Source of the DNA: Paracoccaceae bacterium | Lineage (GTDB): Bacteria > Pseudomonadota > Alphaproteobacteria > Rhodobacterales > Rhodobacteraceae | DNA length: 47,148 nucleotides | Reading direction: 5' to 3' | Assembly: GCA_014323785.1 (NCBI GenBank) | Contig: JACONJ010000008.1 | Location: 1 to 47,148 of the forward strand | Shown here: positions 1 through 47,148 of the stretch, piece after piece | Layout: each line of letters starts with the position of its first letter | How positions within the stretch are numbered: the stretch's first letter is position 1 | Notes under the pieces: generated by a model | What the model was told of the DNA's origin: nothing | The model's input: the letters and a program-made list of their open reading frames with translations, nothing else | The model's database searches: none | Made by a program: the position numbers and the translations under genes

Positions 1-383
1 CTTTGAACGTGTCAGAGCCCCTAGTGGCCTTGTTTTCGGGCGACCACATCGTTCCTTTCTCCTTCTGTCGAGGCGGCTAACTGATACCGCAGCTTCAAAA
101 GCAAGAACCGCCATGGGCTTCTTCTTGGACCAGTATCCTGCTTCCCTGTGACCACAAATAGCCCCCCGCGCATAATTGCAACCCCAAAAATGGCCGCAGG
201 GCCACTTTTTGCGAGTTATCCACAACTTTTTTGCCCGCACCCACCGGATTCCTGCACCCGACTGCCTGTTTTTCTGGCATTTCCGGGCGTGGCGAGGGGG
301 TGCGCATCGATTCGTGCCTCTGCCCGTTGAAGGGCGAATCGAAACGCCCGCGTATCACCTTCGATTCGGAAGCTGACCGCCGG
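1..383. other. Left-edge stretch without a supportable gene
   Basis: No reading frame here looks like a real protein; the longest open frames are arginine- and proline-rich and lack ribosome binding sites. One perfect DnaA-box sequence, TTATCCACA, lies at 216-224. I found no second box, AT-rich unwinding element or replication gene nearby, so it does not support an origin. The stretch adjoins RTX remnants and may be the decayed end of a larger locus lying to the left. Confidence 0.5.
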
Positions 384-608
384 TTAACCCGGCAGCACAA
401 GCTGATCCGTACGAACCGCCCGGCCAGAGTCCCTGTAACTGGCCCAGTCATTACCTGCGCCGCCGTCCAGGGTATCCTCGCCTTTGCCACCATTCAGGGT
501 GTCGTTGTCATCGCCGCCCTTCAGCATATCATCGCCGTCGCCGCCATCCAGGACGTCGGCCCCGGCACCACCGATAACAAGTTTTCCGTCGGGCTTTACC
601 CGGGTCAT
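384..608 (-). pseudogene. RTX (hemolysin-type calcium-binding) repeat fragment
   Basis: This 74-codon minus-strand frame contains four tandem glycine/aspartate nonapeptide units of the type GGxGxDxLx (for example GGAGADVLD and GGAGNDWAS), roughly residues 13-54. Such units form the calcium-binding parallel beta-roll of secreted RTX proteins. Neither an N-terminal functional domain nor the usual C-terminal secretion region is present, and the frame stops soon after the repeats. Known RTX proteins are hundreds of residues long, so I read this as a remnant. A short intact repeat protein is possible but less likely. A related intact locus lies at the right end of the window. Confidence 0.6.
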
Positions 609-1070
609 GGATATGTTCTTCTGTTTCGGCCTGCCCGGGCGCGGCCTGTTATGCCCTTATGGTATCAGGCGATTCGTCTTGTGTAGCACACGCCCTGTGC
701 CGTTGTCACCCCCTGCGGCAGGGGGCTGCTGTGTATGTGTCATCATATATAGGCACCCGCGCGGCCTGTTGCAAGCGATCCGGGGATAATTTCAGGGTGA
801 TCAGGGGGCAAATCAGGGGGAGGCAGGGGCAGATCAACTCGTTCTATCGAGTCGGAGGCGTACAGGTGGTCGTCCGGACAAATTGCCTCCCCGCCGTCCA
901 GGATATCAGCCCCCGCACGGCGGCGATCTACAGCGATTTCGCACGCGATTTGGCGTTTATTCGCACCGCTATAGCATACGCTTGGTTGGTGTGGTTGGCG
1001 CACATACGGAGCACCGCTACGGAACGGGACAGCCTGATCGCCGCATATATTCCATGTACGGGCGCGGGCG
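609..1070. other. Gap upstream of the RTX fragment, with a trace of RTX-like coding
   Basis: No intact gene is supportable between the RTX fragment and the 3' end of transketolase. On the minus strand the open frame at 743-1003 includes one RTX-like unit (GADILDGG) followed by an acidic, proline-rich stretch. This may be the upstream part of the same decayed RTX gene as 384-608. The minus-strand direction and position are consistent with one broken gene of at least 600 bases. Confidence 0.35.
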
Positions 1071-3077
1071 TCAGAGCAGTGCTTTCACCTTGGCCACCAC
1101 GATCTCTGCCGTGATGCCGAAATGTGGGTAGAGTGCGCCCGCAGGGGCCGAACTGCCAAAGCCATGCATGCCGACAAAGTCCGATTTCCCGCGTGTGCCG
1201 CACAGCCAGCGATCCCAGCCAAAGCGGATTCCGGCCTCCACCGCAACGCGAACCTTACCACCGGGCAGGATGCGCTTGCGATAAGCCTCATCCTGGGCCT
1301 CGAAAGTCTCCCAGCATGGCATAGAGATGACGCGCGTACCGACCCCCTCGGCCTGCAATAGATCGCGCGCGGCCAGAGCAATTGCCACCTCGGATCCGGT
1401 CGCCATCAGAAGCACCTGGCACCTGCCCCTAGCCGCGGCCAGGACATAGCCGCCCCGGGCAACCAGGTTCGTGGTTTTGTGCATGGTCCGGACCGTTGGC
1501 AGGCTCTGACGGCTGAGTACCAGGACCGAGGGCGTTGCGGTTTGGCCCAGGGCGATCTCCCAGGCTTCGGCGGTTTCCACCGCGTCGGCGGGACGGAAGA
1601 CCAGGCAATTAGGCGTGGCCCGCATCATCGCCAGATGCTCCACCGGCTGGTGGGTTGGTCCGTCCTCTCCCAATCCGATGGAATCATGCGTCATCACATA
1701 TTGCACGCTAACCCCCATCAGTGCCGAAAGCCGGATCGCGGCGCGGGCATAATCGGTGAAGCAAAAGAAGGTGCCGCCATAGGGCCGCACCCCGCCATGC
1801 AGTGCCATGCCGTTCATGGCGGCGGCCATGCCATGTTCACGGACGCCATAATGGATATGGCGGCCCTTGCGGTTCCCGGGGCAGAACACGCCCAGATGTG
1901 CCGTCTTGGTGTTGTTTGACCCGGTCAGGTCGGCAGAACCACCCAGGGTTTCCGGCACAATCAAATTTATCACCTCCAGCGCCATTTCGCTGGCTTTGCG
2001 GGTGGCAACCTTGGGCCGGGCCGTGCTGACCTGCTTTTTCAGGGCCTTGATCCTGGCCGACAAGCGTTTGGGCATCTGGCCGGCAAAGGCGCACATGAAC
2101 TGTGCCTGACGCGCGGACGGCATCTGGTTAAGGGCTGTTTGCCACGCCTTGCGCATCACGCGGCCACGGGTACCGAACGCCTCCCACTCGGCTTTCAGAT
2201 CGGGGGGAATCTCAAACGGGCCATGGTCCCAGCCATAGGCGGCCTTGGTATCGGCAATCACCTGCGGGTCGGTGATTGCACCATGGCCTCTGGCGGTGTC
2301 CTGCACTGCCGCGCCAAGGGCGATATGGGTTTTGCAGGCGATCAGCGCGGGCCCTTCAGAGGCTTGCGCCGCGACAATCGCGCGGTCGATATCCTCGGGG
2401 TCGTGGCCATCGCAGGGGAACACATCCCACCCGCTGGCGGCAAAGCGCGCCATCTGGTCGGTACGGTCCGACAGGCCGACCTCTCCGTCAATGGTGATGT
2501 TGTTATTGTCCCAGAACACGATCAGTTTTGACAATTCATGCCGCCCGGCCAGGCTGATCGCCTCTTGGCTGACCCCTTCCATCAGGCATCCGTCACCAGC
2601 GATGCAATAGGTGTAATGGTTGATCAGCGTTCTGCCCCAGTGTGCGCGCAAGCTCTCTTCGGCCATGGCAAAGCCGACGGCAGTGGCAAGGCCCTGACCA
2701 AGCGGCCCGGTTGTGGTTTCAATCCCTTTGGCATGGCCATATTCTGGATGGCCTGCAGTGATCGCGCCCAACTGACGGAAATTCCTGATCTGGTCCAGCG
2801 TCATATCCGCATACCCGGTCAGGTAGAGCAGCCCGTAAAGCAGCATTGAGCCATGGCCTGCCGACAGGATGAAGCGGTCGCGATTGGGCCAATCCGGCGC
2901 ACTGGCATCGAAATTCAGGTGTTGTCTGAACAGAACCGTGGCCACATCGGCCATGCCCATCGGCATCCCGGAATGGCCGGACTGCGCGGCATGAACAGCA
3001 TCAAGCGTCAGGGTCCGAAGACAGGCGGCGCACTGCCAATGGGCGGGATGCCTGGCGGCAAGGGCGATCAGATCCAA
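1071..3077 (-). CDS. tkt: Transketolase
   Basis: Transketolase moves two-carbon ketol units between sugar phosphates in the pentose phosphate pathway, using thiamine diphosphate and a divalent metal. The protein carries the N-terminal signature [13 protein letters not shown] (about residues 33-45), the thiamine-diphosphate motif GDG (161-163) followed about 28 residues later by NNN (191-193), and the pyrimidine-domain stretch ending in [11 protein letters not shown]. Length is 668 residues from the start chosen here, as expected for the family. I chose a TTG start at 3077. It gives the family-typical N-terminus ([13 protein letters not shown]) and sits 8 bases after an AGGA ribosome binding site. 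Upstream in-frame codons encode an atypical extension. In many Rhodobacterales the next gene is a glyceraldehyde-3-phosphate dehydrogenase (from memory); here RTX debris follows instead. Confidence 0.93.
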
Positions 3078-3343
3078 GGCGGAAATCCTAAATCTTTTGT
3101 CAACGGGTTCATCGATAATAGCAGAGGGCGGGCGAAGTGCAAGCGCAGGTGGCCCCGCCGCCACTGATTCGGGGGCATTGACCGTGCTTGCATGCGGAAA
3201 CTGATCCCGCAGCGCACCCAAGGGTACCAAGGCGCACGAACGCACCACCGGAAGCGGTTGCAAACTGTGGCAAAATGAACTCTACCATAAGGGGACGGGG
3301 CGCGGCCCCGCGCAGAACAGACCAGACGGGGGACCGGCACGAC

Positions 3344-4018
3344 ATGGGCGAGGGTAGCAGGTTGGAACGCATCTTGGCTTTAGAGGGTCGCCTGGCCACC
3401 GCGCTGGATCGGATTACCGGCGCGGCACAGGTGGTGGCCCCCGGCGAAACGGCAAAGATGCCGGCCGATTCTTTCCCCCCTGATGCTGACGCCATGGCCT
3501 CGGCACAATCCGCACTTGCCGCCGCGCAGGCCACCAATGCGGATCTGGCCGGGCAGATTCGTGTGCTTGAGGCCTCTCGCACGGCGGCGCGGGATGAACT
3601 GGCGCGGGTCAGGGCAACGCTGACCGAAGAAGGTGCCAGGGCCAGCGCAGGAGAGGTGGAGATACTGCGCCGCCGCGTGACGCGGTTGAGAGGCCAGATT
3701 GCCGAATTGCGGGATGAACGTGATGCCGCACTTGACCGGGTGGATGAGGTTGGCGGGGAGAGCCCCGAGGGTGCTGTTCAGACGTGCCGCGCGGCCTTGC
3801 GCCGGATGCAGACCGCCAATGCCGCCTTGACCGAGCAGTTGGAAGAGCTGCGCCATGCCTCGGCCCAGGGCGACGGGCTTGACTCTGAAATTCTGAACGC
3901 TGCCATGGCTGCCGAGTTGAACGCCCTGAAAAGTGCGCGCATGGCCGAGGCCGCCGAGATGCAGGAAATCCTCCGGGATTTGACACCGCTTGTGACAGGA
4001 GAAAACGCCAATGCCTGA
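3344..4018 (+). CDS. Predicted coiled-coil protein upstream of zapA
   Basis: This 224-residue protein is rich in alanine, glutamate, arginine and leucine, and most of it (about residues 45-200) has heptad-like spacing expected of a long coiled coil. I see no signal peptide or membrane segment. Its last 8 bases overlap the start of zapA, so the two are probably co-translated, which suggests a role in cell division or envelope organisation. That role is inference from position. The ATG at 3344 was chosen because it follows GGGGGA; upstream codons give an atypical basic sequence. It is divergent from transketolase across about 270 bases that probably hold both promoters. Confidence 0.75.
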   Translation: MGEGSRLERILALEGRLATALDRITGAAQVVAPGETAKMPADSFPPDADAMASAQSALAAAQATNADLAGQIRVLEASRTAARDELARVRATLTEEGARASAGEVEILRRRVTRLRGQIAELRDERDAALDRVDEVGGESPEGAVQTCRAALRRMQTANAALTEQLEELRHASAQGDGLDSEILNAAMAAELNALKSARMAEAAEMQEILRDLTPLVTGENANA

Positions 4019-4436
4019 GTCAGAGATCACAATCGGTGGCCGCCGCTTTTCTGTCGCCTGCCAAGAGGGGCAAGAGCCCGCGCTGGAAGCCGCCGTGCGC
4101 ATGCTGGACACTGAAGCCGCCGTCATCTTGGACCAGATTGAGCGGATGCCCACGGAACGAATGCTTTTGCTGGCCGGGCTGATGCTGGCGGACAAAATCG
4201 CCGCACTCGAGGGCGATGTTGCCCGTGTGCAAGACGAGTTGGTGACCGCGCAATCGGCCCTGGCCGCTGCCCAAGGCAAGCTGGATGATCGCGCCCGCCG
4301 TATCGCCGAGTTGGAAGAGGCCGCGCCGCCCGCGCAGGTGGCCGTGATCCCAACGCGCGTGACCGATGGCCTGGCCGAACTGGCCACCCGGGCCGAGGCC
4401 CTGGCCGATACGCTAGAGGGACACCCGGCGGGGTGA
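4011..4436 (+). CDS. zapA: Cell division protein ZapA
   Basis: ZapA is a small cytoplasmic protein that binds FtsZ and promotes bundling of its filaments at the division site. The 141-residue product starts with the family pattern (ITIGGRRFSVACQEGQE, residues 6-22), continues with the LLLAGLMLADKI helix (about 52-63), and then has a coiled coil to about residue 105. The alanine/proline-rich tail is longer than in the E. coli protein, as in many alphaproteobacteria. The start overlaps the stop of the preceding coiled-coil gene by 8 bases, indicating translational coupling. The downstream neighbour converges from the opposite strand only 7 bases away. Confidence 0.85.
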   Translation: MPESEITIGGRRFSVACQEGQEPALEAAVRMLDTEAAVILDQIERMPTERMLLLAGLMLADKIAALEGDVARVQDELVTAQSALAAAQGKLDDRARRIAELEEAAPPAQVAVIPTRVTDGLAELATRAEALADTLEGHPAG

Positions 4437-4443
4437 TCAGCCG

Positions 4444-5103
4444 CTAGAAGATCAGCGGCAGAAGGCGGGCCGCCTCGTCCACCGGTGTGGCCAGTACCCT
4501 GCGATCCTCGCCCGGATAGAATCGGGCGCGAATGGCCGTGGGCATCGGTCTGGGATGCAGCAGATGCACCTCCAGGCGGTTTATCATCGCTTCGGCCTGC
4601 CAGATATGTACCAGCGCACGCTGCGCCGCCTTGCACATGGCATAGCCACCCGCGAATTTCGGATCCCAATCATCATCAAAGAATACCGCCCGGGCCGCAG
4701 GTGCAGGGGTGATCAACGGGTCAACAAATGCAATCAGCCGCGACAATGCGCGGATATTTGTGGCGATCAGCGTGTCCAGTTCCCTGGGCTGCAGATGCGC
4801 GACAGGTGTCAGGGCCGCCGCGTAAAAGGCGGAATGCACCCAGATGTCCGCCTTGCCCCACCGATCAAAGATCGACCGGCACAGATGCGCCATCGCGCCC
4901 TCATCGGTCACATCCATCGGTGCCAGCGTCGCGGTACCGCCCTGGGCCTGGATGCGGTCATCCAAGTCTTCCAGGGCACCTGTCGTGCGGGCTACGGCAA
5001 CCACATGGGCCCCACGTGCCGCCAGCCATTCGGCCGCGGCCGCGCCGATCCCGCGGGACGCCCCGGTGACAAGTGCGATCTGTCCGGTTAAATCCGGTGT
5101 CAT
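4444..5103 (-). CDS. Short-chain dehydrogenase/reductase (SDR)
   Basis: A Rossmann-fold oxidoreductase of the classical SDR type, 219 residues. The NAD(P)-binding motif TGASRGIG is at residues 13-20. The segment corresponding to the catalytic Tyr-x-x-x-Lys reads YAMCK in GGYAMCKAAQRAL, so both active-site residues are present. The asparagine of the usual NAG motif is replaced by HSAF, which may affect activity. The ATG at 5103 is preceded by GGAG at a 6-base gap; the upstream extension looks non-coding. The substrate cannot be predicted. The gene lies on the same strand as cvpA and radA further right, which may reflect an ancestral cluster. Confidence 0.8.
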   Translation of the reverse strand: MTPDLTGQIALVTGASRGIGAAAAEWLAARGAHVVAVARTTGALEDLDDRIQAQGGTATLAPMDVTDEGAMAHLCRSIFDRWGKADIWVHSAFYAAALTPVAHLQPRELDTLIATNIRALSRLIAFVDPLITPAPAARAVFFDDDWDPKFAGGYAMCKAAQRALVHIWQAEAMINRLEVHLLHPRPMPTAIRARFYPGEDRRVLATPVDEAARLLPLIF

Positions 5104-5240
5104 GGTCCGCTCCATGCCGTTTTTGATCCGGCCTGGCAAGGGGCGGGTTGAACCGCGCCTGACGCGTGCGCTTGACTGTGCCGCACGGGTGCGGGATAAG
5201 GCCCGTACAACCACGGAATAACGACAGAAAGGAAAGGCCG

Positions 5241-5846
5241 ATGCGCCGCAACACCCCCCAAAGCCATACCCTACCCGGACCTGACAGCCTTTGGCAGAAG
5301 ATGTTTCTGGTTCTGGGTGGCACATGGTTCATTGCCGTGGCCGCGCAGATTTCGGTACCGATGTGGCCGGTGCCGATGACCCTGCAAACGCTGGCCATCC
5401 TGATCGTCGGGTTCCTGTTCGGGGCGCGCTTGGGCGCGATTACGCTTCTGGCCTATCTGGTCCAGGGTGCGCTGGGCCTACCGGTTTTCACGCCGACGAC
5501 CGCGCCGGGGATTTTGGCCTTTGCTGGACCAACCGCGGGCTTCCTGGCGGGCTTTGTGGGCATGGCCTGGCTGGCGGGCCTGGCAGCTGAGCGCGGGGTG
5601 ACGCACGGTGCGGTTCCTGCTGCACTGGCGGGCATTGTGATCTCGGCACTTCTGTATCTGCCGGGCGTGGCCTGGCCCATGGCGGTTGCCGGGGCTTTTG
5701 GGGTTGAAGCAGGCTGGGTCGGCCTGTCTGCGGCATCAATCTGGGGCGGGTTTGTTGCCCCCTTCCTGATTGGCGATGCGGTCAAGGCCGTGCTGGCGGC
5801 CCTGATTGTCGCGGGCCCGTGGAAGCTGCGTGCCCCGCGCGGCTAA
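5241..5846 (+). CDS. bioY: BioY family biotin transporter substrate-binding component
   Basis: BioY proteins are membrane-embedded S components of energy-coupling-factor transporters that capture biotin. The 201-residue product is almost entirely hydrophobic with about six membrane segments. It contains the family features QISVPMWPVPMTLQTLA (about residues 36-52) and the glycine-rich LVQGALGLPVF (about 75-85). The ATG at 5241 follows GAAAGGAAAGG. No bioM/bioN (ATPase and T component) is adjacent; in alphaproteobacteria BioY can stand alone or use distant partners. No biotin synthesis genes are visible in the window, consistent with a scavenging role. Confidence 0.9.
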   Translation: MRRNTPQSHTLPGPDSLWQKMFLVLGGTWFIAVAAQISVPMWPVPMTLQTLAILIVGFLFGARLGAITLLAYLVQGALGLPVFTPTTAPGILAFAGPTAGFLAGFVGMAWLAGLAAERGVTHGAVPAALAGIVISALLYLPGVAWPMAVAGAFGVEAGWVGLSAASIWGGFVAPFLIGDAVKAVLAALIVAGPWKLRAPRG

Positions 5847-5925
5847 CCCTGCACAAAACGACATCACCGCCCGGTTGCTCCGGTGCGGTGCCGCCCCCGT
5901 GCCTTAAGCGAAAGCACCCGTCCGG

Positions 5926-6333
5926 ATGACTCTGATCCAACTGATCTATTCCTCGCGTCCATTCGGCTTCGACCAGTCCATTCTGAACGGCATCCTGGCA
6001 ACCGCACGCCGGCACAACCCGGCCCATGACATCACCGGTGCGCTGATCTGCCGTTCGGATTTGTATCTGCAGCTTCTGGAGGGGCCGGAACAGGCGGTAG
6101 ACCGGCTGTATTGCAACATCATCTGCGATGACCGACATCTGGAGGTGCGCCAGCATCTGCGCGGCCCGATACAGAACCGGCTGTTCAGCCACTGGGCGAT
6201 GCTGGATGACCCGGCGCGCAGTTGGGTTTGGCCCCGGGAAAAGGTCAGGGACGGCGCGTTAGAACAAGCCAGCCCGATGGCGGTGCGTGACATGTTTGTG
6301 CGTCTGCGCCGTGCGGTAGCAGAAACGGGCTAG
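5926..6333 (+). CDS. BLUF-domain blue-light sensor protein
   Basis: BLUF domains bind FAD and respond to blue light through a hydrogen-bond switch between a conserved tyrosine and glutamine. This 135-residue protein is essentially a single BLUF domain. Tyr8 in LIQLIYSS, Asn31 in RRHNPAHDITG and Gln49 in LYLQLLEG are in the expected places, and the late tryptophan appears in FSHWAML. There is no fused output domain such as EAL or cyclase, so it must signal through a partner protein, as short BLUF proteins do. No partner is obvious next to it. It follows bioY by 79 bases on the same strand. Confidence 0.85.
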   Translation: MTLIQLIYSSRPFGFDQSILNGILATARRHNPAHDITGALICRSDLYLQLLEGPEQAVDRLYCNIICDDRHLEVRQHLRGPIQNRLFSHWAMLDDPARSWVWPREKVRDGALEQASPMAVRDMFVRLRRAVAETG

Positions 6334-6805
6334 GGCATTCCTCCGCCGCCTGTGGGGGCCCTGGCGTCCACCTGCAGATGGGCGCACATGTCCTGTTCGG
6401 TCATGGTGGCCAGCAGCTTTTCGCGCTGCGGGGTATCAACCCCATAAAAAACAGGGCCAAGCCGCAGGTGGACTGGCGATGCTGCAGCGCAGGCGGCCCG
6501 AAGGCCATAAAATTCGCCGCATCCGCCACGCCGATTTTGGGTAATAACCTAGTGCAATTTTGGCTTCATTTCCCACCACTACAAGACCCCGCATTCCTTG
6601 CGTAGTTTGTCGGGATTGGGGGGAGGAACGGACAGACGGGGAACCGGGCCTTCGCCCTGTCCAGGCGGCTTATTCAGTCGCTTCTGTCGCCGCGGGTAAG
6701 GGTTGAACCCACCACGGGCAGAGACTGGCCTTGTGCAGGGGGGTACCCGCTGCCTGTCACACCGGTTGCGCCTGCGCGCTGTGACAAGTGCCGCGAAAGC
6801 GTGGC
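6334..6805. other. Intergenic stretch between the BLUF gene and cvpA
   Basis: About 470 bases with no supportable gene. The open frame at 6378-6605 lacks a ribosome binding site and resembles nothing. In many proteobacteria purF follows cvpA; on the minus strand this is exactly where it would lie, but I see no purF remnant. Confidence 0.5.
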
Positions 6806-7396
6806 CTAGCTGTCGCCGGGTGCATCTGCTGGCGCGGCAGGTTCATCCTTGACCGCGTTCATCAGCTCTTCATAGCGGTTCAGAATCCAGATCGGTGCAT
6901 CGGTTGGGATTTGCGCCTCAATCCTGTCCTGCAACTGCGCGAAAATCCGGGCGGTACGGCTGTCATTGATCATCCTGACCCCGTGATCACCCGCGGCGCG
7001 ATCATAAACGATCAGCGCGACCACAATCAGCAGTACTCCGCGCACAATCCCAAAAAGAGCACCAAGCCCCGCATCAATGCCGGACAGGGCCGATTGCCGG
7101 ACAGCCAAGGAAAAGAACCGTGCCGACAGCGATAGCACCGTAAGGGCCACGGCAAAGACCGTGGCAAAGGCCAAGATGATCCCCAACTCGGTGCTGTCGC
7201 CGATGAACTCGCCGACATAGGGGATGTTACGCATCAGGGGTACGATCAAGGGGGCAAGGAAGAACGCGACAATCGCGGCGATGACCCATCCGGCGATCAC
7301 CATCGCCTCTCGTATAAAGCCGCGCGAATAGGCCAGAATGGCCGAGATCACGATGATCCCCGCCACGATTCCATCGAAGCTCGTAAAGCCCTGCAT
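6806..7396 (-). CDS. cvpA: CvpA family membrane protein
   Basis: CvpA is an inner-membrane protein named from its requirement for colicin V production in E. coli; its exact function is not settled. The 196-residue product has four membrane segments (about residues 8-23, 29-50, 70-93, 105-127), with YSRGFIREAM after the first, typical of the family. The C-terminus is hydrophilic and ends in an alanine/proline-rich tail. It lies 47 bases downstream of radA on the same strand and is probably co-transcribed with it. The usual following gene, purF, is not present. Confidence 0.88.
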   Translation of the reverse strand: MQGFTSFDGIVAGIIVISAILAYSRGFIREAMVIAGWVIAAIVAFFLAPLIVPLMRNIPYVGEFIGDSTELGIILAFATVFAVALTVLSLSARFFSLAVRQSALSGIDAGLGALFGIVRGVLLIVVALIVYDRAAGDHGVRMINDSRTARIFAQLQDRIEAQIPTDAPIWILNRYEELMNAVKDEPAAPADAPGDS

Positions 7397-7443
7397 CCCG
7401 TACCCCCGTTCGTATCGCCCCGCGAACAGGGCGGTTTGTTATC

Positions 7444-8808
7444 TTATGTGGTGCCGAACACCTTATCCATGAAACGGGTCAAATCCGGCATCGGCGTCAG
7501 GCGCAGACCCGCAGCATCGCCGATTTTACACCCATCCGGCACAATCGCCGAGGTAAAACCAAGTTTTCTGGCTTCTTTCAACCTGTTTTCGGCCTGAACC
7601 ACTGGCCGCAGTGCGCCGGACAGGCTAAGTTCCCCGAATACCACGCTCTTGGGTGGGATTGCGATATCCTCTCGCGCACTCAGAAGTGCGGCCGCCACCG
7701 CCAGATCTGCCGCCGGTTCAGAAATACGGATGCCGCCGGCGATGTTCAGATAAACATCGCGCCCCTGAAATGTGATGCCAACCCGCGCATCCAGCACCGC
7801 CAGGATCATCGACAGCCGCCCGCCATCCCAGCCCACCACCGCCCGGCGCGGCTGGCTTAGCGAGGAAGGCGCGACAAGTGCCTGAATCTCTACCAGAACC
7901 GGGCGTGTGCCCTCAATTCCGGCAAACACGACAGCACCGGGCGCGGGCGCGTCGCGGTCCGACAGAAACAGGGCGGACGGGTTGTTCACCTCGGCCAGGC
8001 CCGCACCAGTCATTTCAAAGACGCCGATTTCATCGGCGGGGCCAAAGCGATTTTTCACGCTGCGCAGGATGCGAAACTGGTGCCCGCGCTCACCTTCGAA
8101 ATACAAAACCGTGTCCACCATATGCTCAACGACGCGGGGGCCGGCGATCTGCCCCTCTTTCGTGACATGGCCGACCAGTATCACCGCCACATCACGGCAC
8201 TTGGCAAAACTGACCAGTTCATGGGCCGAGGCGCGCACCTGGGCAACCGAGCCCGGCGCGCTGTCGACGGTATCAAGCCACATGGTCTGAATCGAATCGA
8301 TGATCGCCAGATCGGGGCGTTCGGTATCCAGAACAGTCAGAATATCGCGCAGGTTGGTTTCAGTCGCAAGTTTGACCTGCGCGTCGCGCAGCCCCAGACG
8401 CTGCGCCCGAAGCCGTATCTGGGCGGTGGCTTCCTCACCCGACACATAGATAACCCTTAGCCCCGCCTTGGCAAAACTGGCGGCGGCTTGCAGCAGCAGG
8501 GTGGATTTGCCGATGCCCGGATCCCCCCCCACAAGCGCGGCAGAGGCCAGAACCATGCCACCGCCAAGCACCCGGTCCAATTCGGCCAGTCCTGAACTGC
8601 GGCGGGGCGGCGGGGCCTGTTCGGTGGCCAGATCAATCAGCGCGATGGGCTGACCCCTGGACGCACCCAGGGACGTGCCGGGCCCGGTGCCCAGCGGAAC
8701 CTCTTTGTGGACCGTGTTCCACGCTTTGCAGCTGTCGCAGCGCCCGGACCATTTCTTATGGATCGCGCCACAGGCAGAGCAGATGAATTGCGTAGCCAGT
8801 TTTGCCAT
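7444..8808 (-). CDS. radA: DNA repair protein RadA
   Basis: RadA is a RecA-like ATPase that promotes branch migration of recombination intermediates. The 454-residue protein has an N-terminal four-cysteine zinc motif (Cys10, Cys13, Cys24, Cys27), Walker A GGDPGIGKST (94-103), a Walker B-type LAIIDSIQT (about 167-175), the RadA-specific KNRFG (252-256), and a C-terminal Lon-protease-like domain (GELSLSGALRPV). Length and domain order are normal. It is divergent from groES; the intervening region holds an RTX fragment. Confidence 0.95.
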   Translation of the reverse strand: MAKLATQFICSACGAIHKKWSGRCDSCKAWNTVHKEVPLGTGPGTSLGASRGQPIALIDLATEQAPPPRRSSGLAELDRVLGGGMVLASAALVGGDPGIGKSTLLLQAAASFAKAGLRVIYVSGEEATAQIRLRAQRLGLRDAQVKLATETNLRDILTVLDTERPDLAIIDSIQTMWLDTVDSAPGSVAQVRASAHELVSFAKCRDVAVILVGHVTKEGQIAGPRVVEHMVDTVLYFEGERGHQFRILRSVKNRFGPADEIGVFEMTGAGLAEVNNPSALFLSDRDAPAPGAVVFAGIEGTRPVLVEIQALVAPSSLSQPRRAVVGWDGGRLSMILAVLDARVGITFQGRDVYLNIAGGIRISEPAADLAVAAALLSAREDIAIPPKSVVFGELSLSGALRPVVQAENRLKEARKLGFTSAIVPDGCKIGDAAGLRLTPMPDLTRFMDKVFGTT

Positions 8809-8856
8809 ATCCTGGGTTTAGCCACCCCCGCCGGACTTGACCAGCCGCACAGTAGA

Positions 8857-8940
8857 AATGCAGTTGTTACCTGGAGTGGTGGCACCATCACATTGGATGG
8901 CGTAGACCACGCGAACCTGACGGCAGAGGACTTCGATCTT
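8857..8940 (+). pseudogene. Orphan fragment of an RTX protein C-terminal module
   Basis: The plus-strand frame encodes a 28-residue stretch (from NAVVTW to AEDFDL). It closely matches the last residues of the RTX protein at the right edge of the window (AIVTWDGGTITL... DDFVF) and that protein's upstream copy of the same module. No start codon, upstream RTX repeats or signal accompanies it, and the frame continues into unrelated sequence. It sits in the radA-groES intergenic space just upstream of the groE promoter. I read it as debris from a duplicated or recombined RTX gene. Confidence 0.7.
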
Positions 8941-9032
8941 CGGATAAGCCATAAGAGGGCGGGTGCAAACCTGCCCGGGTTGCACCAAGACGAAGGGCCG
9001 CAAAAATGTAAAAATTTTCTGCAGTTGCGGTG

Positions 9033-9061
9033 TTGACCTGGGTGCAGGGCCTTCCTATATA
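9033..9061 (+). promoter_or_regulatory. groESL promoter
   Basis: TTGACC (9033-9038) and TATATA (9056-9061) are separated by 17 bases. The downstream hexamer with its preceding CC also resembles alphaproteobacterial heat-shock sigma (RpoH) promoters. Transcription should start near 9068, inside or at the edge of the CIRCE element. Confidence 0.75.
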
Positions 9062-9068
9062 CGGGTTG

Positions 9069-9095
9069 TTAGCATTCAGGATGAATGAGTGCCAA
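9069..9095 (+). promoter_or_regulatory. CIRCE operator (HrcA binding site)
   Basis: The inverted repeat TTAGCATTC-N9-GAGTGCCAA matches the CIRCE consensus TTAGCACTC-N9-GAGTGCTAA with one mismatch per arm and the exact 9-base spacer. It sits just downstream of the groESL promoter -10, so HrcA repression is expected. hrcA itself is not in the window. Confidence 0.9.
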
Positions 9096-9134
9096 CACTT
9101 GGAAGGAAACATAAACCGAAGGAGAGTTCGAAAG

Positions 9135-11119
<1,985 letters not shown>

Positions 11120-11144
11120 GCCATACGGCCATGAAGATTGGAGA

Positions 11145-11173
11145 GGGGTCGCTTTGGCGACCCCTTTTCTTTT
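11145..11173 (+). terminator. Rho-independent terminator of groESL
   Basis: GGGGTCGC (11145-11152) pairs with GCGACCCC (11157-11164) around a 4-base loop, followed by TTTTCTTTT. It lies 25 bases after the groEL stop. Confidence 0.9.
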
Positions 11174-11294
11174 GGCAATATATACTTGATGCCGCCGGGG
11201 GTGATGCGCTACTTTTCTGTAAAAGCTGAAATTGTGGGTAAAAGGGTCACCTGTGCGATCTTGTCGCCCAGAGAATGGCTATGGGTAAGCACCG

Positions 11295-12257
11295 ATGAAC
11301 AGGCAGAATCACATGACAGACACTCCCTTTGCGAAAGTGGCTCATGAAAATCTGACCCGGGCCCTTTTGAAAAAGCCCAAAAATGCGAACAAAAATCACG
11401 GCACGGGTGGCGCGGAAGGGCAGGGTTTTCGCTTTTATTGCCAGTCCTCTGAACGAATGCCGCAATGTGCCGATGGGTCGGTTGCGCTTACAGTCACGTC
11501 ACCGCCCTACTGGAACGCCATAGATTATGACATTCACGCCTGCCATGGCAGGGAAGCTTGGCATAGGGTGCGGGAGTACACGGCCTTCGGCGACAGTTTT
11601 GAGGATTACCTCAACAGCATCGCCAGGGTATTCACAGAGGTGCTGCGGGCCACACTGCCCGGCGGGTTCTGCGCAATCGTCATCGGAACAATCCTGCACA
11701 AGGGCAAACATTACCCGACACCGATGCTGATAACCGAACGCCTGTGCGGGATCGGCTGGGAGTTTCATCAGGACATCATTTGGAACAAGGTGACGGGCGG
11801 GGTGCGCCGTGCCGGGGTTTTTATTCAGAAACCTAGGGCAGGATATTACTACCCGAACATCATGACCGAATACATCCTGATATTTCGCAAGCCCGGCACC
11901 CCGCGCCGGGGTGCACAAAAGGCCATGGACATAGACGATCTTTTCACAAAAGACATTGCCAACAACGTCTGGCACATTGCCCCTGTTCCCCCCAATTCCA
12001 TCGACCATCCCTGCCCCTTCCCCAGGGAGCTGGCCCGCCGTCTGATCCTGCTTTATTCCGATGAAGGGGATGAGGTTCTGGATCCGTTTCTGGGAAGCGG
12101 GCAAACCGCCCTGGCGTCCGTCAGTCATGGGCGCCGGTGCGTTGGCTATGATATAGAGGAAAAGTATATCGCCCTTGCGCGTTCCTATATGAAGACCCCG
12201 CCCCCTTCAAGGAAATTCAACCTGATTGCCCGCTTTGAAAAGGTCGCGGGAACATGA
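11295..12257 (+). CDS. DNA methyltransferase, beta class (pair A)
   Basis: A 320-residue site-specific DNA methyltransferase. The catalytic motif TSPPYW is at residues 68-73 and the AdoMet-binding motif DPFLGSG at 263-269. That order (catalytic first) is the beta class, and SPPY is typical of N4-cytosine methyltransferases, though some N6-adenine enzymes carry it. The stop overlaps the next ORF by four bases (ATGA), so the two are translationally coupled and probably form a restriction-modification pair. The start could instead be the ATG at 11313; neither has a strong ribosome binding site. A weak promoter TTGATG-N18-TACTTT is at 11186-11215. The pair lies between groESL and phnM with no mobility gene. 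Confidence 0.85.
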   Translation: MNRQNHMTDTPFAKVAHENLTRALLKKPKNANKNHGTGGAEGQGFRFYCQSSERMPQCADGSVALTVTSPPYWNAIDYDIHACHGREAWHRVREYTAFGDSFEDYLNSIARVFTEVLRATLPGGFCAIVIGTILHKGKHYPTPMLITERLCGIGWEFHQDIIWNKVTGGVRRAGVFIQKPRAGYYYPNIMTEYILIFRKPGTPRRGAQKAMDIDDLFTKDIANNVWHIAPVPPNSIDHPCPFPRELARRLILLYSDEGDEVLDPFLGSGQTALASVSHGRRCVGYDIEEKYIALARSYMKTPPPSRKFNLIARFEKVAGT

Positions 12258-12880
12258 CGACCGCCTTCGAGCAGGAACGCCGCGCATTTGACCGCCTCCG
12301 CCTGGATTGTGCTCAGAGTGCCCAACAGGAATACGAGCTTGCCATTCAAACCCTGCTGGAGGGTTATAATACCACAATCCACGAAAATCGCTTTATCGCG
12401 GGGGGTGCAGTTAAGGTGTTCACCTATGCCCTGCTGCGTTCGGTTGGAATAGAGTGCACGCTCTACGGAGACCAAGCCAAGGCAGGGGATCTGCTCTTAC
12501 CCAATGGCGGGAAATTGTCTGTCAAAGGCAGTTTCGTAGGGGTCAAGGACGTGCGCCTTTTGAATCAGATGGGCACGGGTGAACGCAAGTGGGACACGGC
12601 AACGCTACTTGTCGTTGCGGGGGTTGGTATCGTGTTCGGCGCACCGGATATGGTTGGTCCGTCTCACCTTAAAACAACGGGGGACGCGCTGGTTCTTCGT
12701 TCACAGGGATTGCAAGGGTTGATAGACAATCCGGCCAATCTGATCGAGATGGATATTGCCCACAAACCCCCAACCGAGATGATCGGGTTCAACCACAAGG
12801 CCAGCACGGCAGTTGCGCGTCAAATCCTGTTTGAAATGCATGCCAGTGCCCTGTTGAAAGCCTTCCCTTTCACCCCCTGA
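12254..12880 (+). CDS. Candidate type II restriction endonuclease (pair A)
   Basis: I do not recognise a specific family for this 208-residue protein, but its position, coupled by ATGA to a methyltransferase, predicts the cognate endonuclease. Consistent with that, it holds a PD-(D/E)xK-like arrangement: Asp79 in QAKAGDLLL, nine residues, then Ser89-Val90-Lys91. Serine in place of the acidic residue is known in Cfr10I/Bse634I-type enzymes, where another glutamate substitutes. A glutamate-bearing helix (TIHENRF, residues 41-47) precedes it. No membrane or export signal is visible. Confidence 0.6.
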   Translation: MTTAFEQERRAFDRLRLDCAQSAQQEYELAIQTLLEGYNTTIHENRFIAGGAVKVFTYALLRSVGIECTLYGDQAKAGDLLLPNGGKLSVKGSFVGVKDVRLLNQMGTGERKWDTATLLVVAGVGIVFGAPDMVGPSHLKTTGDALVLRSQGLQGLIDNPANLIEMDIAHKPPTEMIGFNHKASTAVARQILFEMHASALLKAFPFTP

Positions 12881-13053
12881 CTGCGACACATCTGGCAAAT
12901 ACTTGCGACATCAGGCACGTAATTTCCTTTTCACTGGCCCCTGCCAGGTGCGGCACACATACAGAAAGGGCAGGCACTTGGTATATTTCGGGGTGGTCAG
13001 CCCGGGCCGTATGGGCAGAACCGTGGTCGCGGATGCACAGGGGCATCCCGCCA

Positions 13054-14211
13054 ATGGCTAACCCCGTCGTCCCGCCCGCCTTGACCCTGCAAGGTGCCGA
13101 CGTACTCTGGCCGCAAGGTCTGTTTCCCGGCGATGTGCATCTGGCCGAGGGGATGATCACAGACATGCCGGGGCGGATGATTGACCTGTCAGGCTTTCTG
13201 ATCCTGCCCGGGATTATTGACCTGCATGGCGACGGGTTTGAGCGGCATCTGGCCCCGCGCCGGGGAGCAATGACGGATACGGCCACAGGTCTGCGGGCCC
13301 TGGAGGCAGAGCTTGCCGCCAATGGCATCACGACTGCCTGGCTTGCGCAATTCTGGTCCTGGGAAGGCGGCATGCGCAGCCCGGAATTCGCCAGGCACAT
13401 AGTCAGCGCATTGGACGCCTTCGACAACATGCTTGACCTGCGGATGCAGCTGCGGTTGGAAGTCGGCTGCTTTGAGGGGTTCCCAAAGGCCGAGACCCTG
13501 GTCGCCGAGGGCAATATCGGCTATGTCGTGTTCAATGATCACCTGCCTCATGCGCATCTGTCCAGGGGCAAGACTCCGCCCCGGCTGGAGGGTCAGGCCC
13601 TGAAATCAGGGCGGTCACCTCGGGCCCATTGGGATGTGATGCGGCGACTGCATGATGCCTGGCCCGAGGCTGCGGCCGCGGTTGCGGAGATGGCAGCACG
13701 GCTGCAGGCAAGGAATGTGGTACTCGGCAGCCACGACGATGCCGATACAGCTGCCCGGGCACACTGGCGTGAAGCGGGCGTCCGCGTGGCAGAATTCCCG
13801 ATGGACAGTGCTGCCATCCAGGCCGCGGCCAAAGCGGGAGACACCGTGGTAATGGGAGCCCCCAATATCCTGCGTGGGGGCAGTCATGGCAAAGGCATCG
13901 CCGCCGCGCCCGAGGTCGCCGCGGGCCGAGTCACGGCACTGGCCTCGGATTATCACTACCCAGCACCGCTTCAGGCCGCACTTGGCATCGCCGGTGTGGA
14001 TCGAACAATGCTGGTGCAGGCTTGGTATCTGGTCTCTGGCGGACCGGCCAAGGTGATGGGGTTAAACGGTGATCGCGGCGGGATCGCCCCGGGCATGCGC
14101 GCGGATCTGGTGATTCTGGAGGCTGCCACAAATCGCGTGGCGGGTACCTTGGCCGGCGGGTGCTTCACCTATCTGACTGATCCGCTTGCCAGCCGGATGA
14201 TCGCCGCATAA
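13054..14211 (+). CDS. phnM: Alpha-D-ribose 1-methylphosphonate 5-triphosphate diphosphatase (PhnM)
   Basis: PhnM removes pyrophosphate from ribose-1-methylphosphonate-5-triphosphate in the C-P lyase pathway. The 385-residue protein is an amidohydrolase-fold enzyme with LPGIIDLHGDGFERHLAPRRG (about residues 51-71), including metal ligands His58 and Asp60. The characteristic FNDHLPHA and ASDYHYPAPLQAA stretches follow (metal-site aspartate near the latter). An upstream ATG at 13033 adds seven residues, but the N-terminus from 13054 fits the family better. No phnGHIJKL genes are near, so it is an orphan that must work with a cluster elsewhere or act on another substrate. Confidence 0.85.
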   Translation: MANPVVPPALTLQGADVLWPQGLFPGDVHLAEGMITDMPGRMIDLSGFLILPGIIDLHGDGFERHLAPRRGAMTDTATGLRALEAELAANGITTAWLAQFWSWEGGMRSPEFARHIVSALDAFDNMLDLRMQLRLEVGCFEGFPKAETLVAEGNIGYVVFNDHLPHAHLSRGKTPPRLEGQALKSGRSPRAHWDVMRRLHDAWPEAAAAVAEMAARLQARNVVLGSHDDADTAARAHWREAGVRVAEFPMDSAAIQAAAKAGDTVVMGAPNILRGGSHGKGIAAAPEVAAGRVTALASDYHYPAPLQAALGIAGVDRTMLVQAWYLVSGGPAKVMGLNGDRGGIAPGMRADLVILEAATNRVAGTLAGGCFTYLTDPLASRMIAA

Positions 14212-14394
14212 CGGGAGCCGGGCGGATGGGGGGCTGACCATACGGATGGTGGTGGCTTTGCCAGCCGCAGTGGTTCCGGGCAGACGGGGATCACCTTGCA
14301 CATCCCGGTCACATGGGACCGACCCGAACAGATTTACCTGTGGGCGGATTCAGCGCAAAATCGGCTCAAGCGGATCGTAGAGCAGGCCATTGCC

Positions 14395-14787
14395 CTAGGC
14401 CGCCTGTGCCAGACTGTCCGGCTTCACGCGCAAACTGCCGATCTCCTCCCGGCTGGCAAATCGTCGACGGTTGACGATCCCCTCAGGGTCGGTCCACTGT
14501 GCGGGTAATCTGCTGCTGTCTGCGAAGACCCGGAAATAGATATCCACTTGGTGAAATGTGGCGTTCGGATCGTGGAACTCGTTGATCAAACACGGTGCTC
14601 CAACACAGATATGCAGGCCAGTTTCCTCGTGAAACTCACGGATCAGATTGTCCGGCAGCGACGTCCCACGCTCTACCCCGCCGCCGGGGGCACACCAAAG
14701 ATTTGTCCGCCCGCGATAGGCGTTGACAAGAAGCAAGCGGTCACAAAGCAGAAGAAGGCCGCGAACAGCAACACGGGGGTGAGGCAT
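14395..14787 (-). CDS. Nudix hydrolase
   Basis: Nudix enzymes cleave nucleoside diphosphates linked to another moiety. The 130-residue protein carries a Nudix box beginning GGVERGT and ending REFHEETGL. Relative to the consensus GX5EX7REUXEEXGU, the first glutamate is replaced by threonine, while the catalytic REUXEE part is intact. The N-terminal strand (VRGLLLLCDRLLLVNAYRG) and WCAPGGG are typical. The substrate cannot be predicted. The start ATG at 14787 has only a weak CGGA upstream. It converges with phnM. Confidence 0.85.
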   Translation of the reverse strand: MPHPRVAVRGLLLLCDRLLLVNAYRGRTNLWCAPGGGVERGTSLPDNLIREFHEETGLHICVGAPCLINEFHDPNATFHQVDIYFRVFADSSRLPAQWTDPEGIVNRRRFASREEIGSLRVKPDSLAQAA

Positions 14788-15061
14788 GGTCCGGATACTG
14801 CCCGCTTATGCGGGCCAAGGCAAGCAAAAGCAGGTTAAGCACCCGCTTACTATGGTATTCCAGCCCGTATCTTACAGCCGGGACGCCCGGAACCGCACGG
14901 ATAAACCGCCCGAAATCATCATCTGTACGGGCGGGATCGAGGGTTGGCGGCGTCGCCGCCTCCAACGCATCGGCCATAACTGAAAATTCTGGCGGCAAAT
15001 GTGTGCGCTTTCAAGGTAATCGGCGATCCGGTCCAGCAGCCCCCGCGCGGGGCGAACCACG
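14788..15061 (-). other. Gap with a possible frameshifted small gene
   Basis: On the minus strand, just downstream of the SDR, a protein-like stretch (GLLDRIADYLESAHICRQNFQ, from about 15040 to 14980) is followed in another frame by a second one (MADALEAAT... VRYGLEYHSKRVLNLLLLALARISG, 14977 to about 14810). Together they read like one roughly 90-residue protein broken by a -1 or +2 shift. I recognise no family, and there is no good ribosome binding site. It may be a decayed gene or chance. Confidence 0.25.
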
Positions 15062-15844
15062 TCAGATGGTGGCACTGGTCTGGCCACCATCGAGCAGGAT
15101 ATTCTGGCCAACGATGAACCCCGCATGCTGCGAACACAGGAATGCGCACATCGCCCCGAACTCTGCCGTTGTTCCGTAGCGGCCCGCCGGGATATCCGAT
15201 TGGCGGATCCTGCGTGCCTCCTCCAGCGAGACGTTCTGTGCCCTGGCAATACCGCCCTCCAGCGTATGAATTCGATCCGTGTTATGGGATCCAGGCAAAA
15301 GGTTGTTGATATTGACGCCCCGGGCCGCGACCTGCCGCGCGGTTCCCGCGACATAACCGGTGAGCCCGGCCCTGGCCGCGTTCGACAGGCCCAGTTGCGG
15401 GATCGGTGCCTTGACTGATTGTGAGGTGATGTTGACCACCCGGCCCCAGCCGCGGTCAAGCATCGGGGGCAATAGCGCGGTCATCAGTGCAATTGGCGTC
15501 AGCATGTTGGCGTCCAGCGCGGCGATGAAATCCTCTCGGCTCCAATCGGGCCACATCCCTGGCGGGGGGCCACCCGCATTGGTGACCAGGATGTCAACGG
15601 CACCAGCGGCCGTGGCCAGCACCTCGGCCCGACCACCCTCATCGGTGATATCGGCGACAACGGTTGTGACGTTGACGCCATGGGCGGTGCGGATGGCCTC
15701 GGCCATTGCCTCCAGTGCCTGTGCTCCGCGGGCATTCAGCACCAGATCACAACCTGCTTCAGCCAGTGCCTCGGCACAGCCCCGGCCCAGCCCTTTTGAT
15801 GAGGCGCATACCAGGGCGCGTCTGCCCGCGATTCCCAGATTCAT
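15062..15844 (-). CDS. Short-chain dehydrogenase/reductase (SDR)
   Basis: A 260-residue SDR. The nucleotide-binding region reads CASSKGLGRG (about residues 13-22), a variant of TGxxxGxG seen in the 3-oxoacyl-ACP reductase-like subgroup. NAGG (about 90-93) is present. The catalytic tetrad is altered: the segment after the catalytic serine (NITSQSVK) reads LSNAARAGLTGYV, with asparagine/alanine where Tyr-x-x-x-Lys is expected. This variant occurs in some members of the family and may mean a different or no dehydrogenase activity. The ATG at 15844 follows AAGGA. No partner genes reveal the substrate. Confidence 0.8.
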   Translation of the reverse strand: MNLGIAGRRALVCASSKGLGRGCAEALAEAGCDLVLNARGAQALEAMAEAIRTAHGVNVTTVVADITDEGGRAEVLATAAGAVDILVTNAGGPPPGMWPDWSREDFIAALDANMLTPIALMTALLPPMLDRGWGRVVNITSQSVKAPIPQLGLSNAARAGLTGYVAGTARQVAARGVNINNLLPGSHNTDRIHTLEGGIARAQNVSLEEARRIRQSDIPAGRYGTTAEFGAMCAFLCSQHAGFIVGQNILLDGGQTSATI

Positions 15845-16101
15845 CGGTCCTTCACTCTTGGCTGTTCCAAGCCCAACACCGCGCCCGGCAAACCGCCATC
15901 ACAGCCGGAAGGCACACACGCATCATCTTCGTCAACGCCCTGCTCCGCCACCACCGAACATGCAAGAAAACAGTACTTTGATCAACCCGGACACAACCGA
16001 GACGGATTGATATCAAAACAACCAGCCCAACCTCTTATGGGTGGGGGATGGTCCGTCAGAGCAGTTGACCGGCACCAGAACGGACCACTCGACCACCGCG
16101 C

Positions 16102-16470
16102 TTAGCACGTACCGTAAAACACCTCTTTCACGATCTTGCCGTCGGCGACATGGTAGATTGCAACCTCCCGCGCGGGCATGCGCTGGCCCGAGGCTTTCTC
16201 CGTTGCGTCGATCTGGAAGATCACGGCAAATTGGTCATCTCCGTGCAGAAACGGGCCCTCAACTTCCGCGCTGTGAACCTCAAAATTGGCTTCCCACCAA
16301 GCGTGTTTGCCACGAATGCCGTCCAGCCCCTTTGTTTCGCGGCCCATGCCGCTGAAATCGGCGGCTTCAATCGAGACGGCATCGGGGTGATAAAGTGCGT
16401 CAAGGTTTGTGTCCTCCTGCCCGGTCTTGCAACCGTCAACCAAATTTTCGGCGATTTCCCGCAATGTCAT
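16102..16470 (-). CDS. SnoaL-like / NTF2-fold protein
   Basis: A 122-residue protein with the cone-shaped NTF2-like fold signature: an N-terminal helix with LDALYHPDAVSIEAAD, then KHAWWEANFEVHSAEVEGPFLHGDDQFAVIF and a C-terminal REVAIYHVADGKIVKEVFYG. Such proteins are ketosteroid-isomerase relatives with varied or no enzymatic roles. Start at 16470 follows GGAGAGAGG, which decides against the upstream extension. The gene stands alone, with about 290 bases between it and endonuclease B. Confidence 0.75.
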   Translation of the reverse strand: MTLREIAENLVDGCKTGQEDTNLDALYHPDAVSIEAADFSGMGRETKGLDGIRGKHAWWEANFEVHSAEVEGPFLHGDDQFAVIFQIDATEKASGQRMPAREVAIYHVADGKIVKEVFYGTC

Positions 16471-16761
16471 GGAACCTCTCTCCACTGAAGATTTCCTGTA
16501 TACCACGACCTTACCACAACACTGCAGAAGCGGCAAGTGCTGCTGAAATCCGCAGCTTTGACAGATACCGCACCCTACCTGTTACCCTGCAGCCGCCCCT
16601 GGACCGGGAAATGATGTGGCCGACCTCTAATCACGCAGAAGAGAGAAGAGGAAGTGGGTGGCACAGACGGGGCAGGCACCTTCCTGTTCTCCATACAGCC
16701 CGGTACCGATGGGTGCGAAGCAGCCCGCGTCACTACGATTGACACAGGGGTGTATGCTTGA

Positions 16762-17355
16762 TTAACAACCATCACTGCCAGAGTTAACAAAAGTCCCTGT
16801 TACTGGCAAAATTTTCTTGCCTTCTGTAAACACATTTTTACCGAGTTCACCAAGAAGTTTGGTAAAATTTTGGGTGTCTGCGTCGATACACCCGTCAAGC
16901 CCGGCAACCGCACCCTCTTGTATCTTTCGCTGGACGCTGCGGGATTCGTTATGATCTAGTGTAAGAAGATAGCATTTTGCGGATCGGTAAACCTGTTTTA
17001 GCGCAGCACCTTCCAGGTCGGCCTGCTTATATCTTTCCCGCAAAGATGTTTTGCAAGAAAGAGCGACAGGTTTAGTTCTGTGATAAAGCACTATGTCAAA
17101 ATTGGCGTTTGGCACTCGCTCAAAATTTGCCTGATGGTAGAACGGCATAACACCTTCGCGAGCCAGACACTCACAGATCAGAAACTCGAATATCCTGCCA
17201 TTTATGGAAGGCTTTGAGAGGAAAGAGCTTTCGTAAGCAGAATATGCGTCACTGATAAACTGATGCGGTTCCGGATAGTCACTTACCCCCCCCAACAACT
17301 CAGCGTAGATTTCACCGCTCTTTCCCTTGAGCAAACATCCAATTTTACTTTGCAT
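16762..17355 (-). CDS. Candidate type II restriction endonuclease (pair B)
   Basis: A 197-residue protein encoded directly downstream of, and overlapping by 73 bases, methyltransferase B. It carries a PD-(D/E)xK-like core: Asp87 in NANFDIVLY, twelve residues, then Ser100-Cys101-Lys102, followed by TSLRERYKQAD. A glutamate helix (GRIFEFLICECLAREG, about 53-68) precedes it. The acidic residue of the ExK motif is serine, as in some characterised endonucleases. Base composition is clearly more AT-rich than the neighbours, suggesting transfer. The ATG at 17355 follows GGTGGCCAGGGA. An in-frame TTG at 17388 would lengthen the overlap. Recognition sequence unknown. Confidence 0.72.
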   Translation of the reverse strand: MQSKIGCLLKGKSGEIYAELLGGVSDYPEPHQFISDAYSAYESSFLSKPSINGRIFEFLICECLAREGVMPFYHQANFERVPNANFDIVLYHRTKPVALSCKTSLRERYKQADLEGAALKQVYRSAKCYLLTLDHNESRSVQRKIQEGAVAGLDGCIDADTQNFTKLLGELGKNVFTEGKKILPVTGTFVNSGSDGC

Positions 17356-18164
17356 TCCCTGGCCACCCTTTCGCGAATCAGGCCGCAATACCTGGGTTCC
17401 AGTTCAAGACCAACGGCTTTGCGTCCGTGGGATACGGCCTCGATCAGTGTCGTGCCTGACCCGGCAAATGGATCAAACACCGTATCCCCGACAAAAGACA
17501 GCAGTTTGATACACCGCTTTGGAAGTTCGCGGGGAAATGGGGCTTCGTGGCCAATCCTTTTGGCACTTTCCCCCGGAAAAGACCACATGCCCAAAACCCA
17601 ATCCTTGAATTCATCGGCTGTAATGTCGTTGGTCCCTTGTCGTTCGCGTTTCCAGTTCTCCTTGTAAAACACCAGGATGGTTTCTACTGGGGCAATGATA
17701 TGCGGCGCACTCGCCGATTTCCAGCTGCCCCACGCCGTGCGCCGTGAGATGTTGTTCTCATTCCAGACAATGGTCGCGTGATAGTCCCACCCCACCTTCA
17801 TAGCGGTAGCCGTTATGTCAGCGGAAAGCGGGGTCTTGCCGTTCTTGTTCTTATCCAGCGCGACATTGACACACATGCGACCGCTGGGCAGGGTCCAGTC
17901 ATAGCAATTGCGCATCCAGCATTCCGAGAATTTCAGGTAATCCTTGTAGGCGCGCTGATCGTCTTGCGCCTCACCGGTATACGCCTTGCCGATGTTGTAG
18001 GGCGGCGAGGTGACAATCAGGTCCGCGAACTGCCCCCTAAATGTGGAGCGATCCGTTGTATCGCCCTGAACCAGCAGGCAGTTGGCCTGCCGCACCCACG
18101 TCAGGGTATCCGCATCGGCGTCTGTGAGGTAATCGAATTCGCGCTGTGTTCTGGCACTACACAT
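17283..18164 (-). CDS. DNA methyltransferase, beta class (pair B)
   Basis: A 293-residue site-specific DNA methyltransferase with catalytic motif TSPPYNIG (residues 52-59) and AdoMet motif DPFAGSG (231-237), again the beta order. SPPY suggests N4-cytosine methylation; N6-adenine is possible. The N-terminus (TQREFDYLTDADADTL, residues 6-21) strikingly resembles that of methyltransferase C (TQRKLDHFTDTAADTL), while the rest of the two proteins differs much more. The promoter and leader are also shared with C. Start at 18164 was chosen because it aligns with the start of C and follows GGGGGCAGAA. The endonuclease gene starts inside its last 73 bases. Confidence 0.88.
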   Translation of the reverse strand: MCSARTQREFDYLTDADADTLTWVRQANCLLVQGDTTDRSTFRGQFADLIVTSPPYNIGKAYTGEAQDDQRAYKDYLKFSECWMRNCYDWTLPSGRMCVNVALDKNKNGKTPLSADITATAMKVGWDYHATIVWNENNISRRTAWGSWKSASAPHIIAPVETILVFYKENWKRERQGTNDITADEFKDWVLGMWSFPGESAKRIGHEAPFPRELPKRCIKLLSFVGDTVFDPFAGSGTTLIEAVSHGRKAVGLELEPRYCGLIRERVARECKVKLDVCSRERAVKSTLSCWGG

Positions 18165-18190
18165 TTCTGCCCCCGGCTCGCCAAGATTCA

Positions 18191-18219
18191 AGCGTAGACA
18201 TCCGGGCGGGGTGCGTCAA
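18191..18219 (-). promoter_or_regulatory. Promoter of methyltransferase B, matching that of C
   Basis: On the minus strand TTGACG (18219-18214) and TACGCT (18196-18191) are 17 bases apart. Transcription should start about 20 bases before the ATG. From CCCGGAT just upstream of the -10 to the ATG the spacing is identical to that of methyltransferase C (35 bases between). CCCGG (18206-18202) and CCGGG (18176-18172) flank the -10 as a weaker version of the inverted repeat seen at C. Confidence 0.65.
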
Positions 18220-18409
18220 ACGCGGGGCCAACGCGCCGTGTTCGTGCACGGCCACATCCGACAGCGTCCGCTCATCCTCGAAGGCCGCACCCGCCGCGCG
18301 GGAGCCGATGGGTTCCTCACAGGTACGATTCGAACGGCCGAAGCAGTAGAGTGACGTTCATATGGCGGCGGGCGCGGCCCTTTTGTTCCGGATAAGCGAG
18401 GTTTACGGT

Positions 18410-19063
18410 TCAGCCTGGTAGCCTGGCCATCCGCAGGTAGGGCAGTTTTGTGTTGATCGCACCGTATTTCGCGATGGCGTCCCTGTCGGACACGGCCACC
18501 GGCACCACTACATCTTGGCCCGGCATCCAATTCGCGGGTGTGGCGATGTTCTCCCTGGCTGAGGTTTGCAGCGCATCCACTGCGCGCAGCACCTCGGCAA
18601 AGTTGCGGCCCACAGTCATCGGATAGGTCATGGACAGTTTCAACTGCTTGTCCGGTCCGATAACAAAGACAGAGCGCACGGTTGCACTATCAGCAGGGGT
18701 GCGCCCATCGGGCAGGCGGGCTTCGGCAGGCAGCATGTCAAAGGCTTTCGACACTTCCAGCCCGTCATCAGCGATGATTGGAAAGCCGGGTTCTGCGCCA
18801 CTTACGGCCTTGATATCGCCCTTCCATTTCTTGTGATCCTCAACCCCGTCGACGGATATGCCCATCACCTTGACACCGCGTTTCGCCCACTCATCGGCCA
18901 GTTGCGCGACAGCACCGAATTCAGTGGTGCAGACGGGGGTAAAATCCTTTGGATGGCTGAACAGAATCGCCCAGTTATCGCCAATCCAGTCATGCAGGCT
19001 GAAGCGGCCCTGATCGGTTTCAACAGTCAGGTCAGGGATGGTGTCATTGATGCGGAGAGACAT
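18410..19063 (-). CDS. Peroxiredoxin, 1-Cys Prx6 type
   Basis: Reduces hydrogen peroxide and organic hydroperoxides in the cytoplasm. The 217-residue protein has the peroxidatic cysteine, Cys45, in SHPKDFTPVCTTEFG, with the PVCTTE form typical of the Prx6 class. The long C-terminal extension of that class is present (TPANWMPGQDVVVPVAVSDRDA), ending in LPYLRMARLPG. Length is normal. Start at 19063 is preceded by AAAGGAACC; the longer upstream frame is not supported. It is divergent from the aldehyde dehydrogenase, with about 230 bases between. Confidence 0.92.
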   Translation of the reverse strand: MSLRINDTIPDLTVETDQGRFSLHDWIGDNWAILFSHPKDFTPVCTTEFGAVAQLADEWAKRGVKVMGISVDGVEDHKKWKGDIKAVSGAEPGFPIIADDGLEVSKAFDMLPAEARLPDGRTPADSATVRSVFVIGPDKQLKLSMTYPMTVGRNFAEVLRAVDALQTSARENIATPANWMPGQDVVVPVAVSDRDAIAKYGAINTKLPYLRMARLPG

Positions 19064-19294
19064 GGCGATGGTTCCTTTCGCTCTGGTTGCCGTCATTCCA
19101 CCCGGATATAGGGGATTTTTCGCGCTATTGCACCCCTTCAACCTGATTACGCGTGCAAAAAGGCGCACTGTTTTGTGATCAGACGGGCGGGCGAACACCT
19201 GTTCGCCGATATGCGCTAATGCCGGAATGCCCCTTGTGCGCACCCCGCCGCGGTGACAAACTGTTCCCCGCGATTTACAGGGAGGGGCGGGGCC

Positions 19295-20728
19295 ATGCCT
19301 GCGCAGACCGATTTTTACATTAACGGTGCCTGGGTTGCGCCACACACCACCAATCCGCTTGAAGTGATCGACCCGTCGACTGAAGAGGTTTGTGCAACAA
19401 TCTCACTGGGTGCAGAGGCCGATACCAACGCCGCCGTCGCTGCCGCCATGGTCGCCTTTGATGGTTGGGCCATCACGCCTGTGTCCGAACGCATCGCCGC
19501 GCTTGAGCGGCTGCTGACCATCTATACTGCCCGGGCCGAGGACATGGCGCAGGCGATTAGCCTAGAGATGGGTGCGCCCATCGATCTGGCCCGGCAACAG
19601 CAGGTTGCTGCCGGATCATGGCACCTGAAGGGTTTCCTGCGTGCCGCGCGGGGGTTCGCCTGGGATTACCCCTTGGGCGACTGGGCTCCGGGTGAGCGGA
19701 TTCTGCACGAACCGATTGGGGTGTGCGCCCTGATCACGCCCTGGAACTGGCCGATGAACCAGATTGTGCTGAAATGTGCGCCCGCCCTGGTGACGGGCTG
19801 TGCCATGGTGCTGAAACCGTCCGAGATTGCCCCGCTTTCCGGGCTGCTGTTCGCCGAAATGATGGATGAAGCGCAGGTTCCGCCGGGGGTATTCAACCTG
19901 GTTAATGGGGATGGTGCGGGTGTCGGCAGCCAGCTGTCTGCCCATCCTGATGTCGATATGGTCAGTTTCACTGGCTCTACCCGGGCTGGTCGGCTGATCT
20001 CCAAATCCGCCGCTGACACGCTGAAACGGGTGAGTCTGGAGTTGGGCGGCAAGGGTGCGAATATCATCTTCGCCGATGCCGGGGAGAAGGCGGTGAAATC
20101 AGGTGTCATCCGCTGCTTTCGCAACACCGGGCAATCCTGCAACGCGCCCACCCGGATGCTGGTCGAACGCAGCCGCTACGATGAGGCGGTGAAGATCGCG
20201 GCGACCACGGCCGAGGGTATAACCGTTGGCCCCGCCCACAAGGAAGGGCGTCATATCGGCCCGGCGGTAAGTGAGCTGCAATTTAACAAAATCCAGGATT
20301 TTATACAAAAGGGCCTTGATGAAGGTGCGCGGCTGGTAGCCGGGGGAACGGGCCGTCCGGAGAGCCTTAATCGCGGTTACTATATCCGCCCCACAGTCTT
20401 TGCCGATGTGACGCCGAAGATGACGATTTACCAGGAAGAGATTTTTGGCCCGGTCCTGTCGATCCTACCCTTCGAAGATGAAGATCACGCCGTCACCATG
20501 GCCAATGACACCGATTACGGGCTGACCAGTTATATTCAGACCGGCAGCCGTGATCGCCTGCGCAGGGTTGCCCGCCGCCTGCGCTCGGGCATGGTCGAGG
20601 GCAACGGCACAGGCTTCGGTCAAGGCTCGCCCTTCGGCGGCTACAAGCAATCCGGCAATGGCCGCGAAGGCGGAGCATTCGGCCTGCACGAATTCCTGGA
20701 AATCAAAGCTGTCAGCGGCTGGGACTGA
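19295..20728 (+). CDS. Aldehyde dehydrogenase family protein
   Basis: An NAD(P)-dependent aldehyde dehydrogenase of 477 residues. The general base Glu249 lies in SLELGGKG and the catalytic Cys282 in FRNTGQSCNAPTR. The NAD-binding ITPWNWPMNQ (about 147-156) and FTGSTRAG (225-232) are also present. PFGGYKQSGNGREGG near the C-terminus is typical of the family. The substrate cannot be fixed from sequence. The ATG at 19295 lies after GGGAGGGGCGGGG. It converges with the RluA-type gene. Confidence 0.93.
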   Translation: MPAQTDFYINGAWVAPHTTNPLEVIDPSTEEVCATISLGAEADTNAAVAAAMVAFDGWAITPVSERIAALERLLTIYTARAEDMAQAISLEMGAPIDLARQQQVAAGSWHLKGFLRAARGFAWDYPLGDWAPGERILHEPIGVCALITPWNWPMNQIVLKCAPALVTGCAMVLKPSEIAPLSGLLFAEMMDEAQVPPGVFNLVNGDGAGVGSQLSAHPDVDMVSFTGSTRAGRLISKSAADTLKRVSLELGGKGANIIFADAGEKAVKSGVIRCFRNTGQSCNAPTRMLVERSRYDEAVKIAATTAEGITVGPAHKEGRHIGPAVSELQFNKIQDFIQKGLDEGARLVAGGTGRPESLNRGYYIRPTVFADVTPKMTIYQEEIFGPVLSILPFEDEDHAVTMANDTDYGLTSYIQTGSRDRLRRVARRLRSGMVEGNGTGFGQGSPFGGYKQSGNGREGGAFGLHEFLEIKAVSGWD

Positions 20729-20828
20729 TTGCCTTGCTGAGCTTCGGGCCCGCCTTCGTGTTTCGGGCATATCCCCGCCGGGTCGCTGTACATCGGGCGG
20801 TAAGCTCCCGGCCACGAACCAATCGGCC

Positions 20829-21479
20829 CTAGAACGGCACCCGTGCCTTTACCGTTATGTCGCGCCCGCCATCGGGATGGTTCACCCGCAAGGCTTCCGC
20901 ATGCAGCATCAGCCGGTCATAGCTGTGCGCCGACCCGTTGGCATAGAGTGTATCGCCCAAGATCGGGTGCCCGATCTCGCGCATATGAACGCGCAACTGA
21001 TGCGACCGGCCGGTCCTGGGCATCAGGCGAACACGGGTGGTTGCGTCCTCGATCCGCATTCGATACCATTCGGTCCGGGCGGGTTTGCCCGTATCCCAAT
21101 CGACCTTTTGCAAGGGCCGGTTTGGCCGATCCACGATCAGGGGCAGATTGATCTGGCCCTTCGGCTCTGTCACCTCCCCCCAGACCCGCGCGGCATAGGC
21201 CTTTTTGACCTTTCGTGCCTCAAACTGATGGCCCAGATGGTGTTGCGCCTGAGGGCTCATGGCAAAGACCATGACGCCCGAGGTGTCCATGTCCAGCCGA
21301 TGCACCAGAAGTGCCTGGGGAAACGCTGCCCGCACCCGGCTAAGCAGGCAATCGGCCAGGTGAGCACCCCGGCCCGGAACGCTCAGCACTCCGGCGGGCT
21401 TGTTCACGAACAGAAGCGCGTGATCCTGAAACAGGATATCCAGGAGCCCGTCCGGCGGGCAATACTTCAACACCTGCAC
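20829..21479 (-). CDS. RluA-family pseudouridine synthase
   Basis: Isomerises uridine to pseudouridine in rRNA or tRNA. The 216-residue protein has the catalytic loop HRLDMDTSG (about residues 60-68) and a C-terminal RTGRSHQLRVHMREIGHPILGDTLY, both RluA-class hallmarks. It lacks an S4 RNA-binding domain, like the short RluA form. The start used is GTG at 21479, giving the usual lead-in to LFVNKPAGVLSVPG; no strong ribosome binding site is visible. Confidence 0.88.
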   Translation of the reverse strand: MQVLKYCPPDGLLDILFQDHALLFVNKPAGVLSVPGRGAHLADCLLSRVRAAFPQALLVHRLDMDTSGVMVFAMSPQAQHHLGHQFEARKVKKAYAARVWGEVTEPKGQINLPLIVDRPNRPLQKVDWDTGKPARTEWYRMRIEDATTRVRLMPRTGRSHQLRVHMREIGHPILGDTLYANGSAHSYDRLMLHAEALRVNHPDGGRDITVKARVPF

Positions 21480-21815
21480 CGAATCCCACTTGGATACCCA
21501 TCAGTACGTTCTGCGCGATCATCATGATCAGGACGAAGGTTGTAAAGAACATCCCCCGGCGTACCGGTTTATCTTTGGGTGGGCGAAGCCATTACCCGAT
21601 TTCGCCCAGGAAGGTGAATGGTCCGGAAGAAGGCTGCCCGGTCTGTTCCCCGGCCCAGACAGGCAGCGTGAAGCAAGCCGGTCATTCTTTCCCCCACCTG
21701 CACATCACACACCTCGATCAGACGCGACAACCTTACCCAAATCAATAAGGGCTTTGGACCCCAGCAAGGAACGACGCGCGGCGTCTATACGCCTGGTTGC
21801 CCCGGTTGATCCCGT
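21480..21815. other. Gap between the RluA-type gene and ccr, with a small hydrophobic frame
   Basis: No established gene. On the minus strand an ATG at 21552 opens a frame that begins with a hydrophobic helix (FFTTFVLIMMIAQNVLMGIQVGFG) and then runs out of frame across the start of the RluA-type gene to 21340. It could be a small membrane protein or leader peptide; the region after the helix looks like a shadow of the downstream gene. The remainder, to the ccr stop at 21816, shows nothing I can name. Confidence 0.3.
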
Positions 21816-23108
21816 TTACCCCACTGGCCCGGCCTCCAGCACATCCTCCAGCGTCCGGAGACCCGTGCGGGGGGCCTGGACCAGCACCGCCATATTGCCG
21901 GGTTTATGCGCGTTCCGGCGCATTTTCATATGCGCCTCGGGCAGTTCGGCCCAGGGGAACACCTCGGACATGCAGGGATCCAGCCGCCGGTCCAGCATCA
22001 ATTTGTTTGCTGCCGCTGCATGTTTCAGATGTGCAAAATGAGAGCCTTGCAAGCGTTTCTGGTGGCTCCACATATGGCGCACGTCAAAGGTGCAATTATA
22101 GCCCGAGGTGCCAGCGCAGATCACCACCATGCCGCCGCGCTTCACGACGAAGGTGGAAACGGGAAAGGTGGCCTCGCCCGGGTGTTCAAAGACCATATCA
22201 ACGTTCACACCTTTGCCGGTGATGTCCCAAATCGCCTTGCCGAATCTGCGAACCTCGCCGAACCATTCACTGTAGGCATCGGTACCCGCTTCCGGCAGGC
22301 GACCCCAACAGTTGAAATCCTTGCGGTTGATAACGCCTTTGGCCCCCAGGTCTATGACGAAGGTGCGCTTATCCTCATCAGAGATCACGCCGATCGCATT
22401 GGCACCTGCGGTGTTGATGAGCTGGATCGCAAAGGATCCCAAGCCCCCCGACGCACCCCAAACCAGCACGTTCTGCCCCGGTTTCAGGTCATGCGGTTCA
22501 TGGCCGAACAGCATCCGGTACGCGGTAGCAAGCGTCAGCGTGTAGCACGCCGATTCCTCCCAGGTCAGGTGACGGGGCCGAGGCATAAGCTGCTGCGCCT
22601 GGACACGGGTGAATTGCGCAAAACTGCCATCAGCGGTCTCATAGCCCCAGATGCGCTGTGAGGGGGACAGCATCGGGTCGCCGCCATTGCATTCCTCATC
22701 ATCACCGTCGTCCTGGTTGCAGTGGATCACAACCTCATCCCCCGTCTTCCAGCGTGTCACCCGCTCCCCCACGGCCCAGACAATGCCCGCAGCGTCCGAG
22801 CCGATGACGGCATAGGGGGCCTTGTGTTGCAGAAAAACCGAGGAGGGTTTGCCCAGACACGCCCAGACGCCATTGTAATTCACGCCCGCGGCCATCACCA
22901 GAACCAGAACATCGTGGCTGCCGGGCTTCGGCGTGTCAATCACCTCAACCTTCAGTGCCTCGGTCGGTTCGCCATGGCGTTCCTGGCGCAGAACCCAAGC
23001 ATACATTTGCTTTGGTATATGGTTCGGGGCGGGCATCTCACCCACCTTGTAGAGGTCTTTCTTCGGCACATCGTCGGCAGTGATGGCCGCGTTCTGGTCA
23101 GGCACCAT
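21816..23108 (-). CDS. ccr: Crotonyl-CoA carboxylase/reductase
   Basis: Key enzyme of the ethylmalonyl-CoA pathway for assimilating acetyl-CoA without a glyoxylate bypass: it reductively carboxylates crotonyl-CoA to ethylmalonyl-CoA with NADPH. The 430-residue medium-chain-reductase protein shows the family-specific insert CNQDDGDDEECNGGDPMLSPSQRIWGYE (about 131-158). The nucleotide-binding VWGASGGLGSFA (about 215-226) and GYNCTFDVRHMWSHQKRLQGSHFA (about 340-363) follow. Start at 23108 follows GGAGG at a 5-base gap; the upstream TTG is ruled out. Neighbours on the same strand are an acyltransferase and an EEP protein, with ecm divergent beyond them. Confidence 0.96.
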   Translation of the reverse strand: MVPDQNAAITADDVPKKDLYKVGEMPAPNHIPKQMYAWVLRQERHGEPTEALKVEVIDTPKPGSHDVLVLVMAAGVNYNGVWACLGKPSSVFLQHKAPYAVIGSDAAGIVWAVGERVTRWKTGDEVVIHCNQDDGDDEECNGGDPMLSPSQRIWGYETADGSFAQFTRVQAQQLMPRPRHLTWEESACYTLTLATAYRMLFGHEPHDLKPGQNVLVWGASGGLGSFAIQLINTAGANAIGVISDEDKRTFVIDLGAKGVINRKDFNCWGRLPEAGTDAYSEWFGEVRRFGKAIWDITGKGVNVDMVFEHPGEATFPVSTFVVKRGGMVVICAGTSGYNCTFDVRHMWSHQKRLQGSHFAHLKHAAAANKLMLDRRLDPCMSEVFPWAELPEAHMKMRRNAHKPGNMAVLVQAPRTGLRTLEDVLEAGPVG

Positions 23109-23221
23109 AAGAACCTCCAACGCTTTGCGGATGCCGTACGGCGGGATACGCTGTGTTCAGAACCAAGGATTAGACCGGATCGCGCAGCAATGCAAAGGGC
23201 GATATGCGGTCTGGTACCATG

Positions 23222-24637
23222 TTATGCAGCACCTTCCGCCGTGGAATTGGCCAGTGCCGCGGCGGCGGCGGGCGGTGCGTCAAGAAGATGCGCGATAGAG
23301 GCCGCGTAGAAGCGGGCGATGCCCTGACCTCCCTCGGTCAGGGTCAGATGTTCGCCTTCTTTTGCCAGCACCCGACGGTCTGCCAGCACCCGAAGGGTAC
23401 CCCGAATGGTGTCATCCAGGTCACCGCCCGGGGTGTGCAGGGCCCTGCCTTCTGCCTGCAGCCGCTTGACCAAGCTGCCGACGGCCTCTTTCAGGTCAGC
23501 ACTGGTCCCGGCCCCCCGGGTAAGGGCATAGGCCACCAGGGGCACGGGCAGCACGGGCATGACGGCACCGATCTTTTGCATCAATTCATCCCCCAGGGCG
23601 GTAGGGGGATCGCCGTGCGGCTGGTCCAGGAACATCGTCAAGCTGAGCGGTTGGCCAAAACTGACGGCGGCATAACCGTAGCGGTGGATTTGGCCGGTGA
23701 TCCGCAGCCGGATGCGTTGCAGCAGGCCGCACCAGAACGGCCAAAGGCGAAAACGGAAACGGCGGGTGCCGTTGGCATGGGCCTCGATCAGCGTCCGGTC
23801 CTCTATCACCCGGTCGTAATTTAGTGCCACGGGCACAAAGACTACATCGCGGCTTTCACCGGGCGTGAAGCCGTCAAGGATACAGGAGATCAGGCCAGTC
23901 TTCGGCTTGCCAAGCGCACCGGTTCGGCTGAGCCCGCCTTCGGGAAAGACGGCCTGTGTCACGCCCGCCTCGGTCGCCATTTGGACGTAGCGGGCCAGCA
24001 CCGTGCGGTAGAGCGCGTTGTTGTGGCGGCGGCGGATGAAATAGCCGCCCATCGCGCGAATAAGCTGGCGGAGCGGCCAGACCCGCGCCCACTCCCCCAC
24101 CGCGTAGGCCAGTGCCGAGCGTTCGGCGGCAAGCCATGTGACCAGCACATAATCCATGTTAGAGCGGTGGTTCATCACGAAGATCACTGTCGCCTCCGGA
24201 TTGATCACCTCCAGTGCGGCATCATTGGCCTGGACCAGCCGCACGTGGTAGAGCGACTGGCTAAGGAACCTTGCGGCGCGGATCGCGAAGCCGAAATAGG
24301 TGAAGGCAGAGAAGCCTGGCACGATCTCGCGCGCGTAGTGCGCCGCTTTCTCCGAGGCGACATCTTCGCGGATGCCGTTTTCCCTGGCGTATTCAACAAC
24401 CGCCCGGGCTACTTCGGGATCATAGGTCAGCCGCAGGATCGTGTCATTCCGGCGCGCCAGTTTGAAGGGCTGGATCGGCGTCTTCAACCGCGCATTCAGC
24501 CGCTCAACCGCGCGTTCAAGGCGACGGCGCAGGAACCAGCGGACCGAGGGTACCAGAACGTTATTAAGTGCCGCCACCGCCGCAAAGGCGAGGATCAGAA
24601 GCAAGGCCCAAAGCGGCAGTTCGACGGTGGTCATCAT
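23222..24637 (-). CDS. Glycerol-3-phosphate 1-O-acyltransferase-like protein
   Basis: A 471-residue membrane-associated acyltransferase. It has an N-terminal membrane helix (about residues 8-30), the acyltransferase motif NHRSNMDYV with His157 and Asp162, FIRRRHNNALY, and the substrate-binding FPEGGLSRTG (231-240). These match the PlsB-type glycerol-phosphate acyltransferase family, which makes lysophosphatidate for phospholipid synthesis. At 471 residues it is much shorter than E. coli PlsB (about 807). It follows ccr's start by 113 bases on the same strand and so lies upstream of ccr in transcription. The start could be either of two adjacent ATGs. Confidence 0.85.
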   Translation of the reverse strand: MMTTVELPLWALLLILAFAAVAALNNVLVPSVRWFLRRRLERAVERLNARLKTPIQPFKLARRNDTILRLTYDPEVARAVVEYARENGIREDVASEKAAHYAREIVPGFSAFTYFGFAIRAARFLSQSLYHVRLVQANDAALEVINPEATVIFVMNHRSNMDYVLVTWLAAERSALAYAVGEWARVWPLRQLIRAMGGYFIRRRHNNALYRTVLARYVQMATEAGVTQAVFPEGGLSRTGALGKPKTGLISCILDGFTPGESRDVVFVPVALNYDRVIEDRTLIEAHANGTRRFRFRLWPFWCGLLQRIRLRITGQIHRYGYAAVSFGQPLSLTMFLDQPHGDPPTALGDELMQKIGAVMPVLPVPLVAYALTRGAGTSADLKEAVGSLVKRLQAEGRALHTPGGDLDDTIRGTLRVLADRRVLAKEGEHLTLTEGGQGIARFYAASIAHLLDAPPAAAAALANSTAEGAA

Positions 24638-24694
24638 CGCCCGTGACCTTGGCAGGAAATCGGGGCCAGCGCAATATCGGGCGGGTGCAGGGTC

Positions 24695-25855
24695 TTACCG
24701 CGGCAGGGTCACGTCTATCCAGACCAGACGGTGATCGGAAGCACTGATCAGGTCTGCGCCCTCCTCTCCTGGGGCAGGCCAGAAGACACCAGCATCCGTC
24801 AGGCCGAGCGTGGCGGAGGGCAGAACGTAATCGACCCGCAAGTTGCCTGGTGCCTCATCCCCGAAATCGGCGGTGTCGAAGGTCGGGTTGCCCTGATGGC
24901 TGTCATTTGCCTGCCCCTGGGCCAGGGCCGCGGCAAGGCCACCGCGACTGCCTGGTGTCAGGCTGGTGTTGATGAGTGGCAAGTCCAGCAGTTGACGTGC
25001 CGCACCGGGAAAACTGTCGCCATCAAACGGATCTGCGTTCAGATCGCCCGCAACGATGAAATGTGCGCCCTTGGTCAAACTACCCGTGGCACCCGCATCG
25101 TCCTGGATATACGCCGCGCCTTGCACGTAATCGGCCCAGAACCGGATTTCATCAGCGTTGCGGGTGCCGTTGCGATCCTCGGGCCCATCGAAAACCGGCG
25201 GGGTTGGGTGACTGGCCAGAAGGTGGATGACCTGATCCCCAACGCGTATCGGCACATCCCAATGGCTTTTGGACGACAGGCGAAAGATATTGATCGCCTC
25301 GGGCCCGTAATAGGGCGTGCCGTTTTCATTCATCGGCAGGCGGGCATCCGGCATGTCGGCCCACCGGAAGGTTTGGAAGCGGCGGACCCGATCAGTAAGA
25401 ATCTCATGGCGCGACAGAACGAGCATGCCAAACTGGCCCGGAAAGAAGCCAAACCCGAAAGCGTCGTTTGCGTATTCGATGCGCCCCGGTGCTGTCGCGA
25501 CATGCCCGTCGGCATTGATGTCTACCCCGCTGGCAAGCCCGGTGTTGGAAGGTGCGATGTAATAATACGTATAGCCCGCCTCGGCCAGGTAATTGGCCAA
25601 AAAGAGCGCGGGTGCAGCGGGGTCGTAATCGAACTCATTGATCAGCAGGATATCCGGGCTGACCAGGGTGATGATCTCGGCCACTTGGGTGATCTGCGGA
25701 TCAGTGCCACCATCCAATGCCGCCAGGAGTGCGTTGGCCTCACCCCGGCTCATCGAGGCATTGAACTGTGCGATGCGGATGTTCTGGGCCATGGCGGGCA
25801 GTGCCAGGATGGTGGCCAAGGCGTAGGCGATGGCAAGAACGGTACGGTTGGTCAT
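24695..25855 (-). CDS. Secreted endonuclease/exonuclease/phosphatase (EEP) family protein
   Basis: A 386-residue exported protein with a signal peptide (hydrophobic residues 6-20, cleavage expected after AMA at 21-23). It has the EEP fold: RIAQFNASM at the first strand, LLINEFDYD with the metal-binding Glu, HFIVAGDLNADPFDGDS (about 263-279), and SDHRLVWIDV at the end with the catalytic His. The family cleaves phosphodiesters or phosphomonoesters in DNA, inositol phosphates or lipids; the substrate here is unknown. Periplasmic or extracellular location suggests nutrient scavenging. It is divergent from ecm with about 155 bases between. Confidence 0.85.
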   Translation of the reverse strand: MTNRTVLAIAYALATILALPAMAQNIRIAQFNASMSRGEANALLAALDGGTDPQITQVAEIITLVSPDILLINEFDYDPAAPALFLANYLAEAGYTYYYIAPSNTGLASGVDINADGHVATAPGRIEYANDAFGFGFFPGQFGMLVLSRHEILTDRVRRFQTFRWADMPDARLPMNENGTPYYGPEAINIFRLSSKSHWDVPIRVGDQVIHLLASHPTPPVFDGPEDRNGTRNADEIRFWADYVQGAAYIQDDAGATGSLTKGAHFIVAGDLNADPFDGDSFPGAARQLLDLPLINTSLTPGSRGGLAAALAQGQANDSHQGNPTFDTADFGDEAPGNLRVDYVLPSATLGLTDAGVFWPAPGEEGADLISASDHRLVWIDVTLPR

Positions 25856-26011
25856 GACGACCCCCTTTCAAGGCGCGATCATGCTTTCTTAATACTATCA
25901 GATCAACGGTGACAGGGTGATGACATTGACAAGGGCAGATTATTTCCGATACGCTAAAGCCTTGTGGAATAATTCTTGAAATAAACGTGCCGAATCCGGA
26001 GGGTGCCGCCC

Positions 26012-27976
26012 GTGACTGCCCAAAAAGACCGTCCTTGGCTGATCCGTACCTATGCGGGCCATTCCACCGCCGCGACCTCTAACGCACTTTATCGGGACAA
26101 TCTGGCGAAGGGTCAGACGGGGCTCAGCGTGGCCTTCGACCTGCCGACGCAAACGGGCTATGACAGCGACCATCCACTTGCGCACGGCGAGGTCGGCAAA
26201 GTGGGTGTGCCAGTCAGCCATCTGGGCGATATGCGGAGGCTGTTTGATCAGATCCCCCTGAAGCAGATGAATACCTCGATGACGATCAACGCGACCGCGC
26301 CCTGGCTTCTGTCGCTTTATATTGTGGTCGCCGGTGAACAGGGGGCTGATATCGCCGGACTGCAGGGTACGGTACAGAACGACCTGATCAAGGAATACCT
26401 CAGCCGTGGTACCTATATCTGCCCACCAAAGCCCAGCCTGAAGATGATCGCGGATGTGGCAGAGTATTGTTACGCCGAGATTCCGAAATGGAACCCGATG
26501 AATGTGTGTTCCTATCACCTGCAAGAGGCGGGCGCGACGCCTGAACAGGAACTGGCCTTTGCGCTGGCCACGGCAATGGCGGTGCTGGATGAGCTGAAGC
26601 CGCGCGTCGATCCGGCGGATTTCCCGGCCCTGGCGGGGCGGATTTCCTTTTTTGTGAATGCGGGCATCCGCTTTGTCACCGAAATGTGCAAGATGCGCGC
26701 CTTTGTCGATTTGTGGGATGAAATCTGCGCCGAACGATATGGGGTGGAGGATCCGAAATACCGCCGCTTTCGTTACGGGGTGCAGGTCAATTCCCTTGGC
26801 CTGACCGAACAGCAGCCGGAAAACAACGTCCATCGCATTCTGATCGAGATGTTGGCCGTGACGCTGAGCAAAAAGGCGCGCGCGCGCGCGGTGCAGCTCC
26901 CCGCCTGGAATGAGGCACTTGGCCTGCCGCGGCCCTGGGATCAGCAGTGGTCCATGCGGATGCAGCAGATCATGGCCCATGAGACCGATCTGCTGGAATA
27001 CGGCGATCTGTTTGACGGCAACCCGGTAGTGGCCGCGAAAGTCGAGACCCTGAAGAACTGCGCACGGGCGGAATTGGCGAACCTGGAATCCATGGGCGGG
27101 ACGATTGCTGCCATCGATTATATGAAAGGCCGGTTGGTAGAGGCCAATGCCAGCCGTATCAACGCCATCGAACAGGGCGAAACTGTCGTGGTGGGTGTGA
27201 ACAGGTACACCGCAAGTGAAACCTCACCCTTAATGCAGGCCGATGGCGGAATTCTGGTAGTGGATCCGGCGGTAGAGGCTGACCAGGTTGCCCGGCTGAG
27301 GGCGTGGCGGGCCGAACGTAATGAGGCGGCGGTGGCCAAGGCCCTGGCCGAACTGCGCAGGGCGGCAGCCACGGGCCGGAACATCATGCCGCCCTCGATC
27401 ACGGCGGCCAGGGCGGGCGCAACCACTGGTGAATGGGCCGGAGAGATGCGCGCCGTTTACGGGGCATACCGCGGGCCCACGGGTGTGTCCAGCAGCCCGT
27501 CGAACAGGACCGAGGGTTTGGATGATATCCGCGCTGCGGTTAATGCCGCCAGCGACAGCCTGGGGCGTCGGCTGAAATTTCTGATGGGCAAACCGGGATT
27601 GGACGGGCATTCAAACGGTGCGGAACAAATCGCCTTTCGCGCACGGGATTGCGGAATGGACATCGCCTATGAAGGTATTCGCCTGACTCCGGCGGAAATC
27701 GTTGACGCGGCGAAAACAGAACAGGCGCATGTCATCGGCCTTTCGATCCTGTCGGGCAGCCATGTGCCGTTGATCAGGGAGGTGATGGACCGCATGCGCC
27801 GGGACGGGATGGATCATGTGCCGGTGATTGTCGGCGGGATCATTCCCGATGACGACGCCGAAACATTGCGTGCGCTTGGCGTTGCGAAAATATACACGCC
27901 AAAGGACTTTGAGCTGAACAGAATTATGATGGATATCGTTATATTGGCCACCCCACCCGCACTTGCGGCGGAATAA
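26012..27976 (+). CDS. ecm: Ethylmalonyl-CoA mutase
   Basis: Coenzyme B12-dependent carbon-skeleton mutase converting (2R)-ethylmalonyl-CoA to methylsuccinyl-CoA in the ethylmalonyl-CoA pathway. The 654-residue single-chain protein starts with RPWLIRTYAGHSTA and the barrel signature GLSVAFDLPTQTGYDSDHP. It ends with a B12-binding domain carrying Asp531-x-His533-x-x-Gly536 in GLDGHSNGAEQ. Start choice: GTG at 26003 touches the GGAGG (25998-26002) with no spacing, whereas GTG at 26012 lies 9 bases away and gives the expected N-terminus. The distinction from methylmalonyl-CoA mutase rests on overall similarity and the presence of ccr nearby. Confidence 0.94.
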   Translation: MTAQKDRPWLIRTYAGHSTAATSNALYRDNLAKGQTGLSVAFDLPTQTGYDSDHPLAHGEVGKVGVPVSHLGDMRRLFDQIPLKQMNTSMTINATAPWLLSLYIVVAGEQGADIAGLQGTVQNDLIKEYLSRGTYICPPKPSLKMIADVAEYCYAEIPKWNPMNVCSYHLQEAGATPEQELAFALATAMAVLDELKPRVDPADFPALAGRISFFVNAGIRFVTEMCKMRAFVDLWDEICAERYGVEDPKYRRFRYGVQVNSLGLTEQQPENNVHRILIEMLAVTLSKKARARAVQLPAWNEALGLPRPWDQQWSMRMQQIMAHETDLLEYGDLFDGNPVVAAKVETLKNCARAELANLESMGGTIAAIDYMKGRLVEANASRINAIEQGETVVVGVNRYTASETSPLMQADGGILVVDPAVEADQVARLRAWRAERNEAAVAKALAELRRAAATGRNIMPPSITAARAGATTGEWAGEMRAVYGAYRGPTGVSSSPSNRTEGLDDIRAAVNAASDSLGRRLKFLMGKPGLDGHSNGAEQIAFRARDCGMDIAYEGIRLTPAEIVDAAKTEQAHVIGLSILSGSHVPLIREVMDRMRRDGMDHVPVIVGGIIPDDDAETLRALGVAKIYTPKDFELNRIMMDIVILATPPALAAE

Positions 27977-28099
27977 TGCCAGTTTCCAAAGTAGACATTC
28001 CCTAGGGTTGTTTCGTAAAGGTAAGTCCCGGGTGTTCAAGGGTTGCATCGACTCGATTCGATGTGTAGAAACGCCCAGTGTGAGTAAATGGAGAATTCT

Positions 28100-28432
28100 A
28101 TGGCACTTAATCTGGACGCAATGTCGCGCGATGAACTGATGAATCTGCGCAAGAGCGTGGATGCAGCTCTGAAGACTCTGGATAAACGCAAAAAGAAAAA
28201 GGCTCGGGCCGCTGTAGAACAGACAGCACGGGAACATGGCTTTTCTCTGAATGATATTCTGGGCACGAAAAAGGCAAACGGATCGAAGAAAAAGTCAAGC
28301 CCCTCGAAATCCCCGCCCAAATACGCCAATCCGGCGGATTCTGGCCAAACCTGGACCGGGCGCGGGCCGAGGCCCGGCTGGTTCAGGGACTGTCTGGCCA
28401 AAGGGAAGACGCCGGAGGATATGGCGATTTAG
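28100..28432 (+). CDS. H-NS family nucleoid-associated protein
   Basis: A 110-residue DNA-binding protein. It has an N-terminal helical oligomerisation segment (DELMNLRKSVDAALKTLDKRKKKKARAAVEQ, about 11-41), a basic linker, and a C-terminal H-NS domain with TWTGRGPRPGWF (84-95), whose GRGPRP core inserts into the minor groove of AT-rich DNA. Such proteins organise the nucleoid and often silence transferred genes. The ATG at 28100 has GGAG 7 bases upstream, so the ATG at 28088 is not preferred. An inverted repeat CATCGA-N6-TCGATG (28046-28063) lies between a possible TTGCAT -35 (28043-28048) and TAGAAA -10 (28066-28071), suggesting autoregulation. deoD begins 9 bases after its stop. Confidence 0.87.
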   Translation: MALNLDAMSRDELMNLRKSVDAALKTLDKRKKKKARAAVEQTAREHGFSLNDILGTKKANGSKKKSSPSKSPPKYANPADSGQTWTGRGPRPGWFRDCLAKGKTPEDMAI

Positions 28433-28441
28433 GACGCGTCG

Positions 28442-29221
28442 ATGACCATTCACATCGGTGCCACGCCTGGTGAGATTGCCGGGACTGTCCTGATGCCCGG
28501 TGATCCCTTGCGGGCGAAATGGGCGGCGGAGGCTTTCCTTGATAATCCGGTCTGCGTGAATGAGGTGCGCGGGATGCTGGGCTTTACTGGTACCTGGCGC
28601 GGCAATCATGTGACGATCCACGGCTCGGGCATGGGCATGCCAAGCCTGTCAATCTATGCCAATGAGCTGATCCGCGATTATGGCGCACACACGCTGATCC
28701 GTATCGGTTCCGCTGGCGGGATGCAGCCCCATGTGAAGCTGCGCGATGTGGTTCTGGCGATGACGGCTTCCAGCGTTTCGACCCCCTCTCGCGGGGTGTT
28801 CAGGGAGCTGCAGTTCGCCCCCTCTGCCGATTGGGGGCTCCTGCGGGCGGCGGCAGCAGCAGCAGAGCGGACCGGCACCGACGTGCATGTGGGCGGGATT
28901 TATTCCTCTGACGTGTTCTATGATGAGCGGCCCGATATGAATGAACAGATGGTGCGGCACGGGATTCTGGCGGTAGAGATGGAGGCAGCGGAACTTTATA
29001 CGCTGGCGGCGCGCTATGGTCGCCGTGCGCTGGCCATTCTGACGATCTCTGACCATTTACAGACTGGTGAGGCCATGCCATCCGAGGTACGGCAATCGGG
29101 CTTTTCGGATATGGTGGGCATCGCCCTTCGGGCGGCCTTTGCCGGGACAGCCCCTTCCACGGGGGATCGTGGGAAAATGCAGCCGCCTCTGGACATTCCT
29201 CCCAGCACATCAGACTTGTGA
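28442..29221 (+). CDS. deoD: Purine-nucleoside phosphorylase (DeoD type)
   Basis: Cleaves purine nucleosides with phosphate to base and (deoxy)ribose-1-phosphate. The protein carries [10 protein letters not shown] (phosphate loop), [26 protein letters not shown], and TISDHL with the catalytic Asp. DeoD normally ends shortly after the helix that here reads [13 protein letters not shown]. This protein runs about 23 residues further (a proline/serine-rich tail ending PPSTSDL), making it 259 residues against about 239 in E. coli. The tail directly abuts the pair C island, so the original stop may have been replaced by inserted DNA. An inverted repeat TGACAGGC-N17-GCCTGTCA begins at the stop codon (29219-29251). 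Confidence 0.9.
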
Positions 29222-29307
29222 CAGGCCTCACTGCTGCCTGTAAGCCTGTCATAAAGCCCGCTTGTGGCCACCAGAGGCGCATGGGCACCGCATTCTACAT
29301 AACAACG

Positions 29308-29336
29308 TTGAACATCCCTGCCCGGATTGCTACGCT
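29308..29336 (+). promoter_or_regulatory. Promoter of methyltransferase C
   Basis: TTGAAC (29308-29313) and TACGCT (29331-29336) are 17 bases apart. The expected transcript starts about 20 bases before the ATG at 29363. The -10 hexamer, spacer length and leader match those of methyltransferase B. Confidence 0.65.
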
Positions 29337-29355
29337 TAAAATTCTGCAATCCGGG
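29321..29355 (+). promoter_or_regulatory. Perfect 10-bp inverted repeat spanning the -10 of methyltransferase C
   Basis: CCCGGATTGC (29321-29330) and GCAATCCGGG (29346-29355) flank 15 bases that include the -10 element and the expected start of transcription. Because the left arm lies upstream of the start site, the repeat should act as DNA, that is an operator, and not as an RNA hairpin. Binding by the methyltransferase itself or by an unknown controller would give autoregulation. Confidence 0.6.
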
Positions 29356-29362
29356 GGCAGAA

Positions 29363-30502
29363 ATGCGCACCGTCGTAACCCAGCGCAAACTCGATCACTT
29401 CACGGATACCGCCGCTGATACCCTGGCGGGGGGGCGGCGGGCCGGAGACAGTCCGGTACACACAGGTTTGGTGCAGGGCGATGTTCTGGATGTACTGGCC
29501 AGAGTGCCGGACGACACAAAATTTGACGTGGTCATCGCTGACCCGCCCTACAACATCGGCAAGGATTTCGGGAACGACTCTGACAGCCGCCCGATGGCCC
29601 AATACGTGGAATGGTCCGAGGCATGGATCGCACGCTGCCTTGATCTCCTGGCACAGGGCGGCATCCTCTATATCTACGGCTTCCCGGAAACGCTGGCCCA
29701 CCTGGCTGTCAGATACCCCTTGGAAAGCCAGCACTGGCTGGCCTGGCATTATACCAACAAGGCAGTCCCAAAGGCCAGGTTCTGGCAAAGGTCGCATGAG
29801 AGCATTCTTTGCCTCTGGCCCCTTGGCCGGCCAAGGCCCGTGCTGGAGGTGGACCAGATCAGGGAACCTTACACCGACACCTACCGGAAGAACGCTGTAG
29901 GCAAGGTGCGCACGGGGACGGACTCCCGTTTCGGCGGCAGGAACGGCAGGGAAACCCTCTACAAGGATCATGGCGGGGCACTTCCGCGGGATATCCTGAA
30001 GGTTCCCGCCCTGGCTGGCGGGGCAGGTGCCGCTGAGCGCTGGTTCAAATGCTATGATTGCGGCGGCATGGTGTTCCCGCCGCAGCAGGCAAAGCACCAT
30101 CGGGGCCACACCACAATGAAGCACCCGACGCAAAAGCCCATGGAACTGACCCGACGGCTGATTAGATCCCGCATCACCGGCAACCGGGGCAGACTAATGG
30201 TTCCGTTTGCCGGGTCCGGGTCGGAATGCGTTGTGGCGATGGACATGGGTATTGACTGGCTGGGGATTGAGATCAATCCTGAGTATGTGGATTTCGCACG
30301 GCAATGGATGGGATATGTATCGTCTGACCGCCAGAATGGTGCAGCACCTCGAGCAGGATCTAAGGCAATACCACGCCCTGTTCACAGGGGGCCGCTGCCA
30401 GGGCTGGGAGATGGAAGAACTGCTTGTGCGGGCGATCAGGGCGGACACAAGCGCGGGCCATCACCCCGTGTGGAAAGAAGCCGGACACGACGGCCAGGCT
30501 GA
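29363..30502 (+). CDS. DNA methyltransferase, N6-adenine type, beta class (pair C)
   Basis: A 379-residue DNA methyltransferase with catalytic motif DPPYN (residues 60-64), typical of N6-adenine enzymes, and PFAGSG (281-286) as AdoMet motif, with KHPTQKP (253-259) before it. An inserted segment with Cys230, Cys233, His245, His246 and His249 could bind zinc. The last 60 or so residues, after ARQWMGYV, are out-of-frame reading of the endonuclease gene and look random (arginine, glycine and proline rich). The true protein may therefore end near residue 319, or the stop was lost by a frameshift. Start at 29363 follows GGGGGCAGAA; the open frame from TTG at 29327 is not preferred. Confidence 0.85.
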   Translation: MRTVVTQRKLDHFTDTAADTLAGGRRAGDSPVHTGLVQGDVLDVLARVPDDTKFDVVIADPPYNIGKDFGNDSDSRPMAQYVEWSEAWIARCLDLLAQGGILYIYGFPETLAHLAVRYPLESQHWLAWHYTNKAVPKARFWQRSHESILCLWPLGRPRPVLEVDQIREPYTDTYRKNAVGKVRTGTDSRFGGRNGRETLYKDHGGALPRDILKVPALAGGAGAAERWFKCYDCGGMVFPPQQAKHHRGHTTMKHPTQKPMELTRRLIRSRITGNRGRLMVPFAGSGSECVVAMDMGIDWLGIEINPEYVDFARQWMGYVSSDRQNGAAPRAGSKAIPRPVHRGPLPGLGDGRTACAGDQGGHKRGPSPRVERSRTRRPG

Positions 30503-30905
30503 TATTCGTATCCGCACCAACGGCAAGGTCTGGCCCGTGAATGTCAAGTCCGGGAAAATCCGCAGGGAATCGCTTGTTCTGTCAGGCCACCGCCTGGGAA
30601 GGTTCCAGGGGGATTTCGGTGCGATCAGCGATTACCTGAACACCCCCGTCGCCGACATAATTGCCGTGCCGCACGAAGCCCGCGAGGATGCAACGGGACG
30701 GCACCACATCTACACAACCCTCTATATCCCGAAAGAGATGCTCCAGGGCGCAGACGCAACCCGATGGGAACGGCAAGGGGCGCAATACATCCAAACCAGC
30801 GACAAAAGTGTGCTTTTCTCCCTGCGTCCGGCAATGAGCTGGCAAATCTGGTGGACAATTCCGATCCGGGGGCTCGTTTCTGAACGGGCCTTGCAAATCA
30901 CCTGA
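30315..30905 (+). CDS. Candidate type II restriction endonuclease (pair C)
   Basis: A 196-residue protein starting inside the methyltransferase C frame (overlap 188 bases). It shows a PD-(D/E)xK-type core: a helix with Glu35 (WEMEELLVRAIRADT), Asp63 in GQADIRIRT, twelve residues, then Asn76-Val77-Lys78 in VNVKSGKI. Asparagine in place of the acidic residue is known in MspI. The C-terminus (RGLVSERALQIT) is encoded by a 55-bp sequence that recurs 1047 bases downstream. Start: ATG at 30315 is preceded by GGATGGGAT; the open frame extends to 30207 but that part is methyltransferase shadow. Confidence 0.72.
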   Translation: MYRLTARMVQHLEQDLRQYHALFTGGRCQGWEMEELLVRAIRADTSAGHHPVWKEAGHDGQADIRIRTNGKVWPVNVKSGKIRRESLVLSGHRLGRFQGDFGAISDYLNTPVADIIAVPHEAREDATGRHHIYTTLYIPKEMLQGADATRWERQGAQYIQTSDKSVLFSLRPAMSWQIWWTIPIRGLVSERALQIT

Positions 30906-30915
30906 CCCGGTGGGC
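30861..30915 (+). repeat. 55-bp direct repeat, copy 1
   Basis: This copy covers the last codons and stop of endonuclease C plus 10 bases. It matches copy 2 (31908-31962) at 52 of 55 positions; all three differences are T here against C there. The repeats bound a 1-kb two-gene cassette. Confidence 0.9.
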
Positions 30916-31027
30916 ATCACGTTCAGCCTTGTGCGCGACAGAACCGGGGGCCTGGGCAGCCATCCGTATTGCGGTGTGCCAATCCGCCGGTTCCGCGCGG
31001 CAGGAACGGCGACTGCGTTGACCTGAA

Positions 31028-31048
31028 CCTGACCTTTTAATGGTCAGG
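31028..31048 (+). repeat. Perfect inverted repeat upstream of the cassette promoter
   Basis: CCTGACC (31028-31034) and GGTCAGG (31042-31048) flank the 7-base spacer TTTTAAT. It may be an operator, or a terminator-like hairpin behind endonuclease C; no T-run follows, so an operator is somewhat more likely. Confidence 0.5.
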
Positions 31049-31077
31049 AGTTATGATACTAAATTATATCTTTTTGC

Positions 31078-31106
31078 TTGACTTGGTTTTTACTCAACCT
31101 TATTTA
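31078..31106 (+). promoter_or_regulatory. Promoter of the repeat-bounded cassette
   Basis: TTGACT (31078-31083) and TATTTA (31101-31106) with 17 bases between, set in distinctly AT-rich DNA. The transcript would start near 31113, giving a leader of about 75 bases to the first gene. Confidence 0.65.
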
Positions 31107-31124
31107 TTTGTTTGACGTGCAAGT

Positions 31125-31136
31125 GTGACTTGTCAC
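31125..31136 (+). promoter_or_regulatory. Palindromic operator-like site
   Basis: GTGACTTGTCAC consists of GTGAC and GTCAC arms around TT, about 12 to 24 bases downstream of the expected transcription start. The position suits a repressor site for autoregulation of the cassette. There is no direct evidence for the binder. Confidence 0.45.
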
Positions 31137-31188
31137 GCATGTTCATCCTGGCTCCGCCAGAGAAACAGTGCAAAAGTAGGAGGTTGAA

Positions 31189-31395
31189 GTGTCCAGCCAA
31201 ACAAGGATTTTATCGAATCGCCTGTATGGCACCGATAGCCTGAAAGTGTCCGACGTCAAGATTTTCCCGGGTACCTTGCGCGAGGTGACCGAGGAACAGT
31301 TCGCAGAGCAACTGAACAGGTCGCTTGCGGAAATCGAGACGGGCGATTTTGATCTGGTGGACGACGACGAAAATTCAAGTGCCGCTACGGGATAG
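31189..31395 (+). CDS. Small acidic protein of unknown function, first gene of the cassette
   Basis: I do not recognise this 68-residue protein. It is hydrophilic with a strongly acidic C-terminal third (ETGDFDLVDDDENSS), no membrane segment and no cysteines. The start is GTG at 31189 behind a perfect AGGAGG (31178-31183). It precedes the second gene by only 3 bases and shares its promoter. Small size, acidity and first position in an autoregulated two-gene unit would suit an antitoxin or immunity protein, but this is inference only. Confidence 0.7.
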   Translation: MSSQTRILSNRLYGTDSLKVSDVKIFPGTLREVTEEQFAEQLNRSLAEIETGDFDLVDDDENSSAATG

Positions 31396-31398
31396 CCA

Positions 31399-31902
31399 AT
31401 GTCGTTCAGGGCTCTTTTTGACCACGTACAGGGCATCTCACTCCACGTGAAGCGGAACGATATAAGAGACAAAATAGTCGAACTGACCGGGGTTGACAAA
31501 ATTGCTTTTGTCCGCTCCGGCCTCGATACGTCCATTTGCCGCGGATACTGGATTACGCCGCAAAACCGTGACCACCCTTCTGTAATGATGCACCTCTTTG
31601 ATACAGAGGAGCAGAAAGTCAGGGGTGCCGAAGCGATGAATAAGCTTTTGGCTGAATTTTTATCATCTTCATCGCCGAAGGTTCCGTTCAGCCCTCAGTT
31701 TGCATCCGAAATTGATTCATTCTGGCAAGCACTGGCAGTGCTCTGCCCGCAGACGTTCAGAGAGCGGTTTCGGAAAGAATTGGATCAGGGCAAAACAGAT
31801 CATTACGGGATTGCCCTAAAGCTCCGCATACCGGAAGCATACGTGCCCAGGCTATTTGAAGATCGCTTTGACGAATGGCTTTCATCCAAGGGGTGTATTT
31901 AA
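31399..31902 (+). CDS. Protein of unknown function, second gene of the cassette
   Basis: I do not recognise this 167-residue protein. It is soluble, with mixed charge, an N-terminal part (FRALFDHVQGISLHVKRNDIRDKIVELTGVDKIAFVRSGLDTS) and a C-terminal helical part (RERFRKELDQGKTDHYGIALKLRIPEAYVPRLFEDRFDEWL). Histidine, aspartate and arginine are scattered without a clear known motif. The ATG at 31399 follows the upstream stop by 3 bases, with no strong ribosome binding site of its own, so translation is probably coupled. It ends 5 bases before copy 2 of the 55-bp repeat. It could be the toxin or effector of a small module. Confidence 0.7.
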   Translation: MSFRALFDHVQGISLHVKRNDIRDKIVELTGVDKIAFVRSGLDTSICRGYWITPQNRDHPSVMMHLFDTEEQKVRGAEAMNKLLAEFLSSSSPKVPFSPQFASEIDSFWQALAVLCPQTFRERFRKELDQGKTDHYGIALKLRIPEAYVPRLFEDRFDEWLSSKGCI

Positions 31903-31907
31903 TCTGG

Positions 31908-31962
31908 CCGACCCGGGGGCTCGTTTCTGAACGGGCCCTGCAAATCACCTGACCCGGCGGGC
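31908..31962 (+). repeat. 55-bp direct repeat, copy 2
   Basis: Near-identical to 30861-30915 (52 of 55). Read in frame, it would encode the same C-terminus as endonuclease C (RGLVSERALQIT and stop). Recombination between copies would remove the cassette and leave the endonuclease gene intact. Confidence 0.9.
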
Positions 31963-31986
31963 GCATCATGCGGGGCGAACAGGGGG

Positions 31987-32253
31987 CTATGTCGGTTCGC
32001 TTTGGATCGTCAATTGCAGCGCGTGGATTTCGGCCATCAGCTCTTTGCCCAGGGCCTGATGCACCGCGCGATGCCGGGCGATTCGGTCTAACCCATGAAA
32101 CCGGCTGCTTTTGATCGTCACCCGGAAATGGCTTTCCCCGCCCTTCTGAAATCCGGCATGGCCGCGATGGCTTTCGCTGTCATCAACCACATCCAGGACG
32201 GTCGGCGCAAAGGTAGCCTGAAGCCTGGTTCGGATTTTCTCGGCACGCGTCAT
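31987..32253 (-). CDS. BolA family protein
   Basis: An 88-residue BolA-type protein: RIRTRLQATFAPTVLDVVDDSESHRGHAGF, then ESHFRVTIKSSRFHGLDRIARHRAVHQALGKEL. BolA proteins pair with monothiol glutaredoxins in iron-sulfur handling. Start at 32253 (ATG) follows GGGGGAGGG; the open frame from TTG at 32262 is not needed. It is divergent from the J-domain gene with about 77 bases between. Confidence 0.9.
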   Translation of the reverse strand: MTRAEKIRTRLQATFAPTVLDVVDDSESHRGHAGFQKGGESHFRVTIKSSRFHGLDRIARHRAVHQALGKELMAEIHALQLTIQSEPT

Positions 32254-32330
32254 TATTTTCAACCCTCCCCCTTCACCTTATCGCACAAAGCCCTAAACTG
32301 CATGTTCCGAATTGGGAAGGTCGCCCCCTT

Positions 32331-32960
32331 ATGAGCACAAACGACCCGTTCAATTTTGACCTGCGCGTGTCCACCGATAAAAAGAAACGCCGCAGTGGCC
32401 GGAGGGCGATATCCGGCGCGTTTGAGACCTCGCAACAGGTTTGCGAATATCCTGGCTGCACCGCGCCCGGGCAATACCGCGCCCCGAAAAGCCCGGACAA
32501 TTTGGACGAATTCAAGTGGTTCTGCCGTCAACATGTGCGGGAATACAATCTGAAGTGGAACTTTTTCCAGCACATCACCGAAACTGAGATGGAGGTGCAG
32601 CTTGACCGTGACCGAGTCCAGAACTGCCCGACGAAACCCTTGCGGCAATCTGTCGAAGAACAGGCATGGGCGCGGCTTGGCATTGATGATGCGCATCAAA
32701 TTCTAGGCGAACATGCAACACAGAACCCCGGGAATGTGATCACCGGACGCCGGAAACTGCCGCCGACCGAACGCCGCGCCCTGGAGATCCTAGAGGCAAA
32801 AGACCACTGGACCAAGGGCCGGATTCGCACAATTTACAAGGCATTGATCAAGGTTCTTCATCCTGACATGAATGGCGGAAACCGCACTGACGAAGACCGA
32901 TTGCAAGAGGTTGTCTGGGCCTGGGACCAGATCAGGGAAAGTCGCAATTTCAAGGACTGA
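32331..32960 (+). CDS. J-domain (DnaJ-like) protein
   Basis: A 209-residue protein with a C-terminal J domain (about residues 150-207). The HPD motif that stimulates DnaK ATPase is in KVLHPDMNGGNR (about 182-193). Before it lies a Cys/His cluster (CEYPGCTAPG, CRQHVREYN, about 38-72) that could bind zinc. The N-terminus is basic. It lacks the glycine-rich and classical zinc domains of DnaJ, so it is a specialised co-chaperone with unknown client. It is divergent from the bolA-family gene and convergent with trkH, 64 bases away. Confidence 0.85.
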   Translation: MSTNDPFNFDLRVSTDKKKRRSGRRAISGAFETSQQVCEYPGCTAPGQYRAPKSPDNLDEFKWFCRQHVREYNLKWNFFQHITETEMEVQLDRDRVQNCPTKPLRQSVEEQAWARLGIDDAHQILGEHATQNPGNVITGRRKLPPTERRALEILEAKDHWTKGRIRTIYKALIKVLHPDMNGGNRTDEDRLQEVVWAWDQIRESRNFKD

Positions 32961-33024
32961 TCACGCGGCAGGGCGGCACACCCTTTGCGCACGATGTGCG
33001 CCTGGATTTTCCCGGAACCCTGTT

Positions 33025-34473
33025 TCACCCGCGCCAGAAGGCCGCTGTGAACAGCACAAAGACCGCCATCAGTTCCAGCCGCCCGACCAGCATGGTCGCC
33101 GACAGAATCCATTTCGCCGCATCGTTGATATCCGCGAAACTGCCCGCCGGCCCGATGATTGGCCCCAGGCCCGGCCCGATATTGCCAAGTGCAGCAGCGG
33201 CCCCGGACACGGATGTGATCAGGTCAAGACCCGTCAGCCCCAGCACAATGGCCACCACGCCCAGGGTCACAAAGAACAGCACGAAAAACGCCATGACCGA
33301 GTTCAACACATCCTCCGGCACTGGCCGCCCCTGATAGCGCGAATCGAACACACCATGGGGCGCGTGGAATTGCCGTATCCGGGTGGAAATCGACGCCAGC
33401 AGCAGCTGATAGCGAAAGACCTTGATTGAACAGGATGTTGAACCCGCGCAGCCGCCGATCAGCCCTGCAAAGAAGAACAGAACCATCGCAAAGGGCCCCC
33501 ACTGCATGTAATCGGCACTGGCATATCCGGTGCCGGTAACGATGGACACAATGTTGAACAACGCCTTGCGGAACGCCGGTTCCGTGGCGTGGCCCTGCCC
33601 TAGGCTTAACCACGCCGCCATCACCACCACCAGGAGCGCGATGGTTGTCAAAAAGGCACGCACCTGGCTGTCCTGCCAAAGGGGCCTGGCACTTCCTGCG
33701 ATCAGTTGCACATAGCGCACGAACGGCATGGCCGCCAAGATCATGAACATCACGGCGGCATATTCTACCCCCGGCCCAAATACCGCGAAGGAGGCATCGG
33801 CATTGGCGAAGCCACCCGTGGCGATGGTGGTCATCGCATGCACAATCGCATCAAAGCTGCCCATGCCCATCGTGCCGTAAACACCCGCGCAGATCACCGT
33901 AAGCATAAGGTAGATTACCGAGATGCGACGGGCGATATCTGTGGCGCGCGGCAGGATTTTTCCAAAGGTATCAAAACCTTCTGATCGGAATATCTGCATC
34001 CCGCCCACCCGCAACGCGGGCAGGAACGCCATGGCCACGACGATAATCCCGACACCACCGAACCATTGCAGCATGCCGCGCCAGAACAACAGCCCCTCGG
34101 GCAATGCCTCCAGGGCCTCAAAGACGGTGGAGCCGGTGGTGGTCATCCCCGACATCGCCTCGAAAAACGCATCAACATAGCGGGCCTCTGTCGCACCGAA
34201 CATGAACGGCAACGCACCAAAGACGGGCAGCACCAGCCAGACACCCGTGGTCATCAGAAAGGTCTGGCGCAAGCTCAATCCCCCGGACACGGAATTCGCG
34301 CAGGCCAGGGTCAGAAGAACGCCCAGGACAAAGGTCAGCAGCGCGGATTCGGCAAATATTAGCCAGTGGCCGTTCCCGACGAACATATCGATCCCCATCG
34401 GCAGAAGCATCGTCGCCCCAAGTGCCGACACCAAAAGCCCCAGGACATAGCCCACCGGCCGCAGGTCAAACAT
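33025..34473 (-). CDS. trkH: TrkH family potassium uptake protein
   Basis: Membrane pore protein of the Trk potassium uptake system. The 482-residue product has about ten membrane segments and four selectivity-filter loops: TTTGS (in SGMTTTGSTVF), ATGGF, VTGTGYAS and ALGNIGPGLG. It requires TrkA, which is not in the window. The ATG at 34473 gives the normal N-terminus (FDLRPVGYVLGLLVSALGA); the open frame extends 267 bases further but encodes an atypical sequence. It lies downstream of metZ on the same strand with a 285-base gap. Confidence 0.92.
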   Translation of the reverse strand: MFDLRPVGYVLGLLVSALGATMLLPMGIDMFVGNGHWLIFAESALLTFVLGVLLTLACANSVSGGLSLRQTFLMTTGVWLVLPVFGALPFMFGATEARYVDAFFEAMSGMTTTGSTVFEALEALPEGLLFWRGMLQWFGGVGIIVVAMAFLPALRVGGMQIFRSEGFDTFGKILPRATDIARRISVIYLMLTVICAGVYGTMGMGSFDAIVHAMTTIATGGFANADASFAVFGPGVEYAAVMFMILAAMPFVRYVQLIAGSARPLWQDSQVRAFLTTIALLVVVMAAWLSLGQGHATEPAFRKALFNIVSIVTGTGYASADYMQWGPFAMVLFFFAGLIGGCAGSTSCSIKVFRYQLLLASISTRIRQFHAPHGVFDSRYQGRPVPEDVLNSVMAFFVLFFVTLGVVAIVLGLTGLDLITSVSGAAAALGNIGPGLGPIIGPAGSFADINDAAKWILSATMLVGRLELMAVFVLFTAAFWRG

Positions 34474-34758
34474 GGGGCCAGGCACTGGCGCAGCTTTCAC
34501 GGACAACGAAGCAGTCTGGAGTGTTCCGCCACACACAAAACGCCTCTGGGTGCTCTTTTGGGATAGCAGGCGCAAAACAACGCATAAGGGCCATCCAAAA
34601 CCTTTGCATATCGATGTTGAAATATGCCCTGCCAGATTGTAAAGTTTCATTTGGCATGGTGTCGCCCCCCCCCTCTTGGGGAACGGTGTACGGTTCGCGG
34701 CAGGCGAGTCCACTTCTTGAAGGGGGGTATCGTAGCCCACATAATCCTGGAAACTGGT
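34474..34758 (-). other. Gap between metZ and trkH with a nine-C tract
   Basis: No gene is supported. A run of nine C residues lies at 34665-34673, about 190 bases upstream of trkH, on the side where its promoter should be. Homopolymer runs of this length can slip, but nothing shows that this one regulates anything. The rest shows no clear promoter or hairpin. Confidence 0.4.
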
Positions 34759-35955
34759 TCAAATCGTGCCCGCCGCGGCAGTCAGATCGGCCAGAAGATC
34801 ATCGATATCCTCCAACCCGACGCTCAGGCGCAGGATACTGTCACTGATACCCAGCCCCGTGCGCTGTTCGGCGGTCAGGCGCTGATGGGTTGTTGTGGCC
34901 GGATGGGTGATGATCGATTTCGCATCGCCCAGATTGTTGGAGATTGTCACGATCTCAAGCGCGTTGAGAAACCGAAACGCGGCCTTCTGCCCGCCTTTCA
35001 CCTCTAGTGCCAGAACGGTGCCGCCCTGCCCCATCTGGCGCATGGCCAGGCCGTGCTGCGGATGGCTGGGCAATCCGGGATAAATAACACGGGACAGCCC
35101 GGGCACCCCTTCCAGCCCCTCGGCCAAAGCCTGCGCACTGGCGACCTGCGCCCGTACCCGCAAATCCATGGTTTCCAGGGATTTCAGCAGCACCCAGGCA
35201 TTGAAGGGCGACATCGCGCCGCCTGTATGCTTCATGTAAGGTTCCAGCGTTTTGCGGATGAATTCCGTACTGCCGCAAACCACCCCGCCCAGAACCCGGC
35301 CCTGGCCATCCATGTGCTTGGTGGCCGAGTAGATCACCACATCCGCGCCCAGTCCAAATGTATCCTGAAAAACCGGCGTGGCAAAGACATTGTCAACGAT
35401 CACCATCGCACCCGCCGCGTAGGCCAAATCAGCGACGGCCGCGATATCGATCACCTCCAGCATGGGGTTAGAGATCGATTCGAAGAACACGGCTCTGGTA
35501 TCGGGGCGGATGGCCTCACGCCACGCCTGCAAATCCGCGCCATCGACGAAACTAACATCAACCCCAAAGCGGGGCAGGATACCCTCAAGGATATAGAGGC
35601 AGGAACCAAACAGCGCACGGGCACTGACCACATGGTCGCCCGCCTGCAGCGGTGCCATCAGCGCACCGTTCACCGCCGCCATGCCCGAAGCGGTGGCAAA
35701 GGCGTCCTCTGCTCCTTCCAGGGCCGCGATTCGATCCTCAAACATCGCCACTGTGGGGTTGCCGTAGCGGGCATAGATGAACTCATCCTCGCCTGCTGCG
35801 ATAAAGCGCGCCTCGGCGGCCTCGGCACTGTCATAAACAAAGCCTTGGGTCAGGAACATCGCCTCGCTCACCTCGCCATATCGGCTGCGGCGGGTGCCTG
35901 CATGCACGGCGCGGGTGCGCGGCTTTAACGGGCGCGATTCGGTGGCGTTCATCAT
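34759..35955 (-). CDS. metZ: O-succinylhomoserine sulfhydrylase
   Basis: PLP enzyme making homocysteine from O-succinylhomoserine and sulfide in methionine synthesis. The 398-residue Cys/Met-metabolism protein has ARYGNPT (about 62-68), ASGMAAV (89-95), VDNVFATP (187-194) and the PLP-binding Lys213 in YSATKHMDGQGR. The C-terminal SNNLGDAKSIITHPATTTH and GLGISDSILRLSVGLED are typical. Start at 35955 follows GGGGGAGATAAG, with a second ATG immediately after. I looked for a SAM-type riboswitch upstream and did not see one. Confidence 0.93.
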   Translation of the reverse strand: MMNATESRPLKPRTRAVHAGTRRSRYGEVSEAMFLTQGFVYDSAEAAEARFIAAGEDEFIYARYGNPTVAMFEDRIAALEGAEDAFATASGMAAVNGALMAPLQAGDHVVSARALFGSCLYILEGILPRFGVDVSFVDGADLQAWREAIRPDTRAVFFESISNPMLEVIDIAAVADLAYAAGAMVIVDNVFATPVFQDTFGLGADVVIYSATKHMDGQGRVLGGVVCGSTEFIRKTLEPYMKHTGGAMSPFNAWVLLKSLETMDLRVRAQVASAQALAEGLEGVPGLSRVIYPGLPSHPQHGLAMRQMGQGGTVLALEVKGGQKAAFRFLNALEIVTISNNLGDAKSIITHPATTTHQRLTAEQRTGLGISDSILRLSVGLEDIDDLLADLTAAAGTI

Positions 35956-36124
35956 CTTATCTCCCCCGTGTGGTCAAGGTCGCTGCCCGTGGTGAAATCC
36001 CGGCCCCCCCCTTGCCTCCGCCGCCTGGATCGGGCAGACTTCCCGCGATGGGTGGCTGAAGTAAATGAATGCCCGCCGCTTTCAACATACATCCGCAAGA
36101 CCGACCAGCCGAGAGGGGAACGAC

Positions 36125-37897
36125 ATGCAGACAACAAGCTACAGCCTTCCTGATATTCTTGCCAGGGCTTCCCGCAAAAGCCTGACCATTCCGCAGTTCC
36201 AGCGCGATTTTACCTGGAATAAGCAGCAAATGCGCCTGCTTGTGGATTCAATGTCGCGTTCCTATCCAATCGGCTCCTTACTGCTGCTCTTGCGCTCTCC
36301 GGAATTCGAAATCGGCTGGCGCAGCCTCGACGCCGTAATCTACGACAGGCAGGATCGCGATATGGATGAAGGCAGTCAATCCGCCAGCTCAACGGACGAA
36401 AACCATTATGTTCTGGATGGGCAGCAGCGGCTGACATCCATCTTTCGCGTGTTCCGCAATGCCGACCCGGACAAGGTTTGCTATTTCTACCTGAAAGACC
36501 TGATCAATCGCGAACCCGGTAATGACACGGGAGGCCTTAAGTTCCATGCCCGTAACCGCAGCACGGGTCACCCAGACCGGAAATTAAAAAACCGGTACCT
36601 GCGTGCGGATATAATATTGGATCAGCACAAAACGGATGTCTATGTGAGCGAGTATTTTGAAGATTCTGAGGATTTTGAAGAATGGGACAAAACAGACAGA
36701 CGTGAAGCCGCTGCCAGGGTAAAGGGGATATTCGAAACGATACGCAACTACAAGGTACCGGTCGTTGTGCTTGAACGTGAAAGCGGGGTTGAATCCGTCT
36801 GTCGCGTGTTTGAGACGATCAACAGCACCGGCAAACGCCTGACAACCTTTGACCTTGCGGTTGCGAAGTTTTTTCCTGAACCTGATTTGCGGGAACTCTG
36901 GGATAAGACGCTGAGACAACACCCGATTCTAAGGGAGTTTGAGGTTGACGGCGAACGTGTCTTGCAGGTGCTGCACCTTGTCCGGGCTACTCAGCAGGGC
37001 AAGAATTATGAACCGACACGAAGTAACTTGTTCAGGCTTGAACGCGAAGGAATGGAACAGGAGTGGGAGAGCGCGTCAGAAGCACTTGCGGACACATTCC
37101 GATGGGTGCGTGGCCAAGGTGCACGTCCGAAAAGCGACGGGATGAAGAACACATTGCCCAATGAAAGCATCCTGGTACCCCTTGCGGCCTATCGAAGCCT
37201 GCAAAAGCAGATGAATTCGGGAAAACCTTTGAATACAGATGCCATTGTGCGGCACTGGTATTTCAGCAAGATCATGCAGGCGGGTGCCGCGCAGGCATCC
37301 AACTACAAAATCTCTCGCGACTTTGTTGCCCTGAGGGACTATCTTGAAGGTAACAACTCACTTGAACCGGATAAGGTCGAGCTTAACGTAGACAACGTTC
37401 TGGACTTGAAGCCGTCGGATGTCAGGTACAAAGCCCTGCAGAATGTGTTTGCCATCACGATGCGTGAAGATCTGTTCGGCAACATGATTGAGAGTAAAAC
37501 CGAGCTGGACGACCATCATATTTTCCCGCGCCATGCGCACAAGCAGGAGAAACTGCCACTCAACCTGCTGGACAGTATCTGCAACCGTATATTGCTGTCG
37601 CGCAGTGTTAACCGAAGCCTCGGCGCGGAGTATCCCAAGGATTATCTCGGCGATCTTGTGCGCGATGCCCGGAGGTCAGGGACACTGGACGGATTTGCAC
37701 GGCGTATGCGCGATTGCCTTATTCCCGGCGACTCGCGGGAACCTTCTTGGGCGGAAGACCTCAACACCAGCAATTTTGAGGGCTTTTGTCACAAACGCGC
37801 CGAACTTATCATTGAAAGCGTGCGGGGAATCATCGGAAATGCACTGCAAACACGCAAATTCCGGGGTGACGACGACCTGCCAGAGGAGGAGGAATGA
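36125..37897 (+). CDS. DUF262 / HNH nuclease protein (GmrSD-like)
   Basis: A 590-residue protein with an N-terminal DUF262 domain: IPQFQRDFTW (22-31) and LDGQQRLTS (97-105, nucleotide-handling motif), then FETINSTGKRLTTFDL. The C-terminal part carries a His-Me finger nuclease motif DDHHIFPR (462-469) followed by LDSICNRILLSRSVNRSLG, as in DUF1524/GmrD. This architecture matches type IV restriction-like GmrSD proteins, which cut modified DNA using NTPs, and related phage-defence nucleases. It stands alone without methyltransferase or mobility genes, so modification-dependent or phage-triggered activity is the likeliest role. Start at 36125 follows GAGAGGGGAA. It is divergent from metZ. Confidence 0.88.
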   Translation: MQTTSYSLPDILARASRKSLTIPQFQRDFTWNKQQMRLLVDSMSRSYPIGSLLLLLRSPEFEIGWRSLDAVIYDRQDRDMDEGSQSASSTDENHYVLDGQQRLTSIFRVFRNADPDKVCYFYLKDLINREPGNDTGGLKFHARNRSTGHPDRKLKNRYLRADIILDQHKTDVYVSEYFEDSEDFEEWDKTDRREAAARVKGIFETIRNYKVPVVVLERESGVESVCRVFETINSTGKRLTTFDLAVAKFFPEPDLRELWDKTLRQHPILREFEVDGERVLQVLHLVRATQQGKNYEPTRSNLFRLEREGMEQEWESASEALADTFRWVRGQGARPKSDGMKNTLPNESILVPLAAYRSLQKQMNSGKPLNTDAIVRHWYFSKIMQAGAAQASNYKISRDFVALRDYLEGNNSLEPDKVELNVDNVLDLKPSDVRYKALQNVFAITMREDLFGNMIESKTELDDHHIFPRHAHKQEKLPLNLLDSICNRILLSRSVNRSLGAEYPKDYLGDLVRDARRSGTLDGFARRMRDCLIPGDSREPSWAEDLNTSNFEGFCHKRAELIIESVRGIIGNALQTRKFRGDDDLPEEEE

Positions 37898-37966
37898 AGC
37901 CAGGGATTGCGTGACGGCGCACCGCCCCTTAGGCACACCGCAACACAGGGGACGACGGATTGCGCG

Positions 37967-38908
37967 ATGCCTGTCAGGTGGCACATATGGATCGGTCTGC
38001 TCACTGCATTCGCCCTGACGGGGTGTGCGCTTCTGCAATCAGGCAGTCCCGAACCGCAACCGCACACCGGGGCCCGGGCACCCCCCATCACCCTGCCATC
38101 GGCTGAGAGCATGCGCCTGGCGCGCTACTATCGTGGCGTGCAAAAGCGGCTGCTGGCCGATGGGCAGCTGCGCACCGATGGCGGTGGTTCGGACACGCCA
38201 GTCACCGCCCGCAGCCTGGCAGCGAATTTTGAGCGGATCGCGCTTTTCAACGAATATCGCCTGACAGGGGGGCGATTCACGCAGGAACAAACCCCCTCCA
38301 TCCTGCGCCGCTGGCGCGGGCCTGTGCGCATTCAGGCGCATTTCGGTGCCTCTGTGCCCCGGGAAATCCAGGATCGGGACCGGGCAATCCTGGGCATATA
38401 CGCCACGCGGCTGGCACGTGTCACCGGCCACCCAATTCGGCATGTCTACAGCGGCGGAAACTTTCACGTCCTGTACCTCAATCGCGATGAACAACGCACG
38501 GCTGGGCCACTTCTGCGGCAGATTCTGCCCGGAATCGGCGATGAAACGATCGATGAGATCATCCGCCTGCCGCGCTCAATCTTCTGTACGGTCCATGCAT
38601 TTTCGCGGGCGGATGACGACCCGGTTTACATCGCCGCGATTGCCATGGTCCGCGCCGAACACCCCGAACTCCTGCGCCGCTCCTGCGTGCATGAAGAGGT
38701 CGCCCAAGGTCTGGGCCTGCCCAATGACAGCCCCGTCGCGCGCCCCTCAATCTTCAATGATGATGAGGAATTCGCGCTTCTGACCCGCCATGATGAGCTG
38801 CTCTTGCGCATGCTTTACGATAACCGCCTGCGCCCCGGCATGCGCCCGGCAGACGCCCAACCGATTGTGCGCAGGATGGCCGATGCGCTGCTTGACGGGG
38901 CAGAGTGA
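37967..38908 (+). CDS. DUF2927 lipoprotein
   Basis: A 313-residue protein with a lipoprotein signal: hydrophobic segment then the lipobox LTGC, lipidated Cys20. The mature part holds the DUF2927 domain with RRSCVHEEVAQGLGLPNDSP; His242-Glu243 with later acidic residues (FNDDEEFALLTRHDELLLRMLYDNRL) resembles a metalloprotease-like site. The function of the family is unknown. Start at 37967 gives the signal peptide directly; the longer open frame begins just after the DUF262 stop and does not look like a leader. A role on the periplasmic side of the envelope is inferred. Confidence 0.85.
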   Translation: MPVRWHIWIGLLTAFALTGCALLQSGSPEPQPHTGARAPPITLPSAESMRLARYYRGVQKRLLADGQLRTDGGGSDTPVTARSLAANFERIALFNEYRLTGGRFTQEQTPSILRRWRGPVRIQAHFGASVPREIQDRDRAILGIYATRLARVTGHPIRHVYSGGNFHVLYLNRDEQRTAGPLLRQILPGIGDETIDEIIRLPRSIFCTVHAFSRADDDPVYIAAIAMVRAEHPELLRRSCVHEEVAQGLGLPNDSPVARPSIFNDDEEFALLTRHDELLLRMLYDNRLRPGMRPADAQPIVRRMADALLDGAE

Positions 38909-39278
38909 ACGGCACAACAGGACCAGGATTTCAAAAGAAACGCGTCGTGCCTGCCCGTTTATGATGATCTGTCCGGGCAAGCGGTGATGTCATCGAATGG
39001 ACAGACACCACGCGCAACACCAATGGCGGCGCGATTCGAAGGTCCGGGATCGTGAACGCAAATATGATGCCAAACTGACGGGGCAAAGGTTCGGCGGGGG
39101 TAGCGTGCCGGGCGGTAGCCTTATTACGGCCGCGCGTGCCAAGCCTGTTCCGGGTTCCTTGCGATTCCAGCCGCCTTGGGGGTTGACGCCGCACTGGTGG
39201 CGGGTATAATGCGCCCCCATCCAAAGTGACCCCGGCAGGCCCAAAGGCCCCGGCCCGATTGCCCAAGGAGCCCGCGTT
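38909..39278. other. Gap upstream of rpmG
   Basis: No gene is supported in about 370 bases between the DUF2927 gene and rpmG. The open frames here (for example 38997-39209) lack ribosome binding sites and family features. The right part holds the strong rpmG promoter at 39183-39210. Confidence 0.6.
39183..39210 (+). promoter_or_regulatory. rpmG promoter
   Basis: TTGACG (39183-39188) and a perfect TATAAT (39205-39210), 16 bases apart. It lies about 68 bases before the rpmG start codon and is the best match to a housekeeping promoter in the window. Confidence 0.8.
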
Positions 39279-39446
39279 ATGGCGAAGCCCACCACGATCA
39301 AAATCCGTCTGAACTCATCTGCCGGGACGGGCCATTTTTATGTGACCAGGAAAAATGCCCGCACCATGACGGGAAAGATGGTCACACGCAAATACGACCC
39401 GGTCGCGCGCAAGCACGTTGAATACAGGGAAGGCAAAATCAAATAA
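39279..39446 (+). CDS. rpmG: 50S ribosomal protein L33
   Basis: A 55-residue ribosomal protein of the large subunit. It starts [26 protein letters not shown] and ends [25 protein letters not shown], the standard proteobacterial L33 without zinc-binding cysteines. The ATG at 39279 follows AAGGAG. It stands as a single gene with its own strong promoter and converges with the Bax1-like gene. Confidence 0.95.
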
Positions 39447-39515
39447 GCCTGGCCGACACGCGGGGCCGGAAGGCCGCGCAGCACTCGCGCAGGGGCGCGC
39501 ACCCCGCAAAGCAAA

Positions 39516-39540
39516 AGGGCCGGTGTTCTGCCGGCCCTTC
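39516..39540 (-). terminator. Terminator hairpin between rpmG and the Bax1-like gene
   Basis: AAGGGCCGG (39516-39524) pairs with CCGGCCCTT (39532-39540) around a 7-base loop. Read on the minus strand it ends in TTTT, so it serves best as terminator for the Bax1-like gene; it may also stop rpmG transcripts. Confidence 0.8.
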
Positions 39541-39565
39541 GCGCGTCTTGGGTGCGGATGTTATG

Positions 39566-40348
39566 CTATTCCCGCTGGCCCATGAACATCAGCAGAAACT
39601 GAAACATGTTCAGGAAGCTGATGTACAGGCTCAGCGCACCGTCAATGGCGGCTTTCTCCAGCCATTCCTGGTCACCATGCGCGGCATGAGCCACGTAGTC
39701 AGACTTGATCTGCTGCGTGTAATACGCAGTCAGGCCCGCAAAGATCAGGATACCAATGGCCGAGATGGCAAACATCATCGCTGGCGATTGCAGGAAGATG
39801 TTCACGATCATCGCCACAATCAGGCCGACCACCCCCATCATCAGAAAGGTGCCCATCCCGGACAAATCCCGCTGCGTTGTATAGCCATACAGGCTGAGCC
39901 CCGCAAAGGCGATCGCGGTCACCAGAAAGGTCTGCACAATCGAATAGGACGTGAAGACCAGAAAGATCGAGCTCATCGAGATGCCCATCACGGCGGCGAA
40001 GGCGAAGAAGCCAAAGGACACGGCAGCGGCAGACCCGCGGCGCATCAGGGCCCCCCAGCCGAACAGGATAAAGGCCAGGGGCGCGAACATCACCACCCAC
40101 TTCAGAGGTGAGTTATAAAGCCCTTCGCCCAGAACAGTCAGATAGACCCCATCGCGCAGGGCCGTTGTGGCACCGGACGGATCGCTGGTGGTGGCCAGGT
40201 TGGCAATCGCCCAAGCTGCTGCCGCGGTGATCGCCATACCACCGGACATGGTGGCATAGACCTTGTTCATATGGTCGCGCAGGCCCTGATCAACCTGCGC
40301 CTGATGGGCACCGGTGGCGCGGGACCGGATCGTATCAAACTGTGCCAT
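39566..40348 (-). CDS. Bax inhibitor-1 / YccA family membrane protein
   Basis: A 260-residue integral membrane protein with about seven hydrophobic segments and the family features YNSPLKWVVMFAPLAFIL, SIFLVFTSYSIVQTFLVTAIAFAGLSLYGYTT and ALSLYISFLNMFQFLLMFMG at the C-terminus. Bacterial members (YccA, YbhL) are linked to FtsH regulation or calcium leak. The ATG at 40348 follows GGAGG (in the minus-strand reading of cctcc at 40357-40361). It ends next to a terminator shared with rpmG. Confidence 0.92.
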   Translation of the reverse strand: MAQFDTIRSRATGAHQAQVDQGLRDHMNKVYATMSGGMAITAAAAWAIANLATTSDPSGATTALRDGVYLTVLGEGLYNSPLKWVVMFAPLAFILFGWGALMRRGSAAAVSFGFFAFAAVMGISMSSIFLVFTSYSIVQTFLVTAIAFAGLSLYGYTTQRDLSGMGTFLMMGVVGLIVAMIVNIFLQSPAMMFAISAIGILIFAGLTAYYTQQIKSDYVAHAAHGDQEWLEKAAIDGALSLYISFLNMFQFLLMFMGQRE

Positions 40349-40499
40349 TGTGTTCCTCCAGGTTAGACATAAGGGCGGGGCGTCGAAGGCCCGACGCCCG
40401 TCCTCAACACCGCATATATAGGCCAGGACGGGCGCGTTTTCAAGCGGGAAATACCGGACAACGGGCCTGATTGCGCCTGATTGCAATAGTTTTCAGCTA

Positions 40500-40712
40500 T
40501 CATAACCGCCAGTTGTGCGGCACATCCCAAATCGGGCGCGCGGATTCAATGTGCACGTCCCCTTCACTCAGGCCCAAATCCCGGCGCGCATGGGCATCAA
40601 GCGTGCTTAGGGCCCGGCGCTGCCGCCATGCTGCAAAGGCGGCGGAAACCAGCCGGACAAGACGGAACCGGCGCGCCTGGGTGGTGCGGGAATGCGTAAG
40701 CGAAATTGCCAT
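40500..40712 (-). CDS. DUF1127 (YjiS-like) small protein
   Basis: A 70-residue basic protein with the DUF1127 signature in its C-terminal half (RRALSTLDAHARRDLGLSEGDV). Family members in alphaproteobacteria have been linked to RNA maturation and phosphate or stress responses. Start at 40712 follows GAAAGGA; the frame upstream is not needed. It is divergent from a LysR-type gene across 104 bases that contain an inverted repeat, suggesting control by that regulator. Confidence 0.85.
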   Translation of the reverse strand: MAISLTHSRTTQARRFRLVRLVSAAFAAWRQRRALSTLDAHARRDLGLSEGDVHIESARPIWDVPHNWRL

Positions 40713-40734
40713 GACACGTCCTTTCAGGGAAGCA

Positions 40735-40753
40735 ATATCGGAATGCTTGATAT
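40735..40753. promoter_or_regulatory. Candidate LysR-type operator
   Basis: ATATC-N9-GATAT is a perfect inverted repeat containing the T-N11-A core of LysR-type binding sites. It lies between the divergent DUF1127 and LysR genes, where such regulators usually bind. Confidence 0.55.
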
Positions 40754-40816
40754 ATGCAGCACTGCGTGTCATATTGAAAACGAATGTTTTTGAACTGACT
40801 TATCAAAAGGTGTGAT

Positions 40817-41671
40817 ATGCCCCGCAACCTTGATCTGACCACCCTGCGCGCCTTTGTGACTGTTACCGATGCGGGCGGGGTCACTAGGGCCAGCGGGTTT
40901 CTGAACCTGACGCAATCGGCCGTGTCGATGCAACTGAAGCGGCTTGAGGAATCGGTCGGCGTCGCGTTGTGGAACCGCAATGCCCGCAAATTGACCCTGA
41001 CCGGCGCGGGCGAACAGATGCTGGGCTATGCACGGCGGATGCTGGAGCTGAATGATGAGGCTCTGGGCAAATTGACCTCCAATGAATATGAGGGCGAGTT
41101 GATCCTGGGCGTGCCGCATGACATCATCTATCCGGCCATTCCGCGGGTTTTGCAGCGGTTCAACGCGGCCTACCCGCGCATGAAGGTGCAGCTGGTTTCC
41201 TCTTACACGCGGCGGCTGAAGCATTTGTTTGACCGGGGACAGGTCGATCTGGTGCTGACCACCGAGGGTCACGTTGCCCCTGGTGGCCAGACGCTTCTGG
41301 AACGCCCGTTGGTCTGGGTGGGTGCGCGCACTGGGCAGGTCTGGACACAACGTCCCTTGCGGCTGGCCTTTGAGCATGCGTGTATCTTTCGTGCGGCGGT
41401 CCACAAGGCCCTGGATGCGGCAGGCATTAGCTGGGAAATGGCGGTTGAAAGTGATTCGACCCGCACTGTCGAGGCCTCGGTCAGCGCGGATTTGGCCGTG
41501 CATGCCTGTATCGAAGGCACCGAGGCCCCTTATGTAGAACGAATCGCCCATGGCGGGGCATTACCGGATCTCCCAGAGGTAAAGATCAACCTTTACGGCC
41601 CAAGGGTGCCGGGGGCAGAATCGCACCGCGCCCTGGCCGAACTTGTGCGGCAGGCATTCCGCTCATTCTAG
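40817..41671 (+). CDS. LysR-type transcriptional regulator
   Basis: A 284-residue regulator with an N-terminal winged helix-turn-helix (LDLTTLRAFVTVTDAGGVTRASGFLNLTQSAVSMQLKRLEESVGVALWNR, residues 5-54) and a C-terminal effector-binding domain starting near ELILGVPHDII. The ligand is unknown. The ATG at 40817 follows AAAAGGTG. The divergent DUF1127 gene and the T-N11-A repeat between them make DUF1127 a likely target, with autoregulation. Confidence 0.92.
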   Translation: MPRNLDLTTLRAFVTVTDAGGVTRASGFLNLTQSAVSMQLKRLEESVGVALWNRNARKLTLTGAGEQMLGYARRMLELNDEALGKLTSNEYEGELILGVPHDIIYPAIPRVLQRFNAAYPRMKVQLVSSYTRRLKHLFDRGQVDLVLTTEGHVAPGGQTLLERPLVWVGARTGQVWTQRPLRLAFEHACIFRAAVHKALDAAGISWEMAVESDSTRTVEASVSADLAVHACIEGTEAPYVERIAHGGALPDLPEVKINLYGPRVPGAESHRALAELVRQAFRSF

Positions 41672-42142
41672 GAAGGGGGGCCGGTTTTGAAACACCCGTG
41701 CAGGCGGTGATGCCTTGTGTCTGGCCGTCCGCCCGGAAAAACCCCGGAAAAACCCTTGCGCCTGCGCGGGGATGCGGGTATGCAAGTGCCCGTGGTCTTT
41801 ACATCGCCCGGCACCATGGTTCGTTATCGACTCGGTGGCCGGGCGGGAACCGCCCCCTGCCTTCCCCGGGCAGGGGGTGGGGGGCTTGCTTTGGTGCCGG
41901 CCTTGGGGGCGCGAATGTCATTGCCCGCGCCCCCTTTGTGTCTGCGCCCCGGCCCCGGCCCTGCCTGGCATGGCCCGCCGCTGTGTGCGGGCGGGGCTGG
42001 TGCGGCCCGAGCCCCCCGCAGCCCACAAGACCAGCCCTGTGACAGCACGTGCAGGGCTGGCCCGCGGGAGAGGTGGCATTGAGGTGGGGGGCAATCGCGA
42101 CCGGTGCAGTGATAATTGTAACGGGACAGGAGAGACTTGGAC
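41672..42142. other. GC-rich gap upstream of yciB
   Basis: No gene is supported in about 470 bases; all open frames here are proline/arginine-rich. The stretch is extremely GC-rich with C and G runs. The clearest structure is a perfect hairpin at 42031-42060. Confidence 0.5.
42031..42060 (+). repeat. Perfect 9-bp inverted repeat upstream of yciB
   Basis: CCAGCCCTG (42031-42039) and CAGGGCTGG (42052-42060) around a 12-base loop. No T-run follows, so it is not a typical intrinsic terminator. It could be a transcript structure ahead of yciB or an operator. Confidence 0.5.
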
Positions 42143-42763
42143 ATGTCCGGAACATCCGTCAAACCATGGCTGAAATCAGTGCTGGAATTGGGACCGCCGC
42201 TGCTGTTCTTCATCGCCTATATGCGATTTCAAGAGGCAAGCTGGACCTTTCGCGGGGTGGAGTATGACGGGTTTATCCTGGTCACGGCCGCTTTTGTGCC
42301 GCTTCTTCTGGCGTCCATCTCGGTGCTGTGGTGGCTGACTGGAACACTCTCTCGAATTCAGGTGTTCACGGCCATCCTGGTGGTGGTGTTCGGGGGGCTG
42401 ACCATCTGGTTCAACGATGAACGCCTCTTCAAGATGAAAACAACGCTTGTCTACGGGGTCTTTGCAGTGATGCTGGGGGTCGGGCTGATGCGGGGCCAGT
42501 CGTGGCTGCAATTCGTGATGGGGGATCTTCTGCCGATGCGGCGAGAGGGGTGGATGCGTCTGACCAGGACTCTTGCCGGGGCCTTTGCGCTGATGGCCCT
42601 GGCCAATGAGATTGTCTGGCGCACACAATCGACGGAATTCTGGGTGACGTTTGAGACCTTTGGCCTGCCAATTTTTCTGTTTGCGGTCTTTATGTCCCAG
42701 GCCCGGCTGATTAAACGCTTCTTACAGGTGCCGGGTACGGGCGACGACAGGCCACCGGGGTGA
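42143..42763 (+). CDS. yciB: YciB / septation protein A family membrane protein
   Basis: A 206-residue inner-membrane protein with about five to six hydrophobic segments and the family start KSVLELGPPLLFFIAYMRF, then FTAILVVVFGGLTIWFNDERLFKMKTTLVYG and ANEIVWRTQSTEFWVTFETFGLP. YciB (IspZ) takes part in envelope and septum integrity. AGGAG lies 11 bases before the ATG at 42143; a TTG at 42137 is a possible alternative. Its last 42 bases overlap the 3' end of the convergent pseudouridine synthase gene. Confidence 0.88.
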   Translation: MSGTSVKPWLKSVLELGPPLLFFIAYMRFQEASWTFRGVEYDGFILVTAAFVPLLLASISVLWWLTGTLSRIQVFTAILVVVFGGLTIWFNDERLFKMKTTLVYGVFAVMLGVGLMRGQSWLQFVMGDLLPMRREGWMRLTRTLAGAFALMALANEIVWRTQSTEFWVTFETFGLPIFLFAVFMSQARLIKRFLQVPGTGDDRPPG

Positions 42764-43585
42764 TGCGCTTTGGCGCCTGCGCTTCTTACACCCTGTTTTG
42801 GCCCCGGTGTGGTCTGGCGGGTGGCGTTGGGGGGCGGCATGGTCGCGCCGGGTGCTGCCCAGCCCCAGCTGGTCGGCCAGAATCTTCTGTTTGACCTCTT
42901 CCACCGCCCCCGGCTTTAGCTGGTTGAGGCGAAAGGGGCCGTAAGCGATGCGGATCAGCCTGTTCACCCTGAGCCCGATCATGGACATCGCGCGGCGGAT
43001 TTCACGGTTCCTGCCTTCGCGCAGGCCCAGCGTCAGCCAGGCATTCGCGCCCTGTTGCCGGTCAATGGCTACCTTCATCGGGCGAAAGCGTTCCCCCCCA
43101 ATCACAATCCCGTTGCGCAGCGGGGCAAGGTTTGCCTCGTGCGGGGTGCCCTGTACGCGCACACGATATGTGCGCAGCCAGCCAGTGGCGGGCAGTTCCA
43201 GTTGCCGCTTGATCTGTCCATCATTGGTCAGAAGCAAAAGCCCCTCTGATGTCAAATCCAGGCGTCCGATGCTCATGACCCTGGGCAGTTCGGGCGGCAG
43301 ATCATCAAACACGGTTCTGCGGCCCCGTTCGTCCGAGGCGGTGGTCACCAGGCCCGCGGGTTTGTGATACAGCCACAGCCGCGGCCGATCAGGTGACGGC
43401 AGGGGGATGCCATTGATCGTGATTCTGTCGTGTTCCGTGACGTCCAGGGCGGGGCTGTCAATGACCTTGCCATTCACCGCCACCCGCCGACCTGACAGGA
43501 TCATCCGTTCCGCGCCCCGGCGTGAGGCCAGGCCTGCGCGGGCCAGAACCTTGGCAATGCGATCACCGGGGGCATGGGGACTCAT
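42722..43585 (-). CDS. RsuA/RluB-family pseudouridine synthase
   Basis: A 287-residue rRNA pseudouridine synthase with an N-terminal S4 RNA-binding domain (about residues 8-55) and the catalytic GRLDLTSEGLLLLTNDG with Asp110. REGRNREIRRAM and VNRLIRIAYGPF near the C-terminus match RluB-type enzymes. The basic tail (GCKKRRRQ...) is encoded in part by the overlap with yciB. The ATG at 43585 gives the normal S4 start; the longer upstream frame crosses tadA and is a shadow. It is divergent from tadA, 54 bases away. Confidence 0.92.
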   Translation of the reverse strand: MSPHAPGDRIAKVLARAGLASRRGAERMILSGRRVAVNGKVIDSPALDVTEHDRITINGIPLPSPDRPRLWLYHKPAGLVTTASDERGRRTVFDDLPPELPRVMSIGRLDLTSEGLLLLTNDGQIKRQLELPATGWLRTYRVRVQGTPHEANLAPLRNGIVIGGERFRPMKVAIDRQQGANAWLTLGLREGRNREIRRAMSMIGLRVNRLIRIAYGPFRLNQLKPGAVEEVKQKILADQLGLGSTRRDHAAPQRHPPDHTGAKTGCKKRRRQSASPRWPVVARTRHL

Positions 43586-43639
43586 ACCACTATGGCGTAA
43601 CGGTTTGACGGTGGATTGGAAAGCAGCAAAAGGAACGGG

Positions 43640-44092
43640 ATGCAGGGATTTCGCAGCCATATGGAAGAGGCCATGGCACAGGCGCACGCCGCCGCCAACC
43701 GGGGAGAAGTGCCTGTCGGTGCGGTGGTGGCGCGGGGGGATGCCATCCTGGCGCGGGCGGGGAACCGCATGCGGGAGCTCACGGACCCGACAGCCCATGC
43801 CGAAATGCTGGCCATCCGCGCGGCCTGTGCTGCACTTGGGTCCGAACGGCTGGCCGGCTGCGATCTTTACGTAACGCTTGAGCCCTGCCCCGCCTGCGCC
43901 GGGGCCATCGCTGCGGCACGGATTGCGCGGCTTTACTATGGTGCGTCTGATCCAAAATCCGGCGGGGTGGCCCAGGGGCCGCGGGTGTTTGACCATCCGC
44001 AAACCCATCACAGGCCCGAAATTTACGGGGGCATCGAGGCCAAAGCGTCCGAGATACTGTTGAAACGCTTCTTTGCGGCGCGGCGGGGGTAA
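43640..44092 (+). CDS. tadA: tRNA-specific adenosine deaminase
   Basis: Converts adenosine-34 to inosine in tRNA-Arg. The 150-residue protein has the zinc/catalytic motif His53-Ala-Glu55 (TAHAEML) and Pro-Cys83-x-x-Cys86 (EPCPACAG), and the N-terminal EVPVGAVV. Start at 43640 follows AAAGGA; a TTG at 43616 is not preferred. Paired divergently with the pseudouridine synthase. Confidence 0.94.
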   Translation: MQGFRSHMEEAMAQAHAAANRGEVPVGAVVARGDAILARAGNRMRELTDPTAHAEMLAIRAACAALGSERLAGCDLYVTLEPCPACAGAIAAARIARLYYGASDPKSGGVAQGPRVFDHPQTHHRPEIYGGIEAKASEILLKRFFAARRG

Positions 44093-44247
44093 TCTGCGCG
44101 GCGACCCCTGGCGCGGTCCGTTCCGGAAAGAGGCTTCGAAGGGCGTATCAAAGCACCCGCCAAGGTGGCGCGTAAAAGATGGACGCCCCCTGCCCCTGGG
44201 GGCCGTGGGGGCGGTTTGCACCGCACCCTGGGCCTTTGCGGAACGTG

Positions 44248-46143
44248 TCAGTGCGCCCGCGGGTATCCAAGCTTGCCAAGTGCCGCGGCAATTTCATCCA
44301 GGATGGCCGGATCGTCAATCGTGGCGGGCGTCTTATACGTCTTGCCATCGGCGATTTTGGCCATGGTTCCGCGCAGGATTTTGCCCGAACGGGTCTTGGG
44401 CAGCCGGTCAACCACGATGGCAAGTTTGAACGCCGCAACCGGGCCGATCCTGTCGCGCACCAGATCCACGCACCCGGCCACCACATCCTGGGGCGCGGCA
44501 GAGGTGCCGGCGTTCAGGCACAGGAACCCCATTGGCAATTGCCCTTTCAGGTGATCGGCCACCCCGATCACGGCGCATTCGGCCACATCCGGGTGGGCGG
44601 CCAGTACCTCCTCCATCGCGCCGGTCGACAGGCGATGACCGGCGACATTGATCACATCATCCGTCCTGGCCATGATATAAAGGTAGCCTTCGGCGTCCTT
44701 ATAACCTGCGTCGCCGGTCTCATAATAGCCGGGGAACCGGGCCAGATAGTTCTGGCGATAGCGTTCTTCCGCCTGCCAGAGCGTTGGCAGGGTACCCGGC
44801 GGCAGGGGCAGTTTGATTGCAATCGCCCCAAGGGTTCCATCGGCCACGGGCTGCCCGCCTTCATCCAGGATTCGCACGTCGTAGCCCGGCATCGGCACGG
44901 CGGGAGAGCCGATTTTGACCGGCAGGCCCTCAATCCCCAGGGGATTGCCCGCAATCGCCCATCCCGTCTCGGTTTGCCACCAGTGATCGATCACCGGCAC
45001 GCCCAGCTTGTCCTGGGCCCATTCGATAGTGTCCGGGTCCGCCCGTTCGCCGGCCAGAAAAAGCGACTCGAGGCTTGACAGGTCGTAATCCCCGGCCAGT
45101 GTGCCGCCCGGATCCTCGCGCTTGATTGCGCGAAAGGCTGTGGGTGCGGTGAACAGGCATTTGACCCTATGGTCCTGAATGACGCGCCAAAAGGCACCTG
45201 CATCAGGGGTGCCCACGGGTTTGCCCTCAAAGACAATCGTGGTGCAGCCGAAGGTCAGGGGCGCGTAGCAGATATAGGAATGCCCCACGACCCACCCGAC
45301 ATCAGAGGCCGCCCAGAACACCTCTCCGGGGTTCATGTCATAAAGGTGGCGCATCGACCAGTTCAGTGCCACCAGATGCCCGGCGGTGGGGCGGACCACG
45401 CCCTTGGGCTGGCCCGTGGTACCTGAAGTGTACAGGATATAGGCCGGATGGTTGCCCTCTACCGGGACACAATCGACGGGGTCTGCCCCGTATTGAAAGG
45501 CGTGCCAATCCACATCGCGCCCTTCTTCCAGATGCGCGACCTCTTGTTCGCGCTGGAAGATCACGCAGAACGCCGGGGCATGATCGGCAATCCCAAGTGC
45601 CCCGTCAAGCAGCGGCTTGTAGTGGACCACGCGCCCCGGTTCCACCCCGCAAGAGGCCGCAATGATGCATTTCGGCCTGCAATCATCGATGCGCACGGCC
45701 AGTTCATTTGCGGCGAACCCGCCGAATACAACCGAATGGATCGCGCCCAGGCGCGCACAGGCCAGCATGGCCTCAAGCACTTCGGGAATCATCGGCATAT
45801 AGATGATGACCCGGTCGCCCTTTTCTACCCCCCGGGCCCGCAGTGCCCCGGCCAGGGTGGCGACGCGGGTCTGCAATTCGGCATAGGTGATCGCGTGCCT
45901 GGTGCGGGTGACCGGACTGTCATGAATGATCGCCACCCGGTCGCCATGGCCTGCCTGAACGTGGCGGTCAACCGCGTTCCAGCAGCCGTTCAGGCGACCA
46001 TCGGCGAACCATTCGTAAAGCGGTGCATTGTCCGTGAACAGTGCCTTTGACGGCGGGGTATCCCAATCGACACCTTGGGCAGCTGTCAGCCAGAACCCAT
46101 CCGGGTCGGCCATCGCCGTGCCATAAACCTCTGCATAGCTCAT
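44248..46143 (-). CDS. prpE: Propionate-CoA ligase (acyl-CoA synthetase, PrpE-like)
   Basis: Activates propionate (or another short acid) to its CoA thioester through an acyl-adenylate. The 631-residue protein has the P-loop-like YTSGTTGQPKG (238-248), WWQTETGW, YYETGDAGYKDAEGYLYIMARTDDVINVAGHRLS, and the C-terminal catalytic Lys588 in TRSGKILRG. GVVRPTAGH after the A3 motif and the overall pattern fit PrpE better than Acs. GGGAGG precedes two adjacent ATGs; I chose the second (46143) for spacing. Propionyl-CoA would feed the methylmalonyl-CoA branch that meets the ccr/ecm pathway. Confidence 0.92.
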   Translation of the reverse strand: MSYAEVYGTAMADPDGFWLTAAQGVDWDTPPSKALFTDNAPLYEWFADGRLNGCWNAVDRHVQAGHGDRVAIIHDSPVTRTRHAITYAELQTRVATLAGALRARGVEKGDRVIIYMPMIPEVLEAMLACARLGAIHSVVFGGFAANELAVRIDDCRPKCIIAASCGVEPGRVVHYKPLLDGALGIADHAPAFCVIFQREQEVAHLEEGRDVDWHAFQYGADPVDCVPVEGNHPAYILYTSGTTGQPKGVVRPTAGHLVALNWSMRHLYDMNPGEVFWAASDVGWVVGHSYICYAPLTFGCTTIVFEGKPVGTPDAGAFWRVIQDHRVKCLFTAPTAFRAIKREDPGGTLAGDYDLSSLESLFLAGERADPDTIEWAQDKLGVPVIDHWWQTETGWAIAGNPLGIEGLPVKIGSPAVPMPGYDVRILDEGGQPVADGTLGAIAIKLPLPPGTLPTLWQAEERYRQNYLARFPGYYETGDAGYKDAEGYLYIMARTDDVINVAGHRLSTGAMEEVLAAHPDVAECAVIGVADHLKGQLPMGFLCLNAGTSAAPQDVVAGCVDLVRDRIGPVAAFKLAIVVDRLPKTRSGKILRGTMAKIADGKTYKTPATIDDPAILDEIAAALGKLGYPRAH

Positions 46144-46327
46144 CATTGGCCTCCCTCTTCTTCGCGCTCTGTATTAAGGGAACACCTTAGCCCGGAACAT
46201 CCGTCATATGCAAAGCAGCAGGGAGGCACGGCCAGCGGTCAATGGGATAAGGTTGACCCGCCACCAGACACCCTTTCGTCCGATGCGGGTAGCATCGGTT
46301 GACAGCCCCCTGTGGCATGACGAACCC

Positions 46328-46360
46328 CATGCCCCCGGACGGGCGATGCCTGGGGGCATG
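46328..46360. repeat. Perfect 9-bp inverted repeat upstream of prpE
   Basis: CATGCCCCC (46328-46336) and GGGGGCATG (46352-46360) with a 15-base spacer, about 190 bases upstream of the prpE start. It could be an operator or a transcript hairpin. Confidence 0.5.
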
Positions 46361-46442
46361 CAACTGAAACCAGGTAAGGGTGGCCCAGGGCATATCGTTC
46401 ATCATGGTATTATCCGCAGGATCCCATCGCCTTTTGCAAGAG

Positions 46443-46475
46443 GACAAAGCCCCCCTGATGTGTGGTCAGGGGGGC
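46443..46475 (-). terminator. Terminator of the RTX gene
   Basis: On the minus strand GCCCCCCTGA and TCAGGGGGGC (46475-46466 and 46458-46449) form a 10-bp stem with a 7-base loop, followed by TTTGTCC. It lies 30 bases after the RTX stop codon. Confidence 0.8.
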
Positions 46476-46504
46476 CGTGATTGTGGCGTTATGGGGTGTG
46501 TCCC

Positions 46505-47148
46505 TTAGAAGACAAAGTCGTCTGCCGTCAGTGCGGTGTGGTCTACACCATTCAGCGTGATGGTTCCACCATCCCATGTAACGATTGCAGCACTGCCATC
46601 GTCGGAAATGGTCAGGTCATCAAACCCAACCCCGCTTGCGGTGATTTGGATCAAGTCAACACCATCCGCAAAGTCAGTGATGATGTCATTTCCGTGGCCT
46701 GTTTTGAACACAAATGTGTCTGCATTATGACCACCAGTCATAACATCATCTCCATGGCCACCTATAAGGGTGTCGTCACCAAGGTTCCCTCTAAGGGTAT
46801 CGTTGCCGATGTTTCCGATAAGGGAATCATCACCACTACCACCGGATATAATGTCATCATCTTGACGTCCGATGATTTTATCGTTTCCGGCATACCCATT
46901 TATCGAGTCCCTGCCATTGGTGCCTGCCAACGAATTGTTGTTACCATTCCCTTTGATCACCTTATACTTGGGCTTGGATGCAGCAGGTGTGGGTTCAGGT
47001 GTGACTTCAGGCGCAGGTTGTGGCGCAGGTTCCGGGGCAACTTCGGCTTCGGGAAGGATGAAATCCTCTGCCGTCAGGGCCGTGTGGGCAACGCCGGTCA
47101 ATAGCATGGTGCCACCATTCCAGGTAACCTTGGCATCACCACTGCTGT
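46505..47148 (-). CDS. RTX-type calcium-binding protein, 3' part (runs off the window)
   Basis: The frame stays open to the window edge, so the gene is longer than seen. Reading from the edge: SSGDAKVTWNGGTMLLTGVAHTALTAEDFIL (a module like the protein's own C-terminus), a proline/glutamate linker (PEAEVAPEPAPQPAPEVTPEPTP), then nonapeptide repeats (NGRDSINGYAGNDKIIG... GGHGDDVMTGGHNADTF). The RTX C-terminal segment TFVFKTGHGNDIITDFADGVDLIQI follows, and finally GSAAIVTWDGGTITLNGVDHTALTADDFVF. Such proteins bind calcium, fold outside the cell and leave by type I secretion. The ATG at 47107 is internal. The function of the missing N-terminus is unknown. Confidence 0.88.
   Translation of the reverse strand, partial: SSGDAKVTWNGGTMLLTGVAHTALTAEDFILPEAEVAPEPAPQPAPEVTPEPTPAASKPKYKVIKGNGNNNSLAGTNGRDSINGYAGNDKIIGRQDDDIISGGSGDDSLIGNIGNDTLRGNLGDDTLIGGHGDDVMTGGHNADTFVFKTGHGNDIITDFADGVDLIQITASGVGFDDLTISDDGSAAIVTWDGGTITLNGVDHTALTADDFVF

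Follow-up and report, generated by a model that had tools for sequence, protein, structure and literature searches.

Methyltransferase gene C is probably a chimera, produced by recombination with a B-type gene, in which the catalytic body of one methyltransferase family carries a front end, approximately 130 nt long, homologous with that of methyltransferase gene B, which belongs to another family. Both genes lie in the 47,148-nt stretch of DNA analyzed here (the window; Table 1). The host bacterium is likely from a marine sponge; the window appears to belong to GM7ARB1, listed in a table of PMC7313196 as a member of the Rhodobacteraceae whose sponge host is Lamellodysidea herbacea (Guam). In the same table, GM7ARB2 and GM7GCV1 have the same GM7 prefix and are assigned to host clade III.

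Start region shared by two methyltransferase genes

The start regions of B and C form one ungapped block of 128 nt with 75% identity (29316-29443 versus 18084-18211; E value of 3.5e-17 in a BLAST search of the whole genome). The similarity is wider than first described, as it takes in the upstream region, the start codon, and approximately 26 codons. Beyond the 5' end of the block, identity falls to 0.1 to 0.35 (20-nt windows), and the -35-like TTGA marks the extreme upstream edge. Within the leader (positions -53 to -1), 39 of 53 nucleotides are identical between B and C, compared with 30 of 53 at the next-best site in the window. Several details given in the earlier note were reproduced exactly. 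The distance from CCCGGAT (29321-29327 in B, 18206-18200 in C) to the ATG is 35 nt in both genes, and the identical 15-base stretch CCGGGGGCAGAAATG (29351-29365 in B, 18176-18162 in C) has its sole exact copies in the genome at these two places. The likeness claimed for the first residues was also upheld, with a peptide alignment score of 57 against a mean of 17.7 and a maximum of 41 for 5,000 shuffles of the C N-terminus.

Table 1. Positions of the two methyltransferase genes, their predicted partners, and the shared block within the window
Feature	Position	Strand	Remarks
Shared block, copy B, including -35-like hexamer	29308..29443	+	128 nt at 75% identity to copy C; -35-like TTGAAC 29308-29313; 17-nt spacer; -10-like TACGCT 29331-29336; palindrome arms 29321-29330 and 29346-29355; ATG 29363; first 26-27 codons
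Shared block, copy C, including -35-like hexamer	18084..18219	-	Profile score 117.9 bits in genome; -35-like TTGACG 18219-18214; 17-nt spacer; -10-like TACGCT 18196-18191; ATG 18164; first 26-27 codons
Methyltransferase B (PF01555, DPPYN)	29363..30502	+
Methyltransferase C (PF01555, TSPPYN), likely chimera	17283..18164	-
Predicted endonuclease partner of B	30315..30905	+	Overlaps B frame; role predicted from position
Predicted endonuclease partner of C	16762..17355	-	Weak RE_BsaWI match below curated cutoff
Stretch similar to DPPFN-type methyltransferase genes elsewhere in the genome	18235..18333	-	68.7% over 99 nt to L030; 71% over 80 nt to L035

Both proteins match PF01555 (E values of 1.1e-29 for B and 5.9e-41 for C) as well as the MTase_II models of PADLOC. 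The candidate endonuclease of C matches RE_BsaWI weakly (E value of 1.7e-4; 22.0 bits versus a curated cutoff of 26.2), and that of B matched no Pfam or PADLOC model, though homologous sequence also follows the B ortholog in GM7ARB2. The arrangement of an M gene followed by an overlapping predicted R gene on the same strand is that of type II restriction-modification (R-M) systems with beta-class N6/N4 methyltransferases (PF01555); the two units would not differ in kind from these, their one unusual feature being the front end of C. The B frame extends beyond the end of its 322-aa GM7ARB2 ortholog (30330-30502), and its overlap with the R gene is larger than in GM7ARB2.

The earlier note also held that the catalytic domains differ. 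A tree of the bodies of 30 proteins (16 of the C family and 14 of the B family, picked from 240 listed) bears this out at the level of families, which were split by a single branch with 100/100 support and a length of approximately 10 changes per column. The distinction is not complete, as both are PF01555 proteins and their genes also have in common an identical 22-nt patch at PPYNIGK; the patch of C occurs in similar form in other methyltransferase genes. Among the proteins listed, the nearest relative of C is P0002 (74%), and the nearest relatives of B are P0122 in GM7ARB2 (81%) and P0123 in GM7GCV1 (72%). The front end and the body of C have different nearest relatives.

Distribution of the block

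The 2.55-Mb genome (2,553,113 bases in 59 contigs) contains exactly two copies of the block, located before B and C. A third copy, with approximately 73 to 74% identity to copy B, precedes the B ortholog of GM7ARB2 (L092), where the hexamers read TTGAAT-N17-TATGCC and the coding part has two gaps (3 columns and, at the end, 2 columns). The homology of the B module in GM7ARB2 covers 29301-30909 of the window (80.5%). A profile built from any two of the copies recovers the third (E values of 4.1e-28, 1.8e-21, and 2.2e-20). The block was absent from the relatives of C compared and from GM7GCV1, in which the 72% relative of B has another leader. The block would accordingly be younger than the split of the B and C bodies, unless the GM7GCV1 gene lost it.

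Sequences could be cut at the core for 115 of the 120 listed C-family proteins and 105 of the 120 listed B-family proteins. None of the 114 C-family N-termini other than that of C resembles B (scores of 26 or less, versus 57 for C, or 53 when C is cut in the same manner as the others). Scored against C, the B-family N-termini gave 57 for B itself, 32 for P0122, and 28 for the next. At the DNA level, relatives of C (E value of 1e-40 or better in 385 genomes of the class) were found at 6 places in 5 other genomes, and all lacked the block (best score of 4.2 bits, versus 135.3 for C). The 25 plasmid and phage matches to C that were listed, out of 722 records, start no earlier than residue 24, as would be expected of a foreign front. 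The separate families, the 114 C-family N-termini without the block, and the B ortholog that carries it support the earlier proposal that a start region was reused in front of different methyltransferases.

Besides its own copies, BLAST of the block against 295 family genomes returned two short hits (24 and 26 nt) in other genomes; the block had no match in plasmids and phages, its pattern was absent from viral contigs, and no close relative of C was confirmed in the latter. A 39-residue peptide from the block matched only its own sequence in 385 genomes of the class. A protein database search with residues 1 to 40 of C returned only C, although that search, based on short exact words, is insensitive and missed B itself. 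When 394 family genomes and 148 relatives of GM7ARB2 were scanned with the profile, no additional copy emerged. Matches of 18 to 22 bits occurred in 10 of the 394 family genomes, and these were taken as noise because none adjoins a B- or C-type methyltransferase frame. Likewise, no such frame adjoins the two short BLAST matches or any of the 17 places in the genome that differ from the 15-mer by one or two bases, 11 of which were also read directly.

In an all-against-all comparison of methyltransferase genes, the other strong 5' matches among those listed were between genes with homology in their bodies as well. Another mosaic pair was noted among DPPFN-type genes, L009 (C27) and L014 (C2), with 96.4% identity over the first 252 nt compared and 77.8% over the whole proteins. 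The window also contains a third M gene and a following gene of unknown kind (11295-12880) after groEL, with the M protein 81% identical to one in GM7ARB2, and a GmrSD_N protein at 36065-37897; the block was absent from both places. A 92-nt inverted repeat (75%) lies at 8850-8941 and 47053-47144, and its frames resemble GGTITLNGVDHTALTADDF-type repeats.

Conservation of the block

The earlier note offered as one possibility that B and C descend from one family in which only the front is under strong selection. The comparison of B with L092 contradicts this, because identity is lower in the block (leader, 41/55; coding part, 52/72) than in the body (85.5%). The coding differences between B and C are distributed over codon positions 1, 2, and 3 as 9, 6, and 7, without bias. 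Given the lower conservation and the unbiased codon positions, strong selection on a remnant of a common ancestor does not account for the block. Distances among the three copies are roughly the same (leader identities of 75, 75, and 65%); the columns invariant in all three number 33 of 55 in the leader and 42 of 77 in the coding part (13, 13, and 16 by codon position). From these sequence comparisons, the block looks like a drifting piece of common origin rather than a specially conserved one.

Putative regulatory signals

The TTGAxx-N17-TACGCT arrangement described in the earlier note is present in both genes; its designation as a promoter is putative. The hexamers fit the sigma-70 consensus at 7 (B), 8 (C), and 7 (L092) of 12 positions, and a promoter scan called no promoter at the B or C leader. 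With so low a match and no call by the scan, "promoter" is an assumption, and the assignment is weak. The 10-bp palindrome arms pair perfectly in B and at 7 and 8 of 10 positions in C and L092, respectively, without compensating changes. As a common feature, an RNA hairpin in the leader was rejected: folding beats shuffled sequences only in B, and there only with the left arm included (z score of -2.14), and is no better than shuffles in C (0.56, with the arm) and L092 (0.88).

It is unlikely that the block is a regulatory cassette under selection, through which a common regulator, or one of the two methyltransferases acting at paired CCNGG sites, would set both R-M systems together. The same block at both genes, the perfect arms in B, and the CCNGG kept on both sides of the -10-like hexamer in all three copies, even though the middle base changes in L092, are in its favor, and control that depends on methylation or on the N-terminus is known in other R-M systems (such as M.SsoII; PMC3978073). 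However, the arms decay without compensation, the RNA folds better than shuffles only in B, conservation in the leader does not exceed that in the coding part, and the tail encoded by the block is unstructured in the models. Some regulator may act on both B and C. The block did not behave as one upstream site placed before many R-M genes, since it occurs at 2 genes versus 32 PF01555 matches in the genome. Such matches are abundant in these genomes (32 in 2.55 Mb here, 31 of them over the cutoff; 25 in 2.6 Mb in GM7ARB2; 31 in 1.9 Mb in GM7GCV1), some being pieces of one gene.

As a guide to the possible target of C, site avoidance was computed on 113,914 bases of the genome; the values were 1.02 for CCSGG, 0.94 for WCCGGW, 0.83 for CCGG, and 0.81 for CCWGG. 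The low values for GCCGGC (0.49) and CCCGGG (0.66) in the same bases point to no one enzyme, as the genome has some 30 methyltransferases.

Junctions and direction of the proposed exchange

In the predicted structures, pLDDT is under 50 at residues 1 to 22 of C and 1 to 25 of B, and the first core strand begins at residue 29 (C) or 35 (B). On the upstream side of the C block, the DPPFN-like stretch (Table 1) stops 12 to 23 nt short of it. Six genus relatives lose homology to the window at 18403-18426, just past the peroxiredoxin gene, and at 29124-29143, where deoD ends; the stretches compared contain no B- or C-like sequence, which fits the insertion of both units. The deoD-like gene before the B unit (28442-29221) encodes a C-terminus unlike that of the genus relatives. 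A 55-nt direct repeat (95%; 30861-30915 and 31908-31962) brackets a gene at 31399-31902 that follows R here but in GM7ARB2 stands before M; the window copy is shorter by approximately 80 nt. As a candidate cassette site, the repeat was found elsewhere as one copy in GM7ARB2 and one 17-nt match.

For a chimeric C, the front end would come from the B lineage, in which it is seen twice; this direction is one that we infer, because three copies cannot be rooted. The exchange may have occurred during the movement of R-M modules between bacteria inhabiting one sponge. The join would fall in the poorly structured N-terminal tail just before the catalytic core, a position at which exchange would be tolerated. 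With its new front, C would have gained upstream signals, a start codon, and a ribosome-binding region that were all functional beforehand in a related host, and both genes would then be switched on alike.

The reverse event, in which the body and endonuclease of a B-type R-M unit at the C site gave way to those of C, or a third gene as the source of both fronts, is quite improbable. The about equal distances among the three copies and the rearranged islands, as seen in the displaced gene at 31399-31902, are compatible with either version. Against both, island C holds no remnant of a B-type endonuclease, as it matches island B only in the block, the PPYNIGK patch, and six stretches of 17 to 23 nt, and the profile found no further copy in the family genomes or the relatives of GM7ARB2. 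That B and C are old paralogs, with the front end as the residue of their similarity, is highly improbable, since, despite the PF01555 domain and motif order that they share, their bodies are far apart in the tree while the block is similar in DNA without third-position bias, the GM7GCV1 relative of B lacks it, and the block would need to evolve far more slowly than the body, whereas between the B orthologs it is the faster.

Relation to known systems and implications

Horizontal regulatory transfer is the exchange of upstream regions between bacterial genes. The likeness to the present case lies in an upstream region placed before a nonnative gene; here, however, the piece extends through the start codon and 26 codons, it joins different families, and its promoter function is putative. 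Recombination is described in PMC3077401 and PMC3983042 as swapping parts of methyltransferase or specificity genes; in the domain movement treated there, recognition domains move and specificity changes, whereas here the expression end and the tail would have moved. According to PMC3978073, residues 1 to 71 of M.SsoII serve R-M autoregulation. M.SsoII is similar in having an N-terminal extension and a palindrome near the gene start, but the extension considered here spans approximately 26 residues that the model leaves unstructured, and only one of the three copies has a perfect palindrome. Among the papers listed in literature searches, no title or opening of an abstract described a start region common to methyltransferases of different families, which is not proof of absence. 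Module exchange among R-M systems is already known; what would be new here is a front end swapped between methyltransferase families.

A broader conjecture, and an improbable one, is that sponge bacteria with very large R-M arsenals trade a portable start module, consisting of upstream signals, a ribosome-binding region, a start codon, and a floppy peptide tail, by which new bodies would come under resident control, and that methylation by C or B of the paired CCNGG sites around the -10-like hexamer would couple the two systems.

C would thus represent an R-M gene whose expression end, rather than its recognition domain, passed between families. A common leader in R-M genes need not imply common regulation, and here it fits the descent of a recombined piece. 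If the block holds a working promoter, it would offer a newly arrived methyltransferase a route to immediate expression and hence to protection of its new host.
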